From assembly GCA_023935145.1 (NCBI GenBank), contig CM043698.1, positions 68,251,501 to 68,315,500 of the forward strand: a DNA stretch of 64,000 nt, written 5' to 3'. The notes beneath the pieces are model-generated. The model had not been told where the DNA came from, ran no database searches, and saw only the letters and a list, made by a program, of their open reading frames with translations. Below, one piece after another: positions 1 through 64,000 of the stretch (position 1 is its first letter; each line of letters opens with the position of its first letter). The position numbers and the translations under genes were made by a program. This stretch comes from Bretschneidera sinensis (Eukaryota; Streptophyta; Magnoliopsida; Brassicales; Akaniaceae).

Positions 1-682
1 TGACTATCTTTGCTATAGCCTTGTTAGAGTATTCAACTTGATTAATACCTATTTATATTTACATTCCTCATATGTATGTGCCTGATCAACGTATGCATGT
101 GGTATGGATAGGTTAGTTGAATCAATTTGGATGACCGAGTCCTGGGTTCGACATTAGTAACAAGGGATATCCACACTGGATTCCTGGGTTAATCAACATG
201 GGAAACTGGGAGCGGACCAAGCCCTAGGTCCCGTGTGGTTGTCGATTTCCACAGCCCTCATGCTCTCTCAAGGAACAACTCAGTATACACCCATACTGAA
301 TCCCTTAAAGAGAGAAAAGAGTTAGAGTATACACCATACCTAACTTGTTGCATAGAAAGATCAATAGCCTAAGGTGTGGGCCAAGCCTTTAAGTTGGCAA
401 CCATTAGATATTCATGATAAGGCTAGAGCATTGAAACCTTAGTAAGTGGGAAAGTATAATTAGTGGTGGATATCATAGCCCTGTGTTCTCATTATTGTTA
501 TTCGCTCACTATCAACTGTTATTTCTCTTTTAACTTAAAGAAATTAGTTCTAGATAGAAATTCACCAATCCCTGTGGAAATGATCTCGCACTTGCACACT
601 ATGCTACCATAGACCTTGTGCACTTGCAAGTAAAACTAGAATGACTATTTGCCTAATTATTTAAGTAAATAAACGCATAACA
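1..682 (+). mobile_element. Ty3/gypsy LTR, 5' LTR of element 1, left end outside window
   Basis: This is the right-hand part of a long terminal repeat. Its end reads ...CATAACA, followed by the six-base spacer AGTTTT and a tRNA-Asp primer site. The last 150 bases contain the phrase 'ccctgtggaaatgatctcgcacttgcaca', which is also found near the end of the gypsy A LTR in this window (around 10950), so the two belong to related families. The left end lies outside the window, so full length and target duplication cannot be seen. Confidence 0.8.
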
Positions 683-688
683 AGTTTT

Positions 689-706
689 TGGCGCCGTTAC
701 CGGGGA
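689..706 (+). other. Primer-binding site, tRNA-Asp type (element 1)
   Basis: TGGCGCCGTTACCGGGGA is complementary to the 3' end of plant tRNA-Asp except for one base (A where gypsy A at 11032 has G). It marks the start of minus-strand DNA synthesis and fixes the LTR end six bases upstream. Confidence 0.85.
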
Positions 707-1087
707 TTACGCTAAATTTCTTTTAGAATTAAATTCTCATTCAGTTACCATTATTTCTTATTCTATTTTTATCAAATATCTTTTTCATTTTACTAAAAAC
801 CCTCATCAATTCCTTTTTCTCTGTTTCAGGCACCCTAGGAAGCTTTCTGTGCCACTTGCAATCGAGTGCACTCCTTTATGCGATCGAGCGCAATTAAGGT
901 AAGGAGTCATCCGAGTAGCAGTGTTTGACTGCTGCACTCACATATCATCCATCGATTCATGCACGAACGTCGGTCCAAGAATCTAGCATTCCTTCTCTTT
1001 GATCCCGCGCTTGAGAGGTCAATCCGACAAAGGTTTAGGGGTAACCTAGAAGAGATAGAATAAGGGAGTAAGGAAGAGACACCACTA

Positions 1088-2489
1088 ATGGCAGAACAAA
1101 TAGCTGAACAGCAACCACCTGAGCGGAGGCCGATGAAACAGTCCTTCATCCCGCAGAACCTCGAACAACCTTCGTGCATTGCATATCAACCTAAGGTGGA
1201 AGGAAACTATTACATATCTCTGCAGATACTCAGTGCACTAACTCACTTTAGGGGTACACCTAGTGAGGATCCACATCTGCACCTTTGAGAGTTCTTCGAC
1301 CTCTGCAAATTCCAGCACATCCAAGGCCTAGACCAAGAAGGAATAAGGTTAATTCTTTTCCCTTTTTCCTTGAAAGACAATGCTAAATTATGGTATAATT
1401 CATTGCCTGTAGCTTCCATCCACACTTGGGAGGAGTTGGCGAGCAAATTTCTAAAGAAGTTCTTCCCAGCCCAGAAGACAAGGAAAATGAAGAAAGAAAT
1501 ACAATCCTTCCAACAAAAGGATAGAGATCTGTTCTTCGAGGCCTGGGGACACTTCAATGAGCTACTACTCAAGTGCCCACACCACAACCTATCCCAAGAC
1601 GAACTGGTACAAGGCTTTTATGAAGGTTTAAGTGATTCTAACAAAAATATTGTTGATCCAGGTTGTGGAGGAGTGCTGATGGAAAAGAGTAGCGAAGAGG
1701 CAATGGAACTGTTCGAAACCCTAAGTGAGCACGCAACAGTTCTTCTCTCGAGGTAGACAAATAACCAAAAATAAGGTTATATATGAGGTAAGCTTAAACA
1801 GAGGATTATCTCCTCAAAAGGCTACCATGGAAAAGAAAATTGACCTATTAGTGAAAGTCATGGCCGCTCAGAACACCTCAGCTAACCCATCAGCCGCACC
1901 ACTACAGGTATGTGCCATTTGCTCACAGTTTGATCATGATACTAATACTTGTCCTTTATATTCATCTGCAGATCATGAGTAAGCCAACTTTGTGGGTCCT
2001 AATAATTATCCTCCAAAGAACAACCCCTATGCCAACACATACAACCTTGGATGGTGGAATCACCTGAACTTCTCGTGGAGCAATAACCAAAACAATCAAG
2101 GGCAGCAAAGAAGTTTCCAACCAGCAGCCCAATCAGCTCCTGAACCAAAGAAGAATGACCTTGAAATTATTGTGAGGCAACTAGAGACTCAGCAACAACA
2201 AATCCTGAATAATTATGAACAATTCATGGAAGAGTCAAGGCAATTTCGAACTGAAATCAGGCAAATCACTGCTAAGCATGATCAAGCTTTTCAAGGGCTA
2301 GAAGTACAAATGGGATAGTTGGCCAAGGAATTGAGTAGCAGAAAGCAAAGAGAACTCCTGGCCCAGCCATTACTTAATCTAAGAGGCCACCAGCAGCTGA
2401 ATGCCATAACTACCTTAAGAAGTGGAAAGGTCATCGGCACCTACGAGCCTACACAAGTGTCTCCAGGTCATCGGAACCCATCTTGCGGA
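1088..2489 (+). pseudogene. Broken Ty3/gypsy gag (element 1)
   Basis: The start is the first ATG after the primer site. The reading continues with a retrotrans_gag domain (FFDLCKFQHI, WEELASKFLKKFFP, FYEGLSDSNKN) and a CCHC zinc knuckle CAICSQFDHDTNTC near 1914-1955, then the family-typical NPGW-like stretch and the LRSGK motif near 2435. It is disabled by TGA at 1286, a frameshift near 1735, TAA at 1980 and TAG at 2316. No pol follows, because the frame runs into copia sequence at about 2490. Gag would form the virus-like particle. The order and motifs match the Athila-like group carried in full by gypsy A. It is a relic. Confidence 0.82.
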
Positions 2490-3576
2490 GATGATCCCAA
2501 ATTTTTGCAGCACCCACAAATGCTTTCCAACTTCTTCTAAACCTCAAGAACACGATTGAAGATTGATCTCAACACTGTTCTTGAATCACCCTCAAGAACA
2601 CGATCTGATCTTGATCTTTACTCCATTCTTGAATCACCCAAAAAGTTGATCTTTGATTCTGGGAGTCTTGCTCCGATACCTTCTGTTCTTGCTCCGATAC
2701 CCAGCTATGCAAACTCTGATACCACTATTGGGAAACCACCTTAGATGATGCCCAGGAGGTGATCTTCCAAACACCCAAATCTAGAATGACTTTTATAAAG
2801 AAAAGAAACAGCAACCAATCAAAGCAAGAAAGAAAATAACACAAGCAATTTGTTGACGAGGTTCGGGAATATGCCTACATCCCCGTGAGCTCCTCTGAGC
2901 TCTCTGCACTATCTTATCAATAGAGTTCTCTAGAATCAGCAACACCCTTCCAAGAACTCATAGGTTCTTGAAGAACAAAAGAAGAGGAAGAAGACCAAAG
3001 TGATAAGAACTAACCCTAGAATTTTCCCAAGAAAATTCCTCTTACAAGCCCTTGGATCCCTTTCTATTCTACTCTCTCTCTCTTTCTAAACAACCAGCCT
3101 CTCTACAGAATCTCTCTTGAGTTTAGTGTCTTTTGCACTCTTACAATTGATCTCACTTTTAATCACAAGTTATGTTATGACTTTTGAAGCTAGGTGACCT
3201 TTTATATGGTGCACCAACTTCTTGACCAATCTTGAGGGTCAATATCCACCCTTAGATCTAAAAGACTAATCATCCATAGCCCTTGATCAATCCTTAGTGA
3301 TCCTACACATTTTGAACATGTCTAACGAACCACTTTAAAGACTGAAACATGTGTGCATTAGTGTGCCTGGCGCTGCAGCCCAGGGCAAAGCACACTTCCT
3401 CAAGTTTCTGGGCGCCGCGACCTGGGGGAGACTGAGCCGTGGCGCACACCTCCTCCAAGCCTCCTCCTTGCTAGGCACCGTGGCCTAAGACGGCTATACC
3501 ACAACGCACACTGGTGCCGAACATGCTGATTTTATTCTTCCACCTTCTTGTTTAAACCTTGGACAAAATACCAACA
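2490..3576 (-). mobile_element. 5' end of a minus-strand Ty1/copia element (D1): LTR plus leader
   Basis: On the minus strand this reads LTR (3576 down to 2726, TGTTGG...CCAATA, 851 bp), then a tRNA-iMet-type primer site (2724-2713), then about 220 bp of leader. The leader resembles the leader of copia C at 36190-36403 (same 'caagaacacga' and 'cttgaatcaccca' phrases). Part of the LTR (2726 to about 3180) resembles the D2 LTR at 33004-33475. Nothing of gag-pol remains. It interrupts the gag of element 1; the left junction near 2490 is approximate and no target duplication is visible. Confidence 0.72.
2713..2724 (-). other. Copia primer-binding site (D1)
   Basis: The plus strand reads ACTCTGATACCA, the reverse complement of TGGTATCAGAGT, one base off the usual copia site for initiator tRNA-Met. 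One base separates it from the LTR end. Confidence 0.7.
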
Positions 3577-4350
3577 GTAATGGTTTGTGCAGTACATTTG
3601 AGGTCTACATTTGCTCTGCAGTTTTGCTTGTGAGCAGCGCTGTTGGAAGTTTAGCAAAGAATTTGCAGAGTTGAATTGTTTTCTAATGGAATAAAGGGAG
3701 AAGGGTTCCATGGTGATTGTAATTGAGCTCAGCTGGTGGACAAATCATCTAATTTGGTTGTCTAGTTTATTCATGGCTTCTGGTGTTATGGGCTGCTTTT
3801 ATTGGTTTTTTCTGCTATCCTTCTGGTGTTCTTGGTTGGGGCTAGTCTATGCAGTTAGCAAGACTATTTGCATAATGCTATTGATACTTGTGTATTATGT
3901 GAGCAAGAACAAAAAATAGTGAATCATTTATTTCTAATGTGAGGGCAAGGTGTTTATTGAGCATCTTAAGCTGATCATCTGCTAAAGTTGGGGGCTAATA
4001 GAGAGGAAAATATGACCACTGATCTACACGTGGGTAATTCAATAGTGCTGGTAACTCTTGATAATTTTCAATTTTTGGTCTGAAGTTGTGTTTTGGTCTT
4101 CTTAGCAATCTGGTTTGGTGGCTTCAGGGTCTTCAAATAATAGTGAAAATGGCTCAGTTTGGCAATGAGGTACTAAATTTTCTATTGGTGACTTTGTTGT
4201 TGGTGTTTTTATGCAAACAGACAATCTATGTCTGTATTAACTTAGCTCCATCTGTGACATCCTTTGGGTCTTTACGATTAATGGAGCTTGTTGTAATGTT
4301 CACACCATTGGTGTTAATCAGTAAATTGAAGCTTTGCTTTTCAAAATAAA
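3577..4350 (+). mobile_element. 5'-truncated LINE remnant, 3' end
   Basis: A short translatable stretch near 3878-3940 gives CVLCEQEQKIVNHLFLM, matching the zf-RVT zinc-binding motif (C-x2-C ... E ... HLF) at the end of plant LINE reverse transcriptases. The sequence ends near 4350 with 'gaagctttgcttttcaaaataaaa', the usual tail of such LINEs with an eroded poly(A). There are many stops, so it is non-functional. The 5' boundary is set only by the end of the neighbouring LTR. Confidence 0.5.
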
Positions 4351-4352
4351 AA

Positions 4353-4406
4353 TTAAACCAATAAGCACCTTAGTATACATACAAATGCACAAATCCTTAG
4401 AGCTAC
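4353..4406 (+). repeat. ~55-bp repeat shared with 9003-9054 and 30563-30614
   Basis: The phrase 'attaaaccaataag...acaaatccttagagcta' occurs here and, with few changes, in both duplicated B3 segments, where it runs straight into a poly(A) tract. The flanks are unrelated. It may be the tail of a short retroposon; identity unknown. Confidence 0.5.
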
Positions 4407-4417
4407 AGAGGTTTTTA

Positions 4418-4930
4418 TGATTTTGGCTCAAATCCTCACAAGGAAGAATTCTAATTGGTTTGGGAAAAGTAGTTTTCTATTTTATAGTTGGTTGTTCTAG
4501 TAAGAGTAGTAGTATTTTCCTATTAGATTATTCCTTGTACAAGCAGTAGTAGAAGTCAACTATAATGTTGTTCTTTTCTTAATTGTATAAGAAAAATATT
4601 CTCTATTTAAAGGGATCCTAGAGAAGGTTTAAGGCACACTCATAATTCCAATATACGTAAATTAATTAAAAAGATTTACAACTAGAGCTAGGTTAAGAGC
4701 TTTGAGTGTATTAGGGATTTTAGGTTGTCAGGTTGTCAGGTTGTGAGGGTAATAATTTTGTTTTTCCTAGAGTTGTTGTTAAGGATTAATAAAGTTACGA
4801 GTTTCTTGGTGCCGTAGGGAAAGAAGTTGTTGAACCACATTAAATTATTGTGCTTGATATTTTTTTGTTTATTTTTCTATTTAATTATTGTAAGTTTGAG
4901 TATGTGGATTTTAGGGGTAAAATCTTAACA
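4418..4930 (+). mobile_element. Probable Ty1/copia LTR (element F)
   Basis: The right end ...AATCTTAACA is followed by TATTGTATCAAAG, a decayed form of the copia primer site TATTGGTATCAGAG, and 68 bp later by a copia gag. The text 'gttgaaccacattaaatt' near 4840 resembles the LTR of element E at 37340-37370. The left end is an estimate (TGATTTTGG). Confidence 0.55.
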
Positions 4931-4998
4931 TATTGTATCAAAGTTTGGTCATCTATTTGAAGAAGTAATCTATTACTATTTGTTGCTTTTGCGCCACT

Positions 4999-5793
4999 AT
5001 GTCAACAGGTATACCTAAATTTGAAATTCCTTTATTTAATGGAATAAATAATTTTACTATGTGGCAGAGTACAGTTCAAGACCTTTTAGTGCAACAAGAT
5101 CTTGATTATACTTTAGAGGAAGAAAAGACAGAAGGAATGACTGATAGAAAGTGGCAATCAATTTAAAGGAAAGGTGTGACCACAATCAGGTTGGCTCTTG
5201 CTCCCGAGATCAAGTATATTATGTTGAAGGAAACTTCACCCAAGGGTTTGTGGGATAAGCTCGAGAGCATCTATGCGTCAAAATCTTTGACTAACTGATA
5301 GTGTCTCAAGATGGACCACTACTCTATAAAGATGAAAGGAAGTACAAGTTTTCATGATCATTTGAATGAATCCAATAAGCTAATGTCTCAATTGTTGAAT
5401 GCAGAAGAAACATCAAAGGATGAGGAGAAGGAATTACTCTTGTTATCATCTTTACCAAAATCTTACAAACCATTGGTGAAAGCATTGTTATTAGGCAAGT
5501 CGACATTGAGCTTAGATGATGTGACCGCGCTCTTGTGTGAGAATCAGAGGTTGTTGGGAAACAAGAGCTTGTCTAGTTGTATTGAAGCACTTGTTGTGGA
5601 GAGTTCTAATAGCAGGAGAAGCCAATGGAGAGAGAATAGTAACTCAAGGTGGAGATCCAAATCTAGGCCTATAGATAACAATCGGAAATAGTGCTTCTAC
5701 TGTGGACAGATAGGACAGATACAATATTATTGTAAGGCCATGGAGAATGATTTAAAAGATTTAAGAATGGTGAGTGGAAAGAAGAGTAGGTGA
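4999..5793 (+). pseudogene. Broken Ty1/copia gag (element F)
   Basis: One frame from ATG 4999 (MSTGIPKFEIPLFNG) runs through a UBN2-type copia Gag domain (LLSSLPKSYKPLV near 5440) to a zinc knuckle at 5692-5733, ending at TGA 5791. It carries TAA at 5164, TGA-TAG at 5296-5301 and TAG at 5689. The knuckle reads CFYCGQIGQIQYYC, so the zinc-binding histidine of CX2CX4HX4C is glutamine. No protease or later domain follows. The element is cut near 5830, where sequence shared with the third B3 segment begins. Confidence 0.8.
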
Positions 5794-5830
5794 ATTTTCG
5801 AATAAAATCCTAATAGTGGTTAAATTAATC

Positions 5831-6026
5831 TCATGATAAATAAAACTTCTCTTTGCCTAATAAAAAAAAATAAAAATAAAACCCCTTCATTCTCATGAGA
5901 TCTATAGAAGTATTTTATCTTATTTATAATAAACATAAGCTATCTTAATGTTTTGAACATGACGACACATCAGTGTAATGTGGAAGATCCTGATATATAT
6001 TTGAGGCTTTATGAATTCAAAAGTAT
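5831..6026. other. Left flank of B3 segment copy 1, shared only with copy 3
   Basis: The stretch 'aataaaacttctctttgcctaa' and what follows aligns with 42130 onward in the third B3 segment but is not present before copy 2, which begins at 27298. It therefore belongs to the older duplication and lies outside the recent one. No coding signal. Confidence 0.65.
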
Positions 6027-7604
6027 TCAGTAAGCACTTTCTGTTAATGTTAATTAAGGAACAAAATCTTGGATTATTCTTGTTAATGTTAAACATCGAA
6101 CCTCCATTCTTATCAAACTTTTCATTTCGCTCATTGTTTCCACATAAAATAACTTCTAAACAATTTTTTTTAACTTTTCTATACACTTAACAAAAATATG
6201 TAATCCAAAAAAGGTTCTTCCAATTGGACTTAAAAATATGAATTCAAAATATGCAATTGGACCTAAGCCCAATTGGACTTAAAAATACATTTAGGTGGCA
6301 AAAAAAGCCTAAGCCTGATTAATTTTTAAAATGAGCTTGGTAAAAAAAAAAGGTTAACTATATGTATTGGTAATAAATCATGACTTTATGTTCAAGGATT
6401 GTAATCATCTCCATTTAAATGACTTTATATTCAAGTCATTTAAAAATTAAATAAAGACTTAGATTGAAACACAATTTTTTGGGACCAAAACGCTCCTCTG
6501 TCATGTCAACAAAGTGAGAGTATTTTTAGAAAATCATTTTTTTCTAAAAATTCAAATGCTACCGTTCATGAAGGCACCTCCCATGCATGAACCATCGACT
6601 TGCGCATAGGGGCACTTGTGATGATGGAAACAGGGATTAGTTGGAGGCCATGCTTGAACAATCAGTTTTCTCCCCTAATTCTACCTCGGTTGTATAATTG
6701 GTTCCTGGTAATAGTCATCGAAAATTAAAAGAGCATACCTAAAAAATGGTCCCCTTCAATTTGCGGTGAGACAATTGGCGGTGTGGCAGAGGGCAATACT
6801 TCAGGGTTCAATTCTGTAAATCTCGTCAAGCTCTTTTCAATGATACCAAAATTGTATTTTCCCGAAAATTGGTTAGCCTATATCCTCAAAAGTCTCGGGG
6901 GTTAACAAAATTAAATCAATGACATTATTAATTTGTTTATATATATTCTTATGTTTATTTAAGACAAATTTGAATTACTATGGTTATTTCAATTATTTCA
7001 CCTTCAACTGGATCAAATGGAGAGAAGTCCCAATTAAAAAGTATCATGTTCTTATGTTTAGGGATCAAGCTTCTAGTTTATCTTTCTGACACTTCGATTG
7101 GTCATCGGGGTGATCAAAATCATATTAGAGTACTTCTTTTGTCATCATAAGGTTTTCATAAATACCAATCTTACATGAATATGTTTAAAAGATTAAAATT
7201 ATTATTTTTTGAATTTTTAGTTCCCATTTAATTTAAAGGACACTGTTTTAAGAACCTAAAGAAATAATAATGGAGACATACATCAGAATCAAGAAAAACA
7301 TAAAACCTATAAAACACAAGAAAAAAAATAAAATGTAACTAAAATATGGTAAAAAAGAAGAGGAAAACGAAAAAAAAAAAAAAGGAAAATTAAGAAAAGC
7401 AGCTTGCTAGGTACAAGCTTATTAAGCGTATGATATCAAAGAAACAATGCAAAGCTGCATTAAGAGAATTTTAAGCTTATATGATAGAACGCACTATTTT
7501 CTTCTTACAATTTATAGGCAATAAAGTTTGTTATTTCGTTTTACTTTCCTAATTCCAAACTGATTTACTTTTCCTAATCTCAAACTGATTTGCTCTTGCT
7601 TGTC

Positions 7605-7612
7605 TATATAAG
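7605..7612 (+). promoter_or_regulatory. TATA box of B3 gene copy 1
   Basis: TATATAAG lies 116 bp before the chosen ATG and is conserved in all three copies (29163-29170, 43994-44001). Just upstream a phrase 'tttcctaat..caaactgattt' is repeated twice. The long ORF runs open through this TATA box, so upstream ATG 7590 cannot be the start. Confidence 0.7.
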
Positions 7613-7727
7613 CCAATCTCACGCCTCTTTCATTACAATCTTCCTAAACCCTCAAAATTCCGTCTCATTCTCAAAACCCCCAAAAGCCCTAGAAAATTTT
7701 CTTTCGTTAATTTGCTCTGCTTCAACA

Positions 7728-8414
7728 ATGCAGATACTGCAACAACCTATATGTCCAAACAAAGCTAATTCTCAAACCATGAAGAGAAAACATCACTTCT
7801 ATGTTTTAAAACAAGAAACTGAACGCCAAGAAGTCTCCACTGCAATGACAATTTCTTGTGAGTTTCATGGCAAAACAAAGAAACCCAGAACAACTCATCA
7901 AACCCAGATTTCATTCAATAATCATCATGCTATTGTTGTTTCACAAATACAACAGAAGATTTCAGCGATGAAATATTACACCAAGAAAGAGGAGCAAGAA
8001 GAGAAGGAAAAGGGTGTTTCCACTAAACTGAAGCTTTACATTGATCCATGGAAGATCAAGAAGAAGCTGACGATTAGTGATCTTGGGAAACTGAGTAGGC
8101 TACTTGTGAAGACAGAATTGATCAAGAACCATGTTTTGCCATTCTTGAGCACTGATTGCATCAATCAGATTGAGAGTAAGAATGGAAAAGTCATGGTGGT
8201 CTGGGATCAAGACACAATGTCTGAACATCAATTAATTCTCAAGCTATGGCATACTTCAAAGAGCTATGTTTTGATTGGCAATTGGAACCAAGAGTTTGTG
8301 AAAAGAAGGGAGTTGAAGGAAGGAGATGAGATTGGACTTTACTGGGATCCATATAGCTCAAGATTCAATTTTACCCTTTTTCTACGGACTCCAGTTTCCA
8401 ATCAAGTTAATTAA
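7728..8414 (+). CDS. B3 domain-containing protein, copy 1
   Basis: An intronless ORF of 228 residues. The N-terminal half is basic and low in complexity, with nuclear-signal-like clusters KRKHH (18-23) and KKPR (near 50). A single B3 DNA-binding domain occupies about residues 113-218: KKLTISDLG, NHVLPFL, VVWDQD, LWHTSKSYVLIGNW, FVKRRELKEGDEIGLYWD. This is the small single-B3 type in which plant genomes have many poorly characterised members (DUF313/At2g33720-like); such proteins are expected in the nucleus as transcription factors, but no target can be inferred. The start at 7728 (caacaATGc) is chosen because a TATA box lies within the upstream open frame. Copy 2 differs by one residue in this product (D143N); copy 3 is more diverged. 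Confidence 0.85.
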   Translation: MQILQQPICPNKANSQTMKRKHHFYVLKQETERQEVSTAMTISCEFHGKTKKPRTTHQTQISFNNHHAIVVSQIQQKISAMKYYTKKEEQEEKEKGVSTKLKLYIDPWKIKKKLTISDLGKLSRLLVKTELIKNHVLPFLSTDCINQIESKNGKVMVVWDQDTMSEHQLILKLWHTSKSYVLIGNWNQEFVKRRELKEGDEIGLYWDPYSSRFNFTLFLRTPVSNQVN

Positions 8415-9643
8415 TTTCCTATCAAGTCTTTTGGAGCTCAATTTTGTACTTATTTTAATAGGAATGTTGAATTATGTAGATTGCAAAGAAGTAACATTTA
8501 ATGAAATTATTTTTTTGTTGATTAATTAATTTGCTAAATATGAAGACAACTTTCTTCAGTTGCTTGGCTATTAATCTGGTGTTTGGTAAATTATTTTTTT
8601 TGTAATGAAGTAGAAAGAGACTTAATTATGGTTTTAGAATGAAAAATCTTACAACAAATACTCAATCAAGAGAGAAAGCTTATACTAAAAAGAATGTTAA
8701 CAGAAAGACTATTTGTCCAATGGTACGACCACATCTTTAAATAGATGCCAATAATTCTTACAATGGAGGATAAGATGAATTGTGCTTCGATAAAAAAGCA
8801 AAAAAAATAAGATGAGTCTTGCAAATAAATTATACATATGAAATCAATTTTGTTTTTCATCATCTTTCTCTTTTTATAATGATTAGAACATTATATAATC
8901 AATTGTTACTTGATTTTATGTACATTCAATTAACCTAGAAAATATGAGCTCAGCGCCCAGGACTCTCTCTAATTGTTACACTTGACCCTACATAGTCGGT
9001 ATTAAACCAATAAGTACCACAGAATATATAAAAATGCCCAAATCCTTAGAGCTAAAAAAAAAAAAAAAAAAAAACCTTAAAATAATGGCATTGCCTTTAA
9101 TTACCTTGAATTCGATTTGTTCTTATCATGAAAACTAATTTTACAAAATTTGATCAATTTTCTTTTGTCCTAGCTATCTTAATTAGTTAGCCTTAAAAGT
9201 TCCAAAAGCTATGTTCTACATCATCTACGAGTGAAACACAACTTTCATCTGAGAAATCAATATAAAGATTGGATATATCTATACGAGGAAAGGAAGATTT
9301 ATAGGCAAGAAAAAAAAAGTGTTTTGAGGTTCTTAGTATGCAATTTAGCAGTAGGATGGAGGAAGAACTTCCAAATTAGTTCTTACAACGCATTCTGGCG
9401 AACATTAGTTTGATACAACATGTCTTATGCATGTTCTAGTTAATTATAGAAGGTTATCGTTGTGAAAGAACATGAAATGATAATGCTCGATCTGAAATAA
9501 AATGTTGTAGTTTTTGGTGTAGTAAATGTATTTTAAAACTGTTTCATTAAATTATTCAAATATTGGCATGCATGACCCACCTTTAAATAAAATAAAAATA
9601 CACAAACTACACTATTTTACTACTGAAGGTGCTCACTCAATAA
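8415..9643. other. Spacer downstream of B3 copy 1
   Basis: AT-rich, with a poly(A) tract at about 9054-9074 preceded by the 55-bp repeat shared with 4353. It is nearly identical to 29973-31213. No gene seen. Confidence 0.6.
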
Positions 9644-9756
9644 TGTAAGGACTATGGACACCACATATCTCCACATTGGTATGATATTGTCCACTTTGGG
9701 CCTAAGCCTTCATGGATTAGCTCTTGGGTTTTTACCCCAAAAGGCCTCATACCAAT
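9644..9756 (-). mobile_element. Copia C 3' LTR, left 113 bp (duplicated fragment)
   Basis: TGTAAGGACTATGG...CATACCAAT matches the first 113 bases of the copia C LTR (36417-36608). It stops exactly where gypsy A begins, with CCAAT (9752-9756) as the gypsy target duplication. The rest of this LTR is found only after the solo LTR at 32499, showing that the fragment was copied by the tandem duplication. Confidence 0.85.
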
Positions 9757-9922
9757 TGATGAGTCTTAAATATTGCAGATTTTATACCCTTAACTTACAT
9801 TTGTTATGCTCTTAGTTAGTAGTATTTTACTTTATTTTACGTTTTTCTTGTGTTTTGTGTGTTTTTACAGCTTTGTGGAGAAAATGAAGCATTTCAGGAG
9901 ATTTGAAGCTTCTGGAGACATT

Positions 9923-10155
9923 GCGCTCGATCGCACGATATATGCGATCGAGCGCACCTGCGTTCGAGCGCACCTGCCTTTGAATGAGCGCAAGGTCATC
10001 TCATCTATCCCACATCGAAATGTTTGCAGTGCATCGCACCTACGTTCGAGCGCACCAGACACGCGATCGAGCGCACATGCGATCGTGCGCATGAGACATG
10101 CGATCGATCGTACTTGCGATCGATCGCACCACACTGCGATCGAGCGCACACGGGC
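9923..10155 (+). repeat. Array of GCGATCGAGCGC-like near-palindromes in LTR A
   Basis: About eight or nine copies of variants of TGCGATCGAGCGCAC (also TGCGTTCGAGCGCAC and TGCGATCGATCGCAC, some in reverse) stand close together, in an AT-rich LTR. The array ends about 50 bp before the TATA box. Copy number differs between this LTR and the solo LTR. One copy of the same motif also lies after the LTR of element 1 (near 877-891). It is probably an enhancer-like block of the U3 region. Confidence 0.75.
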
Positions 10156-10202
10156 TGTATCCCCCATTGAATCTGCAACCTATTTTGCTCCGGGTCTTCC
10201 CC

Positions 10203-10210
10203 TGTATAAG
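10203..10210 (+). promoter_or_regulatory. LTR A TATA box
   Basis: TGTATAAG follows the repeat array; the solo LTR has TATATAAG at the same place (31671-31678). It is the likely core promoter of the element. Confidence 0.55.
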
Positions 10211-11031
10211 CACCATTTGGCTTCATAATCCAGTGTACAATTCCTGAGCCACTTTGGTGTTTACCGGTGGACGTCCGTCAGCATTCTGGTGGATCCCGAA
10301 GGCATTGCTACCACGAGGGGAAGCGCCGCCCGTCAGCGAGTGGAATTTCTCCCATGTAAAGTTGTTTATTTATTTCTTTATATTCAGTTGTTTTAGTTTA
10401 AATGTTTAGCACTTTTTATTATAGTTTTATTATTATGAGTGGCTAGACTCTTCAGCTAAGGTTGAAGATGAAGCCCCGCCGTTGTTTGGCGTAGTAGTTC
10501 AGATTTGCTTGTACAAATCTGACAATTTTTTAGTATAAATGTTCTGTCAATTATTTGAGTTAATCTTATAATTGATTGAGTTTAAATTGTCTGTTGGATT
10601 TTCTTTGTGTTTCATCTGATGGATACATTGAATGCTTTTCGATTAAATTGGATTCCCTTTGTGATTTGTTAAGAGCGGATACATCGGGTGCTTTTGGTTT
10701 AGTTGGGATATTCTTTGTTTTCTGTCTTATAGTTGGATTCATTGAATGTTTTGATAGGCTATATTTTTAGAACATGTATGCTTAACTTCGGTGGGGTGGA
10801 TTCGGAAACCTTAGTGCTTTTAATTATTAGTTTTTAAATCAACTTAGTTTAGTTTTAATTTGTTTTCTAAAATATCATTCACAATTCAGAACTAGGTTAA
10901 AATAGAGTTAGTTTATATTAAATTATATTTTCACAACGCAATTCCCTGTGGATTCGACCTCGCACTTGCACAACGCTATACTGCAAACGACTCGTGCGCT
11001 TGCGAGTAATTGAAAACTCACAACAAGTTTT

Positions 11032-11049
11032 TGGCGCCGTTGCCGGGGA
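11032..11049 (+). other. Primer-binding site, tRNA-Asp (gypsy A)
   Basis: TGGCGCCGTTGCCGGGGA is fully complementary to the 3' end of plant tRNA-Asp, six bases after the LTR end. Confidence 0.92.
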
Positions 11050-11186
11050 GTTGTTTTGTTTGTGAAAATTTTTGGTCTGAATTGATTTTATTTTTCTACT
11101 AGTTAATTTAATGTAGAAAAAAAAAATTTGTTTGCTTTATTCTGTTGCTTCTGCTGGTTAGTATCTCATTATTTTTCTGTTAATGT

Positions 11187-12757
11187 ATGCTTGGTCGGAG
11201 ATCCTTGAACTTAGATTTGACACATTTAGATCCTGACTTAGAAAGAACTCTTAGGAGGCAGAAAAGAGCACTAGTTGAGAGAGAGACTGTTGAGATGGGA
11301 GAAAATTTTAATCATCCTGAACATGTAGAGCAACCTAGAGCTTGGAACGTGGACTCCACTACATCCCTTAGGGATTTGTTCGCACCCGTTGCGACTAACT
11401 CATCTTCCTGCATAGTGTTGCCACCAACCAATGCCACACACTTTGATTTGAAGCCACATGTTATCCAACTCCTACCCTCATTCCATGGCTTAGATCTTGA
11501 AAATCCTTATAGTCATGTGAAGAAGTTCAAAGACATTTGTGCTACATTCAAATTCCAGAACTTCTCTGAGGAGTCAGTCCATCTTCGACTCTTCCCTTTC
11601 TCCCTTCACGATAGAGCTAGGGCGTGGTTGGACTCCAACACGTCCGGGTCTATTACATCTTGGGAAAACCTGCTTAGCAAATTTTACCATAAGTTTTTCC
11701 CAATGTTTAGAGTGAATGAATGCCGAAAGGAGATTAGCTCTTTCACTCAGGACGAGGATGAGAAGTATTCTGAAAGCTGGGAGCGCTTTAAAGAGTTACT
11801 GATCAGATGCCCTCCACATGGATATGAGAAGTGGAGACTCGTTCAATTCTTCTACCAAGGGTTGACTCAACCCAACCGTAGCATGATAGAGTCTATGAAT
11901 GGGGGCCATTCTTGAGTCTGACAGGAGACGAAGCATATATGGGGTTGGACAAGTTGTCCGACAACTCACAACAGTGGGATTTTTCAAGCTGTCGAGATAA
12001 GTCCATTCGTGCTCCTAAGAGGGGAGGCATCTATGAGGTCAGGGAGGACGCTGATTTAAGGATAAAATTAGATGCCCTCACCAAGAAGATTGACGCTCTC
12101 ACTGTGAGCCAATCCATCAATGCTGCCAACACATTCAATGTTGAAAGCTGTTCCATCTGTGCTAGTCCCATGCATCTAGCACAGAATTGCCCATCAATGC
12201 CGGCTTGTGCCGAGTATCCTATGGAACAAGTAAATGCTTTCAATGACTTTCGAAGGCAGTCAAATGGATCGTACTCCGAGACGTACAATCCAGGGTGGCG
12301 GAACCACCCAAATTTTTCATGGAGGCAGAACCAACCAATGAATCAGGGAGGATCCTCTCATCATGCTCAAAATCAATATCCTCCCGGATTTGCCCCACAA
12401 ATTCCTAATCATGGTCTTTCTGCCCATCCAGCACCTTCACCTGCTTACCATGCACCCGCTCAAACACCAGCGCCAGTTTCACAGTCGCTAGAGGACACCC
12501 TTAAGGAATTCATGAAGGCGACTAGCCAAAATATGAGCGATGTGAGGAGTGCAACAATGGTAAACACCCAAGAAATTTCCAAGCTAGAGAGTCAAATAGG
12601 GCAAATTGCAAGTCACTTGGGTGAGAGAGAGAAAGGAAAGTTCCCCAGTCAGCCCGTGCAAAATCCAAAAGGACAATTTATGGTTGAGAGTTCATCAACT
12701 CCTACGCACGGGGAGGAACAAGTACAGTCGATTGTCACACTGAGGTCTGGGAGATAA
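11187..12757 (+). pseudogene. Gypsy A gag, frameshifted
   Basis: From ATG 11187 the frame encodes the matrix/capsid part with the retrotrans_gag domain (LFPFSLHDRARAWLD, FYHKFFPMF, FYQGLTQPNRSMIE). A net one-base deletion near 11900-11906 ends this frame at TGA 11913; the protein continues in another frame through GDEAYMGLDKL, a CCHC zinc knuckle CSICASPMHLAQNC (about 12150-12190), NPGWRNHPNFSW and TLRSGR, to TAA 12755. In relatives Gag and Pol form one ORF, so this TAA is a nonsense mutation rather than the natural Gag end. Confidence 0.85.
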
Positions 12758-15700
12758 GTGGACAATCGAGTGGAAGAGAGCCCTGCTATGCAGCAAGGGC
12801 AAGGGAGTGACAACACAGAGAAGAGAGATGCTGAGCCATCTGCAGCCACACCTACTGAGAAAGACCCTCCTAGGTCGTTTGTACCTAGAGCGCCCTACCC
12901 CGAGAGATTACAGGCACCCAAGAAAGGAGGGAAGTATGAAGAAATTCTGGAGGTATTCAAGCAAGTCCATATCAATATCCCATTTTTGGATGCCATCCAT
13001 CAAGTGCCATCATATGCCAAGTTTTTAAATGACTTGGTCACTATCAAGAGGAGGACGAATGTCCCAAAGAAGGCATTTTTGATCGAGCAGGTCAGTTCAA
13101 TCCTTCAGTGCAAGCTACCCATCAAGTATAAGGACCCGGGGTGTCCTACCATCTCTTGCACGATAGGAGTCAGCCACATTGAGAGGGCCCTTTTGGATCT
13201 AGGGGCGAGTGTGAATCTTCTACCCTACTCAGTCTATGTGCAGTTGGGGTTAGGAGAATTGAAGCCCACATCCACGACGCTTCAATTGGCTGACAGGTCA
13301 GTGAAAAGACCACGGGGGATAGTTGAGGACGTTTTGATAAAAGTGGATAAGTTCTATTTCCCCGTGGATTTTATTGTGCTTGACACAGAGCCGGTTCAGA
13401 ATGTAGGGATTCAAATACCGGTGATTCTAGGGCGACTATTCTTAGCCACGGCTAACGCCCTAATCAATTGTAGGACAAGGGTGATGAAGATCTCCTTCGA
13501 AAATATGACAGTGGAGTTGAACATTTTTGATATCACTAGGCAACCACTGGAATATGATGAAATGAGAGATGTATGCTTGATAGAGGAGATTCTTGAGGAT
13601 ACTGTGGATGAATCAAGCACTGAGGATCCCATGGAGGCATGCTTTGCTCACTTTGGAGAGGACTTAGGTTTAGATAGGTTACTCGAGGAAGTAAATGCCA
13701 TTTTGGAGTCTGATCCTCAAGAAAGCAAGGAGGAGGAGGAGAAGGTGTCACCAGAACCTCAAAAGAAGGAACTTAAGCCTTTACCGGATAATCTTAAGTA
13801 TAAGTTCCTGGGTCCAGCATACTGTTTGCCATTGATAATAGCTTCAGATTTAGGAGAGGCTCAAGAGGAGAAATTATTAGATGTTTTAAGAAAGCACAAG
13901 GAAGCTATCGGCTGGACCATTGAGGATATTAAGGGAATCAGCCCCTCGGTGGTGATGCATAGGATACACTTGGAGGAAGATGATAAGCCATCGAGGGAGC
14001 CGCAAAGAAGGCTCAACCCTGCTATGCAAGAGGTTGTGAGAGCAGAGGTTATTAAGCTGTTAGATGCAGGGATCATTTATCCCATCTCTGATAGCAAGTG
14101 GGTGAGCCCCATTCATGTCGTGCCCAAGCAAGCTGGATTAACGGTAGTAAAGAATAAGGACGACGAGTTGGTGCCAACTCGTGTGCAGTCTGGGTGGAGA
14201 GTGTGTATAGACTACCGTAAGCTGAACAATGCCACAAGGAAGGATCACTTTCCACTTCCATTTATTGATCAGATGGTGGAGCGTTTGGTTGGGCACGAGT
14301 ATTATTGCTTTTTGGATGGTTATTCTGGATATAACCAGGTCCCCGTGGACCCCGAAGATCAGGAGAAGACTACATTTACCTGTCCTTTTGGGACCTTTAC
14401 CTACCGTCGCATGCCCTTTGGGTTATGCAATGCACCCGCCACTTTTCAGCGGTGCATGGTCAGTATATTCTCTGACATGGTAGAGCGGTTCTTGGAGATT
14501 TTCATGGACGACTTCTCCATCTTCGGTTCAACATTTGAGGAGTGCCTGCACCGTCTCTCTTTGGTTTTGGTACGGTGCAAGGAGAAGAACCTGGTGCTTA
14601 ATTGGGAGAAGTGCCATTTTATGGTTAAGCAAGGAATTGTACTGGGGCATATCGTATCTCATCGAGGGATTGAGGTCGATAAAGCGAAGGTGGATTTGAT
14701 TTCCAGCCTTCCACCCCCACGTACGGTGAAAGAGGTTCGATCTTTTCTGGGCCATGCAGGTTTCTATAGGTGATTTATCCAGAATTTCAGCAAGATCGCC
14801 AGGCCCTTGTGCAAGTTGTTGCAAAAAGATGCCCCATTTCTATTTGATGAGGATTGTAAGAAAGCATTTGGGGATCTGAAGAAAATTCTGACGTCCACAC
14901 CCATTATTCAGCCACCTAACTGGGATGTGCCTTTTGAGATTATGTGTGACGCATCAGACTATGCTGTTGGAGCTGTTTTGGGGCAGCGTGTTGATAAACT
15001 TCCCCATGCTATCTATTATGCAAGTCGAACTCTAAACGACGCACAACTCAATTACTCTACCACTGAGAAGGAGTTGCTTGCAGTCGTTTTTGCATTAGAC
15101 AAGTTCAGATCCTACTTGTTAGGATCTAAAGTCATTATCTACTCAGACCATGCTGCATTGAAGTGTCTTTTCTCTAAAAAAAATGCTAAATCTCGTCTTA
15201 TCCGATGGATCTTGCTACTTCAAGAGTTCAACATTGAGATTCAGGATAAGAAAGGATCGAAAAATGTGGTGGCGGACCATTTGTCTAGATTGATTGTGGA
15301 ATTCAGTGAGGCTGCCACTCCCATTTCTGAGACCTTTCCTGATGAGCAATTGATGCACATTGCTCACAGTCCCGCACCATGGTTTGTTGACATAGTGAAC
15401 TATCTTGTCACCGGACACATGCCCTTGCATTGGGGCAGGCAAGATAAATCAAAATTCTTGGCCATGGTAAAACACTTTTTCTGGGACGATCCTTACCTGT
15501 TCAAGTATTGTCCTGATCAGATCATTAGACGGTGTATTCCTGAGCATAACCAATCTGATGTCATCGCCTTTTGTCATGATCATGCATGTGGAGGCCATTT
15601 TAGTGCTAAAAAGACCGCTGCAAAGATTTTGCAGTGTGGATTTTATTGGCCTACCCTGTTCCGGGACTCTCACACCTACTGTATATCTTGTGAGCGTTGC

Positions 15701-16672
15701 CAAAAGCTAGGGAGTCTTTCTAGGAGAAATATGATGCCCCTCAACCCTATTCTGATTGTTGAGATTTTTGATGTGTGGGACATTGATTTCATGGGACTAT
15801 TCCCAAACTCTTTTGGCTACCTATATATTCTAGTTGCTGTAGACTATCTGTCCAAGTGGGTGGAGGCAGTTGCGTGCAAGACCAATGACCACAGAGTTGT
15901 GGTCCAGTTCTTGAAAGACACTATTTTTGCTCGTTTTGGTACGCCTCGAGCAATCATAAGTGATGGAGGTAAGCACTTTTGCAACAAGATCTTTGAGCAG
16001 TTGATGAAGAAATATTGTATCACGCACAAAGTTGCCACCCCATATCACCCACAGACGAGTGGTCAAGTGGAAATTTCAAATCGCGAGATCAAACATATTT
16101 TGGAAAAGACTGTGAACCCTACTAGAAAGGATTGGTTTCTGCGATTGACGGATGCACTGTGGGCATATCGAACAGCCTTCAAGACGCCAATTGGCATGTC
16201 TCCCTATCGCATTGTATACGGAAAGGCATGTCACCTTCCGGTTGAATTAGAGCATCGTGCATATTGGGCTGTCAAGCAACTAAATTTTAATTTTTCCAAG
16301 GCTGGCTCACAACGGAAGCTCCAACTCAATGAATTGGAGGAGCTGCGGAATGATGCATATGAGTGTGCCCGATCATACAAAGCACAAATGAAGAAGACTC
16401 ATGACCAAAATATTTTGAGACGAGCTTTTGAGCCGGGTCAGAGAGTTCTTCTTTATAATTCGCGCCTGCATCTTTTTCCAGGCAAGCTCAAATCCCGATG
16501 GTCAGGCCCATTCATTATTCGATCGGTTTTTCCTCATGGGGCCATCGAGATTGAGGATCCTAAGAATGGTAATACTTTCAAGGTAAATGGACAGAGGCTA
16601 AAACCATTCTTAGAGTTGAGGAGTCCGGACATTGAGACGATACTGTTGGAGGATCCTAGTTACTCAGATTGA
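12758..16672 (+). pseudogene. Gypsy A pol: protease, RT, RNase H, integrase; one internal stop
   Basis: The same frame as the gag 3' half continues. In order: aspartic protease core LLDLGASVNLLP (about 13190-13230); reverse transcriptase with RVCIDYRKLN, FTCPFGTFTYRRMPFGL and the catalytic FMDD at 14501-14512; then TGA at 14771; RNase H with [25 protein letters not shown] and YSDHAAL; a zinc-binding HHCC region (HACGGH ... CISCERC near 15585-15705); an integrase core with DIDFMG, SDGGKHF and [11 protein letters not shown] supplying the D, D and E; and a C-terminal [16 protein letters not shown] stretch. It ends with TGA after SYSD. Apart from the nonsense codon it is well preserved, so inactivation is recent on an evolutionary scale. 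Confidence 0.9.
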
Positions 16673-16800
16673 GTATAGTATTCTAAGGAGAGTCTGGCTG
16701 AAGACGTAAAACTTAGCGCTCATGGGAGGCACCCCACAGCTTATCTTTTCTTTTGTTTATTTATTATTTCGCATTTTTATGATTAATGTTTGTTTCCAGT
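16673..16800 (+). other. Gypsy A post-pol region, left of the Sirevirus
   Basis: Short non-coding stretch ending in CCAGT (16796-16800), which is repeated at 27055-27059 on the other side of the Sirevirus as its 5-bp target duplication. Confidence 0.8.
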
Positions 16801-17109
16801 TGTTGACCCTCACCCGTATTTTAATGATGGCAAAACACAACTGTTATTTAACTAACATGTTTAAACTAAGTTGTATTAAGGATCAAACACATTCAACCAA
16901 GGAACAAAATGCAAAAACTCGAACCAAATCAAGTATCAAGTGAAGACTGAAGATCTAGTATAGGTCTTAAGGTTTAGAACCAATGTAAGTCTCACTCATA
17001 CATTGTATTAGCTTGTTTAATGGCTCAAACACAAATGGTTTTTCTAAAACCATTAATTTTAAAATGTTTTTAAATGAAAAACAGAAGAAAAACTGGGTTG
17101 GAAGACAAC

Positions 17110-17373
17110 CCAGTCGACTGGGTACATATACCAGTCGACTGGTATATGGGTCAGAAGGTACCCAGTCGACTGGATGAATTAACCCAGTCGACTGGTACTT
17201 TGACCAGTAATTTCCCAGTCGACTGGATGAATCAACCCAGTCGACTGGCAAATGGACAGAAAGTCCCCAGTCGACTGGATGATATATACCAGTCGACTGG
17301 ATACCCAGAAGGTCTGAAATCGTATATTTTTCAAGTGAACCCAGTCGACTGGTATCTCGACCCAGTCGACTGG
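17110..17373 (+). repeat. Ten CCAGTCGACTGG palindromes in the 5' LTR
   Basis: Perfect copies start at 17110, 17131, 17162, 17184, 17215, 17237, 17267, 17289, 17341 and 17362. Spacing alternates around 21-22 and 30-31 bp, with one larger gap. The copy at 17131 sits in a 24-bp perfect palindrome (17125-17148). The array precedes the LTR TATA box by about 95 bp, the position of a U3 enhancer. Each site contains a SalI-type GTCGAC core and one CpG. Confidence 0.95.
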
Positions 17374-17468
17374 TAGTTCAAAAATATGACCGTTGGACTC
17401 CAAATCTGAACGTTTTAAAGTAAATCTTTTTCAAATTAAAGTCCAAAACGGCCATATTAATTGATTGC

Positions 17469-17476
17469 TATATAAA
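17469..17476 (+). promoter_or_regulatory. LTR TATA box of Sirevirus B
   Basis: TATATAAA, downstream of the palindrome array and the only good TATA box in the LTR at this position; it recurs at 26473-26480 in the 3' LTR. Likely origin of genomic RNA. Confidence 0.65.
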
Positions 17477-18052
17477 CCCACTCAGCAAAGCATTCAATAA
17501 CAAGCAGCACATATTCAAAAAGAGTTGATCTCATATAATCAAGTTTTTATACTCTTGAAACACAAAAAGCTTTGAAATAATCTTATTGAGCCATTTCTTC
17601 AAGCTTTACTTTGAAAGAGAGACATTTCTGTTGTAATAAGCTTTCATTTGTTGTCTCTCTACCTTTTACTTTACACCATCTTTGTAAAGGGATTACTTCC
17701 GAGAGGAAGGGGAAACTTCCGAAAGGAAGGGGATTTTTCGGTTTAAGCAATTCCTGTAAATTGCTTGTGTACGGTTTGTGCAACACCCGGCTAAGTTGTG
17801 CGACTAAGTTTTCTTAGTGGATTACTTCAAGGAGTTCCTTGAAGAGAGTGGACGTAGGGTCGGAACGAATCCGATATTGCCGAACCACTATAACTGTGTT
17901 TGCATCCTCTTTCCTTAAACTCTTTATTTACAGCTTTCTACTTGTATCAATTATTTGTTGCTTATCAGTTTTTATAAACTTGTATAAATTCCGCAAAAGT
18001 TTTTAAAAACCCAATTCACCCCCCCTCTTGGGTTGAAACCTCGAGCTACAAT

Positions 18053-18064
18053 TGGTATCAGAGC
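18053..18064 (+). other. Primer-binding site, initiator tRNA-Met (Sirevirus B)
   Basis: TGGTATCAGAGC begins two bases after the 5' LTR and matches the standard copia primer site. Confidence 0.95.
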
Positions 18065-18105
18065 CTAGTTCTCTTTATAAGGCTTAAATTCCTAGAGTTG
18101 ATCCA

Positions 18106-20154
18106 ATGGCAGCAAATAGCTACTCTGAGGGACACTCTTATACTAGACCTCCATTGTTCAATGGATCAAATTATAACTACTGGAAAAATAGAATGAAAAT
18201 CTTCGTCGAAGGACAAGATTACAATCTATGGAGAATTATAGAAGAGGGACCTAAAATTCCCTCAAAAGAAATAGTTATTGGAGAGACTCTTCATACAATG
18301 CCTAAACTCAAAACTGAGTTTACTGACGAGGATTGTAGAACAATGTCTCTCAATAGCAGAGCAACAAGCATGCTACATTGTGCTTTAGATATTTCTGAAT
18401 ATAACAAAATATCTGCATGCGTTTCTGCTAAAGAAATATGGGACAAATTGCAAGTCACATATGAAGGAACAAGTGAAGTAAAAAAGTCTAAAATTTACAT
18501 GCTAATTTCTGAATATGAATCTTTTAAGATGTCTCCTAATGAAACCATTTCTGAAATGCACTCACGATTTACTACTATTATAAATAGTTTAAAATTGCTT
18601 GGCAAGAATATTGAGGAAGTTGAACTAACCAGAAAAATCTTAAGATCTCTACCTCCAGAATGGAAACCAAAGAGGACAGCCATTCAAGAGGCCAAAAATC
18701 TTGACAAGCTTGATGTTGAGACGCTGCTTGGGTCATTATTGACATACGAGATGGAAGAAATGACTCCCATCGTCAATGATGATGAGAAGAAGAAGAAGCA
18801 AATTGCTCTCAAAGCTTCTACGAGCAACAAAGAAAAGGAATTAGAACAAGAAGCAGAGAGCAGTGAAGAGGATGGTGAAATGGCTTTAATCACTAGACGA
18901 TTCCATAGGTTCTTGAAGAAAAGCAAGAAACCTTACTCAAAGGATCCCACCTCAAAAAGGGAACCACTTATGTGCTATGGCTGCAAGAAGCCAGGACATA
19001 TAAAAGCTGACTGTCCAGTTTCAAGCAAACCATACAAGGGCTTCAAGAAGAAAGCTATGGTAGCAACTACCTGGAGCGATGACGAAGAAGATGAGTCATC
19101 AGACAAAGAAATTGGATACGAAGAGATTGCCAACCTCTGTTTAATGGCAATCGATGATGAAAGTGAGGTAACATCTTCTCCCTCTTCAAAAAATAATATT
19201 GTTACTAGTAGTGAAGAATTACTAGAAGTCATAAATGAAATGCATGAAGAATTAAAGAAATTTGATTCTAGAAATTCTGTTCTTAAGAAAGAAGTATCAT
19301 CTCTTTCTAAGGAAATGATAGTTCTTAGAGAAGAAAAAGAAAAATTATCATCTTTACTGTATAATTCGTCTCAAGATTTTCTTAAAGATGAAAATGAGAA
19401 TTTGAAAAATAAAATTTCTGAATTAAACAGCACTGTATCTAGACTTATGCTTGGTAAAGAAAAACTTGATGAAGTGCTTTCTTCCCAAAGATTAAGTGGA
19501 GGAAAATCTGGTGTAGGATATTCTCCATTGGGAAAACAAAAAACAAAAGAGAGCTTATTCATGAAAGCCTCTTGTGTAGATGGAGCTTCTACTTCGAAAG
19601 CTCCTAACCTTGTTAAAAGCACTCCCTTAATAAATCCGAGGAACTCTAGAAACTTAAATGATCATACTAAATTGAAGCATCCTAAAAATACTCATGCTTA
19701 TTTGTATGCTCATTCTAGAAATGCTCATACACATCCTAGAAATAATCATCATGCTCATTCTAGGAACAATGTGTATAATCAAAGAATGCATTCTGCTCAT
19801 CCTAGGAATCACCATCATGGCTATTCTAGAAATAACTTGCATACATATGCTAGCATGTATCCTAGAATGCATCATCGTTCATTTTCTGGAAATGACATGC
19901 ATTTTCATACCCCTTACCGTAGAATCATGTATCCTAGGAACTATCATCCTAAGGATTATAGGAATGCACATGTAAATTTCCTAGAAATTACTATGACTAT
20001 AATGCTAGGTATGTGCATCATCAACATGTTCATAGAGCACCATATATTGTTAAGAAAGTATGGGTCCCAAAAGGAACCGTATTTTCAAGAACTAACCCCA
20101 AAGGACCCAAGAAATTTTGGGTACCTAAAAATGCTATCGTATATCCTTGTGTGA
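18106..20154 (+). CDS. Sirevirus B Gag
   Basis: A 682-codon ORF starting at the first ATG after the primer site (MAANSYSEGHSY). Residues about 15-240 are the copia Gag (DUF4219/UBN2-type) domain with PPLFNGSNYNYWKNRM and LRSLPPEWKP. A CCHC zinc knuckle CYGCKKPGHIKADC lies at residues 290-303, for RNA binding in the particle. A long coiled coil follows at about 365-465. Residues about 510-625 form a histidine/asparagine/arginine-rich repeat region with recurring PRN, SRN and HH. Near 19976 the frame that encodes sensible protein moves by -1, so the last 58 residues of the ORF are out of frame with the pol-type sequence on the same DNA. Gag assembles the cytoplasmic particle. Confidence 0.9.
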   Translation: MAANSYSEGHSYTRPPLFNGSNYNYWKNRMKIFVEGQDYNLWRIIEEGPKIPSKEIVIGETLHTMPKLKTEFTDEDCRTMSLNSRATSMLHCALDISEYNKISACVSAKEIWDKLQVTYEGTSEVKKSKIYMLISEYESFKMSPNETISEMHSRFTTIINSLKLLGKNIEEVELTRKILRSLPPEWKPKRTAIQEAKNLDKLDVETLLGSLLTYEMEEMTPIVNDDEKKKKQIALKASTSNKEKELEQEAESSEEDGEMALITRRFHRFLKKSKKPYSKDPTSKREPLMCYGCKKPGHIKADCPVSSKPYKGFKKKAMVATTWSDDEEDESSDKEIGYEEIANLCLMAIDDESEVTSSPSSKNNIVTSSEELLEVINEMHEELKKFDSRNSVLKKEVSSLSKEMIVLREEKEKLSSLLYNSSQDFLKDENENLKNKISELNSTVSRLMLGKEKLDEVLSSQRLSGGKSGVGYSPLGKQKTKESLFMKASCVDGASTSKAPNLVKSTPLINPRNSRNLNDHTKLKHPKNTHAYLYAHSRNAHTHPRNNHHAHSRNNVYNQRMHSAHPRNHHHGYSRNNLHTYASMYPRMHHRSFSGNDMHFHTPYRRIMYPRNYHPKDYRNAHVNFLEITMTIMLGMCIINMFIEHHILLRKYGSQKEPYFQELTPKDPRNFGYLKMLSYILV

Positions 20155-20159
20155 TGTAG

Positions 20160-23100
20160 ATTTGCCTTCATACCAAGGAGAAAGGTAACTGTTGGTACCT
20201 TGATAGCGGTTGCTCGAAGCATATGACCGGTGATAAAAGCGTATTCAATGAGCTAACTCTAAGAGATGGTGGACTTGTGACCATTGGAGACAATACTAAA
20301 ATAAAGATCATCGGGCATGGAAAAGTCGGTAATGATTTCTCAACTTTAGATAATGTATTGCTAGTACAAGGCTTAAAGCCAAATTTACTTAGCATTAGTC
20401 AATTATGTGACAAAGGATATAAAGTCACATTTGAGACCTCTCATTGTCTAGTTATAGACATCAAGAGCAACAAGATCAAATTCATTGGCCATAGACATGA
20501 AAATGTCTATATAGTTGATTTGAAATCCTTACATTCCAATAATGAAAAATGTTTTCCTGCTTTTAGTGAAAATCAATGGCTATGGCATAGAAGGCTTGGT
20601 CATGTAAATATGAACTTGCTAAAAATTGTTTCAAGAAAAGATTTAGTTATTGGTCTTCCTAAAATCAATTTTGAGAAAAATAAAATTTGCAATGCTTGTC
20701 AAATGGGAAAACAATCAAGGATATCTTTCAAAGCAAAAAATGTTGTCTCAACTACTAGACCTTTGGAACTTTTGCATATGGACTTATTTGGTCCAATTAG
20801 TACCATTAGTCTAGGTGGCCATCAATATGCTCTTGTTATTGTTGATGACTATTCAAGATATACCTTTGTTATTTTTATTGCTTATAAGGATGAAGCTTTC
20901 AAAGGATTTGAAAAGTTTTGCAAAAAGGTACAAAATGAAAAAGGAATTTGTATTTCAAGCATAAGAAGTGATCATGGCAAAGAATTTGAAAATCAAAGCT
21001 TTTCAAAATTTTGTGATGAAAATGGAATTAATCACAACTTTTCAGCTCCTAGAACTCCTCAACAAAATGGAGTTGTTGAGAGGAAAAATAGAGTTCTAGA
21101 AGAATTTTCAAGAACAATGCTTTGTGAAAATAATTTACCAAAATATTTTTGGGCTGAAGCCGTGAATACTTCTTGCTATATTTTAAATAGAATTTTGATA
21201 AGGCCCCTGCTTGATAAAACTCCTTATGAACTATGGAAAGGGAGAAAGCCCAATATTTCCTATTTTCGTGCCTTTGGTAGTAAGTGCTTCATCTTAAATA
21301 ACAATAAAACTAACTTGGGTAAATTTGATTCCAAGACCGATGAAGGGATATTTTTAGGATATTCTACTACTAGTAAGGCTTATAGAGTTTTCAATAAGAG
21401 AACTCTAGTAGTAGAAGAATCTGTGCATGTAACTATTGATGAATCTAACCCAATGAGTAGTGGAGAAGTTTCCTTTAAAGATGATGCAGATTTTATTCCA
21501 AGAATGGAAACTTCTACTCCCATTGTTGACCCAAAAGTGAGTTCTTCTCAAACAAATGAAGGGATGGCAACTCCAAATTTGGACCAACCATCCTCAAGTC
21601 AACAAGAGGAAAATCTACCCAAGGATTGGAGGTATGTAAATCATCATCCAATTGATCAAGTAATTGGTGATCCTTCACAAGGGGTAAGAACTCGTTCTTC
21701 CATTAGAAATATTTGCAATTTTGTAGCTTATTTGTCTCAAGTAGAACCTAAGACATTTATAGAAGCTGAAAAAGATAATGATTGGATAATTGCAATGCAG
21801 GAAGAGATAAATCAATTTGAGAGAAACAATGTTTGGGAACTAGTTCCAAGACCTAAAGATCATTCAATTATTGGAACTAAATGGGTATATAGAAATAAAA
21901 TGGATGAAAATGGTATAGTAACTAGAAATAAGGCTAGGCTAGTTGCTAAGGGATATAATCAAGAGGAAGGAATAGATTTTGATGAAACCTATGCTCCCGT
22001 AGCTAGATTAGAAGCTATTCGAATGTTATTAGCCTTTGCATGCTTTAATAAATTCAAGCTATTTCAAATGGATGTGAAAAGTGCCTTTTTAAATGGCTTT
22101 ATAGAAGAAGAGGTTTATGTTGAACAACCTCTTGGTTTTGAAAATCCTAGTCTTCCAAATCATGTCTACAAGCTTTCTAAGGCTTTATATGGGCTGAAGC
22201 AAGCTCCAAGGGCATGGTACGAAAGACTAAGCAAATTTTTGATTGATAATGATTTTGTAAGAGGAAAAATAGATACAACTCTCTTCACAAAAACTCACAA
22301 AAATGACACTTTGATAGTTCAAATATATGTTGATGATATTATATTTGGTGCTACTAATGAATCTATGTGTCAAGAGTTTGCAAAGTGCATGCAAGGTGAA
22401 TTTGAAATGAGCATGATGGGAGAACTTACCTACTTCCTTGGACTGCAAATCAAGCAACTAAAAGGAGGTATCTTCATCAATCAACAAAAGTACATCAAAG
22501 ATCTACTAAAGAGGTTCGGGATGGAAAGCTCAAAGCCAATTGGAACGCCTATGAGCACAACCACCAAACTTGATCTTGATGAAGGAGGTAAAACTGTAGA
22601 TTCTAAATATTATAGAAGCATGATAGGTGCTTTACTGTACTTGACTGCAAGTAGACCTGATATAATGTTCAGTGTATGCATGTGCGCTAGATTTCAATCT
22701 AATCCTAAGGAATCACATGTAGTTGCAGTAAAAAGAATCCTTAGATATCTACAAGGGACCCAGACCATAGGATTATGGTATTCTAGAGAATCATCTTTTG
22801 AGCTAGTAGGATATTCGGATGCTGATTTTGCTGGATGTAGGTTAGATAGAAAAAGCACAAGTGGAACATGCCAATTCTTAGGTGCTATGTTAACTTCTTG
22901 GTTCTCCAAGAAACAGAATTCAGTTGCACTATCAACCGCTGAGGCGGAATATGTAGCAGCTGGCAGTTGTTGTGCCCAAGTATTATGGATGAAACAACAA
23001 CTAGAAGACTATGGCATGAGTCTCAAAAATATTCCTATATTTTGTGATAATACTAGTGCCATCAACCTAACCAAAAATCCTATTCAGCACTCTAGAACCA

Positions 23101-23282
23101 AGCATATAGAGATTAGACATCATTTCTTAAGAGACCATGCTCAAAAAGGTGATATAAGATTAGAATTTATACCTTCAGAAGATCAAATAGCTGATATTCT
23201 TACAAAACCCTTAAGTGAAGCTAGTTTTTGCAAAATAAGAAAGTTGATGGGATTGCTTGATTTTGATAAATTGAATGTTTGA
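20160..23282 (+). CDS. Sirevirus B Pol: protease, integrase, RT, RNase H
   Basis: The first ATG is at 20223, but the protease active site [12 protein letters not shown] begins before it (about 20190), so the natural protein enters from gag; a TAG at 20157 stands just upstream. Domains in order: aspartic protease; gag-pre-integrase zinc region (WHRRLGHVN ... CNACQMGK); integrase core with [14 protein letters not shown] and GVVERKNR (D, D, E); copia reverse transcriptase with YVDD at 22326-22337 and [14 protein letters not shown]; RNase H with [15 protein letters not shown] and CDNTSAI. From 20160 to the stop the frame is fully open (over 1000 codons). All catalytic residues are present, so the enzymes look functional if translation can reach this frame. 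Confidence 0.9.
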
Positions 23283-23422
23283 TTGCATCTCATTTCATCA
23301 TTTGCAAGTTTGACATTGAGTGATAGAGTATTAATCCATGTTTAATTATTCCCTTCACTCAAAAATGTCATAGATAAACAAAATCGTGCTAAAAATTCAG
23401 GACTGGAAATTTTACTCAGGAT

Positions 23423-23761
23423 CCAGTCGACTGGTAAATGTTCTCCAGTCGACTGGTAAGTCTCTGCCTGTTTTTCCAGTCGACTGGTAATTTTGACCCA
23501 GTCGACTGGTAACTCTCTGCCAAAAACTCCAGACGACTGGTAAGTCTTCTCCAGTCGTCTATAAAATCAAATCATGCTTGGAGCCAAATTTTTTTCATTT
23601 TTTTTGAACCCCCAGTCGACTGGTAACGATAGCCCAGTAGACTGGTATCTCACTGTCAGTTGATCCAGTCGACTGGTACGTTTACCCAGTCGACTGGTAA
23701 GAGAAACTGTTCATCTTTACAAAAGGGCCCAGTCGACTGGTAAGTTTACCCAGTCGACTGG
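23423..23761 (+). repeat. Second CCAGTCGACTGG array, before the env-like ORF
   Basis: Perfect copies start at 23423, 23445, 23476, 23498, 23612, 23665, 23686, 23729 and 23750. One-base variants are CCAGACGACTGG at 23529 and CCAGTAGACTGG at 23634; a more diverged one starts at 23551. Most copies are followed by TAA or TA, and many are paired about 21-22 bp apart, as in the LTR. The flanking DNA differs from the LTR, so this is not a stray LTR piece. Confidence 0.93.
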
Positions 23762-23772
23762 TATCGCGATTC

Positions 23773-23780
23773 TATAAAAG
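23773..23780 (+). promoter_or_regulatory. Putative internal TATA box for the env-like ORF
   Basis: TATAAAAG lies 12 bp after the last palindrome and 211 bp before ATG 23991. Array, TATA box, CT-rich leader and ORF are in the order expected for a promoter. No experimental support is visible here. Confidence 0.45.
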
Positions 23781-23990
23781 GGACTGTTCATTTTCGCCCT
23801 CTTTACGCCATTTTCAAAGAGCCCAAGCTTTCTCTCTCTAGAAAAATTCATCTTTTTGATCTAAAAATCATCCAAATCCCTTCTAAACACACCGATCTAC
23901 TCATTCCTAAAGAGATTTTTAACTTTCTACGGTTACAATCTCTCATTTTTACCAAATTTCCTTTTTCCAAAAACTTCAAATTTCTCGAAA

Positions 23991-25247
23991 ATGAGTGACA
24001 AAATCCGTATAAAACTCACAACAAGTGGACCTAATGCGCCCAAAAAGCCTAGGTCTTCAAAACCTTCGGCTTCGGAATCAAAAGGGAAGGGAGTAGCAGG
24101 GTCATCCAGCAAGGAGTCCAGAACAGAGTTGGAGCAGGCTCTGTTTTTCAGCCCAGCTGCTCATAAGAGGTATAACTCTATAATCCGTCACAAGAAAATC
24201 ATGACGGGTAGAGTCGTTGATTTCGACTCCATTCGTCATGGTAATTTCGATATTCTACCAGCCTTTGAGGCAATAAATCTGACCCCACTGGTCAGTATTC
24301 ATGAAAAATATTACCCGCGACTGATTCACCAGTTCTATGCGAACTTGGTGAAACCCAGTCCTCTGGCTCTGAGATTCAGAACCAGAGTTAGCGGTGTGGA
24401 GTTTGAGGTCAACACTGACCTCTTGATGAGCATTCTGAGAATCCCTATAAGGGGGGTTCAATGGAGTCTGGATGGATGGCCAGACAACTTTGAAGTTGAG
24501 GAGGCCTGTCGGATAGTCAGGGGCGACCCTAACTATGTGTACAGACCCACTACATTTCACACATGTAGTGACTTACCCCTCGACTCAAAAATGTTTCAAT
24601 TGATTGTCAGTTGGACCATCCACCCGAGACTCGGGAGTCGAGGGTATCTATCTAAAATAGATACGGTATTGATTTGGTGCCTAAAATCTGGGCACCACTT
24701 CAATATATATCCTCTGCTGCTCGCCAACATGATAAACGGTGAAGCAAACGACTCCGGGTGTCTTCCTTATGGGATGCTCATTACACTCATCCTCCAGCAC
24801 TTCCGGGTACCTTTGCCTGCCTCCGAGGCTCAGGATATCGGATTGACGGATATCATCAACATCTCATCTCTAAAGAAGATGGGATGTACTGTTCGTGAAG
24901 GGTTTCTCTATCCTAAGGCTGGAAAGCGCCTAAGGATTCGAGAGGATGCGAGTGACAGTGGTGAGGATGCTGATACGGCTGCTGAGATGGAGACAGATAC
25001 CCGAGCACCTCCCATTGGTGACTCGAGTACTGGTCAGACTGGATATGGTGACATCCTACGAGCTATCGCGAGTCTTCAGATGACGATGGAGTCTGGTTTT
25101 CAGTCCATGCAGTCCGATTATCAGAGGCTGAGCTCCTCCATAGACCACCTACGGGATGACTTCGAGTTACATCGAGAGCACACCGAGGGTTCCCTAGCTG
25201 AGATTAGGGAACTTCTTCGTGACAGCTCGGACTCTCCCGCACCATGA
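23991..25247 (+). CDS. Sirevirus B extra ORF (env-like position, putative plant transposon protein)
   Basis: An intact 418-codon ORF in the position of the env-like gene of Sireviruses. The N-terminus is basic and Ser/Lys-rich (MSDKIRIKLTTSGPNAPKKP). Residues about 70-310 form one globular region with SIHEKYYPRLIHQFYANL, FRTRVSGVEF and LLMSILRIP, which I recognise as the 'putative plant transposon protein' domain common in plant repeats. Residues about 350-415 look like an amphipathic coiled coil (heptad-like Leu/Ile, DHLRDDFELHREH). I see no signal peptide and no convincing membrane segment, so a classical envelope role is not supported. No stop or frameshift occurs, which suggests selection or a very recent origin. 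The function is unknown. Confidence 0.85.
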   Translation: MSDKIRIKLTTSGPNAPKKPRSSKPSASESKGKGVAGSSSKESRTELEQALFFSPAAHKRYNSIIRHKKIMTGRVVDFDSIRHGNFDILPAFEAINLTPLVSIHEKYYPRLIHQFYANLVKPSPLALRFRTRVSGVEFEVNTDLLMSILRIPIRGVQWSLDGWPDNFEVEEACRIVRGDPNYVYRPTTFHTCSDLPLDSKMFQLIVSWTIHPRLGSRGYLSKIDTVLIWCLKSGHHFNIYPLLLANMINGEANDSGCLPYGMLITLILQHFRVPLPASEAQDIGLTDIINISSLKKMGCTVREGFLYPKAGKRLRIREDASDSGEDADTAAEMETDTRAPPIGDSSTGQTGYGDILRAIASLQMTMESGFQSMQSDYQRLSSSIDHLRDDFELHREHTEGSLAEIRELLRDSSDSPAP

Positions 25248-25804
25248 GTCTCATTCATTTAATCAGTTCTTAGCACTTTTCCAGTATTTGTCACTTAGCA
25301 CGGACATCTCATGTTTGTTTTTCTTAGTTATGGCTCTATAAGACTCTACTTGTATTGACTTTTTCTATGATGATGTAATACTATAAGCCATATTTCTTGC
25401 ATTTATTTAAGCTATTTGTGATATGTTAGAACTGTTTTTAAATATCTGTTTGTCTCATAGCTTATTTGTTAATTGTTCTGCCCCCTTTGGTTGCTGTTGT
25501 CAAAACGGGGGAGAAAAATGAGAAAAACGAGAAAATCTAAGTAACGAGAAAATCTAAGTAAAAACGCAACCAATGCATAGATTTAGGGGGAGCATTGCTC
25601 CATATCTATGTAAAAATGTTTATTGATTGGTTGAGTTTAATTCTGGATTGGTTGAAAGAAATATAAACTGTGTTTGCTTGTTTACAGGGTGGTTTTTCTC
25701 GAAAAACAGAGGAGACTCTGTCCAAATTTTTGTAAAATCTTAACACTTAGTTTTTAAAACTGTTTTTACATTATTAGTTTTGTCATCATCAAAAAGGGGG
25801 AGAT
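25248..25804 (+). other. Sirevirus 3' untranslated region with three polypurine tracts
   Basis: GGGGGAG occurs at 25507-25513, 25586-25592 and 25796-25802; the last sits two bases before the 3' LTR and is the working plus-strand primer. A 17-bp near-exact tandem, 'gagaaaatctaagtaac', lies near 25530-25560. Multiple polypurine tracts are a known Sirevirus trait. Confidence 0.85.
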
Positions 25805-27054
25805 TGTTGACCCTCACCCGTATTTTAATGATGGCAAAACACAACTGTTATTTAACTAACATGTTTAAACTAAGTTGTATTAAGGATCAAACACATTCAA
25901 CCAAGGAACAAAATGCAAAAACTCGAACCAAATCAAGTATCAAGTGAAGACTGAAGATCTAGTATAGGTCTTAAGGTTTAGAACCAATGTAAGTCTCACT
26001 CATACATTGTATTAGCTTGTTTAATGGCTCAAACACAAATGGTTTTTCTAAAACCATTAATTTTAAAATGTTTTTAAATGAAAAACAGAAGAAAAACTGG
26101 GTTGGAAGACAACCCAGTCGACTGGGTACATATACCAGTCGACTGGTATATGGGTCAGAAGGTACCCAGTCGACTGGATGAATTAACCCAGTCGACTGGT
26201 ACTTTGACCAGTAATTTCCCAGTCGACTGGATGAATCAACCCAGTCGACTGGCAAATGGACAGAAAGTCCCCAGTCGACTGGATGATATATACCAGTCGA
26301 CTGGATACCCAGAAGGTCTGAAATCGTATATTTTTCAAGTGAACCCAGTCGACTGGTATCTCGACCCAGTCGACTGGTAGTTCAAAAATATGACCGTTGG
26401 ACTCCAAATCTGAACGTTTTAAAGTAAATCTTTTTCAAATTAAAGTCCAAAACGGCCATATTAATTGATTGCTATATAAACCCACTCAGCAAAGCATTCA
26501 ATAACAAGCAGCACATATTCAAAAAGAGTTGATCTCATATAATCAAGTTTTTATACTCTTGAAACACAAAAAGCTTTGAAATAATCTTATTGAGCCATTT
26601 CTTCAAGCTTTACTTTGAAAGAGAGACATTTCTGTTGTAATAAGCTTTCATTTGTTGTCTCTCTACCTTTTACTTTACACCATCTTTGTAAAGGGATTAC
26701 TTCCGAGAGGAAGGGGAAACTTCCGAAAGGAAGGGGATTTTTCGGTTTAAGCAATTCCTGTAAATTGCTTGTGTACGGTTTGTGCAACACCCGGCTAAGT
26801 TGTGCGACTAAGTTTTCTTAGTGGATTACTTCAAGGAGTTCCTTGAAGAGAGTGGACGTAGGGTCGGAACGAATCCGATATTGCCGAACCACTATAACTG
26901 TGTTTGCATCCTCTTTCCTTAAACTCTTTATTTACAGCTTTCTACTTGTATCAATTATTTGTTGCTTATCAGTTTTTATAAACTTGTATAAATTCCGCAA
27001 AAGTTTTTAAAAACCCAATTCACCCCCCCTCTTGGGTTGAAACCTCGAGCTACA
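25805..27054 (+). mobile_element. 3' LTR of Sirevirus B
   Basis: 1250 bp, offset by exactly 9004 bp from the 5' LTR along its whole length, with the palindrome array at 26114-26377 and the TATA box at 26473-26480. I found no mismatch or indel on reading. Confidence 0.95.
26114..26377 (+). repeat. Ten CCAGTCGACTGG palindromes in the 3' LTR
   Basis: The same ten copies as in the 5' LTR, shifted by 9004 bp. Here the array could act on downstream DNA, that is on gypsy A and B3 copy 2. Confidence 0.95.
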
Positions 27055-27297
27055 CCAGTATTTTTTGTTTTCCAGTTTTTATTTTTCAAGGACAAAGCAT
27101 ACTTTAGTTCAAGTTTGGGGGTATGCTATGAGCCATACCAGTCCAGATAGTTCTCCATATCTCAGGTCAGCTCTTTCCATATTAGTCACACATTGGGGTC
27201 AATGTGTAATTTAAGTTTGGGGGTATGGGAGACACATCACACACTTTGTCCTAATTTGTTGTCTTTTCGTCATAGAGATAAATGCATGCTCATGTTA
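27055..27297 (+). mobile_element. Gypsy A post-pol remainder, right of the Sirevirus
   Basis: It starts with the second CCAGT. It contains two phrases 'aagtttgggggtatg' (27115, 27211), typical of Athila-like 3' regions. The element is broken at about 27298, where 'tcagtaagcac' joins to the segment that starts at 6027 in copy 1. Confidence 0.8.
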
Positions 27298-29162
27298 TCA
27301 GTAAGCACTTTTTGTTAATGTTAATTAAGGAACAAAATCTTGGATTATTCTTGTTAATGTTAAACATCGAACCTCCATTCTTACCAAACTTTTCATTTCG
27401 CTCATTGTTTCCACATAAAATAACTTCTAAACAATTTTTTTTAACTTTTCTATACACTTAACAAAAATATGTAATCCAAAAAAAGGAGTTTCTGTTTAGA
27501 AGATTTATTTTTTTCATGTTTGCGCAAATAGAGTCATTTTGCATGGGGACCATTTGATAGATGGAGAAGATGGGGTGAGCTCCATACTCCCATTTCATAC
27601 TTACAAAAGGGGAAGAGAGAGAGCTCGCGAGCTAAGATCAGCCTAAGAGAGAAGCTAGGTGCATAGAGGGAAAAGATAGAAGAGAAATGAGAGAGTGAAT
27701 GGAAAAAGAAACAGAAAGGAAGAGTAGGGAGTGGGATCATAATCATATTGCACGAGCCTAGGCTTAGATGAAATTTGGATAATGAAATATTTTTGGATGA
27801 TAGATGGCAATTGGACCTAAGCCCAATTGGACTTAAAAATACATTTAGGTGGCAAAAAAAGCCTAAGCCTGATTAATTTTTAAAATGAGCTTGGTAAAAA
27901 AAAAGGTTAACTATATGTATTGGTAATAAATCATGACTTTATGTTCAAGGATTGTAATCATCTCCATTTAAATGACTTTATATTCAAGTCATTTAAAAAT
28001 TAAATAAAGACTTGGATTGAAACACAATTTTTTAGGACCAAAACGCTCCTCTGTCATGTCAACAAAGTGAGAGTATTTTTAGAAAATCATTTTTTTCAAA
28101 AAATTCAAATGCTACCATTCATGAAGGCGCCTCCCATGCATGAACCATCGACTTGCGCATAGGGGCACTTGTGATGATGGAAACAGGGATTAGTTGGAGG
28201 CCATGCTTGAACAATCAGCTTTCTCCCCTAATTCTGCCTCGGTTGTATGATTGGTTCCTGGTAATAGTCATCGAAAATTAAAAGAGCATACCTAAAAAAT
28301 GGTCCCCTTCAATTTGCGGTGAGACAATTGGCGGTGTGGCAGAGGGCAATACTTCAGGGTTCAATTCTGTAAATCTCGTCAAGCTCTTTTCAATGATACC
28401 AAAATTGTATTTTCCCGAAAATTGGTTAGCCTATATCGTCAAAAGTCTCGGGGGTTAACAAAATTAAATCAATGACATTATTAATTTGTTTATATATATT
28501 CTTATGTTTATTTAAGACAAATTTGAATTACTATGGTTATTTCAATTATTTCACCTTCAACTGGATCAAATGGAGAGAAGTCCCAATTAAAAAGTATCAT
28601 GTTCTTATGTTTAGGGATCAAGCTTCTAGTTTATCTTTCTGACACTTCGATTGGTCATCGGGGTGATCAAAATCATATTAGAGTACTTCTTTTGTCATCA
28701 TAAGGTTTTCATAAATACCAATCTTACAAAAATATGTTTAAAAGATTAAAATTATTATTTTTTGAATTTTTAGTTCCCATTTAATTTAAAGGACACTGTT
28801 TTAAGAACCTAAAGAAATAATAATGGAGACATACATCAGAATCAAGAAAAACATAAAACCTATAAAACACAAGAAAAAAAATAAAATGTAACTAAAATAT
28901 GGTAAAAAAGAAGAGGAAAACGAAAAAAAAAAAAAAAAAGAAGAAGATTAAGAAAAGTAGCTTGCTAGGTACAAGCTTATTAAGCGTATGATATCAAAGA
29001 AACAACGCAAAGCTGCATTAAGAGAATTTTAAGCTTATATGATAGAACGCACTATTTTCTTCTTACAATTTATAGGCAATAAAGTTTGTTATTTCGTTTT
29101 ACTTTCCTAATTCCAAACTGATTTACTTTTCCTAATCTCAAACTAATTTGCTCTCGCTTGTC

Positions 29163-29170
29163 TATATAAG
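29163..29170 (+). promoter_or_regulatory. TATA box of B3 gene copy 2
   Basis: TATATAAG, 116 bp before ATG 29286, at the position seen in copies 1 and 3. Confidence 0.7.
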
Positions 29171-29285
29171 CCAATCTCACGCCTCTTTCATTACAATCTT
29201 CCTAAACCCTCAAAATTCCGTCTCATTCTCAAAACCCCCAAAAGTCCTAGAAAATTTTCTTTCGTTAATTTGCTCTGCTTCAACA

Positions 29286-29972
29286 ATGCAGATACTGCAA
29301 CAACCTATATGTCCAAACAAAGCTAATTCTCAAACCATGAAGAGAAAACATCACTTCTATGTTTTAAAACAAGAAACTGAACGCCAAGAAGTCTCCACTG
29401 CAATGACAATTTCTTGTGAGTTTCATGGCAAAACAAAGAAACCCAGAACAACTCATCAAACCCAGATTTCATTCAATAATCATCATGCTATTGTTGTTTC
29501 ACAAATACAACAGAAGATTTCAGCGATGAAATATTACACCAAGAAAGAGGAGCAAGAAGAGAAAGAAAAGGGTGTTTCCACTAAACTGAAGCTTTACATT
29601 GATCCATGGAAGATCAAGAAGAAGCTGACGATTAGTGATCTTGGGAAACTGAGTAGGCTACTTGTGAAGACAGAATTGATCAAGAACCATGTTTTGCCAT
29701 TCTTGAGCACTAATTGCATCAATCAGATTGAGAGTAAGAATGGAAAAGTCATGGTGGTCTGGGATCAAGACACAATGTCTGAACATCAATTAATTCTCAA
29801 GCTATGGCATACTTCAAAGAGCTATGTTTTGATTGGCAATTGGAACCAAGAGTTTGTGAAAAGAAGGGAGTTGAAGGAAGGAGATGAGATTGGACTTTAC
29901 TGGGATCCATATAGCTCAAGATTCAATTTTACCCTTTTTCTACGGACTCCAGTTTCCAATCAAGTTAATTAA
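29286..29972 (+). CDS. B3 domain-containing protein, copy 2
   Basis: An intact 228-residue ORF; the product differs from copy 1 by a single residue (Asn instead of Asp at 143, inside the B3 domain). Promoter and downstream DNA are also nearly identical, so both copies should respond alike unless the Sirevirus 3' LTR (2.2 kb upstream, same orientation) or other flanking elements alter copy 2. The start was chosen as for copy 1. Confidence 0.85.
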   Translation: MQILQQPICPNKANSQTMKRKHHFYVLKQETERQEVSTAMTISCEFHGKTKKPRTTHQTQISFNNHHAIVVSQIQQKISAMKYYTKKEEQEEKEKGVSTKLKLYIDPWKIKKKLTISDLGKLSRLLVKTELIKNHVLPFLSTNCINQIESKNGKVMVVWDQDTMSEHQLILKLWHTSKSYVLIGNWNQEFVKRRELKEGDEIGLYWDPYSSRFNFTLFLRTPVSNQVN

Positions 29973-30612
29973 TTTCCTATCAAGTCTTTTGGAGCTCAAT
30001 TTTGTACTTATTTTAATAGGAATATTGAATTATGTAGATTGCAAAGAAGCAACATTTAATGAAATTATTTTTTTGTTGATTAATTAATTTGCTATATATG
30101 AAGACAACTTTCTTCAGTTGCTTGGCTATTAATCTGGTGTTTGGTAAATTATTTTTTTTGTAATGAAGTAGAAAGAGACTTAATTATGGTTTTAGAATGA
30201 AAAATCTTACAACAAATACTCAATCAAGAGAGAAAGCTTATACTAAAAAGAATGTTAAAAGAAAGACTATTTGTCCAATGGTACGACCACATCTTTAAAT
30301 AGATGCCAATAATTCTTACAATGGAGGATAAGATGAATTGTGCTTCGATAAAAAAGCAAAAAAAATAAGATGAGTCTTGCAAATAAATTATACGTATGAA
30401 ATCAATTTTGTTTTTCATCATCTTTCTCTTTTTATAATGATTAGAACATTATATAATCAATTGTTACTTGATTTTATGTACATTCAATTAACCTAGAAAA
30501 TATGAGCTCAGCGCCCAGGACTCTCTCTAATTGTTACACTTGACCCTACATAGTCGGTATTAAACCAATAAGTACCACAGAATATATAAAAATGCCCAAA
30601 TCCTTAGAGCTA

Positions 30613-30648
<36 letters not shown>

Positions 30649-31326
30649 AAATTAATGGCATTGCCTTTAATTACCTTGAATTCGATTTGTTCTTATCATG
30701 AAAACTAATTTTAAAAAATTTGATCAATTTTCTTTTGTCCTAGCTATCTTAATTAGTTAGCCTTAAAAGTTCCAAAAGCTATGTTCTACATCATCTACGA
30801 GTGAAACACAACTTTCATCTGAGAAATCAATATAAAGATTGGATATATCTATACGAGGAAAGGAAGATTTATAGGCAAGAAAAAAAAAGTGTTTTGAGGT
30901 TCTTAGTATGCAATTTAGCAGTAGGATGGAGGAAGAACTTCCAAATTAGTTCTTACAACGCATTCTGGCGAACATTAGTTTGATACAACATGTCTTATGC
31001 ATGTTCTAGTTAATTATAGAAGGTTATCGTTGTGAAAGAACATGAAATGATAATGCTCGATCTGAAATAAAATGGTGTAGTTTTTGGTGTAGTAAATGTA
31101 TTTTAAAACTGTTTCATTAAATTATTCAAATATTGGCATGCATGACCCACCTTTAAATAAAATAAAAATACACAAACTACACTATTTTACTACTGAAGGT
31201 GCTCACTCAATAATGTAAGGACTATGGACACCACATATCTCCACATTGGTATGATATTGTCCACTTTGGGCCTAAGCCCTCATGGATTAGCTCTTGGGTT
31301 TTTACCCCAAAAGGCCTCATACCAAT

Positions 31327-32493
31327 TGATGAGTCTTAAATATTGCATATTTTGGACCCTTAACTTACATTTGTTATACTCTTAGTTAGTAGTATTTTAC
31401 TTTATTTTACGTTTTTCTTGTGTTTTGTGTGTTTTTACAGCTTTGTGGAGAAAATGAAGCATTTCAGGAGATTTGAAGCTTCTGGAGACATTGCGCTCGA
31501 TCGCACGATATATGCGATTGAGCGCACCTGCGTTCGAGCGCACCAGACACGCGATCGAGCGCACATGCGATCGTGCGCACGGGACATGCGATCGGTCGTA
31601 CTTGCGATCGAGCGCACACGGGCTGTATCCCACATCGAATCTGCAACCTATTTTGCTCCGGGTCTTCCCCTATATAAGCACCATTTGGCTTCATAATCCA
31701 GTGTACAATTCCTGAGCCACTTTGGTGTTTACCGGTGGACGTCCGTCAGCATTCTGGTGGATCCCGAAGGCATTGCTACCACGAGGGGAAGCGCCGCCCG
31801 TCAGCGAGTGGAATTTCTCCCATGTAAAGTTGTTTATTTATTTCTTTATATTCAGTTGTTTTAGTTTAAATGTTTAGCACTTTTTATTATAGTTTTATTA
31901 TTATGAGTGGCTAGACTCTTCAGCTAAGGTTGAAGATGAAGCCCCGCCGTTGTTTGGCGTAGTAGTTCAGATTTGCTTGTACAAATCTGACAAATTTTTA
32001 GTATAAATGTTCTGTCAATTATTTGAGTTAATCTTATAATTGATTGAGTTTAAATTGTCTGTTGGATTTTCTTTGTGTTTCATCTGATGGATACATTGAA
32101 TGCTTTTCGATTAAATTGGATTCCCTTTGTGATTTGTTAAGAGCGGATACATCGGGTGCTTTTGGTTTAGTTGGGATATTCTTTGTTTTTTGTCTTATAG
32201 TTAGATTCATTGAATGTTTTGATAGGCTATATTTTTAGAACATGTATGCTTAACTTCGGTGGGGTGGATTCGGAAACCTTAGTGCTTTTAATTATTAGTT
32301 TTTAAATCAACTTAGTTTAGTTTTAATTTGTTTTCTAAAATATCATTCACAATTCGGAACTAGGTTAAAATAGAGTTAGTTTATATTAAATTATATTTTC
32401 GCAACGCAATTCCCTGTGGATTCGACCTCGCACTTGCACAACGCTATACTGCAAACGACTCGTGCGCTTGCGAGTAATTTAAAACTCACAACA
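31327..32493 (+). mobile_element. Solo LTR of gypsy A family, inside the copia C LTR
   Basis: 1167 bp from TGATGAG to CTCACAACA, flanked by CCAAT at 31322-31326 and 32494-32498. It has the same family and insertion site as gypsy A copy 1, whose left CCAAT is at 9752. It is best explained as the second, duplicated gypsy copy reduced to one LTR by recombination between its two LTRs. Its GCGATCGAGCGC-type array (31494-31615) is about 100 bp shorter than in 9757-11025. Confidence 0.92.
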
Positions 32494-32589
32494 CCAATGA
32501 AGATATTTGTCCATCCTTATATACCCATGATCCTCCCCATTTCTAGCCAATGTGGGACTTTGGTCGTTTACCCAACAATCCTCCCCTTG

Positions 32590-33475
32590 AACGAAGGACC
32601 ACCGAACCTCCCCTCAAACGATCATCCATCCGTCCACTCTCTACCAACCAGGATTCTCCACTCCACTTCGTTGGAGCACACGCCTTACATGGAGCACCAC
32701 CTGCCTCGAGAGCTTGCTCTATCCCAAGTCAACTCCTCCAACCAGGATTCTCCACTCCACTGCGTTGGAGCACACGCCTTACATGGAGCACCACCTGCCT
32801 CGAGAGCTTGCTCTATCCCAAGTCAACTCCTCTTCATTGTGTTATGACCAGGACACGTCCATGAAGAATCTGGAGCACACCGCCTGTCTAACCGAGCTCT
32901 ATCCACGGATCTCATCATGATCAAACCTAGGCCCACCACCTTTCGTTCGGCATTCCAAGGATTCATCCACATGGCTAACTCCGGGGCATGGCTCTGATAC
33001 CACTATTGGAAATCACCTTGACAAGATACCCAGGTGGTGATCTTCCAAACACCCAAGTCTTGAATGACTTGTAGAAATAATTTCAGCAATCGAACACAAG
33101 AACAGAAAATCAAAGAAAGAAAAAAGACAAGTGATTTGTTGTCGAGGTTCGGCAATGTGCCTACGTCCCCGTGAGTTCCTCTGAACTCTCTGCACCATCT
33201 CAATGGTTCTTACAAAGTTACAGCAATCCCCTTCAAGAATCCAAGTTCTTGAAGAACCAAGAAGAGAACGAGAAAGTGATAGACCTATTACAATGCTTTC
33301 TATCAATTCTCTACTAACCTCTCTTCTTTACAACCAGCCTCACTACAAGAGTCCCTCTTGTGTTTATGTCTCTCACACAATTCTCTCTTGTGTTTACAAT
33401 GATCTCACAATGTCACAACCTGTGTGGTTCTCTCACACACCTTTTCCACCCTCTTCCTGCTGTTCCAAACTAACA
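32590..33475 (-). mobile_element. 5' end of another copia (D2): LTR, primer site, leader
   Basis: On the minus strand: LTR 33475 to 33004 (472 bp, TGTTAG...CCAATA), primer site TGGTATCAGAGC at 33002-32991, then about 400 bp of leader. The part 33004 to about 33420 resembles the D1 LTR at 2726-3180 ('ggtgatcttccaaacaccca', 'tgtgcctac', 'ccccgtgag'). It sits where copia C should have reverse transcriptase. The leader/C boundary is approximate. Confidence 0.7.
32644..32831. repeat. 94-bp direct tandem duplication
   Basis: 'ccaaccaggattctcc...' is repeated with a period of 94 bp (32644 and 32738) with one obvious difference ('cacttcgt' versus 'cactgcgt'). It lies in the leader-like DNA between the D2 primer site and the copia C 3' LTR. 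Confidence 0.85.
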
Positions 33476-33539
33476 GCCCATCAATGACATAGGTGAGGAT
33501 ACTCACCATCTTCTCCACCTTGTGTCCAGGTGAGAAAGT

Positions 33540-36175
33540 TTATGTGAAACCTATGTCTTCTCTTCTTGTGAAACCATTCATCACCAGCCTAGCCATATTC
33601 CGAACTTCATCTCTTGGAGGGCACCCTTCTTTGATCTTGTAAGTGCACTTACATTCCACAACTTTCTGATTTCCTAGAATTTTCACCAATTCCCAGAAGT
33701 TGTTCTTCCTCAAAGAATCCATTTCTTCCTCCATAGCTAGCTGCCACTTTGACGAATCCTTACACTCCATAGCCACTGTGTAAGTTTCTTGTTCACTCAT
33801 ATCTCCTTCTGTCCAAGGAGCTGCTACATCCGCAGCATCCGTAAACCCACATCTTGAAGGTAGTCCGACCAGCCTTCTTTCCCGGTCTCTTATGAGCTGA
33901 AAGTCCTTCTGACTTGCTGCAGCATCCTCTTCTTGTTCAGCCTCTTCTTGAGTTTCTTGAGCTTGGCAATCATCCAAGGGCTCTACGTGGTCCGAACCCT
34001 CTTGGCTCCTTTGCTCTACTTGAACAGAATCTCCCTTGATGCCATGCTCAACAATTTCTAAATTGGTTTGCTCACTAGCCCCTGCAGGGTTAGTTTTCTC
34101 CAAGTAGGGAAATAATAATTCATTAAAGACAACATCCCTACTTTTTATGAGTTTAAATCCTTCTTTTTCTAAGAACCATAACCTGTACCCCTTAGCCCCT
34201 TCCCCATATCCTAGAAACACATATTTTCTAGATCCTGGGCTAAGCTTATCCTCCTTTTGGAGTGCATACGCAGCACATCCAAAAATCCTAAGATTGTCCA
34301 ACTCAGGGGGTTTTCCACTCCATATCTCCATGGAAGTCTTGAGCTCTATTGCTCTAGAGGGTGATCTATTCACCAAGTATGCAGCTGTAGCTACAGCTTC
34401 TCCCTAAAAATATTTTGGTAACCCGGATCCATCTAACATGCACCTAACCTTTTCCATAAGGGTCTTATTCATCAACTCAGCAACTCCATTTTGCTGAGGA
34501 GTTTCCACAACCGTCCTATGTCTTAGAATGCCATTTAACCTACAGAATTGATCAAGTTCTTGGTTAAAAATTTTCAAGCCATTATCGGTTTTTATCCCCT
34601 TAACTACTCTACCCATTTGAGTCTCAACCAGCCCTTTCCACACTACTAATTTATTCAAGGCATCTAATTTATTCTTAACCAAATAAACCCATACTTTTCT
34701 TGAATAATCATCAATTAAAGACAGAAAGTAAATGTTACCTCCCTGTGTTGGTGTCCTTGCTGGTCCCCAAAGGTCCGCATGAATGTAGTCAAGAATGCCC
34801 TTAGACTTGTGCACTCCGGTGTTGAAGCTGACCCAATGTTGTTGCCCAAAAACGCAGCTCTTACAGAAATCCAGTTCTTCTACTTTGTCACAACCAAGTA
34901 GACCTTCCTTGCTAAGCACTTGCAGGCCCTTTTCGCTCATGTGTCCCAAGCGAGTGTGCCAAAGGGCTGCCTTGTCCAGCTCAGCCATCAAGCTTGCTGC
35001 TTGATCATTGGTTTCTGTTTCTCCGATCATCTCATAGAGTCCATCGTTTCTTGCTGCCTTGATCACTACCAAAGATCCCTTGGCCACCTTGATCTTTCCT
35101 CCCTCTATCTTGCATGTATAGCCCATGGAATCCAGCTACCCCAATGAGATCAAGTTCCTCTTCAAATCTGGAACATACCTCACATTTTCCAGCAGCCTTG
35201 TGACTCCATCAAACATCCTCAATTGGATGTCTCCAATCCCTCTCACTTGGCAAGAATTATCATTCCCCAAGAAGACCCTTCCATCATTGATCTTCTTGAA
35301 ATTCTTGAACCATTCTTTGTGAGGGCTCATATGATGAGTGCACCCGGTATCCAAGATCCATTTCCCGCTGCCTTCTTGCCCCTTGCTCACACTTAAGCAC
35401 ACAACAAGAACATCATCATCTTGCTGTTTTGTTTTGGCAACCGAAGCCTCTCCATTCTTGGTATGGCTTCCTCCTCTATCCCTTGTCATCTTCTTGCAAT
35501 ATTTCTTGACATGACCCTCCTTATGGCAGTAGTAGCAGCTCTTCCCTCCAAATCTCAGTTTGGAATGCATTCTCCCATGGCTTTCTCCTCTACCTCTATC
35601 ATGGTAGTAGCCATGCATGCTGTTGTGCACTCTCCTATGGCTCTCTCCTCTACCTCTGTCCCGGTAGTAGCCATACATGCTGTTGTGCACTCTCCCATGG
35701 CTCTCTCCTCTACCTCTGTCCCGGTAGTAGCCATGGTTGCTGCCATACCAAGTTGCTGGCCTTCTTTTAAAGAACAACCCTTTACCACTTGATGCACTCC
35801 TTATCTTGGCATCAAGATCATCTTGCAACTCTTTCTTAGGATCAAATTTAAAAGCAAAGATTCGTTTCCGAAGATACCTCTTATGTGGGAGAGTCTTGGC
35901 AAGAAACAATTCATCTAGTTTCTTCCATAATGCAGCTGGATCTTCCGAGTCTCCGCACTCCCTTGTGACATTGTCCGACATGTCCAAGAAAATGGTGCTG
36001 TAAGCCATCTTCTTCATCTCGGTCCGCTAGTCCTCCATGACATTTGCTGAAAAGCATCATCTTCTCCAATAGTCAAGTCCACTTTCTGCTGCATGAGAAC
36101 CGCCTTGATCTTCCGCTTCCATAGGGTAAAGTCCCCCTTTCCATCAAACTTCTCCACACAGAAATTTGAAGCCAT
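33540..36175 (-). pseudogene. Copia C gag-protease-integrase, broken
   Basis: Gag starts at ATG 36175 (MASNFCVEKFDGKG) and shifts frame near 36020-36030. It continues through three tandem 20-residue repeats built on GYYRDRGRGESHGRVHNSM (about 35566-35745), a zinc knuckle CYYCHKEGHVKKYC, protease WILDTGCTHHMS, a stop at 35136, the pre-integrase region (WHTRLGHM ... CKSCVFG), and an integrase core with HADLWGP, KTDNGL and GVAELMNKTL. A further stop is at 34404. The frame ends near 33540 at the very start of reverse transcriptase (ARLVMNGFTRRED). Related to Tnt1-like copia elements. Non-functional. Confidence 0.85.
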
Positions 36176-36403
36176 CTTTTGTGGACAAGATCCTAGATTT
36201 GTGCACTAACCACAACTACTTTCTTCAAACTCAAGAACACAGATCGAAGATGGATCTTTAACACCGTTCTTGAATCAACCTTCAAGAACACGACCGAATC
36301 TTGATCTTTACACCGTTCTTGAATCACCCAAGAAGTTTGATCTTTAATTCTTGGAGTCTTGGCTCCGTACCTTCTACTTCTTGGTCCGATAACCAGCTAC
36401 TGT

Positions 36404-36415
36404 GCTCTGATACCA
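36404..36415 (-). other. Copia C primer-binding site
   Basis: The plus strand reads GCTCTGATACCA, the exact complement of the initiator tRNA-Met primer site, one base from the 5' LTR. Confidence 0.92.
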
Positions 36416-36416
36416 C

Positions 36417-36608
36417 TGTTGGGACTATGGACACCACATATCTCCACATTGGTATGATATTGTCCACCTTGGGCCTAAGCCCTCATGGATTTGCTCTTGG
36501 GTTTTTGCCCCAAATGGCCTCATACCAATGAAGATATTTGTCCATCCTTATATACCCATGATCCTCCCCATTTCTAGCCAATGTGGGACTTTGGTCGTAT
36601 ACCCAACA
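36417..36608 (-). mobile_element. Copia C 5' LTR (192 bp)
   Basis: TGTTGGG...CCCAACA with perfect 7-bp inverted ends. It differs from the 3' LTR at several positions (for example the start TGTAAGG), so the insertion is clearly older than Sirevirus B. Confidence 0.92.
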
Positions 36609-36969
36609 AATAACATGACAAAGCCTCTCATGTCATTGATTCTGAGCAACATTTCTAACCATTTTATTCTATTTTGAGCACATCATCTTAAAACAATAAT
36701 TCAATGCAAACCTTCTCATGAGATTTTATATTCTAATAAGATTCGTTTTTAGGATTGTTTAAATTTTAGGATCTAATACATATCATGCAATTGTACAAAT
36801 TTTTATTTTCTATGATACTACTTTTAGTTTTCATACAATATGTTCACTTGCTATCCTTCATTTTAAGGTTTGAAAAGAAGGGCTTGGCTCCTCTCCATTA
36901 CTTGGATTCCCTCAATCCTGCAATGGTGTCTAAATGCTTAACGCCTATACCATTAAAAATTGAAATCAA
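36609..36969. other. Spacer between copia C and element E
   Basis: 361 bp of AT-rich DNA starting with the AATAA target duplication. No gene or repeat recognised. Confidence 0.5.
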
Positions 36970-37505
36970 TGTTAAGATGCTCCTCAAATCCCACATCGGA
37001 GAAAAGTATTATTGTAAGTAGCTCAAATCTCACATCATCTATGTGTTAAAAGGATGTGGATACTAGTTATTATAAATATAGGCATCAAGAGATGTAGTCT
37101 CTCACCCCTATTCCTTAACCAAGAATAGTTGGTCAGATGTGAGTGTCGCAACCGAACACCAATATAGGGATCTATGGGTTGAGTGAACGTTGGGTGTATT
37201 AGGGATTTTGGTTGTGAGATTGGGAAGAGTTTTCATGCAGTTTTGTCTAGAAAATTTGTGTATTGTTGTGCAGTGAGTTTTAGCTGCTTTCCTCCATTCA
37301 AAAGTAGTAGAATAACGATTGGCTCGTGGACATAGGCAAAATGTGTCGAACCACGTTAAACATTCTTGTATTTTTTCTCTTTATTTTTGTTATTGTGATT
37401 GCATAGTTGTTTTTTGATGTCAGAATTCCCAACAAGTGGTATCAAGGCTATGTTTATTATTTCTGTGGATCTTGGAAGGATTTTTTATGAAAAAATCCCA
37501 ACAAG

Positions 37506-37517
37506 TGGTATCAGAGC
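37506..37517 (+). other. Primer-binding site of element E
   Basis: TGGTATCAGAGC two bases after the LTR end. A decayed second copy (TGGTATCAAGGC) lies inside the LTR at 37437-37448, and its partner in the right LTR near 38618, suggesting that the LTR end was once extended past an older primer site. Confidence 0.85.
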
Positions 37518-37811
37518 TAAGGTTTGACAACGGCAAAAATTCAAAGAATTGATGCGGTAAAGAAGCAAGTCAGATTTGTTATTGAATATCAGATTTTTAG
37601 CTTAGGTGGAGGATTGTTGGGATTCTTTTTTTTTTTCTTGATTTATTCTGCAAAGATCTAACGCCTCCAATTTTTATTCATAATTGGAAGTTTCTATGAC
37701 ATAATATAAATAGATTGGTGACTCACGGAAAAAGGGGAAGAAGTCTTTTCAATGTTCTTTGATTTTAAAAAGACATTATCAATCCTGTAAAAAATCAAAC
37801 AAATAGAGAAA

Positions 37812-37884
37812 AGCCGGCTATCGGAATCGAACCGATGACCATCGCATTACAAATGCGATGCTCTAACCTCTGAGCTAAGCGGGC
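37812..37884 (-). tRNA. trnT-UGU: Plastid-derived trnT-UGU (NUPT) inside element E
   Basis: On the minus strand a complete cloverleaf can be drawn: GCCCGCT acceptor, AGCTCAGAGGTTAGAGC D arm, anticodon loop TTTGTAA with UGU (threonine), and a GGTTCGATTCC T arm. The plus-strand stretch CATTACAAATGCGATGCTCT is the well-known universal plastid trnT priming site. The acceptor stem has a C-C mismatch at positions 4/69. Flanking DNA looks like the plastid rps4-trnT-trnL spacers. In the nucleus it is most likely a silent copy. Confidence 0.85.
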
Positions 37885-38756
37885 TCAAATAACCGAAATT
37901 GCACATGCATAGGAATTCAGTAAACTACTAGATCTTATCTATTAACTATTCTTTCTTAGCTATTCATAATTAATAGAGAAAAGAATAAAGAATAGAATTT
38001 CAAATAAATATTGAATATTATAGAGCCCAAAATCTGATTAAGTAGTATTGAAGGCTCAATTAAAACAAAGAGGTTTTGATTAGGTAGAGGCAAATCCATA
38101 CCAGAGATCGAAGTTTTCGGGGATTTGAGTTGAGGGAGGTATTTGTTGGGATGCTTCTCAAATCCCACATCGGAGAAAAGTGTTCTTTTAAGTAGTTTTG
38201 TCACACATCGTCTATGTGTCAAAAGGATGTGGGTACTAGTTATTATAAATATAGGCATCAAGGTATATAGTCTCTCATCCGTATTCCTTAACTGAAAATA
38301 GTTGGTCAGATGGGAGTGTAGCAACCAAACACCAATATAGGAATCCATGGGTTGAGTGAATGTTGGGTGTATTGGGGTTTTAGGTTGTGAGATTAGGGAG
38401 AGTTTTCACACAATTTTGCCTAAAAATTTGTGTATTGTGGTGTTATGAGTTTTAGCAACTTTTCTCCATCCAAAAGTTGCAAAAGTATTATAATAACGAT
38501 TGGCCCATAGATGTATGCAAAAGGTGTCGAACCACATTAAAAATTCTTGTATTTTTTCTCTTTATTTTTGTTATTTTGATTGCATAGTTGTTTTGGGATA
38601 TCAGAATTGCCAACAAGTGGAATCAAAGCTATGTTTATTATTTGTTTAGATCTTGAGCCGATTTTTGGTGAAAAAATCCCAACAGTGTCAAACATGTAAA
38701 TCATCATTGAGAAATCAAGCGAATCCTAGTAATAGTGAGAGCCAGACCCTAAAAAA

Positions 38757-38930
38757 TTGTACTCCCTAGTTTCATTTTAGCGACTTAAAAAAATAGGAAA
38801 GACTCCCTAGTAACATTTTAGGGACTTCAAAAAAATGTACTCTCTAGTTGCATTTTGGGAGTGATAAATAGGAAAGTATCCCTTGCAAGTCGATCTCTAG
38901 TTGCATTTTAGGGACCTAAAAATGTAGTAA
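38757..38930. repeat. Degenerate tandem repeat, 'ctagttgcattttagggac' units
   Basis: Four imperfect units of about 50-60 bp share 'ctccctagttgcattttagggac-taaaaa'. The surrounding 38685-39354 is otherwise anonymous AT-rich DNA without genes. Confidence 0.6.
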
Positions 38931-40421
38931 TAAATAAAAACTATTCATAAAGTATTATATAATACTTTATATCATTATATTTGTCTATCTCATTATCATT
39001 CTCTTATCTTGTTTGTCAAACACACTCATAATTTATAGGGAAAGAAATCCTATTTCACCTCGTGAGTCTTTGGAGATTGCAATGGTCGAAGAAATATGAG
39101 TGAATGGTACATGAGGTGAAGCTTAAGGTCTTATTATCTTATGAGTCTTGCATTAGGAGGCCAAAATCAAGAATAAATTAGATTGAGTGGGTGAATATAT
39201 AAGCTTATAATTATGCCTCATTTGTCAACATCTTAATCTTCATAGTTATACCTTTTCTCTAACATTTTTAAACCAAAATGTTTGACTGTCAGGGATGTTA
39301 GGTCTGGTTTTCTTTTCTTTGGGATATACAACAATTTTTTTAATAAAATATATGGCTTAATTATAATTTAACCTCTGACATTTCCTTCGAGTTTCAAATA
39401 ATCCCTTCAACTTTAGAAGTAATCAATTTAACTATTGACATTTTAGAAACCTTGCAATTTGTAGCCTCAGGTTGAGTCGTCGGAGATCACATGAAAATCA
39501 CGTGAATCATATTTTAAGGGGCAATTAGATGCCACGTCAACTAATTATATTCAAACAAAGTATTTAAAAAATTAATACAACTTAAAAATTCAAAATCATA
39601 AAATCAAATAATAAATTAAAACTTAAAAAACAATTAAAAACGAGTTCAAATAAAAAAAAAGGGATAGTCACATCCATTTGCTCTTTCCTTTGCTCGAATG
39701 AGTAAGAACACTAATTTTCAAACCTTTCTCTTTGAAATGACTTCAATTCAACCAAAAACTCAGTTTTTTACGGCGATTTGAAAAGGATTTGAACTTTCTG
39801 AAGAGGATTCGCGTTGGTTTTGAAGTTTAGGAGGATGATTCGCGAAGTATTTGAAGTTTCTTAATAGGATTCGCGAAGCATTTGAAGTTTCTGAGGACCA
39901 ATGACAAGGGATTTGGTCCCCTTTAGATCAAATGATGACTCCTTACTCGTCATCCTTGTTCCGTACTTAGATGACATAAAGTCCAAAATGTGATAAATAT
40001 ACCCTGACCTAAAAGAGCTCTCCTCGAGAGAGCCCTTACTAATTGACAAAGAGTGATGTAGGGTGCGATGTTTACACTTGGTTTGGTTTTTGTTTTGTTA
40101 CACTTGGACTGTCAGTATTGCTACTTCACTATGAATTAAAGAACATATTTTACATGGATTCCAAAAAAAAAACTACAATCCATGGAAAACCAAACCTTAT
40201 ATTCATACCAAAAACCCATTGATTACATATCAATCCTAAACTTAACAACAAAACCAAAACCTAAGCAACAATCATGAACAAAGAACTAAAACCAAAACCC
40301 TAAACACCCACTTCAAAGTCTAAATACACCACAAAGAACACATCAACAAACCCATCAAAACAACAACCAAAGCCACAAGCATTTTATCCCTTTCTTTCGT
40401 TATATTTAGTTATCCCTGCAT

Positions 40422-40800
40422 CATAATATCTCTTTCTTTACACAACTCAGTTTTTTTTCCAGTAGTTTGATCATCTCTTCATAATCAGAAACTTTTTTGC
40501 ACTCATCATTCAACTTCTCCAGCAACCATAGCAAGGTTTGGAGTACACAAGAACAAATTGGATTATCATACCATTAGAATAATCTATAGTGTTCTCTTTT
40601 CTGTGACAGATCGACTTTGGTGAGCTCATTATGTCAAATTAAACACATTCAACCAAAATTAATGCAATTTCTAACCAAATTTATACGCATTTTACTTACC
40701 CCATAACTTACACATCCCCAAAATCTCCTTCTAGGATTAAATTTTGTTCAGGAGGTTCGCATTTGAGCTGAATGACCACACCTACAAAGAACAAGTTACG
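40422..40800 (-). pseudogene. GRF-type zinc-finger protein fragment
   Basis: Reading the minus strand from about 40800: CGHSAQMRTS, an in-frame TGA, then TKFNPRRRFWGCVSYG and a GTAAGT splice donor at about 40698. This matches the GRF zinc finger (C-x-CG ... SWT ... NPGRRFxGC). After an intron-like gap, 40545 down to 40422 gives WLLEKLNDECKKVSDYEEMI and a short coiled coil ending at TAA, as in small plant GRF proteins. The second half of the finger is not readable. These are two exons of a broken gene copy. Confidence 0.6.
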
Positions 40801-40941
40801 TGGAGGTTCATTCAGTAAAGGTGGCAGAGAGTGCGACAGAAATTGTGTGTAAGCTACTCCGCATCTTTCCAGTCTAAAATTTTGAACTATATTGGTCTAG
40901 ATTAAAACCTTATAATATTGGTCTAGATTAAAACCCTAGAA

Positions 40942-41189
40942 TTTGGAGGAGGAAAAGGAGAACAAAAGCAAGAACAAGAAGAAAAATATGAAGAAAAAGA
41001 AGAATAAAAAGAAGAAGAAAAATGAGGAAGAGAAGGAGGAGGAGAAGAAAGATGAGGAGAAGAAGGAGAAGAGGAGAAAAAGGAGAAAGAGAAGAAGAAG
41101 AAGATGAAGAAGATGAAGAAGAAGAAGAAAAAGAAGAAAGAGAATGAGAAGAAGGAGGAGAAGGAAAAGGAGAAGAACAAGAAGGAGGG

Positions 41190-41224
<35 letters not shown>

Positions 41225-41258
41225 AGGAGAAGAAGAAGAGGAAGAGGAAGACGAAGAA

Positions 41259-41299
<41 letters not shown>

Positions 41300-41818
41300 A
41301 GAAGAAGAAGAAGAAGAAGAAGAAGAAAAAGAGGAATAGGAAGAAGAAGAAGAAGAAGAAGAAGAAGAAGAATGAAAAGAAGAAGGAGGAGGAGAATGAG
41401 AAGGAGAAGGAGAAAGAGAATGAGAGGAAGAATGAGGAAGAAGAAGGAGAATCAGAATGAGAAGAAGAAGAAGAATAATAAGAAGAAAATGAATGAGAAG
41501 AATAAGAAGAAAGATGAAGAGGAAGAAGAAGAAGGAGGAGGAGAAGAAGAAAAAGAAGAATATGGAGAAGAAGAAGAAGAGGAAAATGAGGAAGAAGAAG
41601 AAGATGAGGAAGAAGAAGAAGGAGAAGGATAAGAAGAAAGATTAGGAGGCAAAAGAAGAAGAATAAGAAGAAGAACGAGGAGGAGAATAAGGAGAAGAAG
41701 AAGAAGAATATGGAGAAGAAGAAGAAGAGGAAAAGGAGGAAGAAGAAGAAGACAAGGAAGAAGAAGAAAGAGAAGGAGAAGGAACATGATGAAGAGAAAG
41801 AGAGGAAGAGGAGGAGGG
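40942..41818 (+). repeat. Polypurine tract, GAA/GAG/GGA-rich, ~870 bp
   Basis: The plus strand is almost only A and G with rare T or C, mainly GAAGAAGAG-like trinucleotides. It yields artificial long ORFs (Lys/Arg/Glu on one strand, Ser/Phe/Leu on the other) in several frames, so I do not call genes. Such purine/pyrimidine strand asymmetry can form triplex (H-DNA) structures. Confidence 0.9.
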
Positions 41819-43993
41819 AACAATTTTTGGTGTCATAATTTGACTGGAGGCTACAAATTGCAAGGTTTTTAAAATGTCATAGGTTAAATTTTCTACTTTT
41901 ATAGGTGGGGGGAATTATTTACAACCTAAGTAAATGTATGGGTTAAATTATAATTAACTCAAAAATTATTTATGGATTTGTGAATGGCAATTGACTTGCT
42001 AGAAACTCTTTGGCGAAAAAAGAGTACGTGTTATGTATTATATATTCATGAATAAAAATACAAGTTCATTTGCTGCTAAAAAAATAGTTGGTAAGGATAT
42101 TGATCATTTGTTGTGATATATGTCAATATAAATAAAACTTCTCTTTGCCTAAAAAATAACTTCATTCTTATGAGATCTATAGAGGCATTTTATCTTATTT
42201 CTAATCAATATAAGCTCTTTTAACTTTTGGAACATGACGAACCACATCCCGAAAATCTTGATATTTATTTGAGGCTTTATGAATTCAAAAATATGCAGTA
42301 AGTACTTTTTGTTAATGTTAATTAAGGAATCAAAATCTTGGATTCTTCTTGTTAATGCTAATAATCGAACCTTCATTCTTATCAAACTTTTCATTTCACT
42401 CATTTTTTTTCACATAAAATAACTTCTATACAAATTTTTAACTTTTGTATATACTTCACCAAAATATATAATCCAAAATAAGGGTGTTTTATTTTAGAAG
42501 ATTTATTTATTTTCATGTTTGGCGAAAGAGTTATTTTGCACAGGGACCACCTGACAGTTGGATTACCCGGGGTGAGCTCCATGCCCCCATTTCGTACTAA
42601 CAAAGGGGAGAGAGAGAGCTCGCGAGCTAAAGATCAATCTAAGAAAGAAGATGGGTGTAGAGAGGGAAAATATAGAAGAGAAAGGAGAGAGTAAAAGAGG
42701 AGTGAAAGGAAAAAGAAACATACATAAAGGAAGAGAAAGGGCTGGCCTCATATTGCATGAGCCTAGACTTAGATGAAATTTGGATGATGAAACTTTTTGG
42801 CCAGATAGAAGCGGACCTAAGCTCAATTGGACTTAAATATACATTTGAGTGGCAAAATAGGCCTAAACCCGAATAATTTTAAATATGAGCTTGGTAAAAA
42901 AATAGGGATAATTATTTGTATTTGTAATAAATTATGGCTTTATGTTTAGGGATTGTAATCATCTCTGTTTGGTCTTGTCTTTATTTGAGTCCAAATTATG
43001 ATGAGATAGATGTCCCAGTCATTTAAAAACTAAATCAAAGATTTGGATTTAAACACAATTTTTTGGGACCAAAATATCCCTTTGCCATGTCAGCAAAGTG
43101 AGGATTTTTTTGGAAAATCAATTTTTAAAAAGAATAAAAATAAAATAAATCAAACATTATTGTTCACGGAAGCATCCCCACGCATGAACCGTCGACGCAT
43201 GGGGGCACTTGTGACGGTAGGAGGGGTCAGTTGAAGGCCACACTTGAACATTCAGCTTTCTATCCTCAATTTTAGCATGGTGGTATGATTGGTTTCCGAT
43301 AATAGTCACTGAAAAATAGTAGATCTAAAAAATAGTCCCTTTCGATTTGTGGCCAGACTATTGGTGGCGCTGCGGAGGGCAATGCTTACAAGTAACATTT
43401 TGTAAATTTTGTCGAGCTCTTTTCAACGGTACCAAAGTTGCATTTTGCATTTTTGCCTACCATTGGTTGCCCTATATAGCTAAAAGTTGTGGTAAGAAAA
43501 TTAAATCCATGACATTATTAATTTGTTTGTTTGAGATAAATTTGAATTCTTATGGTTATTTTGATCATTTCACATTCAACTAAATCAAATGAAGAGAAGT
43601 TCCAGTTAGAGAGTATCATTATCTTATGTTAAGGACACTGCTTAGGAAACAAAAGAAAGAAGAATAATGGAGACATACATCATAATCAAGAAAGCCATAA
43701 AACTTATAAAACACTAACAAAAAAATTAAAATGTAACTAAAATATGGGGGAAAAAGAAGGAAGAGCAAAACAAATATTAGAAAAAGAAAAAGGAAGATTA
43801 ATAAGAGGAGGTTGCAAGCTACAAGCTTATTAAGCGTATCATATCAAAGAGACGATGCCAAGCTGTATTAAAAGAATATTAAGGTTATATGACAGAACGC
43901 AACCGCAAAACTGTTTTCTTCTTATTTCTTGGCAATAAAGTTTCTTATTTCGTTTTACTTTCCTAATCCCAAACCGATTTGCTCTCCATTGTC

Positions 43994-44001
43994 TATATAA
44001 G
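43994..44001 (+). promoter_or_regulatory. TATA box of B3 gene copy 3
   Basis: TATATAAG, 128 bp before ATG 44129. Confidence 0.65.
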
Positions 44002-44128
44002 CCACTCTCACACATCTCTTTCATTACAATCTTCCAAAACCCTCAAAATTATGTCTCATTCTCAAAACCCTCAAAAGCCCTAGAAAATTTTCTTTCGTTA
44101 ATTTTCTATGTTTTCCCCCGTTTCAACA

Positions 44129-44812
44129 ATGCAGATAATGCAACAGCCTATGTGTCCAAACAAAGCTAGTTCTCCAACCATGAAGAGAAAGCATCACTAC
44201 TATGTTGTAGAACAAGAAACAGAACGCCAAGAAGTCTCCACTGAGTTGACAATTTCTTGTGAGTTTCATGGCAAAACAAAGAAACCCAGAACAACTTATC
44301 AAACCCAGAATTCATTCGATAATCATCATGCCATTGTTGTTTCACAAATACAACAGAAGATTTCAGCGATGAAATATTACACCAAGAAAGAGGAGCAAGA
44401 AGATAAGGAAAAGGGTGTTTCCACTAAACTGAAGCTTTACATTGATCCATGGAAGATCAAGAAGAAGCTGACGATTAGTGATCTTGGGCAACTGAGTAGG
44501 CTACTTGTGAAGACAGAATTGATCAAGAACCATGTTTTGCCATTCTTGAGCGCTGATTGCATCAATCAGATTGAGAGTAAGAATGGAAAAGTCGTGGTGG
44601 TCTGGGATCAAGACACAATGTTTGAACATCAATTAATTCTCAAGCTATGGCATACTTCAAAGAGCTATGTTTTGATTGGCAATTGTAACCAAGAGTTTGT
44701 GAAAAGAAGGGAGTTGAAGGAAGGAGATGAGATTGGACTTTACTGGGATCCATACAGCTCAAGATTCAATTTTACCTTTTTTTCAAAGGGCTACAGTTTT
44801 CAATCTAGTTAA
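44129..44812 (+). CDS. B3 domain-containing protein, copy 3 (diverged paralogue)
   Basis: An intact intronless ORF of 227 residues starting MQIMQQPMCPNK. The B3 domain (about 113-218) is well kept (KKLTISDLGQLSRLLVK, VVWDQDTMFEH, FVKRRELKEGDEIGLYWD), but the last dozen residues differ (FFSKGYSFQSS), and the conserved GNW of copies 1 and 2 is GNC here (Trp186 to Cys). An in-frame upstream ATG at 44108 is possible; 44129 is preferred because the aligned ATG is used by all three genes. It is probably a functional or recently functional nuclear DNA-binding protein. Confidence 0.8.
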   Translation: MQIMQQPMCPNKASSPTMKRKHHYYVVEQETERQEVSTELTISCEFHGKTKKPRTTYQTQNSFDNHHAIVVSQIQQKISAMKYYTKKEEQEDKEKGVSTKLKLYIDPWKIKKKLTISDLGQLSRLLVKTELIKNHVLPFLSADCINQIESKNGKVVVVWDQDTMFEHQLILKLWHTSKSYVLIGNCNQEFVKRRELKEGDEIGLYWDPYSSRFNFTFFSKGYSFQSS

Positions 44813-46096
44813 TTAATTTGCTAACAAGTTTTTTTGGGCTCAATTTTGTACTCTTTTTAATTAGGAAAATTGAATTATGCAGATTGTAGAGAAGTAACAT
44901 TTTATGAAATTATTTTTTGTTGATTAATTAATTTGCTAAATATGAAGACAATTTTCTTCCATCGATTAATTATTGATAATTTAGTGTTTGGTATTTTTTT
45001 TTTTTTTGGTAATAAAGTAGAAAGAGACTTAATTATGGATTTAGAACTAAAGAAAAAAAATCTTACAATAAATATTCAATCAACAGAGAGCTTATAATAA
45101 AAGGAATGTTAAAAGAAAGACTATTTGTCTAATGGTATGGCCATATCTTTAAATAGATGCCAATAATTTTTACAATGGAGTATAAGATGACATATTTCTT
45201 ATCAAAAAGAAAAAGAGTATATAAGATTACATTTAGGTCAGTTTTCACCTTTTCTTGCCCATAAACGTCAAAATGTATATAAGTTTAAGAATCTGAGCTC
45301 AAACAGAAAAAGGGTGGAGGGGTAGTTGCCAATTGCCATGTTGGGATAGCAAAAGGGTTTCAAATGATATGTAGTTTATCCCAATCGCAACACTGTGAAA
45401 CAGCAGATGTTTAAGGATAAAACGATAATTTAACAGTTTAACTTTTTCAGGTGTCTAATTACTGATCGATTAGCAGGGTGTTACAAATGATGTACACTAA
45501 GGTGTTCATCTAGGACTGCTGTAAATAAAATTGACCCCACACATGCATAATTAAGTTTTCTTTTTGAGGAAAACTATAATCATTGATTGATCAACACAAG
45601 AAACGTTTACAACTTCACTAGCAACTAGCTAGTGACAAAACCTGAATGAGAACTCCCCAAGCTGGAAGTGGGTACCCCTCTCAGCAATGCTAACTTTGCT
45701 AAGCTGCCTTCTACCTTATAATTGGTATCTCTATTAATATGATTCAAATTCAGAAAAAAAGGAAACAAGAGCTAAAGGCTTTTGCTTCCTCCACGTGAAG
45801 ACTAAAACTAGCTAGACACATGCATACTTATTACCTTAGGAAGATGAGGTTGGTTGGTTTGATTGCATAAGTGGCTAATATGATTCTAAGGGTCTGCTTA
45901 GCTGCTGCCATCTACAACATTTGGAGGGAAAGGAATAACATGAGATTTTCTGCTCAATGCTCATATGAGAATTCTATTATCACTAATATTACCTTCAATA
46001 ATTAATAGTTATTTTTATATTCCTTTCTTTTCATATTTTTTATTAAAATAAAAATGTTTCATCATGAACCGTGAGGTTGGAAACTATTATAACTTT
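44813..46096. other. Spacer with a LINE scrap
   Basis: 45201-45830 shows no recognised feature. At 45840-45990 the plus strand reads LAAAIYNIWRERNNMRFSA after an early stop, the C-terminal signature of plant LINE polyproteins (A-x-Y-x-IW-x-ERN). Confidence 0.5.
45840..45990 (+). mobile_element. LINE polyprotein C-terminal remnant
   Basis: The frame reads MRLVGLIA, stop, VANMILRVCLAAAIYNIW, then RERNNMRF. The motif is found downstream of the zf-RVT domain in plant LINEs. No tail or boundaries visible. Confidence 0.5.
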
Positions 46097-46098
46097 TA

Positions 46099-46333
46099 CT
46101 CCATTCGTCCCAATTTATATGTCACAATGCACTATTCATCTAATTAAATGATTAATTTTTTAAAACTTTAAATTAATTAAGTGATTAAAATTTTACAAAT
46201 ATAGGTTCATAAAGTTCACAAGTATTCAAAAATTATTGTTTTATAATTTAAAATCAGTAACATATTCAATAGAATTTGGAGTCAAAATTGACTCAAAAAT
46301 TCAAGTGTTATATATAAATTGGGACAGAGGGAA
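46099..46333. mobile_element. Stowaway-like MITE (235 bp)
   Basis: The ends CTCCATTCGTCCCAATTTATAT and ATATAAATTGGGACAGAGGGAA are inverted repeats close to the Stowaway consensus CTCCCTCCGTCCCA, flanked by TA at 46097-46098 and 46334-46335. The interior is AT-rich and non-coding. Confidence 0.85.
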
Positions 46334-46335
46334 TA

Positions 46336-48345
46336 ATTATTTTATATGTAATTATTTTTAAGATTTGATTTGCAATTAGTTTTACTAAACTTAAGTTACT
46401 ATTAACTCATGATTTTTTAAGTCTAATATCTTTTTTATTTAGATTTTATAACTTTGCATGTAGTTATATAACATAATTAATATTATCAAAATTATTATAT
46501 ATTTTTATAATTATTTTTATAAATCAATTGTTTGATCATTGATTCACTGATTGGACTAATGACTCAGTATATTGATACTCAAAGTAAATGAGTTTTTTGA
46601 TTTAGAGGTATTATGAGCACTCTTCTAGTCAATCCAATCCGAATTACATTAAACTCAAACAATTAATTGAGCAAGTTTCATAGGCATTATAGCATAAATA
46701 ATAATTTATATTATAAACAAATAATAGAATTTATAGAAGACAAAACTTATATGAAGTTTGTGAAGTTTTTTTAAAAAATTTTATATTTACAATAATAAAA
46801 TTAATTAACGTGATTTATCATCTAAAATATATTCATGAGAGTTTTATATTTAAAAAAACCAACATATTTTGATAAATTTTGGTTTATAATTTAAGCTTTA
46901 ATTTTTCGTATTGAATTTGATAAATTTTAAATTGTTGATGAAATTTAGGTTAAATCATAAACTAAAATGATGATTTTTTTTTAAATTATAATTAATCTAT
47001 TATGTGATTTTTATTGAATTGTAAAATTTAATTTTAAATTTCGTTTCTAAAATTATTTTTTTTAAAGCAACTCCTGTAAGAAACTTCACCTAAATTTTAT
47101 CCTTTAGAAAAGGTAACCTTATTTCCAGAAACATAAAAGCTGTTTCCACCCCTGCATACCTGCCGCTAGATCTTATTTCAAATTTTCCATCAACTAATGA
47201 CGTGGAACCGTAGATACAACCATTACCCAGTGAAAATTACCCCATCATTTTACAGAACCAAATAAACTACGATTATGTTTGGTTTTATAACACGTTTTCT
47301 AGTTTCAAAAAAAATGAAAACTATTTTTATAGTTTTATTTCATAGAAAATCATTTTTTTTTTTCGTTTTCAACTTTATTGAAAACAGTGAAAAATTCTTC
47401 ACTTTTTGAATTTAACCCAATTTTCAAAAAATTGTAAAATGAAGTTTTTTCTTCGATCACAAACAATTTTCTACTCTCGATTATAAATTATTTTATTTTT
47501 ATTATAAATTATTATTTTTATTAGATGTTTTATTTTATTAAATATATTTTTTAATCCATCAAGATTTACAATTCGAACTCAACTTTTCAAATACAAGGTT
47601 AGAATCGGGTTGTGGTCATCCTTAAGTGGGTAAGGTAACTCAACCAAGGGAGAAAATGAGTTCCAACCTCATAGAATTTAGCACACAAAAAAAGTCAGAC
47701 TTCATTTTAAAAATACCTTGTGATTTATTTGCTTATTTTACCCCTACGATTTATTTCCAAAAATAAATAAATCTTATACTTTGCCCCATTAGGTGGAAGA
47801 TGTTAACAACCAACCGTGTGAACCATTTTTTATAATTAATTTCATAAAAATACTTGCAATATATCACGATTTTCATTTCATACTCTAAAAAAAATTTAAA
47901 AATTAAACTGTGTTTTGCTATGTTAGCAAGAGTAAAATTGTAACTCCTTTCAAAAACTGACATTTGTCACTCTCTTTGCTATCGGAGCAAAACACAAAAT
48001 CTATTTTGTCACGAAATAAACACAAGTAAAATGAAAAACAAGTAAAGCACGAGATATTTTTTAAAATTAAACCTAAAAAGTTTAATTGAAACAACATACT
48101 AATGAACCCTTCTAAAACTTTTAATAACATTGTCATAATTATTTCAAGGGTAATTATGAAAGTCACAATATTTTTAAAGGTAAACCCTTTTATCACTCAT
48201 GCTGCAACTTATTACAGCTTCCATCTTCATAATACATCATGCAGCTCATGAGCAAGGTTAAATTGGTTCAAATAGGATATCATCCACCCTATTATTGGAT
48301 CTAATGATCCATAAAATTTAAGAAAACTAAATTTCTGCAGTAATC
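46336..48345. other. AT-rich spacer, 3' of the E3 ligase gene
   Basis: About 2 kb of strongly AT-rich DNA with no ORF of known family. The last few hundred bases should contain the 3' UTR of the minus-strand gene. Confidence 0.5.
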
Positions 48346-50059
48346 TTAACAACGATGACCTTTGCTCTCTCCTTTAACCAGTGCAGTCGTTTTACAAATC
48401 GGGCACAGATTTTTCTGCATTAGCCATTGTTTGATGCAGCTGGTGTGGAAGTCATGTCCACAGTCTAGCGTCCCAAGATCATCCCCTTCAGCATATTCCT
48501 CCTGTCATAATAATGGTTTCAGCAATGTAAATAAAGTTTAAACTAATATCTCAGCGGAAGAAAGCTATTTTTTTAATTATTATTGGTAAAACACACACCA
48601 CTCGAACATGGGACCTTTAGGACCCACGGCCTCAACTTTACCATTGTGCTAAGGCCTCCTCAGCCTCAAGAAAGTTAATTTTAACAGCCATCTAATCTTA
48701 TCTGGTTCATACCTGACAAACACAGCAAGGCTCCATATCCTGTGAGGTTTCAGTTGCAATGCACACATATTTACGCTGTTTCATGACCTTCAAAATGGTT
48801 TCCTCACTCAGCCCAGTGTTTACATCTCCAATTCGTTCTTCCAGTGCCAACAATTCCTAATATTCCAATCATTGTATAAGGGGGAAACCTTCATTTTGAA
48901 AAGACCAACCGGGAAATAAATTGCTCCCTTTTTTTTCTTACCTCATAAGACATGTTATCAACATCGAGGCGCATATCTCTGTGCCTGTCTTGCATCTCGG
49001 CCATACCATGATATGGGAATGGATCAAAAAGCATATAATCCTGGCAGATCACGGAATGAAGTTCAAATGCTATACAAAATATCATATCAGATGCTGGAAT
49101 GCAAGAGCCTAAGCATTATTCCTGGTCAATAAGGCATCAGCTAACCAGGTCAAGTTTGCACTAGAGTATAGCCGTATACAATTTATAAAGCACTTAAAAG
49201 TTTACAAGCTAGCTAGGGTCTCATACATTCTTCCCACTTTCCTTGGGGCAAAGGGGGGCACATGATAGTTTTTCTCAATCCAAAAATTGATGCTGATGGA
49301 AACTTAAAGCATCTAGAACCACTTCTAGCTCTATTTAGAAGACCAATTTGTGCATGTATTTCATGCATAAATAAGTTCACATGCAATACATGTAGAAAGG
49401 TGGCTTTAAATGAAGGAACATAGCCCTAAGCCTAAATTGCTACAATGTTTAATAGTGACATAGATCTCCCTTACAACAATAATGTATACAAAATTCATTT
49501 TAGATCATGTTAGTTGCACCAGGAAACACTGCTGGTAGATAATTCATGTGTCAGCTAGTAAATATAAAGTTGAAGCTGAATAAGTCTGTATGGCAACTAA
49601 CTCTAGATCCTTGGATTTCTCGCACGTAGAATCAGATTAAGAGAATTGCTGCCATAAACTTTAGCACCAAGCTCTTTCCACCTCTATTATTTACCTTGAA
49701 AAGGAAAGAGCATTCACCATAGGTCCAACTGTTTGAAGCCACAGAGCCTTTCATGTATTTCGAGATAATTCATTTAAAAAAATTGAACCTCATATTCAGT
49801 TATAGCAGCTCATATTCAGTTAAATGAGAACTAGTAGATCCAATAATAAAACTTCAAAAACTAAAAAGCATATAAACTTTGGTATAAGATAAAAAGAAAA
49901 TGATTCTATCAACCTCAGCCAGCTTCATTTTCAAAGCAGTAAAAGTAATTACCCAAAATAAAGTAACAATACTACAAACATAAATAATTGTAAAAGTCAA
50001 GACCAAACCTCAACTCGTATGTTCTCCCCTCTACGCATAGCATTCAGGACTTGTCGTAT
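48346..50059 (-). CDS. E3 ligase C-terminal exons with RING-H2 finger
   Basis: Exon 50059-50009 (17 codons), 49040-48942 (33), 48856-48713 (48, ending CCVCQ) and 48501-48346 (51 plus TAA). The RING finger is split by the last intron between its second and third zinc ligands. The stop follows GESKGHRC. Confidence 0.88.
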
Positions 50060-53000
50060 CTGGTACAAAGAGAAAAGCATCAACAGTTAACTCCCAAAAC
50101 GGCTTGCTCGAAGTTAATTACCTAGCCAATCAATTACAATAGGAATATAGTTTCAAGAGTCGAACAGATAATATTTAGAGTGCTGGAATTGCATAGTTAA
50201 GAATAAATAAGCATAACTTAGGCACTTAGAAAAAACCATGCAGTCTGTATTTCCAATTGGAGTCCGACAAAGAGCTTCCATTTTGTAATGAAAACTCTTG
50301 ACAACACATTACGTCAGCCCCAACATCTTCAGGGGCGATTCCCCAGTATTCTATCATTTAGAATGTGGCCTTCCCCTAGCATCACAAACTGTTCTTCCGC
50401 TCTAGTGAAACACAAAATGAGAACTCCTGTCTAAGTAATGCCGCCACGATGATCAGTAGAAAATCTTAGCTTCTGTTTGGAGAGGGTTCCACGTCTTCTG
50501 ACCTTTTGGGTGGAACCTTCTCCCTTAACATATGGTCAGTCAAACATATGGTCAGTTTTCTTCAGGACAAGTATCATTCTCAGCAAACTCTACAAGTTGA
50601 TTATCATTTACACAAAAATTCCCATCAACCCAAAAGAAAGGAAGGTTAAGCCAACCCTCCTTAAAGGAGACATAATCTTTCTCCACATTCTCAAAGGCTC
50701 TCTTGTTTCTCTCTAACCAAGTAACCCATTTTGTGGAAAGAGGGATCAAAGCAGATACGTTTCCCTGTTCTTTTGAAGCATAAATCCCACTCCACGACCA
50801 AAGCTCATCAAGGTTAAGCAAATACCTGACTTAATTTTTTGATAAGTACAAATGCCTGACTTATTAGTTAGGTAATCCTCTTAGTTCTATATTTTGAGAT
50901 ACTATACAAATCAAAATAAAACCGAATCTCCCCCTCACCATTGATAAAACAAATAAATAAATAATCATGGCCTTAACTCAAGGCACAACCATGTGTGTTC
51001 CCCATCTTTCATATTTTCTTTAGAACCCACTCAAATGATAGTAATCTTCTCCCTATAAAAGACAGAATCTCCCACTAAATTTATCAAAGAAAGTAAATAA
51101 TGCAACCATATCTGTCACTAAAATTGGACAATGTTTTATGGTTATCTAGCAGTATAGACATCAAACTAATGTATTTAAACATAGAAATAAGATTCACAGA
51201 ACTCTACTGATAATGTATTACATTGCCAAACGCACCTGTCAGGGCATCCAAACTAGATTCACAATCAAAAAGCAATTAGCAAACATCACAAAAAGAAACC
51301 AAATTCGGAAGGATTATTTGCAGACTTAACCAATTTATCTGCAAGAAGGAAAAAACATGAAAGGCTAAAGAAAACACAATACTTGCATTAGTTACAACAA
51401 AAAGTTGAAAAACTAAATCCATAAATAAACATTCTATAAAAGTTAATTATTGAATAAAGTTGTGATATTGTATAAATATTACGGAAGCATCAATCTCAAC
51501 CGGATTTCACAAAATCCTGCTAAGATTTTGTCTAATGACAATAATAAATTGCAAATTCTATGAAATGATTGGGTAGTGACTCCTTTCACGGTTAAAAGCA
51601 ACAAACATTGAATGTGATATCCAGGTTCCAAATATGCAAACATATCAGTACACACAAAAAAAGTTGATATTGCCAATTGATTTAGAAAAATGACAAAAAT
51701 CAGGGCCAGGATATGAAAAGTTTCAATTAAGACTTCATGTGCAACAATTAATGTACAAGGCACTGAAACCAAGTACTAATTAGTGCATAAAAAATACATA
51801 TAAATATCATGCTATCAATAAAGTCAACCAACAATTCACTAAAAGTAAACCATTCATATAAAAGCCACTTTTAAAGAAATGTTCAATTGGCCATTAATCA
51901 CTTTGTGATCTTGAAGAATCTGATGGAACTCTGAGTGCAATACAGAATGTAAGTAGGGACAAAAGGACAAGAAATGATTTTGGGGTACATTTCGATCGTA
52001 CAAAATGACAGGGTAGCCCGGTCATGTAGATCTCTTTAGATATTAAAAATATATCTTTGCTCTGTTATAGTTAAAGCAAATATGAACATGGAAACTTTAT
52101 AAATTCATGATACAACAGACATGAATATCTACCTGTCGCTATACAGTGGAAGCATCTACATCTAATCATGTTTAATAGAAAAAGAAAGCTTGAAAAATAA
52201 GGAAAAAAAGGGTCAGCTGAAAGACACAAGTAAAATTGGTTGTGAAATAAAGAAAATAACCTGAAAGGCGAGATGGGGAGAGAGGGAGACTGAGCATGTA
52301 AAAGAGTAAGGACCTAAGAGGGCGAGGGAGAGAGAGAGAGGGAGAGCAAGCGAAAAAGAGACGGGACAAAACTAAAGTGGAACCAGAACACGTGATGTGA
52401 CAGTTATGTCTTTATTTCCGATTTCAGTTTCTCCTTGTTTTATGAGTAAAAGTAATATAAAAAAAAAAAAGCACCAATGGGGTGCACCGAATTTCTGTTT
52501 TTCCAGAAAATATCTTTGCAAAATACCACGAACTATCAAACTTCATTCCTACACTTTCAAGATATTCACAAAAGTTCCCAAGAATAATGTCAAGTTGTTT
52601 CTTTCATCTCCGTGTCAAAATTGTTTGAGACTCCATATCTCACTCAAATATTAAGCGTCTCGGTAATATCCTATCGTTGTTATATTTAATCCTAACTAGA
52701 TTATAAAAAGAAAGTTCTGGCGAATAATGAATGTACCTTGTTAGATATATAGGAATACAATCTCCCAATCTGATATTGATGATGAATAAAATATTTTGGA
52801 TGGAAAGGCTATGTGGAATAAAGAGATTTCCATGAGAGAAAATAAACACTAGCAACCCAAAATGAAGCTTGAGGATAACTGACTGCCTATTGACAAGCAA
52901 GGTTTATCAATCTTCTGGAAGGGCAAAAAGATATCAAGGGCATGCTAATCAAACTGCTGGGCATATAATTGTTTTTGCAGTCATGTAACATGGATCTCAA

Positions 53001-56000
53001 AGAACCCTGACTTAAAAGTTACGTCTGAATTTCAAGAGGGATCTGAGTACGTTTATAATTAAGTTTTAAAAGAAATCCTCATATAATTAAGTTTTAAAAG
53101 AAATCCTCATAATAAAAATGTTCGTCAAACTCATTTTTTTAGATGGAAGAAGTTAAATGCAACCTCTACTCACTACATCACAACCAAACTTAAAGCATCC
53201 AATGAGTTAAGGTGCCTTATATTACATTCCTAAATAATTACAAAACTCTGTAACATCGCATTAGTATTAATCACATGATGATATTAGATGAACAATTGAT
53301 GGTAAAAGGAAATTAAATGCATTGTCAGGCTCCAATACATAACCAACTCGATACAGGAAAGAAAGTGCAATTTACCAGGGACACCATGACTTTACAAAAT
53401 GGTCACAGAGAAAAAATTAAACACTGCACTTCTGAAGCGAGCTTCGTCATAGAACACAGAATGATAGGCACAATAAAAAGCATGCTAAAAAATTAGAAGG
53501 GTAAGTGACGATGCAGGGAAAGATAATAATGAGCATGCTTAAAATTTCTTTCTCATAGTAAACTAATTACTGTAAAAATGTAAGGTGGAACCGATGACAA
53601 GGGTGAATTATCTAAGATGATTTAACTATGAGCGACAAGGATAAAATAGAATGGAAAGAAACCATATGATTAATCTTTAAGATCATAAATGAATGCCAAA
53701 AAGGAGGCATGGAAGGGTATGACTCAACACGTGTCAAACATGCAAATGGTCAATGAATAGAGGTATCCCATGTTACAACTAAATATCATATTAAATTATA
53801 TCACTATTTTGATTCTAAGTTCCAATTTATATCGATTGATCAATAAGATGTAAACATTTAAGATCTAAGATAAATCAAATATTACTTTTTTCTTGCATGA
53901 AGTAATTACGACCTTCATCTGTCAGGTTTAATTTAATTTACATATTATCTTTTTTCTTGTAAGAAGTGAATCAAACTTTAATTATTAGAAATAATTCATC
54001 CTGTGTATGCTAAAATATCATTAATCTAAATTGCATACTTTCATCCTTAAGAAGTTCCATTCATCTTTAATTCAAAACAAAAAATTAAGTTAAAATATAA
54101 CTTAGGCCAAATTATCATATCTTTAAAATATATGTTTCTATTTAGAACCAATCAGTCGTAGATAATGATTATGACAATGTTACAGAACAAAAATAAGGGC
54201 AGAAAAAGAAAAAAAGTGAAGAATTTATTTCGTTTTCAAAGCACACCAGAGCCACTTTACAGCTTTTCTTCCTCAAAAGTAAATTAAATTTTATTTTTCT
54301 GCTTCAAGCAACCAAAAAATCACGGCAAGGGCTTAGCAAAATTGATGAAACTTGCCATTTAGATCAATCTTCTTCTCTCTCTTCTTTGAGTAATCAAAAA
54401 GCTAAAGGTAGAGAGCTTCACCAAATCAATGAAACCACACCCTATGTCTAACATTCTTCTTCTTCCCCTCCGAAATTGTCCAAAAAGTCACATATTGAAG
54501 GAAAAATTTTCATCTCCAACAATTTCTGCAACTTTTAGTTTCCTTCAAGCAAAAGAGTTGAGGCTAGGGATTCACTGAATCACAACCGAATTATCAGTAT
54601 GAATGTACTCACCAAGTTACAAATGTTCAAGGTAACTCAGTCACAAGATCAACTAATCAACATTTCCTCCTCCTCCTTCCCCTTTGATTCCTTGACATTT
54701 TTACTCCTCCGAACTAAAACCTGAAATCCTATGTTTTGGAACCCCTTAATTGTTCTCTCAGCCTCCCCTCCCCCAAAAAAAATTCCATTATCTTGTTATC
54801 ATCATGTAAATTGTTTCTCTTTGTACGAAAATAAAAATTAAAGATTCAAGCTCTCACAAAAAATTGCTTGGGTCCATCCTTTATGTGCATCAAACTGTGA
54901 TCTATAGGATTAAAAATAAATAAATAAAATAAAAAAAGAAAGAAAGATATCTTGTTTAGAGAAAGAAAACATCTAAGATATCAATTCTAAGTCCAAAATC
55001 ATAAAATCTTGTGATTCTTAGATATCATATTCTCAGAAAACAGCAGGTTTTTTTTTTTAAAATATTCATAAAATCATGCTAACATCACATTTCAAACCAT
55101 CAACCAAGTAATTAGATCTTTTTACTGCATCTTTTCTCTGTAACAAGATGATTAGCGATCCATTCACAAAAGCATTGGTCCCAGATTCTATCAGAAGATG
55201 TTCTCCCTATACCAAACTGTATCAAGGGCCACTCATAAAGTGACTCGAAGATGTCTCCTTATACCGAACTGTATCAAGGGCCACAAAAAAATGAAGGAAG
55301 ATGTATCCCTTGCAACATACTCTATCCAGGGCCATCAATAAAGTGACTGGAAATGGTACCAAAAAAGCACGGCATTATCATCTCCCAAGGTGAAGCATCA
55401 CAAGCATATTACAGTATGCAGAACACTTCCACGTGAGCAGCATACATAAATTCACCAATATAGATTTAAAATTATCATACCTACTTTAGTTTCCTGCTAT
55501 TTTAGTTTCCTAAATAAATAAAAACAAAAAATACTATTTGATAAAAGTTTCCTTTCTGGTTCACAATTCAATAAGATTCTCCAGAATAGAGAACAAATGC
55601 CATCGCATATCAACAATCACCATCTGGTAACCACCTAAAATGTGTTACAAATTTGCTCATGGAGTTTTACATATTTGTAAAAATATAATAGATTAGAAAT
55701 ATCTTAAATAGAAAACACACCTCCGCAAATGAGCTTAAAACTCAATGCACTTCAAACACTTCAGCCATTTTGCCTACTTGTAATATGATAACTCAAAATA
55801 ATGTCTTCAAACAAAAATCAAATATTGCCAGTAATTAGGACATTATCATTAAGATGAATCAGGAAAGCTCAAAAATTTCCTACAGACCACTCAATGCACT
55901 TCAAATAATTAGTCATTATGCCTATTTGTAACATGATAATTCAAAATAATGATTTCAAACAAAAATCAAACATTTCCAGAAACGAGGAGATTATCAAAGG

Positions 56001-58882
56001 TGATCTACTGTATCATTGACGGGATATTGGCAACCTCCATAACAAGATCTACCACACGATAGATAGAACGATAGATAGAACGATAGCACGAACATATAAT
56101 CCATGATAGGTGTTTTATTTTCTTATTTAAAATGCACAGAAACAATGAAAATGGGTAGAAAGAGAAGGGGGAGACTTTCACACATAATTTAGATAATATA
56201 TGAAACTTTTTAGACATTCTAGGAGCACTCTAGAATATTTAAAAAAATATGAATACAATTACAGAGAAAGAAAACACATTCCAACAAAGACACATTTTTT
56301 ATGAGTAAAAGTATAGTATTAAAAACGAGAACCGAGGGAGTGCCACCCATTTACAACAAAGACACATTAGAGAAAAAAATGCAAAACATGGCTTTAAAAT
56401 TGGTAAATACAACCAGAGGATAGAAACATGACTAGTCTCTGAGAAAAATGGAAAAAAAACCACACAAGCTGCAAGCATCACTCATCAAGGTGCAACACAA
56501 TTCTATGCTGGATAGAGACATGCCAATTGAAGACACCACTATATTTTTACTACCTCAAGGTGGTTAACAAACACAGAAATCTCAGAAACGCATCTTAAAA
56601 CCTCAAGGTGAGGCATAACCCAGAGAAAACAACAACTAAATGTGTAAATCCTCAAGGTGGCCTATACATCCCACCTTGAGATGACCTTAAGGTCAGAGAG
56701 GCCTTATAAAACCCAAGGGAAACAGAATTTCATAAGCCATATCCTTCAAGAACCTACTCACTGATCTAGTTTATTTATAATGTCTTTATGCAAGATGGTT
56801 TAGTTAAAAACATCATTTGTAAATCAAAGAGAATGATACTGATCAACAGTAACACTAAAAATCCGTTCATGTCCTTCTTAGATGAGGAAAATTCAAGATA
56901 ATGAGACATGCAACCTGCAGGAACTATTGAAACAATACACGTGTACTGAACTGTGCTAATTGTAAAAAATGATATGAAACAGTAATCTAAAAACCCAAGT
57001 ATCAATAACAACGCTATTTAACAATCAATTCAGAGAACGTCATACCCATATAGAAACAGTAAAGTTGAAAGGAAGAGAAGATATTTAGAATACAAACCTC
57101 AGAAATCAGCCGGTGCCTCCCTTCAATATCAGCAGCTAAAGCGCGGAATGAATGAGGCATACCAAGAACGTCATCACCTTGTCTCTCTAACAATAATGCT
57201 GATCTTCGGTGTTGTTGACGAAGGCCCTGGCTATTTGTTCCAGATGACATTACTGTCTCAGTTGAGGAAATAGAAGGGCCTGTAGGTAATGAAGGAAAAG
57301 AACCACCATGACCAGCAGATTCAGAGTCAATGGATGGAAATAAAGACCAAGGAGAAAATTCTGATAATCTTTGTTGATTATTTGTTGAGGTGTTGTGGGG
57401 AGGAATCCAGGCAGGAGTTTGCAAAGGATGGATGCTTGAACTGGGTCCAACCCTAGCAGCAGAAGGAACACATCCAGAAGCGCTAATGTTTGAAGTGGCC
57501 AAACTCCAACTAGCTGGATCTTGCACCACATTTCTCATCTCAGTTGCAGGTGTAAACATGGGATGCTCCGCATTGTCTCTTGGGATACTTCTTACATTTG
57601 CATCCTCTCCTAATGCAAAATCTTTCTCTCCAGGGACTAAGCTATTTGATGAATTGCCAGCTCTTGAACTGGAAGCCCCATTCCAAGGGAAAGGATGCAT
57701 ATTCCTTGACAAAGCAGAAATATGCATAGCATGGGGCTGACTATCGGCAGAAATCATACTTGCAGCTACTGGTGTTGTCGATCCCAAGTCCAGAGAATCA
57801 CTAAATGAGACAGATCTAGGTGATTGATGAAGCGAAGGAACATTAGAATGTCTGATACTCCCTGTTGATGATAAATTGAATAGTACAGATTCCTGCTGCT
57901 CTCCGGGATTTACTCTCCTGCCAAAACTTCTCATCGAACTTTCCGCGTTTCCTGCAACACTTGAAGGAAAAGCATCAGAAGCTACTCCTCTGACACCAAC
58001 CCCAAATCTCGGAGTCAGATGATCAGGTGGACTAATGCTTGGGGAGTTCCGCGAGGGTGTAGATAAACTTAAGCTGCTAGAAGCATCATATCGAGCAGGA
58101 CCAGTATGCCAAACATCATTTTCAGCTTGCGCAAAGTAGCTTGAACTTCCTCCTGAATAAGACTGTCCAGAAGTACCTTCAAGAGCCTTTCTCTTGCAGG
58201 ATAAACCCCAACCACTCATTGAAGAACCTGAGCTACCAATGTTTTCCTCCAGAACATGGCTAGAGTTTCCAGATGAAGTCCTGCCATCACTAGAAGAACC
58301 AGCAGATGATCTCTGTGCTGTTTCTGATCTATTTGAGTTGTAGAAATTAGGGCAGACACTGACTCCTGTGCTCTGCCCACCATTACCACTGCTGCCCATA
58401 TGCCCTGCATTCAGATTCACACTCTGAGGCATATGATTAGAGCTGGAACCTTGCAAAAATAAAGGCCCACTTCTGACATGACTGCCACTGCGGCCAATAT
58501 GGAGTCTTCCTGGGAAAAGGATATTAGTTGGTTCAAGTCGCATTTCTTCTGACCTATGGCTAGCCCCAGCATGAACACTGTAAGAAGAAGACAACCCATG
58601 TTCCATTTTCATTCCATCATTATTGACCTGATCTTGGGGAACCAATCTAGAGCTGGGTTCACCAAAACTCCAGCCATTAAAGCTTTGAACATCATGAGCA
58701 TTTGAATGCATGCAAGTTGACCCCACAGAAGATACTGTATAATTTGACAGCCGACTGTCCGCTGAATTCAGCATGCTATTCATAGAAATCTGAGGATTCA
58801 TACCAGAATTATTTGGAACAGATTCCTGATCAATGTTGACTGTTTCAGGGAGAGAATCAATTGTACTTCCTTGCCCTTGCAT
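48346..58882 (-). CDS. RING-H2 E3 ubiquitin ligase, RHG1A/MBR2-like (five coding exons)
   Basis: Coding exons on the minus strand: 58882-57098, 50059-50009, 49040-48942, 48856-48713 and 48501-48346. All junctions are GT-AG and in phase 0, giving 744 residues. The start MQGQGSTIDSLPETV is the characteristic N-terminus of this family. Residues 1-590 are long, Ser/Asn/Gly-rich and probably disordered. A conserved helical block (IRQVLNAMRRGENIR, RHRDMRLDVDNMSYE, ELLALEERIGDV) precedes a C-terminal RING-H2 finger: C689, C692, C707, H709, H712, C715, C726, C729 (all eight zinc ligands present). Such proteins pass ubiquitin from an E2 to targets; MBR1/2 relatives act in the nucleus on Mediator subunit MED25. 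The target here is unknown. Intron 1 of the coding region is 7 kb. Confidence 0.9.
48590..48660 (-). mobile_element. tRNA-like SINE head in the last intron
   Basis: On the minus strand: CCTTAGCACAATGGTAAAG resembles a pol III A box, and GGTCCCATGTTCGAGTGG a B box, about 35 bp apart, as in tRNA-derived plant SINEs. It is short and without a clear tail; it lies within the 211-bp intron 48502-48712. Confidence 0.5.
50552..50830 (-). mobile_element. LINE polyprotein C-terminal remnant in intron
   Basis: The minus strand stays open for about 90 codons: LDELWSWSGIYAS, then IPLSTKWVTWLERNKRAFEN and FKEGWLNLPFFW. The pattern W..W-x-ERN-x-R-x-FE is that of plant LINE C-termini. It has the same orientation as the host gene. 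Confidence 0.65.
53055..53110. repeat. Perfect 28-bp tandem duplication
   Basis: Two exact copies of a 28-bp unit starting 'ataattaagttttaaaag' at 53055 and 53083; a recent slippage product in the intron. Confidence 0.9.
55193..55351. repeat. Three-unit imperfect repeat, period ~52 bp
   Basis: Units contain 'gaagatgt..ctcc.tata.c.aactgtatcaagggccac' and, in the first and third, 'ataaagtgact'. Intronic; function unknown. Confidence 0.75.
55740..55990. repeat. ~110-bp imperfect direct duplication
   Basis: 'actcaatgcacttcaaa' through 'caaacaaaaatcaaa...ccag' occurs at about 55740-55835 and 55887-55980, with a spacer. Intronic. Confidence 0.75.
57098..58882 (-). CDS. E3 ligase large first coding exon (595 codons)
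   Basis: From ATG 58882 to ...LISE and a GT donor at 57097-57096. The open frame continues 84 bases past the donor (to 57014), but the family resumes with IRQVLNAMRRG at 50059, so the extension is intronic. The exon encodes the low-complexity N-terminal region with repeated Ser/Gly runs. A TTG nine bases upstream in frame is not a plausible start. Confidence 0.88.
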
Positions 58883-58986
58883 TGGGTTCAATACTTTCCA
58901 CCAAATAAAGAGTGTGGTATGCTATACAATATTTCTAATTTCCAGACGGAAACGGTCGGTTCAAGTTACACACTTCTCAGTCACAC
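58883..58986 (-). other. E3 ligase 5' UTR part of exon 2 (predicted)
   Basis: A TTTTAG acceptor on the minus strand at about 58987 would begin an exon that carries 104 bases of leader before ATG 58882. Predicted from the splice signal only. Confidence 0.45.
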
Positions 58987-61449
58987 CTAAAATCATGCAA
59001 GCAGCATAGAAAAGAATACACATGAACTCAAATTGGTAGATGAAAAGCTGGAAAAATATGGACATCAAAATGTGCTATATTGAAGAAGGAAAAAAGGGAC
59101 AAAATCAGATGGAGAAAGAAAAGGAAAGATAAGTTAACATTAACGAACATGCACTCCTACTTACCAAAATAGTTGTGAAAGGCTCCCATGTTCATTAACT
59201 CTAACAAATAACATAAATATGATAGACTGTGGTCTGCATCTACTCAATTGAGAAGCCTAACAAGTAACATCTGAAACTCCAAAAAAGTAATTATTATTAG
59301 TGGCCATGAACATTAATGTTACACAAAGACAACTTTGACATGTAAACTGTCAATCAGAAACCTTATACTTCATGCAGATTAATAGGGGTTAAACAGTTTA
59401 CCATTGTTGCAGTCATGAAGTCATGATCCTAATCATTTGATCTGTTTCTTCACAATATTAATAAAATTTATTATTTATAAGTTGAAACTGCCAACAAAGC
59501 ACCAGCCTTAGAAATTTCTAACAAGTCAAATCAACCAGGAATCCACATTTAATAGCTTTTTAATTAACAGATTAATAGCTTATCAAGAAACAATAAATCA
59601 ACTGTTTCCCCACACAGATAAAATTTCATAAAGGCATTCATAAGACAGGAATCCTCCAAGCATTAGGCTATACTAAGCATGAATAGAGAACCACATAGCC
59701 ATACCAAGTAGATGGCCATGTTATAAAGTTTGGAAATGTAGCAACCGGCAAGTAATTAAGAGAAATCACCCAAACCATGCCTACATCCGAGAGGAACGAT
59801 TACAATATAGAACACTAATGAATCTTTCCATCCTCACCCCTCTCCCAAACATTGCATGATAGTTTGCTGATTTATTAGTAGTTCTGGTTTGATTCAAAAT
59901 AAAATAAAATAAAATGTTCTTACAACAAAGCATAACAAGGTCTAAGAACAACCAAAGGAAGAAAATTTCAAAATCTTTTCACTCACATCATAACATAGTT
60001 GTTAGTTCATTAGCATTTTGAAATGATTTAAATTAGGAGAAACAATAATTCTTTAAATTATTTCTTTAGATACTTGTGGCCGTTAATGTGTTGTTTCGTT
60101 ATCATTGTTTATCTTCTCCAATTTCTCAGAGGCAAGATGCCAGATACAGTTTACAGTTAAAGGAGCACTCTCCCACTGAAACTGCCTTCGGTCCACTGTT
60201 AACACTGCACTCACAAACACCACCTCAGTTCCCCAGACCCCATTGGTCAGTTTTTGAGAGCTGTATCTTTCATTTTACTAATTATCATTAATAAGTTAGC
60301 CATTTCACTATATTTGATACCATATATAGCCTAGAGGTTTCTATCAGAAAGAATTATACTTATTCATTACAGTTCTGGAAGCATCATGCATTATACCAAC
60401 CATAAGCATACTAAATTGCTAACTCCTTTTGGTATTTCTTCAACCCATTCCTACACATTCAAAAGAGCGCAATATTCACAGCTGTTCATTATCTAGCCAT
60501 ACTTATTGCATATAATTACAATTATAATTACTGATTGGGATCATATGTAGCACACCCTTTGCACCAGTAACTATGCTGCACCGGACCCAGATGGGCCGAA
60601 GTACAACTTATCCACAATGAGAGCCTCGTTTTCCAAAAAGTTCATTCTTGACAATGTTCATTGAATAAGTAACATAATGTGCAAGCACTATGAAAAAGAT
60701 CACTGAGGAAAAAAAAACTAAACTAAATACAATGTGCTTGACAATTTAAGATTATTACCACGTAAAAAGCTCCTGATTCAAAGCATTAGCTCCAGCTCAC
60801 AGATATACATAAGTTTGATCTATAGTTGTTTCCTATTAGAGTTTCATATAAATGGCCATGTAAGGTAAATGCAAATAAGGTAGAAAAGGTAAATGCAAGA
60901 TAAAGAAAAAAGAAGTAAAGACAAATTATGCAAAATTAAGCACCTGCCACCACAAAGAGCACATTCGCAAATCCACAAAATAACTCAAAAGTGAAACAAA
61001 ACTAAAACTAAAATTAAAAAAGAAAATGTAGAGAATGCCTAAGCCATCCCTCGCAGCAGTGAAGCTTAAAAACATATCTAAAAATCAACAACTCACAATC
61101 TGTGGGTTTTTTTGTCCAAAAATGCCCCAATATCAATATGATACATAGATGCCCAAAAAGAAATGATTCCAGAGAGCGAGAGAAGAAGAAGAAACACAAC
61201 AGTAAATTAGCATAACAAAAGCATGAAAGAAAATCCAGTAAAATTAAAAGAAAATTGGAGAAAGCCCAACCTGGGTCAAACCCGATCCCTCTTACTCTCC
61301 CAAGATTGCATGAAATCAAAGTAAAAAAGTTAAATTGAACCCAAATAAAATAATACCCTAAAAATATTAAACTGAAAACGATCTTGATAAGCATATGATT
61401 TCAGATCAAATGGATTAAAAAGAATAATAACATATATTTAGATAAGTAC
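58987..61449 (-). other. Probable 5' UTR intron of the E3 ligase gene
   Basis: About 2.46 kb of AT-rich DNA without family matches, lying between a predicted acceptor (58987) and a good donor CTCAG|GTACTT (about 61449). Confidence 0.45.
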
Positions 61450-61660
61450 CTGAGAAACTGAGAAAGTTGAGAGCGAAGAGGATCGATAGAACCGAAAAGA
61501 TCAAATGGGTCTTCAGAGTACTAGCCACTAAAACGGAATCAGAAGCGTTTTTTATCTTTTCAGTTTTTTCTTGGATTTTTTTTTTTTTTTTTTTACCTTT
61601 ATCTCGCTGGTTCTTCTTCTTTGGTTCAGTTACTTATTTTCCTGAGAAAAAGAGAATAGA
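61450..61660 (-). other. Predicted first, non-coding exon and promoter region of the E3 ligase gene
   Basis: The minus strand is CT-rich (CTCTCAACTTTCTCAGTTTCTCAG) before the donor, typical of plant leader exons. A second donor-like AAAG|GTAAAA lies near 61597 next to a T-rich run. The transcription start cannot be placed exactly. Confidence 0.4.
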
Positions 61661-61739
61661 TAATCGAAAGAAGACAAACGAAAACACTGATCAATGGATG
61701 GGCGAGAAAGAGGTTAAGGAGAGTAAACAAGCAAATTAA

Positions 61740-63056
61740 AATATATTTATTTTTAAGATTTATATCTCTTTTTAGATGAAAGTCTGGTGCTGGTGTGGCA
61801 AAATCTCTGGATTCATTTTGTTGGTTTAAACTCAATATCTAACTTGAAAATTTTATTAATAATATTAATATAAATTTTAAATTTTAAAATTAAAATTATT
61901 AATAAAAATTTTAATACATTTAATTTAAATCTAATTCAATTAAAAAAATTATATATTTAAAAGCAATTTGTTGTACAGGTAGCTTTCATGCAGTAGCATT
62001 GGTCCCATATCTCGCCTTGTTTTACAGAAGTACTTTACTTCGAAAATATTAAAATAAATTAAAAAGTATTGCAAAATGACAACATGACAGTGATGACATG
62101 GATCAATTTTTGGTGATGCAAGCGTTTTGTTTATGCAAAGTTGGGTACAAATCTAGCTTGCTTGGAATCCATTTGCCCCAAATTAGATTTTGAAGGTTGC
62201 TTAAATTTTGGTTAGGGTGTACTGGACCAAATCAAGTTTAAAAGCTTATTTAAATGTAAGCATGAGTTGGGCTCACCTCTATATTGAGCCCATACTGATT
62301 GACCTAACAAAATTAAGTTGTAAAGATTTACTAAAACTTAGTGGCGCAATTTGGACAAGCTAATTTGACTTGATTCAATTTATACTTTAGACAAGGTTTT
62401 GAATTTTAAAATTATCTTAGATTAAGATTAAAAAATCCTTAATTTTATGCTAAGTTAAGGTTAGAGTTTTTAACCCTAATTCAACTCGTAATTTGTGACT
62501 CAAATTTATTGTTGGTAGTTATAACTTAACTAATTATGTATTATATAAGACATGACAATTAAAAGTGGACAAAGTTTGCAGTAAATTAGGCAAAGTATAA
62601 TTATAACCAAAATTTTGATTTTTCATAACTAATAATCATACCCAAATCATTTTCATTTGGTTACATATCCAAATTTTATAACTAACCACCAATTAACTGA
62701 AGAAAAAAAAATGAAATTTTGCCCAATCAAAAAAGATATACTTAAACCAAGAGCCTTTAATTCAACTGTTATCACTCCAAGTCTTATGTACTTGGGTGTC
62801 TTGAAGTTCTGAGTTCAATTGCTCGAGTCAATAACTCATTTATAAATACATAAGGTTATTTGGTGGGTATGTGGGGATAGAAATAAATTAAATTATCATT
62901 GTAAATAACACACTTATCAAAACTATATCACAACTTTAAAAAAAAAGTCACAATCTCATTTAATTTGCATTCAACAATCCATAATAAAGTTCTCTAACAC
63001 ATTAAAATCTATATTAAACATTCAATCTACATTCAAAAACTCGAACATATAAGTTT
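61740..63056. other. AT-rich intergenic DNA
   Basis: No gene, RNA or clear repeat recognised. A phrase near 62765-62835 ('gagttcaattgctcgagtc') vaguely resembles a SINE B box but lacks an A box. Confidence 0.4.
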
Positions 63057-63234
63057 TAATTTAGGGTGATGTTATTGGTATTCCTCCTAATTTGTTTTAG
63101 TATTAAAACTTATAATAATACCCTTAATTAAATTGTATCCTCAATAGTATCTACCTTCAATTAAGGACATTATTGTAAGTTAAACAAACAAAATGATCAA
63201 TAACAATCTTTGGAGTATCAATAACACCACTTTA
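63057..63234. mobile_element. Small MITE (~175 bp)
   Basis: The ends 'taatttagggtgatgttattgg' and 'tcaataacaccactttaaatta' are inverted copies with a few mismatches; the interior is AT-rich and non-coding. The superfamily cannot be assigned from the ends alone. Confidence 0.6.
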
Positions 63235-64000
63235 AATTAAACTTCTAAAATAAAATTAAAAAACCAAAGCATTCAGCAAAAAAAAAAACTTATTAACTAA
63301 TCCATGTTTTATTTTCTTGATTCTTTTGAATACTCAATGTTAAGGTTCAAGATTCTATGTTCTACGACTTTTGTCTAAATGCTTATGATTAGTTGGTAAA
63401 GGGTGTATTGCATTTATTTGTACCCTACAATAATGTGTTGCATTATACATGCACGCATAATATATTAATATTACATATTTAATATTTTGTATATAATTTG
63501 GTTCGGTTCAATTTACCGACATGTTGAAATATAAATAATATCCAAACCAATAACCCAAAACAAAAAATCGTAACCGTAACCGTAATCAAATTGAAAATTT
63601 TGATTAACCACTTTTTCAATTTCGATTCAGTTCGAGTTTAATTTATGAGTTTTTTTAAAAGGAAAGGTAATAATTTAAGTATCTCACATAACATGGTTAA
63701 TTGGTACATTCAACCTTTAAAATGGAAACATGGAACTCAAAAACCCAATCCAAACAAATCTAACTCGACTTTGATTTTATAAGTTAGCCTAAACTCAACC
63801 TAAGCTCGACCTGATTTTGAATGGATAGGGTTGTTATTTAAAAAATCTAACACAAGTTAGTTGGTTTAAGTTTGAGAAATTATATTGTGAGTTGAGTTAG
63901 GATTGGTTTCTAATGTGACCCGATCCAACTCGTATACACCATTAGTGTTAAATTGTGTTAATTCCTTTATAGTTTCACTCTAAAAGAATGCTAATTCCTG
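63235..64000. other. AT-rich intergenic DNA to the window edge
   Basis: No gene seen. 63700-63930 has words such as 'aactcaacctaagctcgacc' that recall dispersed repeats, without boundaries. Confidence 0.4.

Follow-up and report, generated by a model that had tools for sequence, protein, structure and literature searches.

Shared palindrome arrays in the LTRs and before the third gene of a Bretschneidera sinensis Sirevirus, with helical spacing that hints at a common protein for the main promoter and a likely second one

Organization of the locus

The window, i.e., the whole stretch of 64,000 nucleotides that was analysed, contains a Copia-type element at 16801-27054 that is a recent Sirevirus insertion (Table 1). 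The two LTRs of this element, each 1250 bp in length, were identical base for base, and the target duplication was CCAGT. The pol ORF, which lay in a different frame from gag in this copy, encoded integrase (rve, residues 178-279) followed by reverse transcriptase (RVT_2, residues 535-778), i.e., in the order found in Copia elements. Several features of Sireviruses were also present, including two copies of the polypurine tract AGGGGGAG in the linker (the published Sirevirus mean being 4 copies per element; PMC2829016), an inverted repeat flanking the terminal copy and its junction with the 3' LTR (25778-25793 and 25824-25839, 14 of 16 positions paired) and the polyC-rich signal CACCCCCC near the 3' end of each LTR (at 18017 and 27021). 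The 629 bp from the LTR TATA box to the gag ATG (18106) contained no ATG, and the probability of this by comparison with shuffled sequences was low (P 0.002). No relatives of the element were found in collections other than plant ones, namely among viral contigs (pattern scan; ORF3 and RT-piece searches), genome contigs (RT piece) and phages (array), and a sequence search of the PDB gave just two weak matches (E 0.22 and 0.3).

The gag and pol ORFs of a Gypsy element, located within 11187-16672 (ORF 11912-12757 being outside the domain scan), immediately precede the Sirevirus, which seems to be nested in this element. Three minus-strand ORFs at 33540-36017 read, by their translations, like remains of another Copia element. 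Three related ORFs at 7590-8414, 29148-29972 and 44108-44812 made up a local gene family, with two members nearly identical and the third closely similar, as judged from their translations; two of these ORFs matched the B3 DNA-binding domain weakly, under the Pfam cut-off, and the third gave no match at E 0.001.

Table 1. Positions of the principal features of the Sirevirus within the window.
Feature	Position	Strand	Remarks
5' LTR	16801..18050	+	1250 bp; identical to 3' LTR
LTR array, 10 perfect CCAGTCGACTGG	17110..17373	+	steps 21,31,22,31,22,30,22,52,21
LTR TATA box TATATAAA, mid-LTR	17469..17476	+	downstream of LTR array
Primer binding site TATCAGAGC	18056..18064	+	adjoining 5' LTR; of the Sirevirus type
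gag ORF	18106..20154	+	Retrotran_gag_2; zinc-knuckle match under Pfam cut-off
pol ORF	20223..23282	+	integrase before reverse transcriptase, as in Copia
Spacer array, 12 sites (9 without mismatch, 2 with a single one, 1 with three)	23423..23761	+	steps 22,31,22,31,22,61,22,31,21,43,21
Extra TATA-like TATAAA	23560..23565	+	overlaps degenerate sixth spacer site
Candidate internal TATA box TATAAAAG	23773..23780	+	11 bases past spacer array
Strong candidate 3' splice site GCTTTCTCTCTCTAG	23840..23841	+	AG at 23840-23841; long pyrimidine tract
ORF3, 418 aa	23991..25247	+	Transposase_32 (PF20167)
Additional polypurine tract AGGGGGAG	25585..25592	+	
Terminal polypurine tract AGGGGGAG	25795..25802	+	at 3' LTR
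3' LTR	25805..27054	+	1250 bp
3' LTR array, 10 perfect sites	26114..26377	+	309 bp past LTR start

Copies and spacing of the palindrome

The 12-bp palindrome CCAGTCGACTGG occurred in 29 perfect copies in the window, namely 10 in each LTR, upstream of the TATA box as stated in the original prediction, and 9 in the spacer between pol and ORF3; no perfect copy was found within the window outside 16801-27054. With up to one mismatch allowed, 31 matches were obtained, all within the element, as compared with a mean of 0.02 and a largest count of 1 in 100 shuffles, and no other 12-bp palindrome exceeded three occurrences. The predicted total of twelve spacer sites was likewise recovered. It includes two copies with one mismatch and, at 23551, CCAGTCGTCTAT, which has three mismatches and was counted as a site only because it lies at the expected 22-bp step. 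The array also stood just ahead of a TATA-like sequence, as had been proposed, with 11 bases between the end of the last site (23761) and the start of TATAAAAG (23773), and the third gene was intact, its reading frame being open over 418 codons (23991-25247).

Two minor features of the arrays were noted. Thus, ORFs of 100 aa with NPVDW repeats ran across the LTR arrays (17074-17376 and 26078-26380) and were taken as a by-product of the repeats, and the spacer sites at 23456, 23540 and 23740 extended into CTGGTAAGT, which has the strict form of a splice donor. The latter sequences may arise from the TA found after most spacer sites.

Sites in both arrays appeared to be spaced by whole turns of the DNA helix. 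When periods between 6 and 60 bp were scanned, each array separately gave its peak at 10.5 bp, with R values of 0.966 for the LTR array and 0.936 for the spacer array, the latter being 0.95 when the degenerate site was omitted and 0.94 for the nine perfect sites alone. At 10.5 bp per turn, none of the 22 dyads lay more than 1.1 bp from the average face of the array to which it belongs; the worst fit was that of the 61-bp step, which is 2 bp off whole turns. The observed phasing was not reached by any of 20000 independent random-gap simulations in either array. Since the units in each array were tandem-duplicated, the steps are not independent, and P values were 0.0002 (LTR) and 0.002 (spacer) against a tandem-dimer null in which the repeated two-site unit was kept. 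Under the strictest null, in which the five distinct step classes were drawn randomly from 18-65 and, by the analyst's choice, steps of 21 were pooled with those of 22 and steps of 30 with those of 31, P was 0.026 for the largest deviation and 0.009 for the summed deviation. Whole-turn phasing of the sites is likely on these statistics, which come from one element.

Linkers between the sites were compared in two size classes, with the 43-, 52- and 61-bp steps left out. Identity between arrays was 0.339 for short linkers (5 by 6), as compared with 0.338 for shuffled ones (P 0.49), and 0.285 for long linkers (3 by 3), as compared with 0.274 (P 0.37); inside each array, linker identity was 0.49-0.61. 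In a second test, which also took in the 13 bases preceding each site pair (30 comparisons), the overall mean was 0.311 as opposed to 0.283, with both mean and maximum weakly above shuffles (P 0.043 and 0.044), and values for the last LTR unit (17341/17362) against the six spacer units were 0.45-0.59. Two spacer units aligned with this unit over 48 nt, half of them (24 nt) being site sequence, at identities of 75% and 81%. Thus, the proposal that the sequences flanking the sites are unrelated in the two arrays held on average, the linkers being no more alike than shuffled ones, but held less well for the last LTR unit, which weakly resembles the spacer units. These findings indicate that the arrays have the site and the order of steps in common but little of their linkers. 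There was no support for the spacer array being a recent copy, made as one block, of the entire LTR array, since between-array linkers were on average as shuffled.

Tandem growth did occur inside the arrays, as in-register units of an array were 78-85% alike over 47-74 nt, and each array may have grown as a unit of roughly 53 bp with two sites was duplicated in tandem. Given the resemblance of the last LTR unit to spacer units, descent from an ancestral unit, rather than separate selection, may partly account for the site and its steps, and one old unit of this kind perhaps lies behind both arrays. The site counts and the phasing are independent of the result on linker similarity.

Comparison with published Sirevirus motif clusters

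The original prediction had placed a second array before the third gene outside the accepted model of Sireviruses, which proved to be wrong. Repeated motifs (RM) were described by Bousios et al. 2010 (PMC2829016) in 13 Sireviruses, with LTR copies always present, and Table 3 of that paper lists palindrome copies before ENV in nine elements. According to this source, all ENV-bearing elements with the motif (9/9) have linker copies too, 77 of the 79 copies being upstream of ENV, and none of the ENV-less elements (0/4) has them. The same table largely answers the question, raised by the original prediction, of whether the motif covaries between LTR and spacer, as the motif varies by element with one consensus for the LTR and pre-ENV copies of each; most elements differ in consensus, OPIE-2 and PREM-2 having one in common. 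The RM clusters were cited in PMC2829016 in favour of the hypothesis of an internal promoter (Peterson-Burch and Voytas 2002), a promoter that was, as stated in PMC2829016, not conclusively identified, and an internal promoter is among the expression mechanisms listed in the MASiVEdb paper of 2012 (PMC3414828). With pre-ENV clusters described in PMC2829016, the idea of an internal promoter marked by a palindrome array is thus already in print.

The arrays of the present element resembled RM clusters in being formed by a symmetric high-copy motif (no fewer than 8 copies, all told, per published element; PMC2829016) that lies in the upstream portion of the LTR, ahead of a TATA box in mid-LTR, and in having extra copies before a third gene, which is here a Transposase_32 ORF. 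The LTR array began 309 bp past the PPT junction, as compared with 200-400 for RM clusters (PMC2829016), and both arrays were CpG-enriched (observed/expected 0.81 and 0.83 as opposed to 0.46 for the window; G+C 0.44), as are RM clusters. Unlike 12 of the 13 published RMs, the motif was without a CGG-CCG core and had CAG-CTG instead, Tnd-1 being the published exception (PMC2829016). The nearest published RM was that of Vitis, CGGTCGACCG, from which the motif differs by two symmetric transitions with loss of the two outer CpGs, a loss that may reflect decay through methylation.

In contrast with the elements as described in PMC2829016, a TATA box directly followed the array before ORF3. This TATA box, the coreless motif, the divergence of the linkers and the phasing are new relative to that paper as far as its sections and Table 3 go, and no mention of whole-turn phasing was found in those sections or by a term search of its text. 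Nor did the matches listed by a literature search, which took in few subscription papers, include a report of helical phasing in Sireviruses. A text search of the literature with two 11-mers inside the motif gave, among the matches listed, no title on retrotransposons.

Interpretation of the arrays and expression of ORF3

The favoured interpretation, held with moderate confidence, is that one factor would bind one face of the DNA at both promoters and drive both the LTR RNA and a separate ORF3 mRNA. The 12-bp palindrome would be the site for a dimeric, sequence-specific DNA-binding protein, and both arrays would be enhancer-like clusters in which the sites of each array face one side of the helix; the steps, which at 10.5 bp per turn come to 2, 3, 4, 5 and approximately 6 turns, would suit cooperative binding on one face. 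The LTR array would act on the LTR TATA box to give genomic RNA and the spacer array on the internal TATA box at 23773 to give a separate mRNA for ORF3. As the usual distance from TATA box to start is about 32 bp, the internal start would be expected near 23805. A single factor, whether of the host or encoded by the element, would couple the two transcripts in this way.

Several observations argue for one factor, namely the excess of sites (31 as opposed to 0.02 expected), their phasing, the order of array, TATA box and ORF3, and the fact that the site and the pattern of 21/22-31 steps are common to both arrays while linkers are on average as shuffled. The published finding that the pre-ENV motif occurs only in ENV-bearing elements, with one consensus per element (PMC2829016), points in the same direction. 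From this anatomy we infer protein binding, internal initiation and coupling of the transcripts, and the regular position of the sites round the helix is a new hint that both promoters may answer to the same protein. The earlier proposal of a shared factor and an internal promoter thus stands as the best reading of the anatomy, with its protein-binding part strengthened by the phasing, but a strong acceptor at 23840 keeps splicing in contention.

Expression of ORF3 from a spliced, LTR-initiated RNA through this acceptor, with the spacer array acting as an enhancer of the LTR or having no role in ORF3 initiation, is possible, if rather doubtful. The acceptor ranked 11 among the 725 YAG sites of the window by pyrimidine tract, in a ranking from which tracts with AG inside 12 nt were dropped and from which a 15-nt filter removes 23840 itself, and splicing has been reported for env-like elements, e.g., barley Bagy2 (PMC7264820). 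However, the six strict GTRAGT donors in 16801-25300 comprised one in the LTR (upstream of the TATA box), two in pol and three in the spacer array, and none was present in the LTR leader or gag when the strict form alone was scored. Splicing also leaves unexplained why pre-ENV arrays occur only where ENV exists. The 210 bp between the spacer TATA box and the ORF3 ATG were free of ATG. In contrast with the LTR leader (P 0.002), this was not significant for the composition of the sequence (P 0.65 for 23781-23990 and 0.09 for 23577-23990), and the observation was dropped as evidence of internal initiation.

Residues 96-274 of the ORF3 protein matched Pfam Transposase_32 (PF20167) with E 3.6e-15. 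The first 50 residues were basic (pI 10.2) and the C-terminal region acidic, and, as regards a possible coiled coil, one long helix was predicted at 349-413; this helix includes the sole confident stretch (block pLDDT values of 66-88 over 371-410) in a single-sequence model that was poor overall (mean pLDDT 38.7). By the usual Kyte-Doolittle threshold of 1.6, no transmembrane segment was found, the best 19-residue mean being 1.19. The extra ORF at the 3' end of a sunflower Athila element is reported to have a Transposase_32 domain too, together with a predicted nuclear localisation signal (PMC11728184). These features of the protein, with the same domain known from the Athila ORF, make the label env-like doubtful for ORF3.

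A more specific version of the one-factor interpretation, which must be considered unlikely, is that ORF3 itself would be a nuclear regulator and not an envelope protein, binding the palindromes of its own internal promoter first and those of the LTR afterwards, and so acting within a Copia element either as a feedback switch, like Tas, or as an anti-silencer, like VANC. The Transposase_32 domain, the basic N-terminal tail and the long C-terminal helix, which could dimerise, would suit such a role, and co-evolution of protein and site would account for the difference in motif between Sireviruses. By analogy, an element-encoded reader of the arrays is conceivable, while a factor from the host is at least as likely.

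A comparable system is that of foamy viruses, in which an internal promoter exists in addition to that of the LTR, the internal promoter drives a 3' gene and one factor, Tas, acts at both, reading the internal promoter first (PMC7390438). Foamy viruses belong to another virus family and Tas binds DNA, whereas binding by ORF3 is only putative; in addition, the two foamy virus promoters are little related in sequence (PMC7390438) as opposed to the one exact palindrome that is common to both here. In VANDAL transposons, as in the present element, a short motif forms dense arrays, born of tandem repeats, in non-coding DNA of the element, where it is read by the anti-silencing VANC proteins that VANDALs encode (PMC5735166). 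VANDALs, however, are DNA transposons with a non-palindromic motif, YAGTATTAY, in one orientation, and binding of VANC21 was demonstrated by experiment (PMC5735166). Grande, a Gypsy element of maize, carries an accessory gene, gene23, that has a promoter to itself and encodes a nuclear protein (PMC7264820). Unlike ORF3, gene23 is antisense to gag-pol, and no palindrome array is mentioned for it in the passages of that source on the gene.

Action of the arrays as RNA or silencing structures, i.e., as hairpins in read-through RNA, small-RNA hot spots or sites of genomic-RNA dimerisation, is decidedly unlikely. Both arrays folded as RNA far more strongly than shuffled sequences (z -12.2 and -15.0), and LTR palindromes of maize Sireviruses are reported as hot spots of small-RNA mapping (PMC5311732). 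However, when the sites were kept and the linkers shuffled, the real sequence was equalled or bettered in folding by all 60 shuffles for the spacer array and by 6 of 60 for the LTR array (z -1.0), so that the palindromes alone explain the stability of the folds. Tuning of the linkers for RNA pairing showed no sign in the spacer and an at most weak one in the LTR. This control weakened the case for selection on RNA structure and, together with the phasing, favours a protein on DNA; helical phasing would be meaningless for RNA hairpins, and transcription from the LTR is expected to start downstream of the 5' LTR array.

It is very unlikely that the arrays are neutral tandem repeats, i.e., two functionless minisatellites grown by slippage, perhaps from one ancestral unit. 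The tandem growth described above and the weak likeness of the last LTR unit to spacer units (P 0.04) are as expected of such repeats, but the sites are near identical although linkers diverged, the same site and steps are found at two places, each ahead of a TATA box, and the pattern recurs with different motifs in nine elements (PMC2829016). Finally, production of ORF3 by read-through of the pol stop codon, a mechanism reported for SIRE1 (PMC2829016), is hardly credible since, although ORF3 shares its frame with pol, the pol stop at 23280 is followed by seven more in-frame stops before the ORF3 ATG, as opposed to the single stop codon that separates pol and ENV in SIRE1 (PMC2829016).

The means by which the third gene of Sireviruses is expressed, and its role, have been in question since at least 2002 according to PMC2829016, in which no common factor for the palindromes could be named. 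For the interpretation favoured here, with one factor at both promoters, the whole-turn phasing makes a descriptive motif into a testable grammar of binding sites, and the TATA box adjoining the array marks where the start site should be found. If a single element-encoded protein reads both arrays, this would explain both the change of motif between elements and its sameness within one. ORF3 also differed from the other genes of the element in composition, with G+C of 0.48 and a CpG observed/expected ratio of 0.66 as compared with 0.34-0.35 and 0.20-0.33 for pol and gag, as if it were of other origin or less methylated.
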